64,000 bases of DNA from Prosopocoilus inquinatus (Eukaryota > Arthropoda > Insecta > Coleoptera > Lucanidae), in NCBI GenBank assembly GCA_036172665.1, contig CM069871.1:682001-746000 (forward strand), given 5' to 3'. This document shows, piece by piece, positions 1 through 64,000 of the stretch. The notes beneath the pieces are model-generated. The model was given only the letters and a program-made list of their open reading frames with translations, was not told the origin of the DNA and made no database searches. Every line of letters begins with the position of its first letter. Positions within the stretch are counted from its first letter, which is position 1. Position numbers and translations under genes: made by a program.

Positions 1-180
1 GCAGAACAGACCCTATTGTCTGATTTGTGTGTCAAATTAATTATGGTAACAACCAATGATAAAGTTTTATGATTGGTTGTTACCATACAAACACTTTATG
101 ATTAGTTGTTACCATAGCAACAGGCCATAAAGCTTTATGGATTGGTTGTTACCATAGCAACAGTCCGTTAAATTTAACGT
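1..180. repeat. short tandem/palindromic repeat at left edge
   Basis: The phrase TTGGTTGTTACCATA recurs about every 35-45 bp (near 75, 108 and 143), each time next to a variant of AAAGCTTTATG. Between about 45 and 85 it also forms a small palindrome, GGTAACAACCAAT then ATTGGTTGTTACC. It is non-coding and probably a remnant of a foldback element cut by the window edge. Confidence 0.5.
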
Positions 181-2027
181 ACTCGCTACAGGATAGGCCC
201 TAATAATACATAACACAGAAATAATTAAAAATTAAACATTTAAAAAAAAATCTGCAATTAAATGAAAAAGAAAACAAATATACAAAAACGACCTAACCTA
301 GCACTTTGACGCATTTGACACCAATCAGAAGCCGTGTGGCCAACCCATAAAATTTCGATTCAATTTTTTTTTAAAAAGAGAAAATGACTACATAAATTGT
401 GTTAACTCGAGATGGCGCTCTACCATAATAAAAATAATAATAAGAGAAATAAGAAAAAGGAGCTGAAATATAAAATAGTATTATTATTGAAAAGAGAAAG
501 ATAAGTTTGGTTAGATTTTTAAAAATTTGTTTGCAGTTTCGTTTTTTCGAAATTCGTCCTAAAACATTTCCGTCCCTTTTCTTTGAATTGTTTCTTACGA
601 TCGTCATTTGTTTCCACTTTCAAATTTCAAATTCATCCGCTTTTCTTTGTCGTTTTGCGTCGTGTAATTTACGATCGTCATTTGTTTCGTTTTCGTTCTC
701 AAATTATTTGTTCGAAAGTTCTCTTTCGCCCATTAAAGTCGTCATTTGTTTCTTCCTGCTTTCTTCAGAAATTTTTCATTTCGTAAATAAATATTATAAT
801 AATGTGATTTTTTTTGTTTGTTGGTTTCTGTCTTGAATGTTTATTATTATTAATTTTTGGTTCTACAATTCGTTTTTAGTTTCTTTTCTTCTCTATATGT
901 ATATGGTCACGGTCGTCTTTTGTTTTCCTTACTTTCGTCAGGAATTTTTGTTACTTTTTTCATTTGTTTCTCGATTGTCAAAAACGTTTCTCGTTTTTTT
1001 TTCTTTTTTAACTGCGTCATACTTTTTCACAGAAATTGAATAATTATAATTTGTTTCGAATATTAATAATTAATTAATTAATTTTTTGCAATTCGATCGT
1101 GTTTATGCGTCATCAAAAATGCTTTTAGTTTCTCTTTTTTTATCCTTTTTTTTCTGTCTTTTATTGTCGCAAAATGTAGCGAATTATGCATTATTTTTTT
1201 TTTGTAGAAATTTTAAATCTTCCAATTTTTTTAATTTTAGTTTTAAATTTATTTTTGTTCAAAATTCAAAATGTTTTATAAAAAAAAAATTTCATATTTA
1301 GGCATGTGATTTTGATACTAAAATAGTACATCGTACCAACTGCTAAATAATCGTCTACGATCTTAGGGTTGGCAACATTGATGAAAAGCAAAAGCAAGTG
1401 CAAAGAGAAAGAGCGAATCTGCGTGTACATTGCCAACATTTGGCGGTTAAGCTTTTCATAATTACCAACATTCCAAAAAGTAAAATATTTAGTTCCTTTC
1501 GAAAAATTTGATTTAAGAAATTGAAAAATTCCCTAGGTTTTAATGACTTTTTTATTAAATCAAAAATCAATCACAATTATCCCTAGATTTAACGACTTTT
1601 TTCTAAGTTGGCAACACTGTTCTAATGACATTCAAACATTCCTACAAATTGTCAAAGCTCTTGTTACAATTTCATTGCATTGTTTATGTACGGTTATTGT
1701 TTTCAAAAAAACGTTTTCCTCGATCTTAATGATTTGGAATGAACAAAATGGTCAATCTCAGGTGTCCAGGGTTGGCAACAAAAAGATCCATACATTAGTA
1801 CATAATTATGTTTGATAGTTTTTCAGTTTGTTTTATATTTGGTAGTTTGCAAACGTATTTATTATTAAATTTATAATTTATTATTTCCGTCGAACTGTCA
1901 GACGACATAACCAAAACATAACCTATATATAGATCATGATAGGCAATTATTCAGTCATGCCACCTTAAATTAATCATTGGCAACTCAGGACAGTTGACAT
2001 TGTTCGTCCAGTATTTTGTGTGTGTAC
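181..2027. other. AT-rich non-coding stretch
   Basis: No convincing gene. The + strand is strongly T-rich from about 480 to 1300, so the short open frames there are low-complexity Phe/Ser runs. Near 598, 670, 739 and 912 it carries variants of CGATCGTC-A/T-TTTGTTT, a motif that recurs in several arrays of this window. At 399-533 there is a segment with an inverted relative at 44,160-44,282. At about 1,570-1,617 lies a sequence whose reverse complement begins CAGTGTTGCCAACTTA, and a similar end sits at 43,339. Confidence 0.5.
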
Positions 2028-2181
2028 GCAAAAATAGTAGATGATTACAGTTTCCTGTAATTTTTCTTTCTTCAAAATGATACTGTTTAAATGCGACTTT
2101 ACAGATTTTTCAAAAGTCAAATCTAAAAGCTTCGTGTCATTAAAGTTTCACGCGAAACTGTAACTGTCTACTATTTTTTGC
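2028..2181. mobile_element. Tc1/mariner-like MITE (family M1)
   Basis: A foldback element of about 150 bp. The left end reads GCAAAAATAGTAG then TTACAGTTTCCTGTAA, and the right end carries the inverse GAAACTGTAACTGTCTACT then TTTTTTGC. Other copies near 39.5, 41.1, 42.1 and 60.8 kb show ends of the type TACAGTCGAAAGCAAAAAA. The CAGT-like terminus beside TA suggests a Tc1/mariner-type non-autonomous element. No coding capacity. Confidence 0.6.
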
Positions 2182-2819
2182 TCATTCTATGCATTCTACC
2201 AACAAAACAGTGTGAACCTATCTTTAGGCACAATTTAGGCATAAGTAAACCTAACCTCACTTTTGGCTGCAGTCAAATTGACAATGATTGAGCTCTCAAT
2301 AATTAAGTAATTCTTAGCTTTATTGAAATATGATTTATATAGTATTCGAAAATCGATACTTTACACAAAATAACCTTGAAAATTACAAAATTACAAACGT
2401 TGTCGTCCTCAGTCAAGTAGAAAACGAATTCTGGTTTTAAATCAAAAAATATTTCCCATTCTTACATTAATCGAAAGACTGGTAGAAGTCTCTGAAGTTT
2501 TAAGTTCGCAACTGTACGTTCTTGAATCGTCTTCATAGCCGTTAACGTAATTTATATTATTTGTCGACTTTAAATTGTAAGTCACAAATAATAACGTATT
2601 CCACAGAGTCACCCTTCGCGTTGAAGTGGCGCACAATGTGGGCATTGTAAATCAAAACGCACCTGGTTATGGCTGGGCCCTTATCTTTTTAAAACGAGTT
2701 CACGTTACCAAAGCGATTACGTTTGTTTAGTCAGAGACGTTTCTCCTTAAATTCCGTTCGACTTAAGTTCAGTAAAATCTGTCAATTTGAAATTTCCGTA
2801 CCATCACTGAAGTGTTTTT

Positions 2820-3930
2820 TAATTTTTATTTGTATTACATGAAGTTAAGCTGAGAGAACTTGGGTTGGATTGCCCTCGATGTTAGTTAAACTCCATTTTA
2901 ATTGATTTTAATTTTTTTTTATTCTTTACTTTTAGTTTCCTAATAATTTTTAATTAATGTTTCACTTATGTCAGATGAAGTTTGGTTGACGTCAGTTGGA
3001 TTGGATTGACCTTGAGATTTGTTTAACTTAACTTTAATCCATGTATAAATTTTAACATTCTTTTTAAATATTTTTTTTAAATTTTTTTACTTATTTATTT
3101 ATTTATTGTTATAAATTAGTTGTGTAGAATGGAGTTCAATATGATATAATAAGTTGGGAGAATTCATAGTTGACTTTGAGATTTGTCAAGGTTCATTTTA
3201 ATTCGCATTAAATTTTTTACTTGGATTGGAGTTGCGTTGTGTTGGCGTGGATTTTTTTTCCATTAACATCTACTTTTTTATTGTTTTTTGATTTAAGTAA
3301 ATTAAAAATTAATTTTTTTTTTCTTGGGTTGAATAGAATGGAGTTCAGTTGTTGGGTCGAGTTTGGTAGACCTTGACAATGGTCGAACGTCGCTTTATTC
3401 CTTTTTTTTAAATTTTCTACTTTTATTTTTTTGCATTTTAAATTTATTGTCTCTATTGAGTACAGTTAGGTTGAATTCAGTTCAGTCGTGTTAGGTTGAC
3501 CCTGGGATTTGTCGAGCTTGATTTTCACATTTTTTTTTACTTTTAATTTCTTTAATATATTTTTTGTCTTAATTGTTTACTTGGGTTGAATGGAGTTAAT
3601 TAGTTCGAGTTCAGTTGGATTGGAATATCTTTTAATTTTTTTTTCAGTTAGATCGAGTTTGGATCGTGTTTGGTTGTTCCTGGTTCGAGTTGAATGGAGT
3701 TAGGTCGGGTTCAGTTGGACTGGATAGTCGTTGAATATTTTCTATTTTTTTTTGCAGTTGGATCGAGTTTGGATCATGTTTGGTTATCCCTGGTTCGAGT
3801 TGAATGGAGTTAGGTCGCGTTCAGTTGGATTGGATGGACGTTGAATATCTTTCAATTTTTTTTTTTCAGTTGGATCGAGTTTGGATCCTGTTTGGTTAAC
3901 CCTGGTTCGAGTTGCGCTTTAATCCTTTTT
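2820..3930 (-). repeat. degenerate tandem array, inverted relative of the 6.2-7.8 kb array
   Basis: Repeated phrases such as GGATTGACCTTGAGATTTG and ATGAAGTTAAGCTGA are the reverse complement of phrases in the 6,235-7,790 array. The last part (about 3,590-3,930) is a clearer repeat of about 110 bp, with GTTCGAGTTGAATGGAGTTAGG near 3,682 and 3,793. The copies are diverged. Related phrases reappear in the same orientation at 35.9-36.5 kb. No gene seen. Confidence 0.6.
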
Positions 3931-4173
3931 AATCGGCGCCCTTATGCCTTGCGTAACTTGCTCAACTCCGGCCCTGGTAAATAGGAAAATGGATATTTTA
4001 TATTTCGTTCGATAATCCGAACGTTTCGCAAATCCGGATCAACCAAGTGCAATTATTAGTTCGTATTAAAGAGGTTCTACTGTGTTTTAAAAATTGAAAC
4101 GTGTCAAATATCAGTTACGGATGCGTTGCAAAAAAATTGTTTACGTGTTTTATTATTTTTTCAATTTATTTAG

Positions 4174-4506
4174 TTAGAGTATTTGTCTGCTCTTTATAAT
4201 ACAAAGAATGTAAACCTCTTTTCTTATCGCAAGGGGTGGCGGGAGGGATTTGTCAACCAACTCAACCCAAAGAGGTGGTATCGCCTGGGGCCCGCAACTA
4301 TTAAGGCCGCCTCTGATGTTGGTATTGTGGCGAGCCACTCAGCACTACGTCACACTGAAGGCGTCAAGAAGTCGGTTCATTATAATGCGTCATCGGCCGT
4401 CACGCCACCATCGAACAAACTCGAATTTTCCAGCGTTGGAAAATTCGAGACGGCAGCAAAGGATATAAAATCGGCCGGGTGGACTCAGGAGTCAGTCGAA
4501 TTCTAA
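4174..4506 (+). CDS. probable 3'-terminal exon of an unidentified gene (partial)
   Basis: An open frame of 110 codons plus stop stands out by its GC content from the AT-rich surroundings. A pyrimidine-rich tract ending in TTTATTTAG at 4,173 can serve as the splice acceptor. From 4,174 the frame runs without a stop to TAA at 4,504-4,506. There is no in-frame ATG in its first part, which fits an internal reading into a last exon rather than a whole gene. AATAAA signals follow at about 4,539 and 4,553. The tail is basic and aromatic at first (SYRKGWREGFVNQL, then PKRWYRLGP) and Ser/Ala/Lys-rich later. I do not recognise the family; a cytosolic C-terminal tail of a membrane protein is only one possibility. 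Upstream exons are not visible between 1 and 4,173. Confidence 0.45.
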   Translation, partial: LEYLSALYNTKNVNLFSYRKGWREGFVNQLNPKRWYRLGPATIKAASDVGIVASHSALRHTEGVKKSVHYNASSAVTPPSNKLEFSSVGKFETAAKDIKSAGWTQESVEF

Positions 4507-4836
4507 ATAGCGATCGTCGAAGTTAGATTTAGTGTGTAAATAAATTGTTACAAATAAATTAGATTGTAAGCGTTATTAAATTACGGTTAAATTTTTACCG
4601 AGTGTTTTATTCGTTTAAATAAATTAATTTAAACCCTAGAAACGTAACAGTATAAAGAAACGATATCGAAATTAAATTAACCGAAAAATTAATAAAGTTT
4701 TCGATTTCGATTACTAAGGTTATTTGTGGCATATTAATTTCGGTTTGGGTTACGGTTAAGGTTCGAGAAAATTTTCGGTTTTTATGGGGTTTTGGGTTTT
4801 TTACTGTTACGGTGTACACTTCTGGTCGCAAGTACC
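4507..4836. other. 3' UTR and degenerate CGGTT-rich repeat
   Basis: After the polyadenylation signals the sequence becomes a degenerate run of TTACGGTT, TTTCGGTT and GGGTTTTGGG phrases (about 4,570-4,820). A reverse-complement version (CCGAAACCG, CCATAACCG) is found at about 8,150-8,260. No gene. Confidence 0.4.
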
Positions 4837-4998
4837 GGGGCTCTATTCTTAAGTCACTCGACTACGTGTCGTATGCGAAAATGACGTCAAAATGACGTAA
4901 ACTCTTACACAAAACCACACAGATCGTTCGAAAATTGCGTCGTTTTAACGTCATTTTCGCATACGACACATAGTCGAGTGACTTGAGAATATTGCCCC
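4837..4998. mobile_element. 162-bp palindromic foldback element
   Basis: Left arm from 4,837 (GGGG, then AAGTCACTCGACTACGTGTC and GTATGCGAAAATGACGT) is mirrored by the right arm ending near 4,998 (ACGTCATTTTCGCATAC, then GACACATAGTCGAGTGACTT and CCCC). The arms are about 60 nt with few mismatches and a short central spacer. Typical of a MITE; no coding capacity. Confidence 0.7.
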
Positions 4999-6234
4999 AG
5001 CAGCCAAACACGTTCTGTGTTTACCTGAATTTCTCGGTGTTGACTAACATCATATCACATTACATCCGCAGGAGTTGTTTATTCTTTTTTTTTTTTTTGT
5101 TGTTGCCGGTGCTTCCCACACCGCACCTGTCGTTTGTTCAGTTCCTTTTTTTTATTCATTTTCTCTCGCCTTCGCTTATCAATTAATTAATCGACGATGG
5201 AGTTTACGTAATCCATACATATTCAAATAGGAGTGGCCCGGTGTACAATGTATGTGTGTGTATGTCCAGGTTTAAATTTAGTTTAGCACAAAAAGAGAGA
5301 AATAAATCCCGTTTTAGATTTTCGCCGATAGCATCAGCTACGACGACCGGCGCTTCAAACAAACACAGAAAAAATAATAATAATAACAATAAAAATACCT
5401 AGAAAACACGATTCCGGTATGCGAGATATGGTCTGAATTTATAACGGCCCATTTCCAAATTCCAGTTATCACAGCACGATACGGCACATAATGTATTCTA
5501 CGTGTGGTTGCTTTTTTTGGCTTTTTTTTTAACGTGAGCTCGTAAAACGAACAAACCCATACGTTTTCGTGTGCGAGTTAAGAATCGGACTGTCGCTTTT
5601 GGTCCTTGCTTTTTTTTTTCTTGTTCCTCTTTCATTTCGCCTTTTTTTGCGTCGCCCGCGCGTTACCTTCTAGTTTTGTTTTGTGCACGACTTTATGCAA
5701 AAATGTTGCTGCTACCTACCCTGCTGTAAAACGAATTCGTTTCGACTTGGCCAATGGTGTAAAATAAATGTATAAAAATGCCTTCCCCACCAAACTTATC
5801 ATCACATTACACAAGACAAAAATAAAAAAAGAAATCATTAATTTGTAAGAAAATAAAAAAAGTGTATCGCTACACTCGTGGTACTCCAATGGAACGAATG
5901 TTACAATGTCTTTTATAATATATTATTTTTTCTGGTTCTGTCGCTTTTGGTCCTTTTTTCTCTCTTCTTTCAATTCGCCTTTTTTGTATCGCCTGCACTT
6001 TTGCATGTTTTGTGCACGACTCTATGCAAAAATGTTGCTGCCACTTATTCTGTAAACCTTAGCTGCGAAAAGTTCGGATACAAAACGTGCCAATCAAGCG
6101 CGGTTCATAATCATAAGTGACGTAAGTACCTCGCGTCGAGCATTTTTAAATTAATTAAAAAATTATTAAATTAAAAAAAATCATATACAGTATGATAATT
6201 TTCTTACTTAACACCAAGAATAATTAAAAGTATA
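4999..6234. repeat. T-rich non-coding stretch with an internal duplication
   Basis: No gene recognised. A segment at about 5,586-5,742 (CTGTCGCTTTTGGTCCTT through TGTGCACGACTTTATGCAAA) is duplicated at about 5,937-6,062 with substitutions and small indels. Poly-T runs dominate the rest. Confidence 0.5.
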
Positions 6235-7790
6235 CAAATGGTTAAAAATTACCTACCCAATCAAACTTCATCTAACAAGTAAAACATTAAAAATTACTAG
6301 AAAACTAAAAGTAAAGATTAAAAAAGAAATTAACATCAATTGAAATGAAGTTTAACTAACGTCAGGGTCAATCAAACCCAAATTCTCTCAGCTTAACTTC
6401 ATGTAACACAAATAAATATTAAAAATTTCGAGAAAAATTAAAAGTATAAAAATTGGAAAAAATTACCAACCCAACCCAAACCAACCAAAGTTCATCTAAC
6501 AAGTAAAACATTAAAAATTACTAGAAAACTAAAAGTAAAGATTAAAAAAGAAATTAAAATCAATTGAAATGAAGTTTAACTAACGTCAAGGTCAATCCAA
6601 TTCAACTTCTGTCAGCTTAACTTCATGTAACGCAAATAAAAATTAAAAATTGCAAGAAAAATTAAAAGTATAAGAATTGTTAAAAATTGCCAACCCAACC
6701 AAACTTCATCTAAGAAGTAAAATATTAAAAATTACTAGAAAACTAAAAGTAAAGATTAAAAAAGAAATTAAAATCAATTGAAATGAAGTTTAACTAACGT
6801 CAAGGTCAATCCAATTCAACTTCTGTCAGCTTAACTTCATGTAATGCAAATAAAAATTAAAAATTGCAAGAGAAATTAAAAGTATAAAAATTGTTAAAAA
6901 TTGCCAACCCAATCAAACTTCATCTAACAAGTAAAATATTAAAAATTACTAGAAAACTAAAAGTAAAGATTAAAAAAGAAATTAAAATCAATTAAAATGA
7001 AGTTTAACCAACGTCAAGGTCAATCCAATTCAACTTCTGTCAGCTTAACTTCATATAACGCAAATAAAAATTAAAAATAGCAAAAAAATTAAAAGTATAA
7101 GAATTGTTAAAAATTGCCAACCCAACCAAACTTCATCTAAGAAGTAAAGCATTAAAAATTACTAGAAAACTAAAAGTAAAGAATAAAAAAAATTAAAATC
7201 AATTAAAATGATGCTTAACCAACGTCAAGGTCAATCCAATTCAACTTCTGTCAGCTTAACTTCATATAACGCAAATAAAAATTAAAAATTGCAAGAAAAA
7301 TTAAAAGTATAAGAATTGTTAAAAATTGCCAACCCAACCAAACTTCATCTAAGAAGTAAAGCATTAAAAATTACTAGAAAACTAAAAGTAAAGAATAAAA
7401 AAAATTAAAATCAATTAAAATGATGCTTAACCAACGTCAAGGTCAATCCAATTCAACTTCTGTCAGCTTAACTTCATATAACGCAAATAAAAATTAAAAA
7501 TTGCAAGAAAAATTAAAAGTATAAGAATTGTTAAAAATTGCCAACCCAACCAAACTTCATCTAAGAAGTAAAATATTAAAAATTACTAGAAAACTAAAAG
7601 TAAAGATTAAAAAAAAATTAAAATCAATTAAAATGATGTTTAACTAACGTCAAGGTCAATCCAACCCAAATTCTCTCAGCTTAACTTCATGTAACTCAAA
7701 AAAAAAAAATTAAAAATTGCAAGAAAAATTATCAGTATAAAAATTATTCAAGATTAAAAATCAATTAAAATCAAGCTCAACCAATCTCGA
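6235..7790 (+). repeat. ~212-bp tandem array, about 7 copies
   Basis: The phrase ACCAAACTTCATCTAAGAAG recurs about every 211-214 bp (near 6,690, 6,902, 7,116, 7,327 and 7,538; more diverged at 6,250 and 6,470). Each unit also holds AACGTCAAGGTCAATCCAA and ACTAGAAAACTAAAAGTAAAG. The array is AT-rich and non-coding, and it is an inverted relative of the 2,820-3,930 array. Confidence 0.85.
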
Positions 7791-9139
7791 CGTCAACATA
7801 ACCTAGTTTTATTCAGCCCAAGCAAACATTAAAATAAAAATTTTCGATGATCTGATTTCTGACTGAGCTGTCATGTTAAAAAAATTGAAAAACTCACACA
7901 TTGCAGATGGCGCGGATGAATATATAAGTTTGAGGAATGAAAAATGTAAAATTCAGAAATAATGTTAGGTTTAAGTGTTTACAGATTAATTTATAAAGAC
8001 AAATTAAATTAAATTAAATTTAATTCATATTTATTTTAAAAAATGTCAGGAATTCTTGATGTTTTTGTTTAAAAAAATGTACATTTTATTTCATTACAAT
8101 GTATTTACTTCCCTTCCTTTTTTTTTAAAAAAAAAAAAGAGTGCACTCCTTGAAAACCTAACTAAGAAACGTCCCAAACCGAAACCGACAGAAAACCATA
8201 ACCGAAACCGTAATCGAAATCTGCTTAAAATTAAAACCGAAAGCTTAACCCTAACCTTTTATAACATGCGTGTGCATACCTGCTTGTGACACGCTTAAAA
8301 AAATTTTTTGAACGCCGCCGTGGTGGAAAAACAAGGAAACTGAGAGGGCAAACGTTTATTCCTCCACGGTCTCCCGATTGAATCATCGAACTTTGTTGAC
8401 TCGCTCCAATTATTACTCACAACAACACACACTTCTTTTTTATCGCTTTTAATAAAATTCGTAACCCAAAAATACTTTTGTGCGTGTATGTACAGCGTGA
8501 TTTGACGGGTATTCTTGAAATTAGGGTCGCCTTGGCCTTCGCCTTCGCGTTCGTGTTCGTATCGGCGATGGTAAGAGCATGTGGCCGGAAAAGAAAATTA
8601 ATTAGGGCATATGTCGCTCTTCCAAATGGTGAAGAGGGAATCCATTTCAGGTAAAGTCGCAAGGGCGTAAAGGAAGGAGCACATCCTTCCGGCGCGGCGT
8701 GTTCAGAATCCATGTCCGAGTGAGGGAGGCACTCGGAGGGCACGTGGCGGGTATTGTCGTTAGCACGAGCCGCCGATAGCACCTGGATTTCTGCATCGTG
8801 GTTTTGTTGTGGTACCCGCATGAATTACAATAATTAAAAAAAGAAAACACTACTAGGGTCATAGTCTCGCATTAATAAACTAAATAGAATCATGTATTAC
8901 AGGATGTTCAAAAAAAAGAAAGAAAGACAAAATTTAAACAGGAATTGTTAAAAAAAAGACAAGAAGACCATTCTTCTTCTTTTTCTCAACATTTAATCTT
9001 AACGATGCAAGATTAAAAAATAAAAATAAAAAATGGGACGCACATTAACAAATCTGATAAGATTATGACGACTATTTCAATAAGAATTGAAGCCGCCATG
9101 ATGTCCAAAAGTTCATGACCACGTTCTTAAGGTTGACTT
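7791..9139. other. non-coding stretch with a GC-richer patch
   Basis: Mostly AT-rich. About 8,150-8,260 is the CCGAAACCG-type degenerate repeat, opposite in orientation to 4.6-4.8 kb. The patch 8,417-8,821 is GC-richer and holds a 134-codon minus-strand open frame from an ATG at 8,821. Its product is compositionally odd (an Ala/Lys/Thr run, basic tail) and matches no family I know, so I do not call it a gene. An isolated AGATGGCGC lies near 7,904. Confidence 0.35.
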
Positions 9140-11380
9140 GAATTGACGCCATCTATTAGATGGCGCGCCAATTTATTGTTAAATAAATACTGTTGATCGC
9201 TCTATACACATTCAAGACGTTCTATTATGACGATGATTAAATCGTAAGTCGCATTATTTTTCTCTAAATGTTTTGTTTACAAAAGAAAGTGATTTGAACC
9301 ACCAAGAGATGGCGTTCTCGATCTTACGCACGCTCGAATCGACCAGTTTTAAAATCATTTGTCTTCTCAAAACAAAATGTATCTGAACGGCCCTTTTAAA
9401 GTTTCTCTTTTGTTTTAAGCGTTCTTGCAATTAATTATTCATGGCGTAGCGCTCTCATGTTTTGACTTTCCGGCAAACGAAGTTTGTTATTTTTAAGTAA
9501 TTTAATTGAATCGCCAAAAGATGGCGCTCTTAACTTTTTACTCCATCGACAAACGGAATTTAAGGGTTATTCACCCTTCATCATTTTTCCATTTTTAAAA
9601 CAAAATGTATTGAATGGCGCCTTTACTTTTCCGTTTCGTTTTAACTGTTAATTCTATTCTTGATCGATAGATGGCGCGGCGCTTTTGAGTTTTAACGACT
9701 CGGCTGTTGAAGTTTGTCGCATTACGTAATTAAATGAATTACCAGCAGATGGCGCTCTCTTCTTTTATGCCTCGATAATTGGAATTTAAGCGTTGTCTTT
9801 TTGCTGCAACAACGACTTTCTTTTTTTGTTTGAAGACTCGTCGAACGCCCATCTCACGGAAAAGTACGGCGGAATTTTCCAAATAATTCTAATAGATGGC
9901 GTTAGTTATCACTGTTAGGGAAAGTGAGGCGTTTCAACCGTCAACGACGAGTCTCTCATATAATTTCATAGATGGCGTTTGCAGTTCATTTACGAACGAT
10001 GTTCAAGTCGACGTAGTCTTCTATAAAAAATTTATGGATTCGATTGTATTAGATAAAGTACGCAGGTACACGAGAGATGGCGTTACCGTTGACAAAGTCT
10101 TCCACAGCTTTTGAGTTTTATCGACTCGGCTGTTGAAGTTTGTCGCATTTCGTAATTAAATGAATTACCAACAGGTGGCGCTCTCTTCTTTTATGCCTCG
10201 ATAATTGGAATTTAAGCGTTGTCTTTTTGTTGCAACAACGACTTTCTTTTTTTGTTTGAAGACTCGTCGAACACCCATCTCACGGAAAAGTACGGCGGAA
10301 TTTTCCAAATAATTCTAATAGATGGCGTTAGTTATCACTGTTAGGGAAAGTGAGGCGTTTCAATCGGCAACGACGAGTCTCTCATATAATTTCATAGATG
10401 GCGTTAGCAGTTCATTTACGAACGATGTTCAAGTCGACGTAGTCTTCTATAAAAAATTTATGGATTCGATTGTATTAGATAAAGTACGCAGGTACACGAG
10501 AGATGGCGTTACCGTTGACAAAGTCTTCCACAGCTTTAGAGTTTTATCGACTCGGCTGTTGAAGTTTGTCGCATTACGTAATTAAATGAATTACCAACAG
10601 ATGGCGCTCTCCTTTTTTTTATGCCTCGATAATTGGAATTTAAGCGTTGTCTTTTTGTTGCAACAACGACTTTCTTTTTTTGTTTGAAGACTCGTCGAAC
10701 ACCCATCTCACGGAAAAGTATGGCGGAATTTTCCAAGTAATTCTAATAGATGGCGTTAGTTATCACTGTTAGGTAAAGTGAGGCGTTTCAACCGTCAACG
10801 ACGAGTCTCTCTCATAATTTCATAGATGGCGTTAGTAGTTCATTTGCGAACGACGTTCAAGTCGACGTAGTCTTCTATAAAAAATTTATGGATTCTATTG
10901 TATTAGATAGAGTACGCAAATACACAAGAGATGGCGTTACCGTTGACAAAGTCTTCCGCAGAATTTAATAGATTGCATCTTATCCAACAGATGGCGCCAC
11001 CGTCGTCGCAATCTTCTAGAAATTTTTATGGATTCGATTGTGTTAGATAGATTACGCAAGATACACAAGAGTTGGCGCTACCATCGACAAAGTCTTCCGG
11101 AGAATTTAATAAATTGCATGTTATCCGAGAGATGGCGCCACCGTCGACAATGTTATTTAATAGATTGTGTTCATCAATTTCGGACGATGTTCAAAAGATA
11201 GCGCTGCCGTCGACGGCAGGTTGAATTTTTCAAAAAATTTTACAGACAGCATTAGATTTATCTCTCTAGTGATGGAAGATAAAAAATGGCGCCACCTGCG
11301 CTGATTAGGTCGCCTCTTTCAGAGTACTCAGTAAATTAAAGGTTAGTTAAATTTACAAAAGATGGCGTCGCTAAGGATGG
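9140..11380. promoter_or_regulatory. field of about 20 AGATGGCG(C/T) motifs resembling a CTCF core
   Basis: On the + strand AGATGGCG starts near 9158, 9307, 9519, 9669, 9747, 9894, 9970, 10075, 10320, 10396, 10501, 10599, 10748, 10824, 10929, 10989, 11130 and 11360. Variants lie at 10173 (AGGTGGCG), 11070, 11197 and 11286. Several have the wider form CCAACAGATGGCGC. That resembles the arthropod CTCF core as I recall it, so a binding role is inference. Part of the regularity comes from the 426-bp tandem array, but motifs also occur outside it at irregular spacing. Confidence 0.35.
9690..10970. repeat. 426-bp tandem array, three copies
   Basis: Three copies in a row. Anchors AGATGGCGTTAGTTATCAC at 9,894, 10,320 and 10,748, and GACTCGGCTGTTGAAGTTTG near 9,696, 10,123 and 10,549, give a period of 426-428 bp. 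Copies differ at scattered single bases. The open frames in copies 1 and 2 (72 and 87 codons, nearly the same peptide) follow from the repeat and start at the motif itself; there is no sign of selection for protein. Confidence 0.9.
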
Positions 11381-13309
11381 GAGGCTCGATGGCAGATTGG
11401 AAAAAACAGTGCTATCAACGATAGAAATTGATTTGAAAAATAAATTGACGGAAATTTCGTATTTCTAAAGGCGAGGCGTAAAGAGGCGGAACATTTCAAG
11501 GCTTCCTGATTCGTTCATAAAACTGCACTTATAATACTGCTAATAAATGTAATAATCAGGAAAAAAGTAGGCGAATACAAAAAATCCGATCAAAAGAAAA
11601 CTGAGTAATTTTCGCGGAATTAAAATCACGTAGGCTATATACAGGTAAGGTGACGTTTGAAATTTGAAAATTCACGTTAATAAAATTATGATGGCGAACA
11701 AGTTTCCTTGTGTTACGGCTCGGAACGGTTCGCATTCTGCAAATTCCGACTGCTTGAAGTCCATTGTTTCGAATCGTATGTGTGACGAAGACTCGTCTCG
11801 TCGGAATTTTGCGTTTTTTTTAATTTAAATAATTCATAAAATTTGGTTTTCAAAGTGTTATAAATAAACCGCGCTTACTTGTTTTGAGTATCATATTTAA
11901 AAAAATAAATAAGATATTGATTTTAATTTCAAAAAAAATTAAATTTGAAAGTTAAAAAAAAAACAAGGCTAAAGTCTTTAGATCTATCAAAGTACAATTT
12001 GCGGTACTTTGATAGATCTAGGGACTATAAACAAGGCAATGAAAAAGCGCCATCTGTTGACCAAAAACAATCTTAATTTTTAATTGTAACTATGGCAGCA
12101 TCGCATCAACTGGGTCGCGTTCAGAAATTGTGTGGCGGGAACATTTTGGGCGTTTAAAATGGGAAGCAAAAAACGCAAAATCGTTTACACGAGGGAGATA
12201 GAATATTACCCAGAGCCCGCTCTTTTTTATTCCTGAACGGATCTCTGTTCTTTCGAATGTCAATTGTTTTCTTTTAAACCGTTTTTTAATAGCATTATCT
12301 TTTATCGCCTTCCAAATTTGTTTTTTCCTATTTTCTGAAGCTTGAATGAGAGAGGCAAAGAGGGAGACATTGGCTTATAAAACGTCTATGTCCAACAAAA
12401 TTACAAATTGTTGGACAATCAAGTCTGACAGGAAATAGAAACTATGTGTAAAAAATTTCGATATTCATTTGTTCTTTTTTGCTCTCGAAAAGAAACAAAG
12501 AAAAATTTTGAAATGAAAAAGAAAAAAACAAATGAGGGCATTTATTTATAACATTATTTTTCACAAACTTCCTATCAGAAAGTGGAGATTTTTTTTTTTT
12601 TACAAAAAGGAAAACCAAAACATGATCAAATGCAGACGCAAACAAACGAAACGCAAACAAAAACAAACGATGGTTCAATTCTTAAAAGCTTCGCGCCGGA
12701 AATCGTAGATTTTCCAATTCTCAATTTTTTTTGCTTACAAAAAATAAATAAATTAAATAAAAGTACGAAAAAATGCAAAGAAAATGTTTTTCAAAGATTT
12801 GTTATTTTTTGCTTAAAAAAGAAACAAAAATATAAAGGATTTTTTTTTATTAGAAAAAAACAATCAATAAATAAAAAGAACGAAGAAATGCTAGGAAAAT
12901 GTTTTTCAAAGATTTGTTATTTTTTTGCTTAAAAAAGAAACAAAAATAAAAAGGAATTCAGTGAAAGAGTTGTTGAAACAATTTTGCTTGCAAAAAAAAA
13001 AAACAATTTTTGAAAGATGTATACATATATTTAATAGATTTTCAAGAACTTCGCACGTCGAAAGAATAATACATATATTTATTAGATTTTCAACAACTTC
13101 GCACGTCGAAAGAATTTCTTACAGAAAGAAACAAGGAAAACAACTGGATGCAAAGAAACAAATGAAAGTTCGATTTTCGAAAGCCTCGCGCCGATTTTTC
13201 ATTTGTTATTTTTTGCTAGCAAAAAGAAAAAGACAGACGATGAAATGAAACCTTGGTTTTTTGAAGAGAAAGCGAAGCGAAAAGTAATTGAAAAGGAATT
13301 AAAAAAAAA
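11381..13309. other. AT-rich non-coding stretch with small duplications
   Basis: No gene. Features seen: a stem-loop at 11,974-12,025; one reverse-strand AGATGGCGC near 12,046; a ~118-bp duplication (about 12,779 and 12,895, sharing AATGTTTTTCAAAGATTTG); and two adjacent ~49-bp copies at 13,021-13,114 ending in ACTTCGCACGTCGAAAGAAT. The remainder is A-rich or T-rich low-complexity sequence. Confidence 0.5.
11974..12025. other. 52-nt stem-loop
   Basis: TAGATCTATCAAAGTAC (11,979-11,995) and its exact reverse complement (12,004-12,020) are separated by 8 nt. Five more positions pair on the outside, allowing two G-T pairs. Function unknown; it could be a tiny foldback remnant. Confidence 0.6.
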
Positions 13310-16135
13310 AATAATAACGAAATGAATACAAGGAAACAAAAAAAAATATTTACCCTGGAAGTCCTCGATTTTTTTTTATTTGGATTGAAATTATTTTTGC
13401 TTAAAAAAAAAGCAAGAAGTGAAATACTAAACAAAAATTTTCTGATTTTTAAAAATTTCGCGCCGAAAATGGTCGATTTTTCTTCATTTGTTCTAATTTT
13501 TTTAAGTCAGTTTCAATCCTAGCCGAATAAGAATCGACGATCGTCTTTTGTCTTCGTAGTTCCACATTTTGTCGAAAGTAATTGAAACGGAATTAAAAAT
13601 ACCATAAAATCCATGCAAGGAAACAAAAGAAAATGTTCACCCTGGAAATCGTCGATTTTTTCATTTGTTTTGAAATTGTTTTTTGCTTGCAAAAAAGTAA
13701 GAAGCGAAATACAAAATAATTCTTTTTTTATTTTTAAAAATTTCGCGCCGAAAATGGTCGATTTTTCTTCATTTGTTCTAATTTTTTTAAGTCAGTTTCA
13801 ATCCTAGCCGAATAAGAATCGACGATAGTCTTTTGTCTTCGTAGTTCCAAATTTTGTCGAAAGTAATTGAAACGGAATTAAAAATATAATAAAATCCATG
13901 CAAGGAAACAAAAGAAAATGTTCACCTTGGAAATCGTCGTTTTTTTCATTTGTTTTGAAATTCTTTTTGCTTACAAGAAAGCAAGAAGCGAAATACAAAA
14001 CAATTTTTTTTTATTTTTAAAAATTTGGAGCCGAAAATGGTCGATTTTTCTTCATTTGTTCTAATTTTTTTTAAGTCAGTGTCAAACCTAGCCGAATAAG
14101 AATCGACGATAGTCTTTTGTCTTCGTAGTTCCACATTTTGTCGAAAGTAATTGAAACGGAATTAAAAATGTCATAAAATCCATGCAAGGAAACAAAAGAA
14201 AGTGTTCTCCCTGGAAATCGTCGATTTTTTCATTTGTTTTGAAATTGTTTTTTGCTTGCAAAAAAGCAAGAAGCGAAATACAAAATAATTTTTTTTTTTA
14301 TTTTTAAAAATTTGGCGCCGAAAATGGTCGAGTTTTCTTCATTTGTTCTAATTTTTTTTAATCAGTTTCAAACCTAGCCGAATAAGAATCGACGATCGTC
14401 TTTTGTCTTCGTAATTTCATATTTTGTCGAAAGTAATTGAAACGGCATTAAAAAAAATTAATGAAATGCGTACAAGGAAACAAAAGAAAATGTTCACTCT
14501 GGAAATCGTCGATTTTTTTCATTTGTTTTGATATTCTTTTTGCTTACAAGAAAGCAAGAAGCGAAATACAAAACAATTTTTTTTTTATTTTTAAAAATTT
14601 CGCTCCGAAAATGGTCGATTTATTTTCATTTGTTCTAATTTTTTTAAGTCGGTGTCAAATCTAGCCGAATAAGAATCGACGATCGTCTTTTGTCTTCGTA
14701 ATTTCATATTTTGTCGAAAGTAATTGAAACGGAATTAAAAATATAAAATTCATGCAAGGAAACAAAAGAAAAAGTTCACCCTGGAAATCGTCAATTTTTT
14801 CATTTGTTTTGAAATTCTTTTTGCTTATAAGAAAGAAAGAAGTGAAATACAAAACAATTTTTTTTTTATTTTTAAAAATTTGGCGCCGAAAATGGCCGAG
14901 TTTTCTTCATTTGTTCTAATTTTTTTTAAGTCAGTTTCAATCCCAGCCGAATAAGAATCGACGATAGTCTTTTGTCTTCGTAGTTCCACATTTTGTCGAA
15001 AGTAATTGAAACGGAATTAAAAATATCATAAAATCCATGCAAGGAAACAAAAGAAAGTGTTCTCCCTGGAAATCGTCGATTTTTTTCATTTGTTTTGAAA
15101 TTCTTTTTGCTTACAAGAAAGCAAGAAGCGAAATACAAAACAAAAAATTTTTGATTTTTAAAAATTTCGCGCCGAAAATGGTCGATTTTTCTTCATTTCT
15201 TCTAATTTTGTTTAAGTCAGTTTCAATCCCAGTCGAATAAAAATCGACGATCGTCTTTTGTCGTCGTAATGCCACATTTTGTCGAAAGTAATTGAAACGG
15301 AATTAAAAATATAATAAAATCCATGCAAGGAACAAAAGAAAGTGTTCACCCTGGAAATCGTCGATTTTTTTCATTTGTTTTGAAATTGTTTCTTGCTTAC
15401 AAGAAAGCAAGTAGCGAAATACAAAACAAAAAATTTTTGATTTTTAAAAATTTCGCGCCGAAAATGGTCGATTTACCTTCATTTGTTCTAATTTTTTTAA
15501 GTCAGTGTCAAATCTAGCCGAATAAAAATCGACGATCGTCTTTTGTCTTCGTAGTTCCACATTTTGTCGAAAGTAATTGAAACGGAATTAAAAATATCAT
15601 AAAATCCATGCAAGGAAACAAAAGAAAATGTTCACCCTGGAAATCGTCGATTTTTTCATTTGTTTTGAAATTGTTTTTTGCTTACAAGAAAGGAAAAGTG
15701 AAATACAAAACAAAATTTTTTTAATTTTTAAAAATTTCGCGCCGAAAATGGTCGATTTTTCTTCATTTCTTCTAATTTCGTTTAAGTCAGTTTCAATCCC
15801 AGTCGAATAAAAATCGACGATCGTCTTTTGTCGTCGTAATGCCACATTTCGTCCAAAGTAATTGAAACGGAATTAAAAAAAATGAAATGCATGCGTACAA
15901 AGAAACAAAAGAAACTGTTCACCTTGGAAATCGTCGACTTTTTAATTTGTTTTGAAATTATTTTTTTTTGCTTACAAGGAAACAAGAAGTGAAACAAAAA
16001 ACAAAAATTTTGTGATTTTTAAAAATTTCGCGCCGAAAATGGTCGATTTTTCTTTATTTCTTTTAATTTTTTTTAAGTCAGTTTCAAACCTAACCGAATA
16101 AGAATCAACGATCGTCTTTTGTCTTCGTAATTCGC
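13310..16135 (+). repeat. ~285-bp tandem array, about 10 copies
   Basis: The anchor CATGCAAGGAAACAAAAG and its variants occur near 13327, 13611, 13898, 14181, 14471, 14752, 15036, 15323, 15607 and 15893, a period of 281-290 bp. Each unit holds TCGACGATCGTCTTTTGTC, TTGTCGAAAGTAATTGAAAC, and TTTCGCGCCGAAAATGGTCG. Length variation is mostly in A or T runs. Open frames of 60-80 codons in each unit are shadows of the repeat. Confidence 0.9.
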
Positions 16136-17250
16136 GATATATTGATTGATTTATTGATTACTTTTCTTGACACGTCCCTCTCCACTTATGCGCTTTTGCG
16201 TATGTTCTTTGATTTGTGGCAAATAATTAAATATTAATAATCATCAATAATATTAATAATAATTCCACACTTCGTCGTTTTTTGTTTCAGTTGTCTTTTA
16301 TAGCAACTAATATAATGATTTTTTTTTTTTTAGAAAATTTGCTTTGAGTTGGCGGTAAATATTAACTTCTACTCTAGACCAATGACTCACAAACAATATT
16401 AAATTTAATTTTTAGAAAGACATTTTTTTCTGATTGCTTACTTAAAAAGAAAAAAACTGTAATAACTAGAGTGAGGGCCCCTCGCAGCGTTGCCATGGCA
16501 ACGGATACACTGTACGCTGATCATTGGTCGGGTGGTTCGTAACTGCAGGAAGGCTTCGAAATGTCCTCAGACTAGTAATAACAATTCACTAACCGCACTT
16601 TGCAGTTTATTTATTGTAACGAGTGTTCATTAAAAAAAACGGTCAAGTAGGCTGCAGTAGGCTTTTGTTGTCGGAAACGCATGTCGTGATTAACATCATT
16701 TAAATTTTAACTCTGACAAGTTGATGGTTAACCTAACCAACAAAACTCGAAAGCTACGCCTGCAAATTTTTTATACTTAATATAAATATTCGGTAATAAA
16801 CGTTTATTAGACTGTCTTGAAATGTCTTCTTTGAGTTAAAGTGAGGTTAGAAATGCAAGTGACGCTTCACGCTCGTCGTATGAAGAACACTACGCCAGAC
16901 GTTCAGAATAAATTCATGGCTGTCTAGACCGTTTTTTTAATTGAACACTCGTTAGAACGAGATAGAATTATTTTTCTTTTACAAGAATTTCTGCCTGCTG
17001 AGTGCTATAATCTGGCAACGGATACAATGTACAACGACGCTCACCATAAATGATACCGTTTGACAATTTCGTAGCCTTTACGCCGAGGGTTCTTAAGGGT
17101 GTGATTCGCATGCAGGAGTATCATTTAAATTGAGCGACATAGTACGTTGATCACTGGTCGCGTACTGCGTAACTACAACAACGCTCCGAAATGTCCTCAG
17201 TCTGGTAATAACATTTCAATTGAGCTTACTTCCACTACGGCAATCTATTT
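16136..17250. repeat. non-coding stretch with a diverged duplication
   Basis: The sequence around 16,500-16,600 (CAACGGATACACTGTACG, GCTTCGAAATGTCCTCAG, TAATAACA) is echoed at about 17,030 and 17,150-17,215 (CAACGGATACAATGTAC, CTCCGAAATGTCCTCAG, TAATAACA). A MITE-like element sits between them. No coding frame of note. Confidence 0.45.
16618..16953. mobile_element. 336-bp MITE-like element with ~26-bp terminal inverted repeats
   Basis: The left end AACGAGTGTTCATTAAAAAA (16,618 on, to GGTC at 16,644) is inverted at the right end (GACCGTTTTTTTAATTGAAC then ACTCGTT, 16,927-16,953), with one small indel. No transposase. I see no clear target-site duplication. Confidence 0.6.
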
Positions 17251-18688
17251 ATTTATATATATTTTTTTAATGTAAACCTGTAAATGTGCAATTCCCAGGA
17301 ATGTGATGATGACAAATTACATTACATGATCACAATCTTGTCAGATCGCAATTAGTAAATCCTGTCCTCTGTCATTAACATGCAGAAGGCGAACTGATCT
17401 TGAGCGGCTCGCTCTTTTTCTTTCGGGGCGCCGCTAATTACGGAACACGTTTCTCTCATACACGTATTTTTCTCTTGTTGTTTCCGAACGCACCTTTTAT
17501 TTATAAATAATTAATATCATCTAACGCAGCGCTTAAGAAAACTCGGCGCGATAAAACGAGTTTATCACTGTGGGAGAGGCAGGCCCAACTAGTTACCGGA
17601 GATAACGCGAATACTTTCTCGTGCACTTGAATTTATTTGAATTTCATTTTCATTTTTTTTTTTTTTTAATCACACGGTATTTTTTCCTTATTCAGTATTG
17701 TGCATTAATCATTTTCATGATGATTAAGCCGCCTCTCCCTTCACTTTGTTTATGAATGGGTGGCCGGGTGGCACACAGGGGGACGGGACAGCTGCTACCG
17801 TGGAATATCGCACGCATACATACGGGGTGGTTTTGGGGGCACGTGTCACTCGGGGAACACCTGGCGCAAAGCGACGCTTGCAACCACGGATTTCCATAGC
17901 TGGCAAATTACTTTCGGCGATTTTGCGTGGATGTTAAATAAGATTTGAACCACAATCCTCTTTAGATGTGGTTAACACGAGCAAAACAACAAAACAAACA
18001 ATTAAATAAAAGAGGCGAAGTATAGAACATGTCAAATCGATTGTTGAGATATTAATTAATTAAGCATCACGGATCGATCGTAAATACTTCATCCATATAA
18101 GAGAATTATTTTAAGCATGTGCCACCATATATCTACTATAAATTAAATTTATTAAATTTATAATTAGAGCAGGGCCGTGATTTGCAATACCTACACAGTT
18201 GGTCACATTGTCTGAGGCACATTGAGTTGTCAAAATGTGACAGTTCTTCTTGCAGATTAAATCTAACCTCAAGTAAAAAAGTCGTTTTGGTTTGTTCACT
18301 TATACCGACTGCGTGACGCAAAACACGACCTGCTCGCTTAATAAATTTAATCGATACTGTGATTAGTATTTTATGATTTTCAAACGTGTACAATTAGGGG
18401 TACCACCTGTCTCGAATTTATACTTACACTTCAGTAACAGTAACTAGTAACAGATATAACGAACGCCGCCATTAGTACGGCGGTTGGTTATGCTGTGGCT
18501 GAGGTACGTTCCAAGATTCGCGTGCTGTGGCCGAGGTGTGTTTCAAGTAGCGCGTGTTTAGACGTAATCATAATAAAAAAAATAAATAAATAAATAAAAT
18601 CGAGACGTGTTCAAAAGAATTGGGACTTTTTACGTGTTTATTCAAAGAGTCTTTTTTTTTGAGACCTGAGATTTGAGCCCCCGTTGAT
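17251..18688. other. non-coding stretch, nothing recognised
   Basis: Moderately AT-rich. A GC-richer patch at about 17,730-17,930 gives overlapping 60-codon frames on both strands, none with a recognisable product or splice context. Nothing else supportable. Confidence 0.4.
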
Positions 18689-18826
18689 TTAATTTAATAT
18701 TAATTTGATATTAATTTAATTTAATTTAATATTAATTTAATTTAATATTAATTTAATTTAATATTAATTCAATTTAATATTAATTTAATTTAATATTAAT
18801 TTAATTTAATATTAATTTAATTTAAT
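18689..18826. repeat. 16-bp AT-only minisatellite
   Basis: AATATTAATTTAATTT is repeated in tandem with slight variation, followed by non-repetitive AT-rich sequence. Confidence 0.85.
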
Positions 18827-19289
18827 TCTCACATTCTAACTTAAGTTTAAATTTAATCCTGACTTAAATTTAGTAATAATAAGAAATTCAGGGAAATGAA
18901 TGAAGATTAAAATAACGATTGTCGCTGGGGTGGAGGGGAGGGGGAGCGCGGGGCACAGCATCTCTCCTTTTAATGAGTTTCGAGTCAATTGCGTTGGTTT
19001 TCGTCAAACAGTAAATATAAAACAATTAGAAATTATTATTGAACGATTGTTGTATAAAAATCGTCTTTTGTTTGAAGTCGTAGGAAAAAAAAATTAAAAA
19101 AGAAGGAAAGAGCCATCAACGCCTTCGCATTTTAAATATAAAACAACCGACGATCGAGCTGTTTGAATATGACAGAAGAACAACAGGAGGGTTTTAGAAA
19201 AAAAAAAATCGGCGATCATCTTTTGTTTTAATTCGCGCAAAAAAAAAGAAAAAAAATGAAACTGAACGATCACAATATTATTATCTAAC
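18827..19289. other. non-coding stretch with AACAAAAG/CGATC motifs
   Basis: Starts with a short G-rich patch (about 18,925-18,960), then A-rich DNA in which CGTCTTTTGTTT and its relatives appear near 19,063 and 19,211. No gene. Confidence 0.4.
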
Positions 19290-20200
19290 ATTGAAAACAA
19301 AATTGAAACAAAAGGCGATCACGCGACGACTAGAATCGACGATTAGAATCAGTTTAATCTGTTAATTTAAAAAAAAAAGAAAAATCGATCAGTGGTCCAG
19401 ATCGTCTTTTGTTTAATTTTAAAAACTGAGAAAATTGAGTGATTTTTATAAGAAAAAAAGAGAATGAAACAAAAGGCGATCACACGACGATTGGGGTCAG
19501 TTTCTTTTCTAATTAAAAAAAGAAAAGAAAAATTGATCAGTCTTTTGTTTAATTTTAAAAACTGCGAAAAATGAGTGATTTTTTTAAGAAAAAAAAAAAA
19601 AAAAACGATAATGAAACAAAAAGCACAACAAAAACACAACGATTAGAGTCAATTTTTTTTCTAATTAGAAAAAGAGAAAAATTGCTCAATTAAAAATTAA
19701 ATTCAATTAAAATTAAAAACTGAAAAAAATGAGTGATTTTTATAAGAAAAAAAGAGAATGAAAGAAAAGGCGATCACACGACGATTAGAGTCAGTTTCTT
19801 TTTCTAATTAAAAAAAAATGAAAAATTGCTCAATTAAAAATTACATTTAATTAAAATTAAAAACTGAAAAAAATGATTGTTTTTTTTTTATAAGAAAAAA
19901 AGAGCATGAAACAAAAGGCGATCAAACGACGATTGGAGTTAGTTTCTTTTTCCAATTAAAAAAAAGAAAAATTGTTCAATTAAAAATTTAATTTAATTAA
20001 AATTAAAAACTGAAAAAAAATTATTATTTTTTTTTTTTATAAGAACAAAAGAGCATGAAACAAAAGGCGATCAAACGACGATTAGAGTTAATTTTTTTTC
20101 CAATTAAAAAAAAGAAAAATTGTTCAATTAAAAATTAAATTTAATTAGAATTAAAAACTGGAAAAAAATGAGTATTTTTTTAAGAAAAAAAGATAATTTT
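19290..20200 (-). repeat. ~148-165-bp degenerate tandem array, about 6 copies
   Basis: The phrase AACAAAAGGCGATCACACGA followed by CGATTAGAGTCA recurs near 19310, 19476, 19625, 19769, 19917 and 20065. Units also contain AATTAAAAACTGAAAAAAATG. The same motif on either strand continues irregularly to about 21,130 (for example 20,456, 20,700 and 20,890). Confidence 0.75.
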
Positions 20201-22320
20201 TTGCATCGGCAAAGATAAAAACGCGTCAGATTTTAAATCGGAAAACAAACGACGATCGGAATACGTAAATTATTTTTGAACAAAATTCGAAGAAAGGGTC
20301 GTGACGATTGCCTTTTGTTTAACAAATTGGATGCGTGCAACGTTTGAAAATTTATCGAAAACAAGAAACGCAAAAGACAAAGACAAGAAAAAAATTAATA
20401 AAAAAATATTTTCCCGTTACGAAATTAAACTAAACGCATTGGATTTTGAATTAGAGAACAAAAGACGATCACAGACCAATTAAATTAATCGCAGGAAAAA
20501 AAATGCAAATCAGAAAAAAGATCCTGATCGCATTTTGTTATGCAAATCAGAAAAGAAAAACCAATCCCGATCGCATTTTGTTGAGTAAATTCGATTAAAA
20601 TAAAATAAAAACAGTTTTTGTACGAAATGCGAAGAACAACGTGGAACAAAAGACGGCCGAGATTCTTCGTGGTCAGTTCGTTCAATAAAAGCAAGTCTTG
20701 ATCGATCGTCTTTTGTTTAAATTTGAGAAACAAAAGGAAACATTAAACAAAACTTCTTTTTAAAAAAAAAAAAAAAAAACGAAGAAGGGCATAAAACGCC
20801 TTGTTTGAAGGAAACAGGAACAAAAGACGGTGGAACCTTTCACATCGAATTAAGCAAAGGAAAAATTATGGAAAGGAACAAATGACACCACCGATCGTCT
20901 TTTGTTTAAATTCAAAATAAAAACTGAGGAGTTGTATTTTTATTTTTTTTTTAATCGAAACAATTAAATACACTTCGAACTTTATATCATCGGGAAACAA
21001 GAAACGATCGAAACCGCCTTGACGACTTTTTTTTTTTTTTATTAAATTAAGAAAAGAAAACGACGTCGAACTTTTTTCAGATGGGATACCTAACAAAAGA
21101 CAATCGAAGTTTCATCAGTGATCCAAATCAAGAAAACAGAAAATTGTTTTTTTTTTTTTGTAATCAAGAGAGAAAATAAAGCGAAGGAGAAGAGAATAGA
21201 ATAGCAAGAAACCAAAAAAAAAAATACAAATTTTATTGAAAACACCTCGCACGTTTTAATGAACAGCACGTATTTAATATAATAAAATACATTAATTTAC
21301 ATACACGTTCATATACGAAGCACGTGAACCCACCTTTCTCATATTTGCATATACGTACATACCTTCGCAATAAAATTCGAATTCAAAATAGTATAAACCA
21401 ATGAGAGAAAGTATTTATTAAGTATGAATACTGATCGATAGTCATACGAATATGTATGCGATTCTTAAAGGTCGCCGCGATATAAACTTCCCTGTGGGAA
21501 ATTTTAATAACTTAATAAATCACATGTGTAGGTACGTTTGGGGTGCGAAGAATAAAAGGGTGCGTTTTCGATGGGGGTCGAAAGGTGAGCGAGGGTAGTA
21601 CCCTACTCTTAATAGTGATTTTACCGTTACGCCAGCTGCATCATCACCTTGAAGACACAGAAATCAAAGGCGCCCCCCCGGCAGCTTCTTTTTCATCAAA
21701 CCGATTCACCATTTTCATAATAGTACGTACGTACAGACATGTACAGGGTGTGCGTTAAAAACTGAATTTAGCTACGTACTGTGTGCACTTTGTTCGGCTT
21801 GACGAAATTGAAGGTTGCACGATGCAACTTGTGTAAATAACTATTTTATTGTTTACTTTGTGAAAACGTGACGAATTCCTGAGGTGGGTGTGGACAAATA
21901 AATTGATATTGAAATGAGTGACTCACAATCAGTGTGTTTGTAAATCAATCAAAACACACACACGCCGATAACCGGGCGACACACGGCAGTGTCTCGTCGT
22001 TAGACTTTCGTTCTCGACATCGTTCGTCTCATTATCTGTCTTGTGGATTTAATGGAATTGCGTAATTCTTTATTACGAAGAGAAGTATAGGTATCTTGAA
22101 CTAATGAACGTGCACGATCCTGTGGGAAAATTCCTCGGCCGGTGATTAAATTTTAAAAAAGATATCTGTTTCGTTAATTGATGAATGATCAACAAATTAA
22201 TTAATCAAAAATGAACATGATCTCGTTTCTATTTATTATCAACAAAACGTGTTCATGTTCATGCCAGCATTAAATTGAACTTAAAAAGTCGAATTTACAT
22301 GGCCGCCACTGATCCCAATC
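20201..22320. other. non-coding stretch
   Basis: 20,201-21,130 has scattered CGATCGTCTTTTGTTTAAA motifs in both orientations but no regular period. 21,131-22,320 is ordinary AT-rich sequence with a TACAGGGTGTGCG repeat-end-like phrase near 21,741. No gene found. Confidence 0.4.
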
Positions 22321-25300
22321 ATTGTCATTTGATCAAATTGTTAATATATCATGTTCAAGTTCTTGCGATTTTGTGTTAACTCACGATATACTTCACAAAG
22401 AGCATCAATCTGTACCCCAAACTGCAATACGTCATCTTTTAGTTCGATGGTACGCAATATACTCATGCCGAAGGGTTTGTCCGCTCAAAAAATTCGTCGT
22501 AAAACAATTTGGAGAACAAATGAAACTACTGCGGTGCTTAACCCCCATATAAATTACCATTTTGAATCTGTATACACCCCTAGACCTTCGTAATATTGAC
22601 TCTGGCGATGAATACTTTGCGAAACGCATCAATTTGTACCTTAAACAACCAAACATCATCTTTTAGTTCGATGGTATACAATACACTCATGCTCAAGAAT
22701 CTGACCGCTCAGAAACATCATTGTAAATCAATTTCGGAAACAAATAGCATGACTGCGGCGTTTAACCCTCCTTCAAATCACCATTTTGAATCTGTATACA
22801 CCCCAAATTCTTGCGATTTTGTGTTCATTCACGATATACTTCATAAAGAGCATCAATTTGTACCTCAAACTGCAATACATCATCTTTTAGTTCGATGGTA
22901 TACAACATACTCATGCGCAAGGGTTTGTCCGCTCAAAAAATTAGTCGTAAATCAATTTGGAGAACAAATGAAACAACTGCGGTGCTTAACCCCCGTACAA
23001 ATTACCATTTTGGATCTGTATATACCCTTAGAGCTTCGTGATATTGCCTCCGGCGATGAATAATTGACAAAACGCGTTAATTTCTACCTTAAACAACCAA
23101 GCATCATCTTTTAGTTCGATGATATGCAATATACTCATGCTGAAGAATCTGACTGCTCAGAAACATCATTGTAAATCAATTTCGGAAACAAATAGCATGG
23201 CTGCGGCGTTTAACCCTCGTTCAAATCACCATTTTGAATCTGTGTATACCCCCCAATTCTTGCGATTTTGTGTTCATTCACGATATACTTCACAAAAAAG
23301 CATCAATCTGTAGCTCAAACTGCAATACATCATCTTTTAGTTCGATGGTATACAACATACTCATGCGCAAGGGTTTGTCCGCTCAAAAAATTAGTCGTAA
23401 ATCAATTTGGAGAACAAATGAAACCACTGCGGTGCTTAGCCCCCCCATATAAATTACCATTTCGGATCTGTATATACCCCAAACCTTCGTGCAATGGCCT
23501 CCGGCGATGAATACTTAACAAAACGCGTCAATTTGTACCTTAAACAACCATGTATCATCTTTTAGTTCGATGGTATGCAATATACTCATGCTCAAGAATC
23601 TGACCGCTCAGAAAAATCATTGTAAATCAATTTCGGAAACAAATAGCATGGCTGCGGCGTTTAACCCTCCTACAAATAACCATTTTGAATCTGTATATAC
23701 CCCCCAATTCTTGCGATTTTGTGCTCATTCATGATATACTTCACAAAGAGCATCAATCTGTACCTCAAACTGCAATACATCATCTTTTAGTTCGATGGTA
23801 TACAACATACTCATGCGCACGGGTTTGTCCGCTCAAAAAATTAGTCGTAAATCAATTTGGAGAACAAATGAAACCACTGCGGTGCTTAGCCCCCCATATA
23901 AATTACCATTTCGGATCTGTATATACCCCAAACCTTCGTGCAATGGCCTCCGGCGATGAATACTTAACAAAACGCGTCAATTTGTACCTTAAACAACCAT
24001 GTATCATCTTTTAGTTCGATGGTATGCAATATACTCATGCTCAAGAATCAGACCGCTCAGAAAAATCATTGTAAATCAATTTCGGAAACAAATAGCATGA
24101 CTGTGGCGTTTAACCCTAGTTCAAATCACCATTTTGAATCTGTATATACCTCCCAATTCTTGCGATTTTGTGTTCATTCACGATATACTTCACAAAAAGC
24201 ATCAATCTGTACCTCAAACTGCAATACATCATCTTTTAGTTCGATGGTATACAATATACTCATGCCCAAGGGTTTGTCCGCTCAAAAAATTCGTCATAAA
24301 TCAATTGGGAGAACAAATGAAACCACTCCGGTGCTTAACCCCCATACAAATTACCATTTTGAATCTGTATATACCCCTAGACCTTGGTGATATTGCCTCT
24401 GACGATGAATACTTTACAAAACGCGTCGATTTGTACCTTAAACAACCAAACATCATCTTTTAGTTCGATGGTATGCAATATACTTATGCTCAAGAATATG
24501 ACCGCTCAGAAAAATCATTGTAAATCAATTTCGGAAACAAATAGCATGGCTGCGGCGTTTAACCCTCCTACAAATAACCATTTTGAATCTGTATATACCC
24601 CCCCAATTCTTGCGATTTTGTGTTCATTCACGATATACTTCACAAAAAGCATCAATCTGTACCTCAAACTGCAATACATCATCTTTTAGTTCGATGGTAT
24701 ACAATATACCCATGCCTAAGGGTTTGTCCGCTCAAAAAATTCGTCATAAATCAATTGGGAGAACAAATGAAACCACTCCGGTGCTTAACCCCCATACAAA
24801 TTACCATTTTGAATCTGTATATACCCCTAGACCTTGGTGATATTGCCTCTGACGATGAATACTTTACAAAACGCGTCAATTTGTACCTTAAACAACCAAG
24901 TATCATCTTTTAGTTCGATGGTACCCAATACACTCATGCTCAAGAATCTGACCGCTCAGAAACATCATTGTAAATCAATTTCGGAAACAAATAGCATGGC
25001 TGCGGCGTTTAACCCTCGTTCAAATCACCATTTTGAATCTGTATATACCTCCCAATTCTTGCGATTTTGTGTTCATTCACGATATACTTCACAAAAAGCA
25101 TCAATCTGTACCTCAAACTGCAATACATCATCATTTAGTTCGATGGTATACAATATACTCATGCGCAAGGGTTTGTCCGCTCAAAAAATTCATCATAAAA
25201 CAATTTGGAGAACAAATGAAACAACTGCGGTGCCTAATCCCCATACGAATTGCGATTTTGTATCTGTGTATACCCCAAATCCTTGCGATTTGGTCTTCAT

Positions 25301-25345
25301 TGACGATATACTTTGCAAAAAGCATCAATTTCTACCTTAAACAAA
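22320..25345 (+). repeat. higher-order satellite: two alternating ~224-bp monomers (dimer ~449 bp)
   Basis: The anchor CATCTTTTAGTTCGATGG occurs about every 224-226 bp (22433, 22657, 22881, 23105, 23331 and on to about 25,128). Monomers alternate strictly. Type A has CGATATACTTCACAAA and AAGGGTTTGTCCGCTC. Type B has GGCGATGAATACTTTAC and AAGAATCTGACCGCTCAG. About six A-B dimers are present, so the older monomer diverged first and the dimer was then amplified. The long open frames here (up to 168 codons) repeat with the array; I do not regard them as genes. Confidence 0.92.
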
Positions 25346-26829
25346 CATGTATCACTTTGATTTCGATGGAACCGCTGGATTTTCAAAAAGAAAAGTATTA
25401 AAATCAAAATTATACAGAGCGAACAAGATTGGTTGTACGTCAGTGATTCATCGTCGATGAAAGATCACGTGACCTTCAAACATTATTGTCTACCTTTTAT
25501 ATGAACTTATCAGCAGATCTTAGTTCGATAACTCGCTTCTGATCTCGTTTTTCTTTTTTCTTCCAATCTTCACGTTGACACTTACTCATAGACATAATAA
25601 TCCAATCAATTAGGTCATTTGCTTAGAATTACGCGGAGGATTTCCTCATAATTCGCACGCCTTCACCTCCGAACAGGAATTAATAATCCCTGTCGAAACA
25701 CGTTTGTCATTATTATTAATCATGGGAAACGCAAGCCTGCCAATTTCATGCAATTACTTACACCATCTATCGCAGGTGCGACAAAAATCGTCACTGTGAG
25801 AGATTGCGAATCGAAAATCGCGCGTAATGAACTAATATAAATTTTGTCGAGGCGGTTAATGCACATGAATAAATGATTTCGAATGGAAATAAAAAACCAA
25901 AGAGCGACTTCGCAGGATATTGAAGAAAAAAAAAAAGTACGATACAGGGTTTCACCGAACTCGAGTCATTTATTAAAACTGCAGGAGAGGAAATTGTTTG
26001 GGGCAATTTCTCAGAATGTTTTAAACAGTACTTGTAATTATATAGGATTTTACAGAACATGAGGCTATTAATAAATCCGGAGAAGAGAAAATGACTGAAA
26101 TTAATTGAATTTTTAATGAAATCCAACCCAACGTGTACATCATATACTGCAAAGAGATATCTACTGCCATTCATCCTTTCATTTGTTTTTTAATATGATA
26201 TGTCTTTATTAATAAATGACTGAAGTACGCTATCATCTTGTATAAGATAGAGATTACGCGTTCTATGACTTGAAACTTCACGCTTCGAGTTTACTCACTT
26301 TAAAGGATGTATCACTTTATGATAAACAAGATCACTTATGATTTTTTTTTATTTTCAAATACATGAAACTGGTTTTAGATTTAGATTATGTGTACACAAT
26401 ACCGAGCTGTTACGAACTGGAATTTAAAATGCGATAAAATTAAGTCTCGTTTTAAAACGACTCAAAAAATATGCGCAACTTATTCACGCCGTTACTAAGA
26501 AGCGATAAAGAGAAAAAAAATACTGTTTAAAATAACGCAAAAATATGCGAAACAGATGCATCATCCATAGCTCATAACGCAAACAAATCGATCTTATTGG
26601 TTCGGATGCTAATTAAACAAATGATCGCGAAGAATTGTATGGAAAAAGCCGTTCTGCTAGTAACTTTATGATCACGTGTTTAGTAAAGTTATTCACTTTT
26701 TAAAATGATTCTTGAATTCAAAATTTTTATCTGAAATTCGTAATATTAATGATTATCTCTTTATTAAATAATTGTTCCGATTGGTAGTATTTATTTAAGT
26801 AAATAAAAATTCTACAGTCAAAAAATTGT
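25346..26829. other. unique-looking AT-rich sequence, no gene recognised
   Basis: No tandem structure seen. The longest frame (minus strand, ATG at 26,174 to 25,791, 127 codons) encodes a Phe/Ser-rich peptide without recognisable motifs, as expected by chance in AT-rich DNA. Nothing else supportable. Confidence 0.4.
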
Positions 26830-28763
26830 AACTCAGTTCAACTCAATCTAAGTCGATCCGACCCTAGAAAACTTAAAACTCAGTCTTGAGTAACTCAAAT
26901 TTGAAAACTTAAAAAAGTTCAGCTTAACCGAAGTCGACTCGACTCAAGAAAACTTAAAACTCAAAAAAGGTCTTGAGTAACTCAAATTTGAAAACTTGAA
27001 AAAGTTCAACTCAACCTAAGTCGACTCGACTCAAGAAAATTTAAAACTCCTAAAGGACTTGAAATTTGAAAACTTAAAAAATTCAGAACTTGAATTAAAA
27101 TATGTATTGGAATTGAGTCCGATCCCACGGAGGTCGACTTAACTAAACTCAACCTCTCTTGACCCTACCCAGAAAAAATTAGAACTAAAATTTAAAAAAG
27201 AAACTCTGTTTTAACCAAGTAAGGTAAATCCAAGCCAACTCAACTTAAATCAAAGAAAACTTTAAAAAACTCAAAAAATTAAAACTCAATTGGAATTAAG
27301 TCAAGTAACCAAACTCAATCCAATCCAAGCAAAAAATAGGATTTATAAAAAATTAAAAGTGAAACTCAAAAAATGAAAACTCAATTCGAATTAAGCCGAG
27401 TAACCAAACTCAACCCAATCCTCAAACAAAAACTCAATTTTAATTAAGTTGAGTAACTAAGCTCAACCCAATCCAAGCAAAAAATAGGATTATAAAAAAT
27501 TAAAAGTGAAACCGAAAATATTTAAACTCAATTTTAATTAAGTTAAGTAACTAAGCTGAAACCAATTCAAGCAAAAAATAGGATTTATAAAAAATTAAAA
27601 GTGAAACCGAAAAAATTTAAACTCAATTTTAATTAAGTTGAGTAACTAAGCTCAAGCCAATCCAAGCAAAAATTAGGATTTATAAAAAATTAAAAGTGAA
27701 ACCCAAAAAAATAAAACTCAATTTTAATTATTAAAGAAATTAAAACCAAAAATAATAAAAGTAAATTAAAATTCGCCCAGGTCGTCTCAAGATCAATCCA
27801 ATGCAACTCAATTCGACCCAGACAATAAATTAAAAATTAAAAAAAAAGAATCTGTAAATGCTATTAAAAATTGAATAAGTCAGTAAATTTAAGTTCAGGT
27901 CATGTCAAGGTCAACCCAAATTAGTCAACTCAAACTAATTGTTCAACGCAAGCGAAGAAACTAAGAAATTAAGAGCTAAGAAAAAATTAAAATCAATAAA
28001 AATTATGTAAAACTCTTATCAAAATCAATGCAGTTTTACTAAAGGCAACTTAACTCCTCGTCTCAAGTAAAAAATTGAAAATCAAAAATTAAAATTGACC
28101 GTTCAACTTGGATCAATTAAAACAATCTCCTTTTGGTCAACTGAAGCAAGCAAGAGAAATGTAAAAAAATAAGACAACACTCAAGAAAAATTAAATCAAA
28201 AAAAAACAATAACACCCAATTAAAATTACAACGAAGTCCAACCCAAAGGAACTCAAAATGATTAAAACCTAATTGAAATTAAGTTCTAGTCAACTCAATC
28301 TAACCTAAGCAAAACGTATGACTAAAATAAATAGGTATAAAAATTTCAATTAAAACAAAACGAAAAAAAAACTCAATTAAAATCGCGTCCAATTTATTTC
28401 AACGTTGCCGTGGGTTCAATCCAAATCTGACCTAACTCTCCCTAATCCAACAATAAATTTGAAAATTATTCATTTTAAAATTAAACCAAACCAAAGAATT
28501 AAACTAAAAAGAAAAGAAAAATAAAGAAAATTAAAAATCAAAGTCCAATCTATCTCAATGTAACTGAACTCAAAAAGTAGTTGCTCAATCCAAGCAGAAA
28601 TAAATTAAACTAAAAATTTGAAGCGAAACGAAAAAATAAAAATTCAATATTATTGTAGTTAATAAGATCAACCCAGCTCAATACAAGCAAGGATAATCAA
28701 ATTTAACCAAAAAAAAAACAAGAAAAATATGAAAATTTAAAAAATTCAAAAATTTTCACATTT
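26830..28763 (-). repeat. degenerate array of AACTCAACCCAATCC-type repeats
   Basis: A core repeat of about 95-100 bp is visible at about 27,280-27,730 (TTTTAATTAAGTTGAGTAAC then AATCCAAGCAAAAAATAGGA). Outside it similar phrases occur irregularly. The vocabulary resembles the 6.2-7.8 kb and 35.1-36.5 kb repeats. Non-coding. Confidence 0.6.
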
Positions 28764-28771
28764 GGCAACAC

Positions 28772-30903
28772 CAGTGGCGGCTCGTGATGATTTACTGCGG
28801 GTGGGCAACAGCTGCAAAAGGGAAAGCGGGTGCATTTTCCAAATACATTTATTTTTCGGGACCTGTAATTTTTGAACTACATTTAAACGGGGGGCGGGGA
28901 GGGGGGGATTTAAAGAGTTTTCTCGGCTTTCCAACGCGGCTTGCCAAAAAAAAAAAAAACAATCGACGAACGCGTTCTTGAGTTACAATAAAAATTTAAA
29001 AGCGACGCGCCTTTTATTCGTCCAATTAAATGAACGTCTCTCCCTCCCCTCGCGATCGTGCTTGTATTTTTTGAATTCAATTTAAGCGTGGGATTTACAG
29101 AGCTTTTTCTCAGTTTTCCAACGCCTTTCACCAAAAAACAATTGGCAAACGCGTCCTGAAGTTACAATCAAAATTCGAAAGCGCCGCGCCGCTTTTTTCA
29201 TTTGCTCAATTAACTGAACGTCTGTCTCTCCTCAGGCGAGAGCGCTTGTAATTTTTTTAATTAAATTTAAGAGCAGGATTTGCTGAGATTTTCTTCACCT
29301 TCTCAACACCTTTTACCAAAAGACAATCGACGAACGCGTTCTTGAGTTATAATCAAAATTCCAAAGCGACGCTTTTTTTCATTTGCTGAATTAAATGAAC
29401 GTCTCTCCCTTCCGTCGCGATCGCGCTTGTAACTTTTTAATTAAATTTAAGAGCAGGATTTGCTGAGATTTTCTTCACCTTCTCAGCGCCTTTTACCAAA
29501 AGACAATCGACGAACGCGTTCTTGAGTTATAATCAAAATTCTAAAGCGATGCGTTTTTTATTTGCTGCATTAAATGAGCGTCTCTCCCTCCCGCCGCGAT
29601 CGCACTTGTAATTTTTTAATTAAATTTAAGAGCAGGATTTGCTGAGATTTTCTTCACCTTCTCAGCGCCTTTTACCAAAAGACAATCGACGAACGCGTTC
29701 TTGAGTTATAATCAAAATTCCAAAGCGACGCATTTTTTCGTTTGCTGAATTAAATGAACGTCTCTCCCCTCCTTCGCAATCGCGCTTGTAACTTTTTAAT
29801 TAAATTTAAGAGCAGGATTTACTGAGATTTTCTTCACCTTCTCAACGCCTTTTACCAAAAGACAATCGACGAACGCGTTCTTGAGTTATAATCAAAATTC
29901 CAAAGCGACGCATTTTTTCGTTTGCTGAATTAAATGAACGTCTCTCCCCTCCTTCGCAATCGCGCTTGTAACTTTTTAATTAAATTTAAGAGCAGGATTT
30001 ACTGAGATTTTCTTCACCTTCTCAACGCCTTTTACCAAAAGACAATCGACGAACGCGTTCTTGAGTTATAATCAAAATTCCAAAGCGACGCATTTTTTCG
30101 TTTGCTGAATTAAATGAACGTCTCTCCCCTCCTTCGCAATCGCGCTTGTAACTTTTTAATTAAATTTAAGAGCAGGATTTACTGAGATTTTCTTCACCTT
30201 CTCAACGCCTTTTACCAAAAGACAATCGACGAACGCGTTCTTGAGTTATAATCAAAATTCCAAAGCGACGCATTTTTTCGTTTGCTGAATTAAATGAACG
30301 TCTCTCCCCTCCTTCGCAATCGCGCTTGTAACTTTTTAATTAAATTTAAGAGCAGGATTTACTGAGATTTTCTTCACCTTCTCAACGCCTTTTACCAAAA
30401 GACAATCGACGAACGCGTTCTTGAGTTATAAACAAAATTCCAAAGCGACGCATTTTTTCGTTTGCTGAATTAAATGAACGTCTCTCCCCTCCCTCACGAT
30501 CGCACTTGTAATTTTTGGTTTAAATTTAAGCGCGGGATTTACCGAGTTTTTTCTCAGCTTTCCAACGGCTTTTACAAAAAAAAAAAAAAAAAACAATCGA
30601 CGAACGCGTTCTTGAGTTACAATCAAAATTCGAAAGCGACGCATTTTTTCATTTGCTGAATTAAATGAACGTCTCTCCCTCCCCTCGAGGTCACGCTTGT
30701 AATTTTTTAATTCAATTTTAGCGGGGGATTTACAGAGATTTTTCTCAGCTCCTCAATGCTTTTCGCCAAAAAACAATCGACAACGACTGAAAAAGGAAAA
30801 GCGGGTGCATTCTACAAATTTGAATTTATTTTTATTGGTTGTCTCAACGAGGAATTGCCGGGACGTACAAGTTCAACTTGCCCACCCCGACGAGCCGCCA
30901 CTG
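28772..30903. mobile_element. hAT-like non-autonomous element, 2,132 bp, with internal tandem array
   Basis: The ends are inverted: CAGTGGCGGCTCG at 28,772 and CGAGCCGCCACTG ending at 30,903. Similarity continues inward (GGGTGGGCAA on the left, its complement TTGCCCACCCC on the right; GAAAGCGGGTGCATT near both ends). The element is flanked by the exact 8-bp direct repeat GGCAACAC (28,764-28,771 and 30,904-30,911). CAG termini and an 8-bp duplication are the hAT signature. The interior is a tandem array with no transposase frame. It ends 147 bp before the inscuteable start codon. Confidence 0.88.
28930..30780 (+). repeat. 180-bp tandem array inside the hAT-like element, about 10 copies
   Basis: The anchor GACGAACGCGTTCTTGAGTT falls at 180-bp intervals (29329, 29509, 29688, 29868, 30048, 30228, 30408), with diverged copies at both margins. 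Each unit holds AAATGAACGTCTCTCCC and ACCTTCTCAACGCCTTTTAC. Four successive units from about 29,761 to 30,480 are essentially identical, while outer units differ by 10% or more, the usual pattern of unequal crossing-over in the centre of an array. Confidence 0.92.
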
Positions 30904-30978
30904 GGCAACACTAGCTTCCGCGGGTTCAGCGCGCAAATCTAACGCTGATGATGTCCGCATCGCGGATGAAATACGTAT

Positions 30979-30983
30979 TCAGT
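30979..30983 (+). promoter_or_regulatory. candidate initiator (TCAGT) upstream of inscuteable
   Basis: TCAGT matches the arthropod initiator. It lies about 70 nt before the ATG at 31,051 and just downstream of the hAT-like element. A run of T ending in TTATAG at 31,048 could instead be a splice acceptor, in which case the true start site is further upstream. Confidence 0.2.
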
Positions 30984-31050
30984 GTGTTTAATCTTGAAAA
31001 ACGTCAATGAATTTGTAAGGAAGGTTTTTTTTTTTTGTTTTGTTATAGTC

Positions 31051-34000
31051 ATGGGTGAATTTCACCGTAGTCCCAGTAAAGTATGGTGGGCATCGGAGGA
31101 GAACACGAGTTGGAACCAGCGTTCGTCCTCGTCGAGTCCCGGCAGCCAGGATTCCGGTTTCTCGGACGCCGATGCGGAAACGTCCCCTACCAATGGGGCG
31201 CGAAACAAAAAGACACCAAAGAAAGAACAACAATCTCCCCAAAGACTGAATACGTTAAAAGATGAAGACCCGTCCCAGAAGCAGAACTTGTCCGTCAACG
31301 TCAAAGACAAGCCGACGCCGAAAAAGGTGGCGCCGCCGCGGAACGCCACGGAAATCCCGCCGGACGTTTACTACCTCCGGACTCCGGTGCGTCGCATAGA
31401 GATCCAGGTCAGATCCGAGCCCGTCGGCGACGACCGCCAAAAATTCATTAAGAATTGCCCGAAAGTCAGCAGGAATCTCTTCAGGAGCATACAAATGGAA
31501 TCCACGTGCGATTCGATGGAACGCGATCATCAGTATGCGGGAGGCGTCGATGACGCCGCTGAAGTACAAGGTGCGAGCATTGACAGTGAAGTCACATTCG
31601 GTGAAAACATCTCGTGGTCGTCCAGTGACACCTCCGAGCCTCCTCCGGAAGGCGGCAAAAGAGCAGCGCCCAGGAAAATCGCCCCCCGTCTAAACCGAAC
31701 AGCGCCGGCGGCTTTGCACTTCAGCGAAGCCTCTTTTTCGTCGCTGAGCCCCATCGAAAGTGATTCCGACAGTGAACTGGAATGCCTGTTCGCCGCCTCC
31801 TTAGAATCGCCGAAGCACACGTCCACGCCGAAAGTAGACAAGAAGGGGGAACACATTCAACTCGGACGACGACGACGAGCTATGAATTTATTACTCAAGT
31901 ATCAACAGCACGAAAGGTAAGTTTCTTCCAAAAAAAAAAAAAAAAATTAGGTTTAACTTAAACTAAACAAACGCAAATTCAATCTGACTCACACAATCAC
32001 AATCAGCCAAGCCAATGAAAGTTTCAAAGTATTAGTCAACATCAACACTGACGTGTAGGATACATTAATAACAACACACTTCGAAGTTCGAATACAATGG
32101 CGATTGATTTTTGAACGCGGGCGGCGCCGCCGATAACTAATTCGACATGAAGAAGAAGAAGAAGAAGAAGTAGAAAAAAAATCAATAAAGTCCATCGATA
32201 CTGACGGCTGAAAGAATTCATTGTTACCGACTGACTCATCATCAAATCAAATCAAATCAACGAAAGTGTATACGTATTATGATTATTTATTACGCTAAAA
32301 TTGCAACAATTTGCATTCTTCGCGCTGATCAATACCGATTTGTCACTAATCCAATTTAAATGATTGCGCACGTTATTCCTGGAAACGATGAGTGTGTTCG
32401 AATCAATAAAGAACGCCCAGGAAAAAAAAATATTTAAAGTAGAAAACGTAATCGAACTTACATTCTGGCAATCCCTCCCGTCTGTCAAACACAGCGTTCA
32501 ATTTTTAGAAGGAGAAAAAAAAATGCTGGGGCCTTGATGGTCGCTGACTTAAGTTATAACCGGAGAGCGGTCATTCTTAGGTTTTTTTTTTTTTTTTTTG
32601 ATAAAGGAACGCCCAGGAAAAAAATTATTTCAAAAAAGAATATGTAATCGAACTCGCAGTCTGGTAATCCCTCTCGTCTGTCAAACACAGTATTCAATTG
32701 TTCAAAAAAAAAAAATAATGCCGAGGCCTTGATGGTCACTGACTTAAGTTATAATCGGAGAGCGGTCATTCTTAGGTTTTTTTTGATAGCGGAACGCCCA
32801 GGAAAAAAATTGTTTAAAAAAGAAAATGTAATCGAACTCGCAGTCTGGGAATCCCTCTGGTCTGTCAAACACAGTATTCAATTGTCAAAAAAAAAAATGC
32901 CGAGGCCTTGATGGTCACTGACTTAAGTTATAACCGGAGAGCGGTCATTCTTAATTTTTTTTTTTTTTTTGATAAAGGAACGCCCAGGAAAAAAATTATT
33001 TCAAAAAAGAATATGTAATCGAACTCGCAGTCTGGTAATCTCTCTCGTCTGTCAAACACAGTATTCAATTGTTCAAAAAAAAAAATAATGCCGAGGCCTT
33101 GATGGTCACTGACTTAAGTTATAACCGGAGAGCGGTCATTCTTAATTTTTTTTTTTTTTTGATAAAGGAACGCCCAGGAAAAAAATTATTTCAAAAAAGA
33201 ATATGTAATCGAACTCGCAGTCTGGTAATCCCTCTCGTCTGTCAAACACAGTATTCAATTGTTCAAAAAAAAAAATAATGCCGAGGCCTTGATGGTCACT
33301 GACTTAAGTTATAATCGGAGAGCGGTCATTCTTAGGTTTTTTTTGATAGCGGAACGCCCAGGAAAAAATTGTTTAAAAAAGAAAATGTAATCGAACTCGC
33401 AGTCTGGGAATCCCTCTGGTCTGTCAAACACAGTATTCAATTGTCAAAAAAAAAAATGCCGAGGCCTTGATGGTCACTGACTTAAGTTATAACCGGAGAG
33501 CGGTCATTCTTAATTTTTTTTTTTTTTTGATAAAGGAACGCCCAGGAAAAAAATTATTTCAAAAAAGAATATGTAATCGAACTCGCAGTCTGGTAATCCC
33601 TCTCGTCTGTCGAACACAGTATTCAATTGTTCAAAAAAAAAAAAATAATGCCGAGGCCTTGATGGTCACTGACTTAAGTTATAATCGGAGAGCGGTCATT
33701 CGTAGGTTTTTTTTGATAGCGGAACGCCCAGGAAAAAAATTGTTTAAAAAAGAAAATGTAATCGAACTCGCAGTCTGGGAATCCCTCTGGTCTGTCAAAC
33801 ACAGTATTCAATTGTCAAAAAAAAAATGCCGAGGCCTTGATGGTCACTGACTTAAGTTATAATCGGAGAGCGGTCATTCTTAGGTTTTTCTGATAGCGGA
33901 ACGCCCAGGAAAAAAATTGTTTAAAAAAGAAAATGTAATCGAACTCGCAGTCTGGGAATCCCTCTGGTCTGTCAAACACAGTATTCAATTGTTAAAAAAA

Positions 34001-37000
34001 AATGCCGAGGCCTTGATGGTCACTGACTTAAGTTATAACCGGAGAGCGGTCATGCTTATTTTTTTTTTTTGATAGCGGAACGCCCAGGAAAAAAATTATT
34101 TCAAAAAAGAATATGTAATCGAACTCGCAGTCTGGTAATCCCTCTGGTCTGTCAAACACAGCATTCAATTGTTAAAAAAAAAAATGCCGAGGCCTTGATG
34201 GTCACTGACTGATGTTATAACCGAAGAGCGGTCAGTTTTAGGTTTCTTGATAGCGGAAATTCTAGACAGTTGGCTTTTAATTAAAAAAAGAAAAAAATTA
34301 CAAGATAACGAGTGTGAATAAATAAATGTCCGACGTCGAAGCAGGCGATAATTCCTCAACACCAAATTTAAAAAAAAAGTTGCAAAAAAATGTGAAAAAT
34401 GTTCAAGGTTTTCGCAAATAAAAACAAACTCGTGGGAAACAAAAGAGAACTGTGAAACGGAGTCAAGAAAATGTGAAAACTAATTCGATTAAAAGAAGAA
34501 AAATGCGAAAAACATGAAAGCAAAAACAAAAACGGATAGGAAAAAAAATAACTAAATGAAACGTATTTTTAGTTTTTTTTTTTTTTTTGGAAAAAGAAAA
34601 GAAGAATGGACGACCTTTTTGATCAAAAAATAAGTAAATAAGAAACTCTAATAACTCAAACTCAAAATTTTTTTCTAAAGTCAAACAAAAAAAAAAACAA
34701 AAATTGCCGATTTGGGATATCAAATAACAAACGAAAAAAATACAAATGGAAAAAACAAATTTAAAAAAAAAAACTAAAAAAAAATAACTAAATGAAAGGT
34801 TTTTTTTTGTTGGGAAAAAAGAAAAGAATGAACAAAAAATAAATAAATAAGAAACTCTAATAACCTCAAAATTTAAAAAAAGAAGGTGATTAAAAAAAAG
34901 TTGCAAACTTAAACTTAAGACCACGGCGGGCGAGCTCAATTGATTAATCATGTACGGCCAGTACAAAAAGCATTAAAAAAATGTTTTTGTAAAAAAGAAT
35001 TGACAAGTGACTCCCTCAAATTTAAAATTAGTGTGAAAATTACTGTACAGTTGAAAGCAAAAAAAAAAAAATAGTAGGCAAAAAACAAACAACGTCAATC
35101 CAGATCCAGTTCAACTAAACTCAAATAAAAAAAATTGAAAAATTAAAGTTATTAAAAATTAAATTCAATAAAAAATTAAATCCAAACCTTCTCAAGGTCA
35201 ACCGGAAACAAAAATTAAAGCGAAGCTATTTCTGCTTAACGAAATTAAGAAAAAATTGAAAACTCAAATTGGAAAACCAATTTTTTCTAAAGTCAAACAA
35301 AAAAAAACAAAAAATCGCCGATTTGTGATATCAAATCACAAATGAAAAAAAAATACAAATGGAAAAAACCAATTAAAAAAACCTGCAAAAAATCAGAAAC
35401 AAAAGAGAAATTAAAACAACATCAGCAAAATACAGGGCGTGAAGTGAACAAAAAAAAAACTAATATGGACAACTCCAAGTTGAACGAAAAACAAAAATTA
35501 AAGCAAACTGGAAAAAGTCAGTAATACGATTAAAACAAAAACAAAAAAAAAACGGAATACAATGCGCAAAACAAAAGAAAATCAAAACGGAGACACGAAA
35601 CAAATGAAAAACGATGAACTGCGACAACGACACGTGGCTCCCTCAAATTCAAAATTAGCGTCAGAATTACTGTACAGTTGAAACCAAAAAAAAAGTAGGC
35701 AAGAAACAAACAAAGTCAACTCAGATCCAGTTCAACTAAACTCAAATAAAAAAAATTGAAAAATCAAAGTTATTAAAAATTAAATTCAATAAAAATTAAA
35801 TCCAAACCATCTCAAGGTCAACCGGAAACAAAAATTAAAGCGAAGTTATTTCTGCTCAATGAAATTAAGAAAAAATTGAAGATTCAAATTGGAAAATGAA
35901 AATCAATTTTTTCTAAAGTCAAACAAAACAAAAACAAAAAATCGCCGATTTGGGATATACTTGTGAAGAGTAATATGGGGTGACTTCAGTTGACCTTGAG
36001 ATTTGTTGAGATTCATTTTTATTTGTTGCAATTTTTTATTTGGGTTGAATGGAATTAGGTTAAGTGCAGTTAGTTTGGGTCGACATTTTTTTTTTATTGT
36101 TTTTTGATTTTGATTTTTTGAATAGAACGGAGCGCAGTTGTTGGGTTGAGTTTGATTGACCTTGTCACCGGTCAAACTTCGCTTTAAAGGTTTTTAATTT
36201 TGTTCTTTTAATTTTTTGAATTTTAAATTTTTTACTTCAGTTAGGTCGGGTACAGTTGAGTTAGATTGACCTTGAGATTTGTTGGGCTCCATTTTCACAT
36301 TTTTTTTTTTTTTTAATTTTAACAGTCTTAATATTTCCTTTTCTTAAATTTTTATTTGGGTTGAATGGATTGAATGGACGTTAAAAATTGTAAAAAAATT
36401 TCTACTTCTAATTAAAAAAAAAATTATCTTAATTTTATTGTTTTTTTTTATTTTTAATTTATTGCTTGGGTTAAATTGAGTTGAGTTCAAATGTGCTGGA
36501 TCGAGTTTGGTTGACCTTGAGATTGTTTGAGCTGCGCTTTAGTTGTTTTTTAATTAACATGCCTTGCTTACGTTGCTTACCGCCTTCCACCGGCCCTGAT
36601 TTCTCTAAAATTTTTATTTTTGAAGTAATCTTTTTTTTTCCTCCGACTCGCTCAGCTGTATTGACTCTGATCAGGGTCTCAAGATGACGTGTCACGAAAT
36701 AAATTTAAGTTCTGTTTAAAATATTGGTGGAACCGGGCATCAGACATTTTTATGTTGTTTGCTTGTCAATCAATTTTGAAAATCGCGCGTAACTTTATAA
36801 GGAAGCATTTTTCGACACATGTTTATAGGAACTTTTTTTACATTTTTGTTCCGCACATCACGTTTGTAAAGTTTGGCCAAGTAATTCAAATACACCCTGT
36901 ATATTTAGTACTGGAATAAACAAATTGCCTAGTGACATTACGAACGTTTTCTTAATTCCCTGATTTTTCCGAGTTTTCCTAGTTAGTACGAACCTTGTCA

Positions 37001-39232
37001 TGGAATCAATTTTTTTTTTAAATGAAGTTTTAAGTGCCAATCAGAATATGATTGACGTCATACTTACCACCACACATAATGTCATATTTAAACACGAATT
37101 AAATTTAAGTTCTGTCTAAAATATTGGTTGAACCGGGCATCAGACATTTTTATGTTGTTTGCTTGTCAATCAATTTTGAAAATCGCGCGTAACTTAGTAA
37201 GGAAGCGTTTTTCGACACATGTTTGTAGGAACTTTTTTTACAGTTATGTTCCGTACATCACTTTTGTAAAGTTTGGCCGAGTAATTCAGATACACCCTGT
37301 ATATTTAGTACTGGAATAAACAAACTGCCTACTGACATTACGAACCTTCTCTTAATTCGCTGATTTTTCGAGTTTTCCTGGTGATTGGGGAACCCTGTCG
37401 TGGAATCATTTTCTTTATAAAAACGAAAGAGAAAAAAATAAACTAAATTAATAAATATACTTTATTTGACGCTGTCCATATTTTCACTCGATTTCGAGAC
37501 ATTCTGGACAAGTCAGTTTGATTGAGGCTGAAACAGAAACAGCTCTACGAGGTGAGGGGGGAGAGGGGGCGCGCTCAGAAGACCTAGTGCAATCGAAACT
37601 GACTTGCAACTAATTTTTTGACCATTTTTTTTTTTTCGAAATTCTCTAAATTCCAACTAATTTCAGAGTTCCCCCGTTAACCATCCAAGACAGCGATGAT
37701 GGAACGGCGGTGAAAAAATGGATGCAGGAGGCCCGCCAGATTTACGAAGCCGAATGCATGACGGCCCTGCAATGCAAGTCCATAGCGGCAGAGCTATCCG
37801 AGAAGGTCTCCTACTTAGCCGCCATCGCCACCAGCTCCTTGAGAGACCTCCTTAGCCACTCACATCTGATCCAAACCGAGTTTGACAATCTCAAAAAGTG
37901 AGTTGCTAAATCCTTGCGTCTTTCTCGTCTTATCTGGGTGTTCTTATTCCAGCCAAAAGAAACATCTGCAACCGTTAGCCCAAAGCCTGGCGGGCCTAGT
38001 CAAGGAATTCGTCCGAAAATTCGACGGCGCCGAAAACGAGGAAATCGAATGCCAATGCGAAGAACTGAGGAACACGAACCTCGACGACATCAATAAGATA
38101 GTGGCGCAGCTGCACGTGAACTGGCGGAAGCACCAGCAGATGCTCCTAGGGGGCGAAATTAAGAAGCTCGTGGATAGTTTGGGTGATCCCACTTCTGAGT
38201 TTGACTTGCGCGCGAAGCTCACCGGCTTAACCTCGGTCACGCTTCGGAATGAAGAACTGACGAACTTGTTTACGCAATCTGGAATCGTGCAGATCCTCGT
38301 TGTGCTGTGCGAAAAATGCGAAGGTTCGTCGGTGAGGGCGCTGGCGTTGCGTGCGCTCTCCACAATCTGCTCTAACACGTCTGCCATCCGGCAGTTTGAA
38401 AAAGCCTGTGGCGTACAAGTCATAACCGACGTACTAGTTGATGATGGACGTCCAGAACCGGAGCGTTCCGAAGCCGTGGCACTGTTAGCCCAAATCACAG
38501 CGCCTTGGATCGAAGATAATCACAACGTGCGGGGTTTACAAGAGCACATGTCGTCTTTGGTGAAGTCCCTGACGCGTTTGCTGAAGTCGACGAGGTGTTG
38601 CCAGAATCTTCTGCTTTGCACCGCTGCTTTGGCAAACCTCTCCGCCATGGATAGCAAAAGCATCAAGTACATCCTACATCAAAATACGGTCGGAATCCTT
38701 CTGGACGCGGTCAAATGTCGGGGGCCTTTAGCTTCAGTCTATTTGCTAGAGCAAGTTGCCACTTTAATCGCTAACATGTCCTCGGTGGAGTACGCCCGGA
38801 AGCAACTCACCGATGACAAGGCCCCCGCCGCCCTCCTCTGCTTCCTACAAACGAACTGCCTGGACGAGAGCGTCATCAGGAGGCTCCAGCAAAAATCCAT
38901 CATCGCCTTATCGAGGCTTTGCAGTGAAGTCAGCGCGTCGCAGCAAGTCGTCGAAATGGAAGGCGTCGAAAAACTGGTCAAGCTATGTCGGGAAAAAAAG
39001 GAGCGTTACGACAGCGACGCAGTTCTTGTGGCTACGCTGGTATGTATCTCGTTACGCTCACTGATAGAACAACTCATGCCAAAGAAAGTGTCTGTTTTAG
39101 GCTACGCTACGTAAGATTGCGGAAGCGTGCGGGCCGTCGGTGATAAGTCCTCAGGACGCGCAAGAACTGGTCGAACCGCGCCTGCTGGATTCCTTCCTGG
39201 CGTACTCGACCCAAAATGAGAGCCTCGTATAA
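31051..39232 (+). CDS. insc: Inscuteable, asymmetric cell division adaptor
   Basis: Coding exons 31051-31916, 37667-37897, 37953-39039 and 39101-39232 give 771 aa; all introns are GT-AG and phases join. Residues 1-288 are low-complexity and Ser/Lys-rich (SPSKVWW, QDSGFSD). Exon 2 encodes the LGN/Pins-binding core (VKKWMQEARQIYEAECM, then LQCKSI), matching vertebrate INSC. About residues 430-765 form helical armadillo-type repeats, ending SDAVLVATLATLRKI, then EPRLLDSFLAYS and the C-terminus ESLV, a possible PDZ ligand like ESFV of mammals. In flies Insc links Bazooka/Par-3 to Pins-Gαi at the apical cortex and orients the spindle. The ATG at 31,051 is the first in frame; a non-coding 5' exon may exist. 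AATAAA at 39,322 follows. Intron 1 is 5.75 kb of repeats. Confidence 0.93.
31917..32389. other. start of insc intron 1, nothing recognised
   Basis: AT-rich intron sequence with a short (GAA)n run near 32,152-32,170. Donor GTAAGT at 31,917. Confidence 0.6.
32390..34260 (+). repeat. ~185-190-bp tandem array in insc intron 1, about 10 copies
   Basis: The anchor GGAACGCCCAGGAAAAAAAT recurs near 32412, 32607, 32793, 32981, 33173, 33353, 33536, 33721, 33899 and 34079. Each unit also has ATGTAATCGAACTCGCAGTC and GCCGAGGCCTTGATGGTCAC. Most variation is in the T run before the anchor and the A run after CAATTG. Two subtypes differ by GATAAAGGAACG versus GATAGCGGAACG. Confidence 0.9.
34380..36560. repeat. 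A-rich duplicated segments in insc intron 1
   Basis: TTTTTTCTAAAGTCAAAC followed by GCCGATTTG recurs near 34,670, 35,285 and 35,910, and GTACAGTTGAAA(G/C)CAAAAA occurs near 35,045 and 35,672, giving a diverged unit of about 620-630 bp. From about 35,950 the sequence switches to GACCTTGAGATTTGTTG phrases like those at 2.8-3.9 kb. No coding. Confidence 0.65.
36694..37410 (+). repeat. two ~317-bp direct repeats 400 bp apart in insc intron 1
   Basis: Copy 1 (36,694-37,010) and copy 2 (37,094-37,410) share AACCGGGCATCAGACATTTT, AATCGCGCGTAACTT and ATACACCCTGTATATTTAG at a constant 400-bp offset. They are separated by about 83 bp of other sequence. The phrase TACACCCTGTATA is a common end-like motif of dispersed insect elements and also appears in the myosin intron element. 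No protein function. Confidence 0.85.
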
Positions 39233-39508
39233 AATACCTCGAAGCGTTACTTAATTTATTTATTGTACATATTTTATTGTTTTGTCATTTTAAATTTTAA
39301 CTGTATATTTCAAGTTACCACAATAAATTTCACATGTTTTCCTTTTCGAAAGAGTTTTTTTAAAACTACATTCTCAGCTTGATTTAAAAGCACTTAAAAG
39401 TCTTATGCAGGTTAGCTTTGCTCCATTGAAAGAAAAAAAGAGATGGAAAAAATTGAATGCGTATCATTTGAAGATCTTCGCTTTAGCTCCTGGCTTCAGC
39501 CAATGGTG
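39233..39508. other. insc 3' UTR and downstream
   Basis: A T-rich tail with AATAAA at 39,322-39,327. No further gene before the MITE at 39,509. Confidence 0.7.
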
Positions 39509-39710
39509 TGACAATTACAGTTTTCTGTAATTTTTTTGTTTCCAAAATGACACTGTTTATAAAAAAATAAATACGACTTCATTTTTGAGATTATCAAATT
39601 TGAAGGCTTTCAAAACCTGTGAAGTGAAGTCGTGTTTAAACAGTACCATTTTGGAGAGAGAAAAATTACAGGAAACTGTAATTGTCTACTACTCTTTGCT
39701 TTCAACTGTA
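39509..39710. mobile_element. Tc1/mariner-like MITE (family M1)
   Basis: Full-length copy: ACAATTACAGTTTTCTGTAA on the left, mirrored by TTACAGGAAACTGTAATTGT and CTTTCAACTGTA on the right. Internal symmetric phrases (ACACTGTTTA versus TAAACAGTACCA, with CATTTTGGA) show that the whole element folds back. Confidence 0.75.
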
Positions 39711-40122
39711 CTTATGTTCATGCTGTGTGTATGGTGATTCAGGAAGAAAGAGAAATACTTTAAAGTATTAGGAAACCAAAATGCGCACTATAATAGGCTG
39801 AGTTTTTTAAGTCACCCTTTACATTAGGTTTGGAAGTTTGGTCGGCCGGGAAGAAAATTATTAGCTGTCGAAGCTGGACATCTATACTCTACCTTATTCC
39901 AATTTAAATAAATACGTAAATTCGTTATTTTCAAATTATTGCAGTTACATTCGAGAAAATCTTTAAGAAAATCTAAGGTCACTAAAAAAACCTTAAGAAA
40001 ATCACTTAGTGGCTGACACCTAGCGGAAGTCTTGTGAAGCGCACTGTGATAAGGAAAAAACATCCAAATAATGGATGCATTCAGGGACAAATCTTGTTCA
40101 GGGACGCTCAGCGACTGAGAGG
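39711..40122. other. intergenic stretch with a dispersed segment
   Basis: On the minus strand about 39,960-40,065 encodes LHKTSARCQPLSDFL. The + strand at 58,330-58,400 encodes LHKTFARCQPLRDFL. This is a dispersed ~100-bp homologous segment rather than a gene. The left arm of a foldback element (GTTCAGGGACGCTCAGCGAC, about 40,097-40,116) ends in the CTGAGAGG target duplication at 40,115-40,122. Confidence 0.5.
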
Positions 40123-40973
40123 CAGTGTTGCTAGAGGTGCATCATATATCCTTTTTTTGTTGTTTTTTTTTAATTTAATGTGTTTTCTACGATCTTCTTA
40201 CTTTTTTTATTTATTCCTAACATTTTCATCAATATGAAAATACTTTTACATGTGTATGTACAAATTTAAAGTACGCGTAAGAGATAATAATCAAAGACAA
40301 GAATTTACGTAACGGACGGGACATTCTAGGATTGTCCTGTCCGCGAACAGCGTGAACGTCAAAAATTCAAAATTTTGTTCTGTGTATATCAATAGCTGCT
40401 TTCTTTCGCTTAAAAATTTGAATCTGGTATTGAATAGTTTGAATCTGGATTCTGTAGCAGTTGTTGTAACAAAATATCTCAGATTTGAATTATTGATTGA
40501 CAGTTCGTCTGCAAATAACTGCAACTCAGTCCAAACAAAACATAAAAACAGTTTGATTCGAAGAGGAAAGGGCATTATCGATCCGGACTGATATTTCAAG
40601 GACAGTGGGGATTAATCCGTTTGCAAGAGAACGTCCGTCTTTGAAACTAAACTTGTTTGGATCAAGTTTTTGTGAACGAAAGAAAGCACCTAATGTCGAT
40701 ATCTTGGCCATTGTTGTGACGATGTCAAATTTGACAAATGTGTAGCAGAATTATTCGTCGTTTTATTTGTAAAATTCCAAAATGGCTTTAGTGCTTTATA
40801 AATTCTAATGCTGCTGTAATAATAATTGTTATTACTATTACTACTCCATTTACAACATATTTGAATTCTAATCGGATCAAATTTACTTAAAAATCACCGA
40901 TTGCATTTCACGTACAGTTAGAGATGAAATAAATTTTAATGGAGCACCTCTTGTCACCGCTGTTGTCAAAATG

Positions 40974-41047
40974 TACAGTCGAAAGCAAAAAAATAGTAAA
41001 CAATTACAGTTTCCTGTAATTTTTCTTTCTCCGAGATACTGCTGTTT
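40974..41047. mobile_element. partial MITE of family M1
   Basis: Only the left arm is present: TACAGTCGAAAGCAAAAAAA then TTACAGTTTCCTGTAA and TTTTTCTTTCTC. The right arm is missing, so it is truncated. Confidence 0.65.
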
Positions 41048-41068
41048 GCGCTTTCAATTGGCATGCAC

Positions 41069-41307
41069 TACAGTTGAAAGCAAAAAAAAAGTAGACAAAC
41101 TACAGTTTCCTATAATTATTCTTTCGAAAAATGCCATAGATTAAAGACGAATCCACAGATTTTATCAAAGTTTTAAACTTGTTAATTTTGAAAGCTTTTA
41201 CATTTTTTAAATGTCATCTGTGAAGTCGTCTTTAATCACTACCATTTTCAGAAAGAATGATTACAGGAAACTGTAGTTTGCCTACTTTTTTTTTGATTCC
41301 GACTGTA
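41069..41307. mobile_element. Tc1/mariner-like MITE (family M1), full length
   Basis: Begins TACAGTTGAAAGCAAAAAAA and ends TTTTTTGATTCCGACTGTA. Inner arms (ACTACAGTTTCCT and AGGAAACTGTAGT; AAAGACG and CGTCTTT) pair along much of the length. TA at both ends fits a Tc1/mariner target site. Confidence 0.75.
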
Positions 41308-41382
41308 TGTGCACTGAATATATCTTCATCTCGTTTTAATTTTATGGAATAAAATGAGATGAAGATAGATTCATTGCACATA
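41308..41382. mobile_element. hairpin element (family H1)
   Basis: TGCACTGAATATATCTTCAT then CTCGTTTTA is mirrored by AAAATGAGATGAAGATAGAT then TCATTGCACA, leaving a loop of about 10-15 nt. A second member is at 41,729-41,853. Confidence 0.65.
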
Positions 41383-41392
41383 GTGCATCACA

Positions 41393-41562
41393 ATCGAAAG
41401 CGCTGCAAGGTCTCACAAGTGACACTTAAATATTTCGACCCCTTTCATATTCGACAAGCTTAAAATGTTGTGAAATCTACGAAATCGTATTTAAACAGTA
41501 TCATTCTGAACACATTTTGGACAAAGAAATATTACAGGAAACTGTAATCGTCCACTATTTTT
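41393..41562. mobile_element. truncated MITE of family M1
   Basis: Left end CACAATCGAAAGC is short and altered. The right half (AAACAGTATCATT, TTACAGGAAACTGTAATCGT, CCACTATTTTTTTG) is intact. Confidence 0.55.
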
Positions 41563-41728
41563 TTGGGTTTCCTGAGGCGTCACACAGTGTTGCCAGAGGC
41601 GGTAATTTATCACCAGATCTGGAGATTTTTGTTATTTGTTAATTACCTGGTGATTATTTTTAAAAACTCGGGATTATCTGCTGCCTTTTCATAAAATGTA
41701 AATAAGAAAAAAAATTGAAATGATTTTA

Positions 41729-41853
41729 ATAGCGTTTTTTGCTAGCTGCACCAGTGTATACTGAGTGTATCTCTATCTCGTTTTATTACATAAAGCTGAA
41801 TCGAGATGGAGATACACTCAGTGCGCACTGGTGCAGCCAGCAAAAAACGCTAT
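41729..41853. mobile_element. 125-bp hairpin element (family H1)
   Basis: ATAGCGTTTTTTGCTAGCTG then CACCAGTG...CTGAGTGTATCTCTATCTCG pairs with CGAGATGGAGATACACTCAG...CACTGGTG and CAGCAAAAAACGCTAT. The arms are about 55 nt. Absent from copy B of the surrounding hAT family, so it was gained after the copies separated. Confidence 0.7.
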
Positions 41854-42059
41854 AAGTTTCAATGATGAAAGTTGAGACGCATCTTTTTGCGATATTTAAT
41901 ATCGAGCAACTGTCAACACTGTCAATCGTCACTTTTTTTCCCGCCAATTTAAAAATATTTGCAAGAAGGCACTTTTTCTTCGTAAACTGTAAACTCTTTT
42001 GTACAAATTCATATATTTTTAGTTGTGTCAGAATTAGAAAATTTAAACGACAGACATTT

Positions 42060-42323
42060 TACAATCGAAAGCAAAAAAGTACTCCTAGTAGGCGATTACA
42101 GTTTGCTGTAATTTTTTTAAACTATAGTTTCCTGTAATTTTTTAAACACGATTTGACAGGTGACACTTCTATGCTTTCGGATTTGACAAGTTCACAACTT
42201 TTGTAAAATCTGTGAAATTTATTTCATTTAAATAATACCATTTCGAGAAAGAGAAATTATTTTGAGAGAGAAAAATTACAGGAAACTGTAATTGTCTGCT
42301 ACCGATTTTTACGTTCGACCGTA
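42060..42323. mobile_element. Tc1/mariner-like MITE (family M1)
   Basis: TACAATCGAAAGCAAAAAAG on the left, TTTTTACGTTCGACCGTA on the right, with the usual TTACAG/CTGTAA inner arms. The flank of this MITE matches the flank of the one at 60,798-61,030 in hAT copy B, so the MITE belonged to the hAT element before it was copied. Confidence 0.7.
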
Positions 42324-42549
42324 GATTCGCCTAAAGTTAATTAGGAAAAGTATTTGAAGTTTTTGTTTTTTTTTATCATTTTGTACCTTAAATTAATAAA
42401 ATAATTTTGAAGCGTCAATGTAATAACGTCAAAAATTTTAATGAACGACAAATTAGTACAAAGAAATAAACTGGTGATTTTCAGTTAGTAACTGGTTACT
42501 TTTTGTCAGCCAATCTGGTGACTTAAATTTTGATCGTCTGGCAACACTG

Positions 42550-42660
42550 CTGAGAGGCTTAGTCAGCAATCGTTTTTGATTGGCTTAGATTTAAGATAAC
42601 AGGCAATCCCAAACGATTTCTGAGTAAGCGCCTCTCAGCCGTTGAGCGTGCCTGAACGCA
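42550..42660. mobile_element. right part of a hairpin element split by hAT copy A
   Basis: CTTAGTCAGCAATCGTTTTT then GATTGGC at the left pairs with CAATCCCAAACGATTTCTGA at the right. The outer stem GCCTCTCAGCCGTTGAGCGT (about 42,630-42,650) finds its partner only at 40,097-40,122, on the other side of the hAT copy. A similar unsplit hairpin is at 58,777-58,893. Confidence 0.75.
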
Positions 42661-43150
42661 CCCAACTAAAGCGCCTTAATAAGAGAGTTCGGCCATTCCG
42701 GCGCCACTTTTGTTCTAACATGGGGTGGGAAGTTCAAAATTAAGCGATGGCAGTCCGCTCATGGTTATTTATTATTTATGGTTATTTCCTACGTGTAACG
42801 ATTACCCTCTCTGCATTTAAATAACTTCTTCATTTTTAAGCACATTTATAGTACATTTTTATGTAGTTAGTATTAGTCAAGATTGAGGTTATGTGATTAT
42901 TTCCGTTTTTAAAAATGCCAAAATAAATAATAATCTCAACAACGCATACAAAATAGAGAAAAACTCACCTGAATAATCAAGGTAGCACTGTAGAAATCGT
43001 CACAATTTAAGTTAACTTTGAATTACCTCTCGCAGAAATACATTTAGAGCAAAAATTGTCACCAACCTTGGCACATAAAGCGGGTATATAAAGTCGAAAA
43101 TCGCTCGCGACCAATTGAAATCGACTTCACGTATGGCCACCACTCTTCTT
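42661..43150. other. intergenic sequence, nothing recognised
   Basis: Ordinary AT-rich DNA with no repeats or frames of note. Confidence 0.4.
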
Positions 43151-43307
43151 TTAACGGCCGGTTTTTCAATCACAAGTTAACTTTACGTCTACTCTAACCT
43201 TCAATTTATTGCCGTGGAAACAATTGTCTTCGTACTTGTTACCATGGAAATAGACCGAAAGTTAGGATCAGTTAGGGTTAACCTGTGATTGAAAAACCGG
43301 GCCTTAA
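43151..43307. mobile_element. TTAA-flanked palindromic element (family P1)
   Basis: TTAA at 43,151 and at 43,304 enclose CGGCCGGTTTTTCAATCACA...GTTAAC and its mirror GTTAACCTGTGATTGAAAAA then CCGGGCC. Relatives lie at 50,261-50,399 and 60,170 onward. TTAA flanks are typical of piggyBac-type targets, which is inference here. Confidence 0.7.
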
Positions 43308-45160
43308 GGCACTCTGTACCCAACGTTTGGTTAACGGCCAGTGTTGCCAACTTAAGGAAAAAAATCGTTAAATCTACGTAGGAATAATTTCAAACAAAAG
43401 AGAAAAAGGGAAGAAGAATCGCAAAAACTCACTAAAAAATCTTGGAAACAAAAGACAATCGCATTGATTACTGAACTCTTTTTGACAATCAAGAAACCCA
43501 CTACAAACGGAAAAATTCCTGACTACAGTAAAAAGGAAAGTTACTGTCATACAGGTAGAAGAAAAGAACTTGGGACGAATTGTAGACTAGCAATTAAAAA
43601 AAATAATAATAATAAAAGAAACGAACCAAAAATTCAATCTGTATTATAATATTTACGAAACGAAAATTTCTAAAGAAAGCGCGAAAAAACACATGACTAA
43701 TCATGCGGGGAGCAAAAAGTACCTCAAAATTTTTGATTAATTAATTTCGTAAAGGAAAAAAAAACAAATGACAATCGTGAATTTGACCACGGAAAACCAA
43801 ACAAAGAAATACCAAGAGACGATCATCGCAAGAAAAAAATTCGAAAGGAGTCGGAACTGTTTGAGAATTCATAAACAAGTGACGATCGCGTAACATTCAA
43901 ATCATAAAACTGCAAATGTAAGCACCTGTTCGTCGATTAAACAATTCGTTCAAATATCAGTGTCTTTATTTATTTCTTAAAGAGTTTCCAGGTTTCATAA
44001 ATACAATTTTCGCATCTACCGCCATTACACCAACTGCAACGGTTTGAACATCAGTCTGATGTTGGCAAGCAATGCTGCCAGCTGTCTTTGACGGAACTAC
44101 CAACGTAACTAACCGCCTACACAAACATTTGGAACTACCAACGTAACTAACCGCCTACACAAACATTTTTTTGAAAAATCTAACCGAAGCGTTACTATTA
44201 CTTTCTATTCAATAATAACTTCTTTATTTCAGTTTTTTTCTTTTATTTTTTTCTTATTATTATTAAGCGCCATCTCGGGTTAAAACGATACGTAACGTCA
44301 AAATAGATTTTTGAAATGCACGATTAGGTTGCTTTCATATTTCTATTTCGTTTGTTTGAACGGTTAACTGCAAATTTCTTTTTATAGATTTACCTGTGTG
44401 CAAGTGTGCTAATAAAAAATAATTGAAAAATGTTAGTAAACAATAATTTTTGTTTTCTTTTGTGTTTTTAACTTTAAACCTCCTTTTTCGAATTTGCCAG
44501 ATTAATTTTAGGGAATTCTAGGGAAATCCTGTATGGCGAAAAATTAATTTTCGGTCGAATTGATCTGCAATTGTGTTAACCTCTAAAAAAAAAAGAACTT
44601 GCTTGCTACGAATGAGTGAGATCTTAGATTGGGTAAGAGAGGAGATGCCTTTCGCCGTATCTAACGCATGAGCGACCACTGTTACCAGAAAAGAACAAAT
44701 CAAGGATGCATTACACTGCACAAATCTGTCACGGCCAAAGCGAATTTCAGTGTTTTTGATGAAAAAGTGAGTGAAACATATATTGATAGTTCATAGAAAC
44801 AATGTGCAATGTGTAGCAAAGCCGGCCCGAGAAAAGCGAGCCAGGAATAACATTTCACAAGTAAAAATAAGTGTCCTGGAGTTGGACCCAACTGGTAACA
44901 GGTGTGCCTCGCCTGTGCGCCGTCCTCTCTGATTCTTTATCTAAGACTCAACCATTGGGGCTCGTTCAGGAACTGAAAAGAGCGCGCTCTCTCCCTTCTC
45001 TCTGGTGTAAGTGATTTTGCATATTTTGCTTTTCGTTTTAAAGGTCCAAACTGCTCTGGCGTTACAGTTTTTGAATGCAACCTTAGGTAATTATTTACAA
45101 AAGCTACGTACAAGGTACAAGTTAGCGTATGAAGAAGAAATTTTGCACATAGCATCACTA
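43308..45160. other. intergenic sequence with small repeats
   Basis: An end-like CAGTGTTGCCAACTTA at 43,339 has a relative near 1,570-1,617. A-rich DNA with AACAAAAGACAATCG-type motifs lies at 43,440-43,880. A 38-bp perfect tandem pair (GGAACTACCAACGTAACTAA, ending AAACATTT) lies at about 44,092-44,167. 44,160-44,282 is an inverted relative of 399-533. No gene: the 63-73 codon frames at 44.5-45.2 kb have no recognisable product. Confidence 0.45.
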
Positions 45161-45305
45161 CATAATAGGCATTTACGATAATTGGAGCGGTATATACCGG
45201 TTTATCTATTCTCTTTCTCTTACTTGCATTAAACGCCTTCGTCCTATCTTACTTTTCCACCCCCGATCCTTGTACCACTCCAATTATCGTAAACGCCTAA
45301 TATGT
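45161..45305. mobile_element. 145-bp foldback element upstream of the myosin
   Basis: CATAATAGGCATTTACGATA then ATTGGAGCGGTA pairs with TACCACTCCAATTATCGTAA then ACGCCTAATATG. The arms are about 30 nt and the loop is unrelated. Confidence 0.65.
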
Positions 45306-45972
45306 TGCCTCGTAATACTAATTTTATTTGGGACTGACTGCGACTTTAGCAGGAAAAATAAATATTTAAAAACACACTTGCTTAAATCGCCATGTTTGTT
45401 TATAATGACATTTGACGTGTATAGCCGGTGGTATGTATAACCAACGATTAGAAAAGGATAGAAAACTCGCCGTATCTGTAACCATTAGTTAGAGAAGGAC
45501 AACACAACGATTTTATTTCTTTTTTTAATTAAAAGCGGAACGCTTGCCCCAATTAATTCTAAGTGCATTTGAATTACGGTTAATTGTAGAGCGTGTCCTC
45601 AACAATTTATAATTCTTGATCCACTCGTTTATCAATTGCATCTCCGACCTCCGACGATTGGTAACACTGTTCATGTCTAGTGTTATTTATTTTCCATAAT
45701 TCTTCCAATTATAAACTGACAGTTGAACGTCGAATTGACATGTGTATTCCTAACGTGTTTACCGTGGAAGTTTACGCATTTAAAACAAGCTGAAATGGAA
45801 GGAGATTTCAGCGTAGAATAAGCTAGACGGGGAAAGTGTGATGCCTCATTCTCAGGACGTAACCTCAAAGTGAAATAAATGCTGTCGAATAATCCGAGAA
45901 TTTTGAGGCAAGGTGCAGAGAAGTTCGGGGACTAGATGCCGCGTGGGCGGCAGGTGTGCGAGGGGCGGTGCG
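45306..45972. other. probable promoter region and 5' UTR of the myosin
   Basis: AT-rich until about 45,900, then GC-richer sequence (GATGCCGCGTGGGCGGCAGG) that runs into the ATG at 45,973. No unambiguous core promoter element seen. Confidence 0.35.
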
Positions 45973-48900
45973 ATGCTCAGTTTGGAGCAGGAGGTAGGTG
46001 CCTGGGATTCTGTTCTGCTTGAGCCCTTGTCCGAGGACACGTTCATAACGAACCTGCAGCAGCGATTCAAACGCGATCACATCTACACGTACATAGGTAA
46101 CGTCCTGGTCTCGGTGAATCCGTACAAGAATCTCGCGCTGTATTCCACGAATCTGGCTGAGACTTACGCCAGGAGAGGACCGTTTCAGTTACCGCCTCAC
46201 ATGTATGCAGCTAGAATATTAAATCACGAGTACCTTATTGTAGGAAGTAATTTTTAGTTACGCAGTCGCTGGTTCCGCATATAGATGGTTGAACGACAGA
46301 AATGAGGACCAATGTATTGTTGTTACCGGTAAATATGAAATATACAGGGTGTATTATATTGTACACATTCACAGCACATGATTTTACCTGCAGGAAGTTA
46401 TGGTATTATTTTCCTGTCAGCTCTGAACATGAAGTTATTAATCCTTGTAGCTTGTAACTTGCAATTCACAATTTACAAATTATTTAATTTGTGCGAGAGG
46501 CACTGAAATTATTTATAAATTTAATCTATTTAATCTAATTACCTTGAAGTAATTTATGGCATGAATGTTAATGGTATTTATAATATACCCTGTATGTAAT
46601 AATCGCAGTTTTCTTGTAACATCGTCGTTGTAGGTGAGAGTGGTTCAGGAAAGACGGAAGCGGCAAGAATCGTGCTTCAATTTTTGGTGCTCGTTTCAGG
46701 CAATAACTCGGAAGTTAAATTAATGAAAGATCGACTGGTGCAAGCCAGCACGTTATTAGAAGCCTTTGGCAACGCGAAAACCATAAGGAATGACAACGCG
46801 TCAAGATTCGTAAGTTCGGTATTTGACTCATTCCCCATCACACAAGACACCTCGTTTCAGGGCAAATTCCTCGACATCGAATTCGATTATAAGGGCGATC
46901 CCGTCGGAGGTCATCTAATACACTGTAAGTATCCCACCTCGTGAAAATTGTCTGCATAAACCGTAACAGAACTTATTTATTCTATTGCTAACCGCATAGG
47001 TCTTTTGGATAAGGTATCTGAAGTAAGTCTTGGTGGTAATACTCGAGTAATCGTGACCTTTCTGCTTTCAGTCTAGGGTAACCAATTTAGCGTTTGGCGA
47101 CAGGAACTTTCATGTGTTCTACCAGTTACTTACCGGGGCAGACATTCATTTATTGAGTAAGTTGCAGGTTCTGTGCATTAATTTTTTTTTAAATCAGCTC
47201 CTGTTTCTAGAGGGTTTGAAGCTCCAGCGCAACGTCGAGCACTACTGCATCTTGCAAACCGAAAGTAACCAGCCCACTCAAACCGAGGAGGAAGACAGGA
47301 AATTATTTATATACACGCGGACTGCGTTGGACGTCTTGGGCTTTTGCATCGAGGAAGTCGTCAATATATTCAGAGTGATTGCCGTTGTTTTAAAATTGGG
47401 GAACCTACAGTTTGTGCCTTGCAATAACATTGACGGAAGCGAAGGATGTTCTATTAGCAACGATTATGGTATGGCAATCGTAAATAAATACAAACCGACC
47501 GAATCTCATCATTGCTTTTAGAATTGTATGAAGTGTGCGAGCTGTTGGGGGCAGAGCATAGATGGCTGCAGAGAGCGCTGACGAGTCGTCACATTGACGA
47601 CGGTATTTTAGCTGACCTAAACGCCAACGAAGCCGCACGAACTAGAGATGTATTGTGCAAGACGCTGTACAGTCGCCTCTTCACGTGGCTTATAAATAAA
47701 ATCAACGATCTCATTAAGGTGAGCGGATTATTAAAAGTCTTGAGACTATTTCAAATAATTTTTACAGGCGAAACATCTAGGTAAAAGAAAAGTGTTGGGC
47801 GTTTTAGACCTGTACGGCTTCGAGATGTTCGAGCACAATGGCTTCGAGCAAATCATGATCAACTACTGCAATGAAAAGTTACAGCAGTTCATTACTTGCA
47901 CCACCCTCAAGGATGAACAAGAGGAAATCGCCAAGGAAGGGTTGGAATGGACCAGAATAGAATTTTTCAATAATATGTGAGTGCTAGCAGCCACATTACT
48001 TACGACTGGCTATTACCAACTGACTCCTAATTATTACAGAAGTATCTGTCAATTGTTGGAACACGAGAGCCACGGTGTATTAACCTTGCTGGATGAACCC
48101 CACGTACAGTGTGATCAAACTTATTTAACACGAGTGGAACAGTGCTGTGCCGGACACTCTCATTGTTTAACCGCCGATCCAGCTTTACCTCAGCACAGTT
48201 TTCAGTAAGCGCTTTCTTTTTGTTTTTATCAAAAAGTGTTACGGTCAGTTCTTTTTGTTAGAGTCAGACACTACGCAGGACCTGTTACTTATGACACGAG
48301 AGGTTTCGTCGAGAAAAACAGAGATTGGTTACCGAGAGAACTCTCGAGAGCTCTGTTCCGTTGTGACCACGCGCTAATGCAGGCCTTATTCCCCGAGGGT
48401 AACCCCAAAAGATGTACAATAAAGCGGACCGTCTCGACTTCCAACCACTTGCAAGTCGCACTGAACGCACTTCTTAAAAGCCTGAACCCCCGACAGATGC
48501 ATTACATTCGCTGCCTGAAGCCCAACGAACTGAAGCAGTCTAGAATTTTTGAAGTTGCCTTAATACAACATCAGGTAAACTTCATCATAGCAATTTTTAA
48601 AGTCAGTGAGTGAGTGTCTGCTATTGTTTATAATAGGTACGTTACCTTGGACTTATCCCACTGGTACAAGTTTGGCGGGCCGGTTATTGCTACCGTTTGC
48701 CATTCTCCCAGTTTCTCTGTCGGTACAAAATGCTGTGCTGTAGTACATGGCCTAGATGGAGGGGCTCGCCCATTGAGGGTGTGTCCGTGCTGTTGAGATC
48801 CTTGCCCATTCCAAGTGCCGAGTTTACTTTCGGCAGGACGAAAATATTTGTGCGTAGTCCGAGGACCGTGTTTGAGCTGGAGGATTTTCGAAGAGCTCGC

Positions 48901-51731
48901 CTGCATGATTTGGCCTTGTTGATTCAGAAGTGTTACCGGGGGTATCGACAACGGGCAAAATACAGGAGGCTCAAGCACAGCCAAATTATAATCGCTGCAG
49001 CTTGGAGAACTTGGAGAGTAAGTAATTTAACATAACAGAAGTGTAATTGTAAGTAAGAATTAAAATAGGGAAAATAAAATCGCCGCAAAAAATTCAACAG
49101 ATGGTGCCACTTTAATATTCAATCAAATTAAGACATTCCAAACAAGACACTTAAAAATAAAACTACCCGCTGAAGTATTAGTTTTAGTTTGTGCGAAGCC
49201 AAATTGACTTTTCTAATTTAAAAAGTAGTTTTGTGTTGTGTTTATTCTAAACATTATACTAGACGTTAATGAATAGATATTTTAGGAAATAAAATTCGGA
49301 GTTCCATTCTGTGGCCGCAGACATCTGTGGTGCCTATACAAAGTGGTATGTTACTTAAAACAGACTGCTTCGTACTCAGCTAGACCGCCTAATCACACAG
49401 CACTTCCTCCGGAAAATTAATTTGCGTTTCATTCTACAGGCACGTGAAGAATTTCGTCTGATCAAGCAGCAAAAGGAAATGGAATGGGCAGCCAACGTAA
49501 TCCAAAGGCACTACATCAAATGGAAGGTGAATATGCAATTTGTTTCCTCGTATTTCATTTCTATACTCAAAGAGCTTGTTTGCAGAAACTGCAGTTCATT
49601 TTAAAATTGCCCTCGTTATTACCAAGCGATTCGGACTCGCCGATCTGCAGGGAATGGCCCGTCAGTCATCCGAAACTGGCAGAAACGAACGTCATCCTTC
49701 GCAAGATCTATCACAGGTGGAGGTGTCATAAATACCGGTTGAAATTTGATCAGACTGCCAGGAATAGGATGAGAGAGAAAGTCACTGCGAGCTTCATATT
49801 CAAAGATAGGAAGTCGTCGTATCCCCGAAGGTAAGAACAGGATTGCCACTCGCCGAGAAAAACCTCGAAAGCCCAGGAATTGAGAAAAGGTCCACGAAAA
49901 GTCTGTTTCAGTACAAGAGTCAGTGAAAATAAATCAGAAACGGGGGATGTTTTATTTATTGTTCATTATTTCGAATTAGTTTGACGGTAATTTTAATAGT
50001 TTTCTGTATTAATTTGAGTGACTTTTCTTAAAATAATCTACATACGAAATCTACAAATTAAAGAAAAAAAATGTAGAAAATTGCATTGAATTGACTACAT
50101 AAAAAAAATAATAATAGGAAAGTTGCGTAATTTCAGTAAATCATTTTTAATTTCAATGAAATATGTTCTTGTGGTCTTCGATGTAGGCAACCACAAAACG
50201 ACTGCGTTCATTAGGTTGCCTATGCCAAGGATACTTGTTTGAAAATTTCAATTTATTATTTTAAAAGGCCCGGTCTTTTGATCTCTGATTAACTTTAACC
50301 GTTGATTAATTCCTATAGAAAAAAATTGTCTCTATAATTGTAACCATGGGAATAAATCAACGATTAAAGTTAATGAGAGATGAAAATACCGGGCCTTAAA
50401 CAAATAGGTGTGTTATTAAAATTAATTGTTTGTAATTTTTGAAGATAATTCAAAAATTTTCTCTATTAATATAGATGAAAGTAAAAAATAATAAATTAGT
50501 AATTTTTTGGGCGACTATGAAAACTAAATCACGAATAATTGCAAAATTATTTATACATTAAAAAAATTCTCGACGAAAAGTATTTCTACCGCCTTTAGTG
50601 TAGGCAACCATACGAACCGCTGAGTTCATGCGCTTGCCTATACCAAAGGGTTTTGTTTGAAAAAATTCTTACGTTTTTATTTTTAGACAAACCGGCACAT
50701 TACTAAAGTTAATTTTCTTATAATTTTTAACGGTTTACTAACACGTGAACATTTAAAAGCAAATTACTGTTCTGAAACCAGGAAAACATAGAAAGTTGTT
50801 TAAACACTTTATAAAATTTAGGAAAGTTTCTTAATCATTAATCACAGTCAATTGTGAAAGATTCTGTTTTTTTTTTTTTTTTTTTGACGAAAATCAGGGA
50901 ATGTTTTACTTTACTTTAAATTAACTGACGCTTTGATTGTAGTGTATCTCATCCGTTTCTCGGCGATTATGTTCGATTGCGACAGAATCTGCAATGGAAG
51001 AAGATTTGCATCGAATCAAACGATCAGTACGTCGTCTTTGCAGACATAGTAAATAAAATAACTCGTTCCAGCGGAAAGGTCTGTGCCTGCCCTCGTTTAC
51101 TTTGCGATTGGATTTTGTGAAGTCTGAATTTCAGTTTGTTCCTATACTCTTGGTAATTTCGACGAGGTCGATGCTAATATTGGACCAGCGGACTTTACAA
51201 GTGAAATACCGTGTGCCTGCGACTGAGATATACCGCATGTCTCTTTCGCCTTACCTGGACGACGTGGCCATCATACACATTCGAGCGGTAAGCTAATGAT
51301 AAAACGACCTCGCTTTCAGTAGTTGGGCTAGAGCTCGCTTTCTCTTGTCCACAGTCATCTATAACGAATGCAGAGACATCGAGCACAACATCAGATGCGA
51401 CAGGTTGTTTATTTCAGAGCGATTTAAGCAAGAAGAAGGGCGACTTCGTGTTTCAAACCGGCCATGTAATCGAGATTGTGACCAAGTTGTTTTTGGTGGT
51501 CCAGAATGCGGTTGGGAAAGCCCCCGATGTGAACATAACGACTGAGTACGTGGATGGGTGGGGTTTGCCCGGTTTAAAAGTGAGCGTGCATTTTTTTTTT
51601 CTTGTAGGTTCGAAACGAATTTCGGCTCGCAGACTGTTACCTTTACGTTCAAGTGCATTGGTTTACCAGAAGTGCAACCGGGACAGATACGGGTGCTGCG
51701 CAAAGGGAACAAGATGGAAGTTTTAGTGTGA
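45973..51731 (+). CDS. class I unconventional myosin heavy chain (MYO1A/1B-like)
   Basis: Eighteen coding exons: 45973-46202, 46258-46328, 46634-46809, 46861-46924, 47000-47013 (or 47022), 47072-47156, 47211-47468, 47522-47718, 47768-47976, 48040-48204, 48262-48574, 48637-49017, 49440-49526, 49586-49830, 50943-51078, 51135-51287, 51355-51545, 51608-51731. All GT-AG, phases consistent, 1,032 or 1,035 aa. Motor domain: [17 protein letters not shown]-loop GESGSGKT, switch I NDNASRFGKF, switch II DLYGFE, actin-side [10 protein letters not shown]. Then converter, neck with three IQ motifs ([17 protein letters not shown]; one at [23 protein letters not shown]) and a TH1 tail ending KMEVLV, which binds acidic membrane lipids in this family. 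Closest by memory to vertebrate MYO1A/1B; fly Myo95E is a candidate counterpart, not settled. AATAAA at 51,924. Confidence 0.93.
46342..46595. mobile_element. 254-bp MITE in myosin intron 2
   Basis: TATACAGGGTGTATTATA at the left and TATAATATACCCTGTATG at the right are inverted copies. The element makes up most of the otherwise short intron (46,329-46,633). TACAGGGTG ends are common among dispersed insect elements. Confidence 0.7.
49018..49439. other. myosin intron 12
   Basis: AT-rich intron between IQ-motif exons, donor GTAAGT at 49,018. A single degenerate AGATGGTGCC near 49,099. Nothing else. Confidence 0.7.
49831..50942. other. myosin intron 14 (1.1 kb)
   Basis: The longest intron of the gene. 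It contains a TTAA-flanked palindromic element at 50,261-50,399 and two copies of a phrase around ATGTAGGCAACCA / TGTAGGCAACCATACG (about 50,184 and 50,600). No exon-like frame. Confidence 0.65.
50261..50399. mobile_element. TTAA-flanked palindromic element (family P1) in myosin intron 14
   Basis: TTAA at 50,261 and 50,396 enclose AAGGCCCGGTCTTTTGATCT...TTAACTTTAA and the mirror TTAAAGTTAATGAGAGATGA then ACCGGGCC. The centre has CCATGG, as in the copy at 43.2 kb. Confidence 0.75.
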
Positions 51732-52420
51732 TGTTGCGCCAAACATATCTTAATCAACCTACCAATCACTGCCACGAAAACTGTTCAAAGTTCGATTAAC
51801 GGTTGCACAAGTTACATCCAATTTTCCTTTTTTTCTTTTTAGCTCACTGTAAATAAGATTATTGATATTACGATGAAATAGTGCTCCCAAGGAAATCTGA
51901 ATAGCCAGCCGGTTTTTATATTAAATAAAGAATAAGTTAATTAATCTTGTTACACGTCGTCGGTGCTAGAAGTGGTGAAAACACTGAACAGTTTCGTCAT
52001 TAATGCGAATCTGCTTCACATTAAAAGTGGGATCTGTTTATGTGATTGTTGTTTTCTCGAAATGTTGAGTGTTAAATTCAAAAGTTCACAAAACAGGCAG
52101 GGTTCAGTCGTTTGTGCTGTAGTATGATGTCATTGTACGTAAGATGTGCAGCAATACTTTCCTTGATCAATAAAATTGGTTATATTTTTCAGTAGTTCCT
52201 TATTATTTTAACGTAACTTGAACAAAGAAATCAGTAGCAAGCATTTAAAAAAACTGTCTGTGTATGTCTTATTGCCATATTAAAAAAAATGAAATGGGCC
52301 CAGTCTTTCATCGAATCTTGTCTTGCCTAATTTAATCATTGTATGAAATGAGAAAAACACTTAAAAGCTAAATGCTACTAAGTAAAAAGCAATATTTAAT
52401 GAACAAACTGTAAACCGAAA
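51732..52420. other. convergent 3' UTR region
   Basis: 3' end of the myosin (AATAAA 51,924) and of the minus-strand coiled-coil gene (an ATTAAA on that strand near 52,392). No repeat or gene between. Confidence 0.6.
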
Positions 52421-53262
52421 CTATTGTTGATTCTGCGTGCCATTCACTCCATTGGATGAGGTAGCCGTCTCTTCCTCGTTACCATCATCAGTCGTACTCC
52501 TCCGCAGATTATCTAAAACATTCCTGGCAAGCTCGTGCTCATTATATCTTTGCCTCAAAGCATTAAACAAACACAGTTGAGTCTCGTACTCCCTCTTCAA
52601 GTCGGCGTTCATTTGAATCATCTTCTCCAGCTTCTCGTAAACGAGCTTCTGGCGTTCCTTCTCCACCTCGATTTTCGATTCCATGCACGACAGCTTTTCC
52701 TGAAGGTGTTTCACTTCGATGTTGCGGATATCCAGGAGGTCCTTGGTGATGGCCACCACTTCTTTGAGCGAAGTGACTTGCTGCGTGAGGGCCTCGATCT
52801 GCAGCTCCTGGTTCTTGCAGATCTTCGTCTTCTCGAAGATGACCTCCTTGGCTCGCGTCAACATTTCCTCGGATTTCAGCTTCAGCGTCTCCACAGTTTG
52901 GGAATCGGACTGGTTCTGTTGCTGTCGTTTGCGCGCCTCCGCAAGCTGCTCTTCAAGCTCGGCCACCCTGTTTTTGAAAGTGTCTCGTTCTTGAGTCCGT
53001 GACTAAACATAATTATTCACAGTTATCAACAGTTTTAAATCCGAAGCGTTAAGTACCTTGAGTTCCTTTTCGATAGCTGTCAGACGTTTCGTGGTCTGCA
53101 ATAGCTTGTGTGCATCTGACGAACTCGTGTCAACCACGTTACTATCCTGAAAACGTTTGGTGATTTTTAATAATGTGTTAATAAGAAGTTAAAGCAAGTT
53201 GTGCTTACCTCATGGTTGATTTCATTCGGTTGATCACCGATGGGTTTGTTTACAGCTGACAT
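52421..53262 (-). CDS. 241-aa coiled-coil protein of unknown function
   Basis: Minus-strand exons 53262-53209, 53146-53057 and 53002-52421, both introns GT-AG and phase 0, ATG at 53,262, TGA/TAA-terminated frame ending ...GTQNQQ. After a short N-terminus (MSAVNKPIGDQPNE) the protein is almost wholly alpha-helical coiled coil (about residues 35-215: LLQTTKRLTAIEKELK, RVAELEEQLAEARKRQQ, MLTRAKEVIFEKTK, LREALTQQ-like heptads, KLVYEKLEKMIQMNADLK), then an acidic, Ser/Thr-rich tail. No catalytic motif, membrane segment or signal peptide. The regular coding composition and clean splice sites make it a real gene. I do not recognise the family; a golgin- or scaffold-like role would be a guess. It diverges from Tim17. 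Confidence 0.85.
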
Positions 53263-54025
53263 TTCTGGTGAAAGAAGTTTCTCGAGTTCAATTACGCAGC
53301 CACATATAACTACGCGTTTGGCCAGAAATTTTCACGAAGTAGAGGTATTTATAGAATTCCGGGTTAATCAGGTTTCCTTGCATGTATTTTTAGAACGTCT
53401 GACGTTTGAATCGCCCGCCATTCGATCTAACCTGAACTTGCCGCGACTGTCAGTCGCCTCGAACGAAGTAACACATTCAATCCAAATTAAACAAATCCCA
53501 TTTTTTAAACATCCTAATAGATTTAAATAATTTAAAACGTTCTACATTCAATTTATAAGTATTATTATTATACGAAAGTAATGAATAAGAAGGGAGAATG
53601 ACGAAAAGAAAATGTACACGTGCGGTGGATTAAACATGGCGGAGAGACGCCCAAATCACGTAACTTTTGATTGCATTTAAAACTGTTTGATTTTCAAATT
53701 AATTCGCATTATAAATATTTACGATTGTAAATTGGTCGTTTTTAAACATTAAAAATCATCTGAACATTTTAAATAATTAGGTGAGTCATTTTAACTTTTG
53801 ATTTGAAGGTCCCCTCTCTTCTGAAATGCGAATGTCAAAAAGTTTCATCATGCATGTTTAAAAACCCCTTTTTCTTCAGAGAATTACAAGAAATTTCAAC
53901 AATTTAGGTGTCACAGTAAAAGGTGAGTGCACACACATTATGAGCGCGTTTAATTTCAAGTTGTAATTTGCTTACGCAAAATTTAATTTTTTAGGTTAGG
54001 TTTACGCAACATTCGTTTTTGAGCT
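53263..54025. promoter_or_regulatory. shared upstream region of the coiled-coil gene and Tim17
   Basis: The two ATGs (53,262 minus and 54,026 plus) point away from each other across 763 bp, a divergent pair that may share a promoter. I see no TATA element. A 5' UTR intron of Tim17 is likely at 53,923-53,994 (donor AAAAG-GTGAGT, acceptor TTTTTTAG). Confidence 0.4.
53923..53994 (+). other. probable 5' UTR intron of Tim17
   Basis: GTGAGTGC donor and an AATTTTTTAG acceptor 72 bp apart, directly upstream of the Tim17 start codon at 54,026. Size matches other introns in the window. Confidence 0.5.
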
Positions 54026-54938
54026 ATGGAGGAGTACACGAGAGAACCGTGCCCCTGGCGGATTGTGGATGACTGCGGGGGCGCCTTCACGATGGGCCTG
54101 ATCGGCGGGGGTGTGTTTCAGACGATAAAAGGCTTTCGCAATGCTCCATCGGGCATCAACAGGAGACTTGTATGTGAAACAATTTTTCCATATTAATTTA
54201 CAGATATAACTTGAGTTAGTATGCCCAGGACAGTTGAGTTTAAATTTAATTTAAATCAAATAACGTATACACTAATCTCAATTCATTTAAAATTCCCTTT
54301 TAAGAAGTAAATTTTTGAAACGGTGCTATTGTGGTGCCATCTATTAGAAGTGTGTCATGTCATTTTTACTGCATGTTTTATTAAAGCGAGCTCATTTTTT
54401 GTGAGTAAAATTTAGAAAACTTTTTTAAAAAAATCACTAATTCAGAGGGTGTTCCTTGCACCCATACTAACTTTTTTTTTTTTTAAATGGAATCAATACA
54501 TGCCCAAGTTGATTTACACCCTTTAAAATATGAATTAGGATAGGTAGGTAATACTAACGAAGAAATTTCTTCATATTTCTTCAGATTGGAAGTTTAACAG
54601 CTATCAAACAGAGGTCGCCAATCATCGCAGGAAACTTTGCCGTTTGGGGTGGAATGTTCTCAACAATAGACTGCGCTCTCATCCACATCCGGAAAAAAGA
54701 GGACCCGTGGAACTCGATCATAAGTGGCGCGGCAACGGGTGGAATTTTGGCTGCTAGAAACGGCCTCCCGGCTATGGCGGGCAGTGCTTTTATTGGTGGT
54801 GTACTCTTGGCACTCATCGAAGGCGTCGGCATTCTCTTCACGAGACTGTCGGCAGAACAATTCCAGCCTCAGCCACCCGTATTCGAAGATCCCTCTCAAC
54901 TAGGAGCACAAGGCGGTGCAGGCTACAGTTATCAATAG
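54026..54938 (+). CDS. Tim17: mitochondrial import inner membrane translocase subunit Tim17
   Basis: Exons 54026-54169 and 54585-54938 join in phase 0 to 165 aa, the usual length of the family. The product begins [20 protein letters not shown] and holds the Tim17 signature [21 protein letters not shown]. Then come [20 protein letters not shown] and [18 protein letters not shown], with glycine-rich membrane segments (four expected) and a short polar C-terminus. Cysteines at positions 9, 17 and in STIDC fit the redox-active pair known in the family. Tim17 is part of the TIM23 complex that moves presequence proteins across or into the inner membrane. The 415-bp intron is unremarkable. AATAAA at about 55,071. 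Which Tim17 paralogue it is cannot be said. Confidence 0.96.
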
Positions 54939-55325
54939 AAGTTGTGTTGTTCTAGTAGATAGTTAAAAGACTTCAGCTGTGATTTTGTTATCTCAACAAC
55001 GGTGAGTTCTACGGTGGTTGCACTTTTCTGTAGATTCATTGAACGTTTAAATTTTTAAGTAATACACTCCAATAAAGTGAGAAGAAAGGCCTCTAGGTTT
55101 TTATTAAGAAAATAACTAAAGAAAACATTCGTTAATGATTTAAATTTAACTGAGATTGACATCACTGCATTGTAATAAAATAAAATCTAATGATTAAATC
55201 TTAAAAATAAAGTTCAACACTAATACAACAATAATAAATGTTTAACTATTTAAATAAGGCCGAGAAAAGTTTCAGGCTTCAAGTCCTAGTGCAACATAAA
55301 AACAACAATAAGAAATGTAAATAGT
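54939..55325. other. convergent 3' UTRs of Tim17 and the SIAH-like gene
   Basis: AATAAA for Tim17 at about 55,071. On the other strand TTTATT near 55,098 is a possible signal for the SIAH-like gene, so the two transcripts may overlap at their ends. Confidence 0.5.
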
Positions 55326-56429
55326 TTAAAATTTAAATCCGTGTTCCTCAAGGGCGTGTGAACTCATTTGATACAGCCGACCGCGCCATGAGCAATTTAT
55401 AAAATCTTTCACCGGGCAGTCGCAGTGCCCGTGATCGCATGTGAGCTCGTGCTGTTGTATTTGCCCCGGAAGAGACGTGAACGTACACCCTTGTTCCTCA
55501 TACATACATTTATAATGCAGCTTGCTGCTGATTGACTCGAGCGTGTAGTTGCGGATGGAATTAGAAAACGGTGATCTGCAAGTTGGGCAGAACTGTAGCT
55601 TCGGCTTGCAATAGCTGCAAATGCTGTGGCCGACTGCGCACTGGTAGATGGGGGCCGCCATATATTCATGACACACGGGGCACTCCAAATCAAGCAACAC
55701 ACTCTCATCTGATGCCCCATTGTATACGGGCAGCCTAGTCAGAACTTGAAACCCCACTTTTAAAACATTCTCACTCTTCATTTTCAGCTTTATCTTTAGA
55801 ACGCACATGTCCACTCTGATTGCAGCATCTTCATCCAAATCCCAGTTTAAAGCGTGCTCCATAGGTTTAAAATCAACATATTCGGCATCTTCTGCCGAAA
55901 TAGTTACTTTGAAGTACTTCTTCCGTATCTGATCGAGAGGTTTGATTGATTTCATGCTGAGCCAGATCAGCCCGGCATCAGCATTGCAGTTAACAAGCAC
56001 GAAATATATATCTTCGGCCACTTCAAAAAAATATACGGCGTTCTTGTTGTCGTTAATCGAAAGGGTAATGTATGTTTCCTGCGTGGTATGATACGAACGA
56101 ATGTGTGTTTGTAGTGCAGACGTGTTTCCGCTCCACTCAAGACAATTTGGGCAAACATACTGACGATACGGGCAACCGATTTCGTGTACTTCTAAATCTT
56201 TCCACGGGATCTTTGAGGGGCAGTCGTTTGTAACATATTTGCAGGGAAAGTTCAGCATGCTGCCTATAGATTCTAGGCAAATGTTGATTCCAACGGCGGT
56301 GGTAACTTTGTCCTCGCAGAGTCCGCAGACGTTGGTACCATCAGCGAGGTAGTTAATCGGTGGTCTTAGGTAACCGGTGCAATTGGAACATTTCATTTCT
56401 TCCACTATGTCGCTTAAGGTGGGCTCCAT
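55326..56429 (-). CDS. SIAH/SINA-type zinc-finger protein, probable E3 ubiquitin ligase
   Basis: A single coding exon of 367 codons; the ATG at 56,429 (MEPTLSDIVEEMKCSNC) is the first in frame. Residues 14-40 are a degenerate RING (CSNC and NVCGLC, later ligands incomplete). Next comes a SIAH-type zinc finger (CKYVTNDCPSKIPWKDLEVH, then CPYRQYVCPN), and then about 120 residues in the position of the SINA/TRAF-like substrate domain. Residues 250-287 form a complete-looking RING (CPVC, QCAVGHSIC, YCKPKLQFCPTC), followed by a second SIAH-type finger (YKCMYEEQGC, then HGHCDCPV). The protein stops there without a second SINA domain. The canonical SIAH order is RING-zinc finger-SINA, so this is either a domain-shuffled insect paralogue or a truncated tandem. 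The family targets substrates for proteasomal degradation; activity here is inferred. Confidence 0.9.
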   Translation of the reverse strand: MEPTLSDIVEEMKCSNCTGYLRPPINYLADGTNVCGLCEDKVTTAVGINICLESIGSMLNFPCKYVTNDCPSKIPWKDLEVHEIGCPYRQYVCPNCLEWSGNTSALQTHIRSYHTTQETYITLSINDNKNAVYFFEVAEDIYFVLVNCNADAGLIWLSMKSIKPLDQIRKKYFKVTISAEDAEYVDFKPMEHALNWDLDEDAAIRVDMCVLKIKLKMKSENVLKVGFQVLTRLPVYNGASDESVLLDLECPVCHEYMAAPIYQCAVGHSICSYCKPKLQFCPTCRSPFSNSIRNYTLESISSKLHYKCMYEEQGCTFTSLPGQIQQHELTCDHGHCDCPVKDFINCSWRGRLYQMSSHALEEHGFKF

Positions 56430-56453
56430 TCTTTTACCATTCAAGTCTTAAGT

Positions 56454-56528
56454 CTATAAGAAAGTGATTTCTTTTTTCAGATACATTACATATTTGCGTA
56501 TACAAATAAACAAGTAACAAACACTTAC
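56454..56528 (-). other. probable 5' UTR intron of the SIAH-like gene
   Basis: On the minus strand, donor GTAAGTGT (at 56,528) and acceptor CTTTCTTATAG (ending 56,454) are 75 bp apart, just upstream of the ATG. This implies a short non-coding first exon at about 56,529-56,560. Confidence 0.5.
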
Positions 56529-56560
56529 CTTAGGTTAGCCAGAAAATATATTATTCTTTT

Positions 56561-57470
56561 TCTTCTTCTTGGTCGTGTATTTATGCTACACGCCAGCAAT
56601 TAAATAAATATTTGGTTAGCTTGGTGTGAATAGATGAAAGGTCAGCAAAAACTTGCGACTAATTTGATACTGCTGAGTTTGCTTTAACGGCTTTAATACA
56701 TGATCTGTGTTAATACAGTCAGTGGCAAAAATAAAGTAAACGTGTGAGCGTAGGTGAGGCATTCCCCGCTCAATTTGGGGATTTTTTTCTGCAATTAATT
56801 CGCTTTACGCTTCACAGATGTCACTTGATTTAATTTCTTGACGTGGTGAAAATTCGCCTCTTGAATAATTAAACGTCACACGATTCGGTTTTCTCGTATT
56901 ATCCTTTTTCTTCAGTTTTTATTCTTTTCTAGATTTTCAGCATTGATTTGGTTTTTGTTTTCTCTGCGACAAAAACGTCACTCGATTTCGTTTTATAAAG
57001 TAATTTATTGTCTTCTCATTTTCTCGAATGTTACATGTCTTAATTTTCCTTAGATTACCTTTAATATTCGTTTTATGACGAGGAACTCTTTTCTTTAATG
57101 TTTAATGCACTTCATGGTTCTGATTCTGGTTTTTTTTTCAGTCCTCGGACATTTATTCTAAATATGTCCTCTGTTTATTGCATTCATTAGAAAATTGCTT
57201 TTTAAATCATATTCGAAGTTTATAGGTCATTATTCCCTCCGTGGCTGGAAGCAGGATTGCTATATTTTTCTTGAAAAATGAAGCCAAACGTTAGAGGAGG
57301 CTGTGATTGGTGCTATTTGATGATGTGTGGTTGGATACAATGAGAAATAAATGATAAGTTGACAGTTGTCATATTTGAGGTTATGCTCTTGCTTTATACA
57401 ATCTTACTTTATTTTATTTTTGTATATGTAGATGCCGGTTTAAACCTTTTTTTAGGATATTAAAAAGCAT
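56561..57470. other. intergenic AT-rich sequence
   Basis: No gene. Around 56,815 the phrase CAGATGTCACTTGATT resembles AAGATGTCACTTGATTCG near 61,900, so this may be the outer part of a dispersed element related to the terminal array. Confidence 0.4.
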
Positions 57471-57890
57471 CCCGTACGACAAATCCGTTTATTTTAATCA
57501 TTCAAAAAATAAATGTCACAACTTTGACATTTAAAATTTTTAATTTCAAACTGTAAGCGTGCGTTGCCAACTTTGTGGAAAATATCACAACCTGCTCTAA
57601 TTATAAATTCCGTTAATCGATAGTATTAGTGAAAAAAAAAGAACCTAAAGAATGGAAAATGTAAACTTTTCAAATAATAAAACAACAGAAAATAATACCA
57701 TCTTAAAATTATGGAATTGCTTACATAAAAAGGATATAACAATACCCCATGACTTATCGCGAATTTTGAAATGTACCTCAGCCACAGCACGAATCTTTAA
57801 ATGTACCTCAGCCACAGTGCAAATCTTGAAATGTACCTCAGCCACAATTGCGAATCTTGATATGTACCTCAGCAACAGCTTTCGGCTTCC
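57471..57890. repeat. diverged single copy of the 508-bp terminal array unit
   Basis: GACAAATCCGTTTATTTT, AATTTCAAACTGTAAGCGTG, CGTTGCCAACTTT and GAAAATGTAAACTTTTCAAA follow in the same order as in the units from 62.1 kb on. It ends with four ~30-bp copies of AAATGTACCTCAGCCACA (57,765-57,880). Confidence 0.8.
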
Positions 57891-58666
57891 CCCTTCTTGC
57901 TTTTACATTTTTCATCGCGATCACTCTAACTAATCATGCAACTGTAATTAATTTGACAGTGACTACTTTTTAATAGACAAATAAATGTATAATATAATCA
58001 TGTAAAAGAAGAAAATCATACTTTGACATCTGTCACAATTAGTAATGATTTCTTACATAGTGCGAGCATTAACGTTTGATTGTCACTTTCAATAAAAAAA
58101 AAGTTTTAGTTTTACATCTAGAAATTCGCGAAAATCAATAACCAATAGATGGCGTTATTATTAAATAAGGAAAACAAACAGCTGTCATTAATGTTATTCG
58201 GTATAATTTGCTGGCATTCGATCCAACATTGCTTTTTGTTGGTTTTATTGTTATATTTACGTTATGCTAAATGTACACAAAACTCACAGACAGACATTTC
58301 AAATTAATGTTCTTTTATAGGCCAACCAAATATTTTCCTTATTATAGGGACCTTCACAAAACTTTCGCTAGATGTCAGCCGCTTCGTGATTTTCTCGAAT
58401 TGAAAAACTTCAGACCTTTCACCGGAAAGGAAAAGTTTGAAAACAAGTTCAACATTTATGCATTCTTCAGTTAAAAAAAAATGAAAGTTGAGCACAACTT
58501 GTTGGTTATGTCGTAAAAAAGTCAATTACACATAGCGCTTTCCTTTCGTTAACGTCAACCGCTGCCAACTGCTCAAGTCGTCAAAGCCAGTTGTTCTTTT
58601 CACTTTTGGCATCAAGCCGTCAGGACGTTACAACTGTCCTTCCCCTTACCCCTTGAGGACATGCTT
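57891..58666. other. intergenic sequence with a dispersed segment
   Basis: One AGATGGCG near 58,147. 58,330-58,400 is the partner of the 39,960-40,065 segment. No gene. Confidence 0.45.
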
Positions 58667-58947
58667 TAAGCTGGATTCATTGCTAGGCGTTTTGCGTTGG
58701 CGTTAAAATTCTACGCGATTCTATTGGCCCATTTTAAAAGTATGTAATTTGTTCAATTAAACGAACCAATCATATAGGGCGCGTTCAGCGGGCTGAGTTG
58801 CTTACTCAGCAATCGATTGTGATTGGCTCACATGAAGGTAATAGCCAATCACAAACGACTGCTGAGTAAGCAACGCATCCGCTGAACGCGCCCATAGCTA
58901 TCCCGTAATGCGGCGATGAAAAATCGCTTAGCAATGAATCCAGCTTT
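58667..58947. mobile_element. foldback element containing a second hairpin
   Basis: AAGCTGGATTCATTGCTAGG at 58,668 and CTTAGCAATGAATCCAGCTT ending 58,946 are the outer inverted arms. Inside lies a separate, nearly perfect 117-bp hairpin at 58,777-58,893. Confidence 0.75.
58777..58893. mobile_element. 117-bp hairpin element nested in the foldback element
   Basis: GGGCGCGTTCAGCGG then TTGCTTACTCAGCAATCG and GTGATTGGCT pairs with AGCCAATCAC, ACTGCTGAGTAAGCAA and CCGCTGAACGCGCCC. Same family as the split hairpin at 40.1/42.6 kb. Confidence 0.8.
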
Positions 58948-60169
58948 ACACTTTACACTTTACAGCTTCGGCTTCACGCCTGAATTTGAAATGTGAGGTT
59001 AGGTATTACGTGTCGTACGTTTCGGCACCATAAATTTGTTTATTGTTTCTATTAATAGTTAAAAGAGTTAATCAATTGTAAGATGGTGGAAGTCTAAACT
59101 CTAAGTTTGTGAGGTTTTGTTAACGGTTTTCCTTTAATCAGCTGACGAGTTTGTGAAGGTATGAAAGTATCATTAACGGTTTTCTTTTTAAATTTGGAAG
59201 CTTTTAAATTTTTTAAATGTTATCTGTGAAGTCACCTTCAAACAATACCATTTTGGGAAAGAATAATTACAGGAAACTGTTTTCTCGTCTCCTTTTGTTT
59301 CCGACAGTAATTCGAGTTTTGGAACTTGTCCTGTTCGCGCGTGCGTGATTTTTTGTTCAGTGTCTTCTTGTGATTGATGGTTTGCAAAACTGATTAGTGC
59401 TTGCAAAAGAAATCGGTCCTTTTCTCGTCAAAAAGATTCTGGTTTTCCGCCGCTCCGCATCACGGTTTCACAGGAAACACATCGCAACTGCCTTCCGTCT
59501 TAAGTGTCTTGACTTGTGTTTGTGCGTGCCTTCAACGAAGCGGCCATTGTACGTGAACATTTTGAACAACCACGCGATGCCATCGAATTTGAAGCATTAT
59601 CGATGAGAAGCCGACGGTGAGTCCTATTTTGTTAGTTCCAAAACGATTTTCTTTTAACGCAAGCAACAATACATGGTCCTTCGCCAACATCCCCATTTTA
59701 AGTTCTTAAATGTCACATAAACAGCAGTTAATTTACATCTTCTTTTTCTCGGACACAGTTTAACTTTAGGCTGCGGTAAGTGAACGCTCCAAGCGGTCAG
59801 ACCAAACCACGTGATCACTTTTCTCAATTGGTAATTGGTCAGAGAGTTTAGTCGGACCGTTGACTTGACGATTTTGTGCAATTTGACCGTTCACTTAACT
59901 CAGTCTTAGACTTTTACAATTTACAATCGCCAAATCGATTCGTCTTACGCCAAAACTCTTACAAAAATAGTCCAAATGGCGAAATTTCGCCTAATCTGAC
60001 AACACTGCCCCAACTGTCGCCGTCTGTCGTCACATTTCAAAGTTTTCTCGAACAAGTAGATCGTCTTTTGTTTTTTTTTTTTTTTTGGTAAACTGTGGAC
60101 ATTTGTTCAAAGGACGTTTGTTTGGAGAGAGATAATTAAAGTTTGTTTCGAATTCTATTATTTGACTTA
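58948..60169. other. intergenic sequence with a possible non-coding first exon
   Basis: A M1-family MITE right half lies at about 59,193-59,309. GC-richer sequence at about 59,340-59,615 ends in a good donor (GCCGACG-GTGAGT at 59,616) and may be a first exon of a gene starting here and continuing past the window. Its frames are short (69 codons) and unrecognised. CGTCTTTTGTTT occurs near 60,062. Confidence 0.3.
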
Positions 60170-60271
60170 GGACCGGTTAGGTTTTTCCATCACAGTTTAA
60201 CTTTAAGCTTCGCTTTATTCCCATGGCGAGATATAAAACGAAGTTTAAAGTTAAACCACGACGAAAAAACT
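60170..60271. mobile_element. palindromic element (family P1), right end split off by hAT copy B
   Basis: ACCGGTTAGGTTTTTCCATC...GTTTAACTTTAA pairs with TTTAAAGTTAAACCACGACG then AAAAAAC. The outer tip of the right arm (ACTGGCCTT) is found only after the hAT copy, at 61,387-61,395. Confidence 0.65.
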
Positions 60272-61381
60272 CAGTGTTGCCAGACGATCAAGATTTAAGT
60301 CGCCAGATTGGCTGACAAGAAGGAGTCACCAGTTACCAACTGGAAATCACCAGTTTATTTTATTTTTTTTTTTTACTAATTTGTCGTTGATTTTAATTTT
60401 TCACGTTATTATATTGAGGCATTAAAATTATGTTTTATATTCAGGTACAAAATGATTTAAAAAAAAACAAAAACAAAAACTTCAAATACTTTTCCTATTT
60501 ACGAGGTGCTTTCTTTCGCTTACAAGAACGTGGTCCGAACGCGTTTAGATTGAAAGATGGACGTTCTTTTGCAAACGGATTAATCCCCATTCTCCTTGAA
60601 AATTCAGTCCCGATCGATAATCCCATTTCTCTTTCTAATCAAACTACTTTTACATTTCGTTTGGATTGAATTGCAGTTATTTACAAGGAAACTGTCAATC
60701 AATAATTCAAATCTGAAGTGTCTTATTGCGGCAACTACGGAATCCAGATCTAAACTATTCGAAACCAGATTCAAAGTTTTAAACAAAAGAAAGCAGCTAC
60801 GGTCGAAAGCAAAAAATAATAGACAGTTACAGTTTCCTGTTATTTTTCTTTCTCGAAATGGTATTATTTCTGCGATTGATTTCACAGACTTTACAGAAGT
60901 TATGAACTTGTCAAATCTGAAAGCTTAGAGAGTGTTACCTAAAGTGGGAAATTGTATTTAAAGAGTACCATTTTGGAGAAAAACTACAGGAAACCGTAAT
61001 TGCCTACTACTTTTGTTGCCTTCGATTGTAAAATAAATATGTTTGTAAATTGTAAAACGGCCTTTAACACAAATAAAAATATATGAACTTGTATAAAAGG
61101 GTTCACAGTTTACGAAGAAAAAGTGCCTTGCAAATATTTTCGCATTGGCGGGAAAAACTAGCACTGAAGGTTGACACTGTTGACAGACGCTTGATATTCG
61201 CTATCGCAAAAAGGCAACGTCTCAAACTTAAAATTACTTTAATGTCATACATTTCTTCTTATTGCTTATATTTTATGAAAAAGCACCAGAAAATCACGAT
61301 TTTTTAAAATAATCACTAGGTAATTATCAAATAACAACTATCTCCAGATCTGGTGATAAATCACCACCTCTGGCAACACTG
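60272..61381. mobile_element. hAT-like element, 1,110 bp (copy B)
   Basis: Left CAGTGTTGCCAGACGATC, right CACCTCTGGCAACACTG. The flanks AAAAAACT (60,264-60,271) and AAAAGACT (61,382-61,389) match at 7 of 8 positions, fitting an 8-bp hAT duplication with one later change. An M1 MITE sits at 60,798-61,030. Homologous to 41,585-42,549 on the opposite strand, plus a ~310-bp segment found at 40,360-40,690. No transposase. Confidence 0.78.
60798..61030. mobile_element. Tc1/mariner-like MITE (family M1) inside hAT copy B
   Basis: TACGGTCGAAAGCAAAAAAT on the left, CTTTTGTTGCCTTCGATTGTA on the right with TTACAG/CTGTAA-type inner arms. Right flank matches the copy in hAT copy A. Confidence 0.7.
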
Positions 61382-61395
61382 AAAAGACTGGCCTT

Positions 61396-61964
61396 TGGTT
61401 ACTAGTGGCATCTGACCTATCACTTCAGAACTGTTTTTAAATACTTGCTGCTACCAAATACAGATGGTGCTTTATTATTGGATGCGTTCAGAAAATTATT
61501 TGTAGCGCTACAGCCAGCTACAGCGCATCGCAAAGCTGTAGCGCTTTAAATTACCTGAATCAAGATTCTGTTGTAGAGGTTATGTTGATCATAGATAGGG
61601 CTTAATGTAGCGTAAAAATACCACGCTTGACTAATGGCGGTCGCTTCAAAAAAGCGCTGCAAGTAATGACGTCATATGCACCTCCTTCAGGCTTTCGCTT
61701 TATATAGAAAAACGCTTCAGCGCTGGGGTTACCTGAACGCGGCCATTATCTTTAGCCGTCTCATTAGTTTTTTTAGTTTAAACTTCAAGGAGCATTTGTT
61801 TCAGAAATGGGGTTTCGTTTGTTTCACTTCCAGACGATCGGTGCGTTAGTTTTTGAATGTTGAAATAATTTTCGAAATTAGTGTCTTCAATACTCCAAAG
61901 ATGTCACTTGATTCGCTCTTATATTTTTTCTGGTTCCGTTGGGCTTTTTTTTTGTAGTTGGTTC
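61396..61964. other. intergenic sequence
   Basis: Possible foldback ends GCGTTCAG near 61,487 and CCTGAACGC near 61,732 with AGCGCT repeats between. Nothing else recognised. Confidence 0.35.
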
Positions 61965-64000
61965 TCTTGGTACTCCTAGCTTAGTTTTGTTTCATGAGGT
62001 TATTTTATTGTGCTTTTTTTTTCGAAATTATTCATATTACATTCCACGATGAAGGGTCAAATTCCCCCGGAACCAGGGTTGCCATATTACACACGACAAA
62101 TCCGAAATCCGTTTATTTTCAATCATTAAAAAAAAAAATAAATGTCACAATTTTAAAATTTTTAATTTCAAACTGTAAGCCTGCGTTGCCAACTTTTTCG
62201 TTTTCCGTCGATCGCATGGTATTAATTAGGCCTTTGTGAAAAAAAAGACCTAAAGAATAGAAAATGTAAACTTTTGAAATAATAAATCAACAGAAAATAA
62301 TACCATCTTAAAATTATCGGATTGTTGACATAAAAAAAGGTATATTAAAATTCCACATGACTTATCGCGAATTTTGAAACGTACCTCAGCGACAGCACGA
62401 ATCTTGAAATGTACCTCAGTTACAATGCAAATCTTGGAATATACCTCAGCCACAATTGCGAATCTTGAAATGTTGATTCTGTTGGTACTCCTAGCTTAGT
62501 TTTGTTTCATGAGGTTATTTTATTGTGCTTTTTTTTTGAAATTGTTCCTATTACATTCCACGATGAAGGTCAAATTCCCCCGGAACCAGGGTTGCCATAT
62601 TACACACGACAAATCCGTTTATTTTCAATCATTAAAAAAAAAAAAAATTAATGTCACAATTTTAAAATTTTTAATTTCAAACTGTAAGCCTGCGTTGCCA
62701 ACTTTTTCGTTTTCCGTCGATCGCATGGTATTAATTAGGCCTTTGTGAAAAAAAAGACCTAAAGAATAGAAAATGTAAACTTTTGAAATAATAAATCAAC
62801 AGAAAATAATACCATCTTAAAATTATCGGATTGTTGACATAAAAAAAGGTATATTAAAATTCCACATGACTTATCGCGAATTTTGAAACGTACCTCAGCG
62901 ACAGCACGAATCTTGAAATGTACCTCAGTCACAATGCAAATCTTGGAATATACCTCAGCCACAATTGCGAATCTTGAAATGTTGATTCTGTTGGTACTCC
63001 TAGCTTAGTTTTGTTTCATGAGGTTATTTTATTGTGCTTTTTTTTTTAAATTGTTCCTATTACATTCCACGATGAAGGTCAAATTCCCCCGGAACCAGGG
63101 TTGCCATATTACACACGACAAATCCGTTTATTTTCAATCATTAAAAAAAAAAAATTAATGTCACAATTTTAAAATTTTTAATTTCAAACTGTAAGCCTGC
63201 GTTGCCAACTTTTTCGTTTTCCGTCGATCGCATGGTATTAATTAGGCCTTTGTGAAAAAAAAGACCTAAAGAATAGAAAATGTAAACTTTTGAAATAATA
63301 AATCAACAGAAAATAATACCATCTTAAAATTATCGGATTGTTGACATAAAAAAAGGTATATTAAAATTCCACATGACTTATCGCGAATTTTGAAACGTAC
63401 CTCAGCTACAGCACGAATCTTGAAATGTACCTCAGTCACAATGCAAATCTTGGAATATACCTCAGCCACAATTGCGAATCTTGAAATGTTGATTCTGTTG
63501 GTACTCCTAGCTTAGTTTTGTTTCATGAGGTTATTTTATTGTGCTTTTTTTTTGAAATTGTTCCTATTACATTCCACGATGAAGGTCAAATTCCCCCGGA
63601 ACCAGGGTTGCCATATTACACACGACAAATCCGTTTATTTTCAATCATTAAAAAAAAAAAAAATTAATGTCACAATTTTAAAATTTTTAATTTCAAACTG
63701 TAAGCCTGCGTTGCCAACTTTTTCGTTTTCCGTCGATCGCATGGTATTAATTAGGCCTTTGTGAAAAAAAAGACCTAAAGAATAGAAAATGTAAACTTTT
63801 GAAATAATAAATCAACAAAAAATAATACCATCTTAAAATTATCGGATTGTTGACATAAAAAAAGGTATATTAAAATTCCACATGACTTATCGCGAATTTT
63901 GAAACGTACCTCAGCGACAGCACGAATCTTGAAATGTACCTCAGTCACAATGCAAATCTTGGAATATACCTCAGCCACAATTGCGAATCTTGAAATGTTG
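61965..64000. repeat. ~508-bp tandem array, about 4 units, running off the window
   Basis: GTTGGTACTCCTAGCTTAG falls near 61,967, 62,481, 62,990 and 63,498, a period of 508-514 bp. Units are nearly identical except for A/T run length and a few bases. Each holds TTGCCATATTACACACGACA, TCGATCGCATGGTATTAATT, and four ~30-bp copies of TCTTGAAATGTACCTCAG. A 67-codon minus-strand frame (VAEVRFKIR repeats) recurs in each unit because the minisatellite length is a multiple of three. The right end is not visible. Confidence 0.92.

Follow-up and report, generated by a model that had tools for sequence, protein, structure and literature searches.

Transposons with internal satellite-like arrays are already documented, and the route by which satellite repeats enter gene-rich DNA is an open question. 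Tetris/TIR-220 of Drosophila virilis has been described as a transposon with an internal satellite-like array, its source transposase reportedly not having been found (PMC4079207). In Xenopus, the Tc1/mariner MITE miDNA4 of Scalvenzi and Pollet is reported to hold satellite monomers, for which capture followed by expansion was proposed (described in PMC12628747 and PMC10048060), and Xstir is given as another MITE with an internal satellite-like array (PMC12628747). Oyster Helentrons are described as dispersed through the genome, with central repeats that form a satellite-like array in a non-autonomous element (PMC7492417, PMC12628747), plant elements including Tnat2 are reported to carry internal arrays of this kind (PMC10794571), and hobo of Drosophila melanogaster is said to have expanded to 16 tandem copies (PMC12628747).

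Two further bodies of work bear on the locus described here. The silkworm elements BmMITE-14, -15 and -16, labelled Pegasus-like, have the ends CAGTGGCGGATTA, CAGTGGCGTACCTA and CAGTGGCGGATTT and target-site duplications (TSDs) of 8 bp; the published summary describes TSDs without a fixed sequence and many copies in or near genes (PMC2997013). In the beetle Tribolium, short low-copy arrays are discussed as satellite seeds. Low-copy satellites there preferentially have units of 140-180 bp or 300-340 bp, and 41 of the 42 in the assembly are reported to have transposable elements within 5 kb, DNA transposons for the most part (PMC10218199).

The window analysed here is a stretch of 64,000 nucleotides from the beetle Prosopocoilus inquinatus. 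Within it lies an element that we judge likely to be a non-autonomous hAT-like transposon with an internal 180-bp array, carried as cargo.

Termini and target-site duplication

The TSD-flanked element, read directly from the sequence, occupies positions 28772-30903 of the window (2132 bp). Its terminal inverted repeats (TIRs), TSD copies and second terminal blocks are as follows.

28764..28771, no strand assigned: left copy of the TSD, GGCAACAC (direct reading; exact match to the right copy)
28772..28785, + strand: left TIR, CAGTGGCGGCTCGT (14/14 match to the reverse complement of the right end)
28799..28808, + strand: left copy of a second terminal block, GGGTGGGCAA (10/10 match to the right end, with an 11-bp offset)
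30878..30887, - strand: right, inverted copy of the second terminal block, GGGTGGGCAA (end comparison)
30890..30903, - strand: right TIR (direct reading and end comparison)
30904..30911, no strand assigned: right copy of the TSD, GGCAACAC (direct reading)

Both TSD copies are identical at 8/8 positions and abut the two ends of the element. When up to two mismatches were allowed, CAGTGGCGGCTCG matched the window twice, both times exactly, against 0.15 matches expected; two or more matches were obtained in 1 of 100 shuffles. None of 40 first-order Markov randomisations contained a 13-bp inverted pair spaced within 6 kb and bordered by a perfect 8-bp TSD. Looser definitions were matched more often by the randomised sequence: a 10-bp pair with an exact 8-bp TSD gave one match in total over the 40, and a 10-bp pair with any TSD of 5-9 bp gave eight matches over 10.

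The internal array and the direct repeat D

Tandem Repeats Finder (TRF) reports the array with a period of 180 and 10.1 copies at 28954-30785. Alignment to the consensus pushes its left edge to 28856 (score 55, reached by 0 of 500 shuffles), so that the array extends in total from about 28856 to 30785, or about 90% of the element. It is composed of a diverged partial unit, ten full units and a short stub, all ten full units having the same orientation and lying centrally in the element, and it is bounded on either side by a direct repeat, here called D.

28806..28856, + strand: left copy of D, ending at the array start (comparison to the right copy)
28856..28958, + strand: partial, diverged leftmost unit of about 100 bp (consensus alignment over 28856-28954)
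28959..30772, + strand: ten full units of the 180-bp tandem repeat (TRF and unit alignment)
29666..30431, + strand: exactly periodic core of 766 bp at lag 180 (exact lag-180 run of 586 bp from 29666)
30773..30785, + strand: 13-bp stub of a last unit (contiguous with U10; 13 letters, one gap)
30781..30833, + strand: right copy of D, beginning at the array end (comparison to the left copy)

Cut at anchors, the full units (n = 10) measure 179-191 bp each and are 75.9-100% identical in pairwise comparison. Taken by itself the right stub is not significant, 197 of 500 shuffles scoring equally high. Identity follows a gradient from the inside of the array outwards: U05-U08 do not differ from one another, U03 and U04 match them at 92-96%, and the outer units U01, U02, U09 and U10 reach 76-88% identity with the remaining units. 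The array thus consists of tandem, homogenised monomers, as expected of a satellite, with four identical copies among the ten full units of about 180 bp. An identical middle with diverged edges is commonly seen where arrays homogenise centrally, and the 766-bp identical core (586 + 180 bp) shows copy-number growth to be recent.

Four 10-bp palindromes are present in the unit consensus. One perfect 10-bp palindrome, GAACGCGTTC, occupies unit positions 10-19 and is intact in 9 of the 10 full units (28959-30772); it is possibly a protein-binding site. Two other properties of the unit were considered and rejected. As a coding repeat it fails, since no frame is open through the array and the longest stop-to-stop stretch is 108 amino acids, under two units; as a structured unit it folds no better than shuffled DNA would (z = -0.94, with 36 of 200 shuffles folding at least as well). 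A 26-base unit core had no match in viral contigs, a collection without insect genomes as such.

The D copies, about 50 bp long and in the same orientation, are identical at 43 of 53 aligned columns, with two gap columns. The array fills the space between them, and D overlaps its edges by 1 and 5 bp. This bounding of the array by D on both sides is an addition to the preliminary description, and direct repeats of such length are an unusual detail. Arithmetic indicates that a D-to-D deletion would leave an element of about 155 bp. D and the unit resemble each other to the eye (AAAGCG..GCATTTT), but alignments set against shuffles detected no similarity between the 180-bp unit and either D or the terminal sequences. 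Derivation of the unit from the terminal sequences, in the manner of Tetris, was accordingly rejected, local and slot-constrained alignments being no better than shuffles (P = 0.39 and 0.66).

Classification of the element

hAT elements are typically recognised by short CAGNG ends together with an 8-bp duplication. Here the TIR CAGTGGCGGCTCGT is short, starts with CA(G)NG and resembles published insect families, and the TSD GGCAACAC has 8 bp. There is no open reading frame (ORF) of 120 or more amino acids inside the element, which is therefore non-autonomous. The preliminary description had seen inverted ends and an exact 8-bp duplication around about ten 180-bp units and had taken the whole for a hAT-like non-autonomous element with the array as its body; both points are borne out, by the 14/14 TIR, the 8/8 TSD, the ten full units, the lack of an ORF of that length and the published insect MITEs with CAGTGGCG ends and 8-bp TSDs. 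The Pegasus group, to which those MITEs were likened, belongs with hAT.

Known hAT target preferences give duplications of the form nTnnnnAn (Ac-type) or nnnTAnnn (Buster-type). Position 7 of the TSD GGCAACAC is A, but position 2 is G and the centre lacks TA; the fit to these preferences is only loose. MITEs are found as many short copies of similar length without coding capacity, and at 2.1 kb this element, with no ORF of 120 amino acids or more, is long for one. With a single copy known, both its place in a family and its mobility are deduced from structure. Searches with parts of the element outside the window added little: the left-end pattern had no match in viral contigs (again a collection without insect genomes as such) and one match in prokaryote genomes, in a planctomycete, where just under one was expected by chance, and this match was not used. 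Among the matches listed in a literature search for the 10-mer CAGTGGCGGC, no title named a transposon family.

Setting upstream of the presumed inscuteable start

To the right of the element lies a reading frame that we take for the start of inscuteable.

31051..31917, + strand: neighbouring ORF outside the element, presumed N-terminus of inscuteable (ORF list; no Pfam match itself)

This ORF is presumed to be the first coding exon because the downstream exon at 37870-39111 is Insc_C (Pfam, 5.3e-49). A protein search with the exon at 37915-39111 returned 48 matches (7999 candidates scored), the two closest at 69 and 72% identity. Ten matches carried a source name, and the seven best of these are from beetles (Aromia, Leptinotarsa, Diabrotica, Hypothenemus, Cryptolaemus, Rhamnusium and Acanthoscelides), the other three being from a louse, a mayfly and a copepod. 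The ATG at 31051 lies 147 bp from 30904 and is preceded by a T-rich tract ending in TATAG. This tract resembles a 3' splice site, which suggests that the element is probably located in an intron of the 5'-UTR and not in a promoter. The distance of 147 bp from the inscuteable start, as first described, is therefore correct but may mislead, given the splice-site-like tract before the ATG. On its left the element is flanked by degenerate, repeat-rich DNA.

Other arrays and elements in the window

About 24% of the window consists of tandem arrays, by a count over 18 intervals picked from 45 TRF rows. They are dense at 3623-34245, 44093-44168 and 57759-63998, with units of about 30 to 450 bp. The array at 22360-25369 has a 449-bp unit made of two halves of about 224 bp, and a 370-bp array at 32406-34245 lies between presumed inscuteable exons.

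We scanned 13 intervals for 12-bp ends with at most one mismatch and a TSD of at least 6 bp within 800 bp of the array, a search that misses shorter TSDs and in which smaller TRF arrays were left out and some neighbours merged. There were no TIR and TSD pairs at 11 of the 13 and convincing ends only at the 28772-30903 element; the array at 18687-18826 gave two pairs, both AT-rich and of low complexity, which were discounted. With TIR and TSD lacking at most of the arrays checked, growth in this region seems not to need ends of this type, and the host seems to expand arrays readily.

A second hAT-like family, with ends CAGTGTTGC(T/C)AGA, is present at 40123-42549 and 60272-61381. An exact 8-bp duplication, CTGAGAGG, borders the first copy; the second is shorter, rearranged and in the opposite orientation, with flanking octamers alike at 7 of 8 positions. 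The two copies have several common blocks at about 70-91% identity, and TRF found no long tandem array inside either. The TSD GGCAACAC is the reverse complement of GTGTTGCC, a motif in the ends of this second family, and the two forms together occur nine times in the 64 kb, two of these being the TSD of the element. The target of the insertion may have been an old second-family end.

Origin of the array

According to the reading that we prefer, a transposase encoded elsewhere in the genome would recognise the ends of about 14 bp and cut and paste the element. A short progenitor composed of TIR, D and TIR (about 155 bp) would have gained a tandem block, set between two copies of D. The number of units in this block would then have changed inside the element by slippage or unequal exchange, keeping the inner units identical and allowing the outer ones to diverge. 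The element, already with several diverged units, would finally have inserted upstream of the presumed inscuteable coding start, the array being passenger DNA.

The duplication proves the insertion of something with these ends, and the prior presence of the array inside is not demonstrated thereby. Evidence on this point comes from relative age. The D copies and the outer units have diverged by 14-24%, against zero differences in the 22 paired positions of TIR and TSD. Were the insertion to date from the time of the D duplication or of the outer units, 22 unchanged positions would have a chance of 0.2-3%; the same calculation gives 11-29% for the TSD alone and 42% over the 22 positions when the age is taken from the younger inner units (U03-U05, 96% alike). 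The unchanged TIR and TSD, set against the diverged outer units and D, thus favour an array that was already old at insertion, and the value for the inner units implies that part of the inner array may have grown afterwards. The argument is biased, and thereby weakened, because perfect TIRs and TSD are how the element was noticed. With this modest support the outer units probably predate the insertion, which makes transport of the array as cargo more likely than growth at the present site. The preliminary description had it that the array "moved, or was born, as cargo": this is plausible and the age argument favours "moved", but one insertion cannot prove it. Its further suggestion, that such transport could account for satellite seeds reaching euchromatin, stays a hypothesis: outside the element the window yielded short matches only, mostly poly-A, and 11 of the 13 arrays checked had no TIR and TSD pair.

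Among the alternatives, the one that survives best supposes that part of a satellite already present in the genome came to lie between the ends by capture, through an extrachromosomal circle recombining at D or as gap-repair filler, which makes the element a secondary carrier. We hold this to be possible but doubtful; it overlaps the preferred reading, which leaves the route by which the first block was acquired unspecified, and the probabilities of the two are not exclusive. Direct repeats on both sides of the array are the expected product of homologous integration of a circle made of D and unit, the unit is without detectable similarity to the terminal sequences, and a published capture model for a Xenopus MITE, as relayed in a later account, involves short flanking direct repeats (described in PMC12628747). 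Against capture, no free-standing array of the 180-bp unit was seen in the rest of the window, which gave only 15 matches of 33 bp or less, 13 of them to one poly-A stretch of the element; moreover, D inside a circle would require an origin of its own.

Somewhat weaker, and in our view unlikely, is the proposal that a short hAT-like MITE inserted first and that the 180-bp array grew inside it afterwards, the satellite never having travelled as cargo. The abundance of tandem arrays in the window (about 24%, 18 intervals) agrees with it, as do the 11 of 13 checked intervals without a TIR and TSD pair, the one interval with only AT-rich, low-complexity pairs, and the recent copy-number growth recorded in the 766-bp identical core. 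The 14-24% divergence of the outer units and of the D pair, beside 22 unchanged TIR and TSD positions, argues modestly against it.

A more far-reaching version of transport, which we consider quite improbable, is that a family of hAT-type elements carries whole multi-unit arrays of satellite to genes in euchromatin by cut and paste, with D as a reversible cassette boundary, and so disperses and regenerates satellite seeds. If this were true, D x D recombination would empty the element to a MITE of about 155 bp, and D-bearing circles would refill it. That an ordinary satellite array happened by chance to have a flanking inverted pair and an 8-bp direct repeat is, even in a region this dense in repeats, extremely improbable, given that no 13-bp inverted pair bordered by an exact 8-bp TSD arose in 40 randomised windows and that the sequence starts with CAGTGGCG, like known insect MITEs with 8-bp TSDs.

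Comparison with known systems

Carriers of satellite repeats documented so far include Helentrons, a foldback element and a Tc1/mariner MITE (PMC7492417, PMC4079207, PMC12628747). Because the element described here has defined ends, an exact duplication and D as its array boundary, the carrier hypothesis could be assessed by directly counting copies in the source genome. A literature search at the level of titles and abstract openings, with incomplete coverage, found no hAT-type element with an internal satellite array.

Helentrons are rolling-circle elements without TIR or TSD, and the element differs from them in having TIRs and an 8-bp TSD. The tandem expansion of hobo, a hAT element, ties this superfamily to tandem growth in a different manner: as summarised, whole elements stand in tandem there, whereas here a short unit is in tandem inside one element.

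Tetris is described as Foldback-like, with repeats inside its TIRs and a repeat that has 37 bp in common with the terminal part (PMC4079207). Unlike Tetris, the element has a 14-bp TIR, a central array and no detected similarity between unit and ends, and tandem repeats within long inverted termini, as in Foldback or Tetris, are absent from it. BmMITE-14, -15 and -16 resemble it in their termini, their TIRs starting with CAGTGGCG as here and their TSDs having 8 bp, but they are 265-431 bp long and the published summary mentions no internal satellite array, in contrast to the 2132 bp and the array of this element (PMC2997013). The architecture is shared with miDNA4, which, as it has been summarised, likewise holds an internal tandem array between direct repeats, its copy number being variable; miDNA4 belongs to Tc1/mariner and has direct repeats of at least 5 bp, whereas the element is hAT-like and its direct repeats measure about 50 bp.
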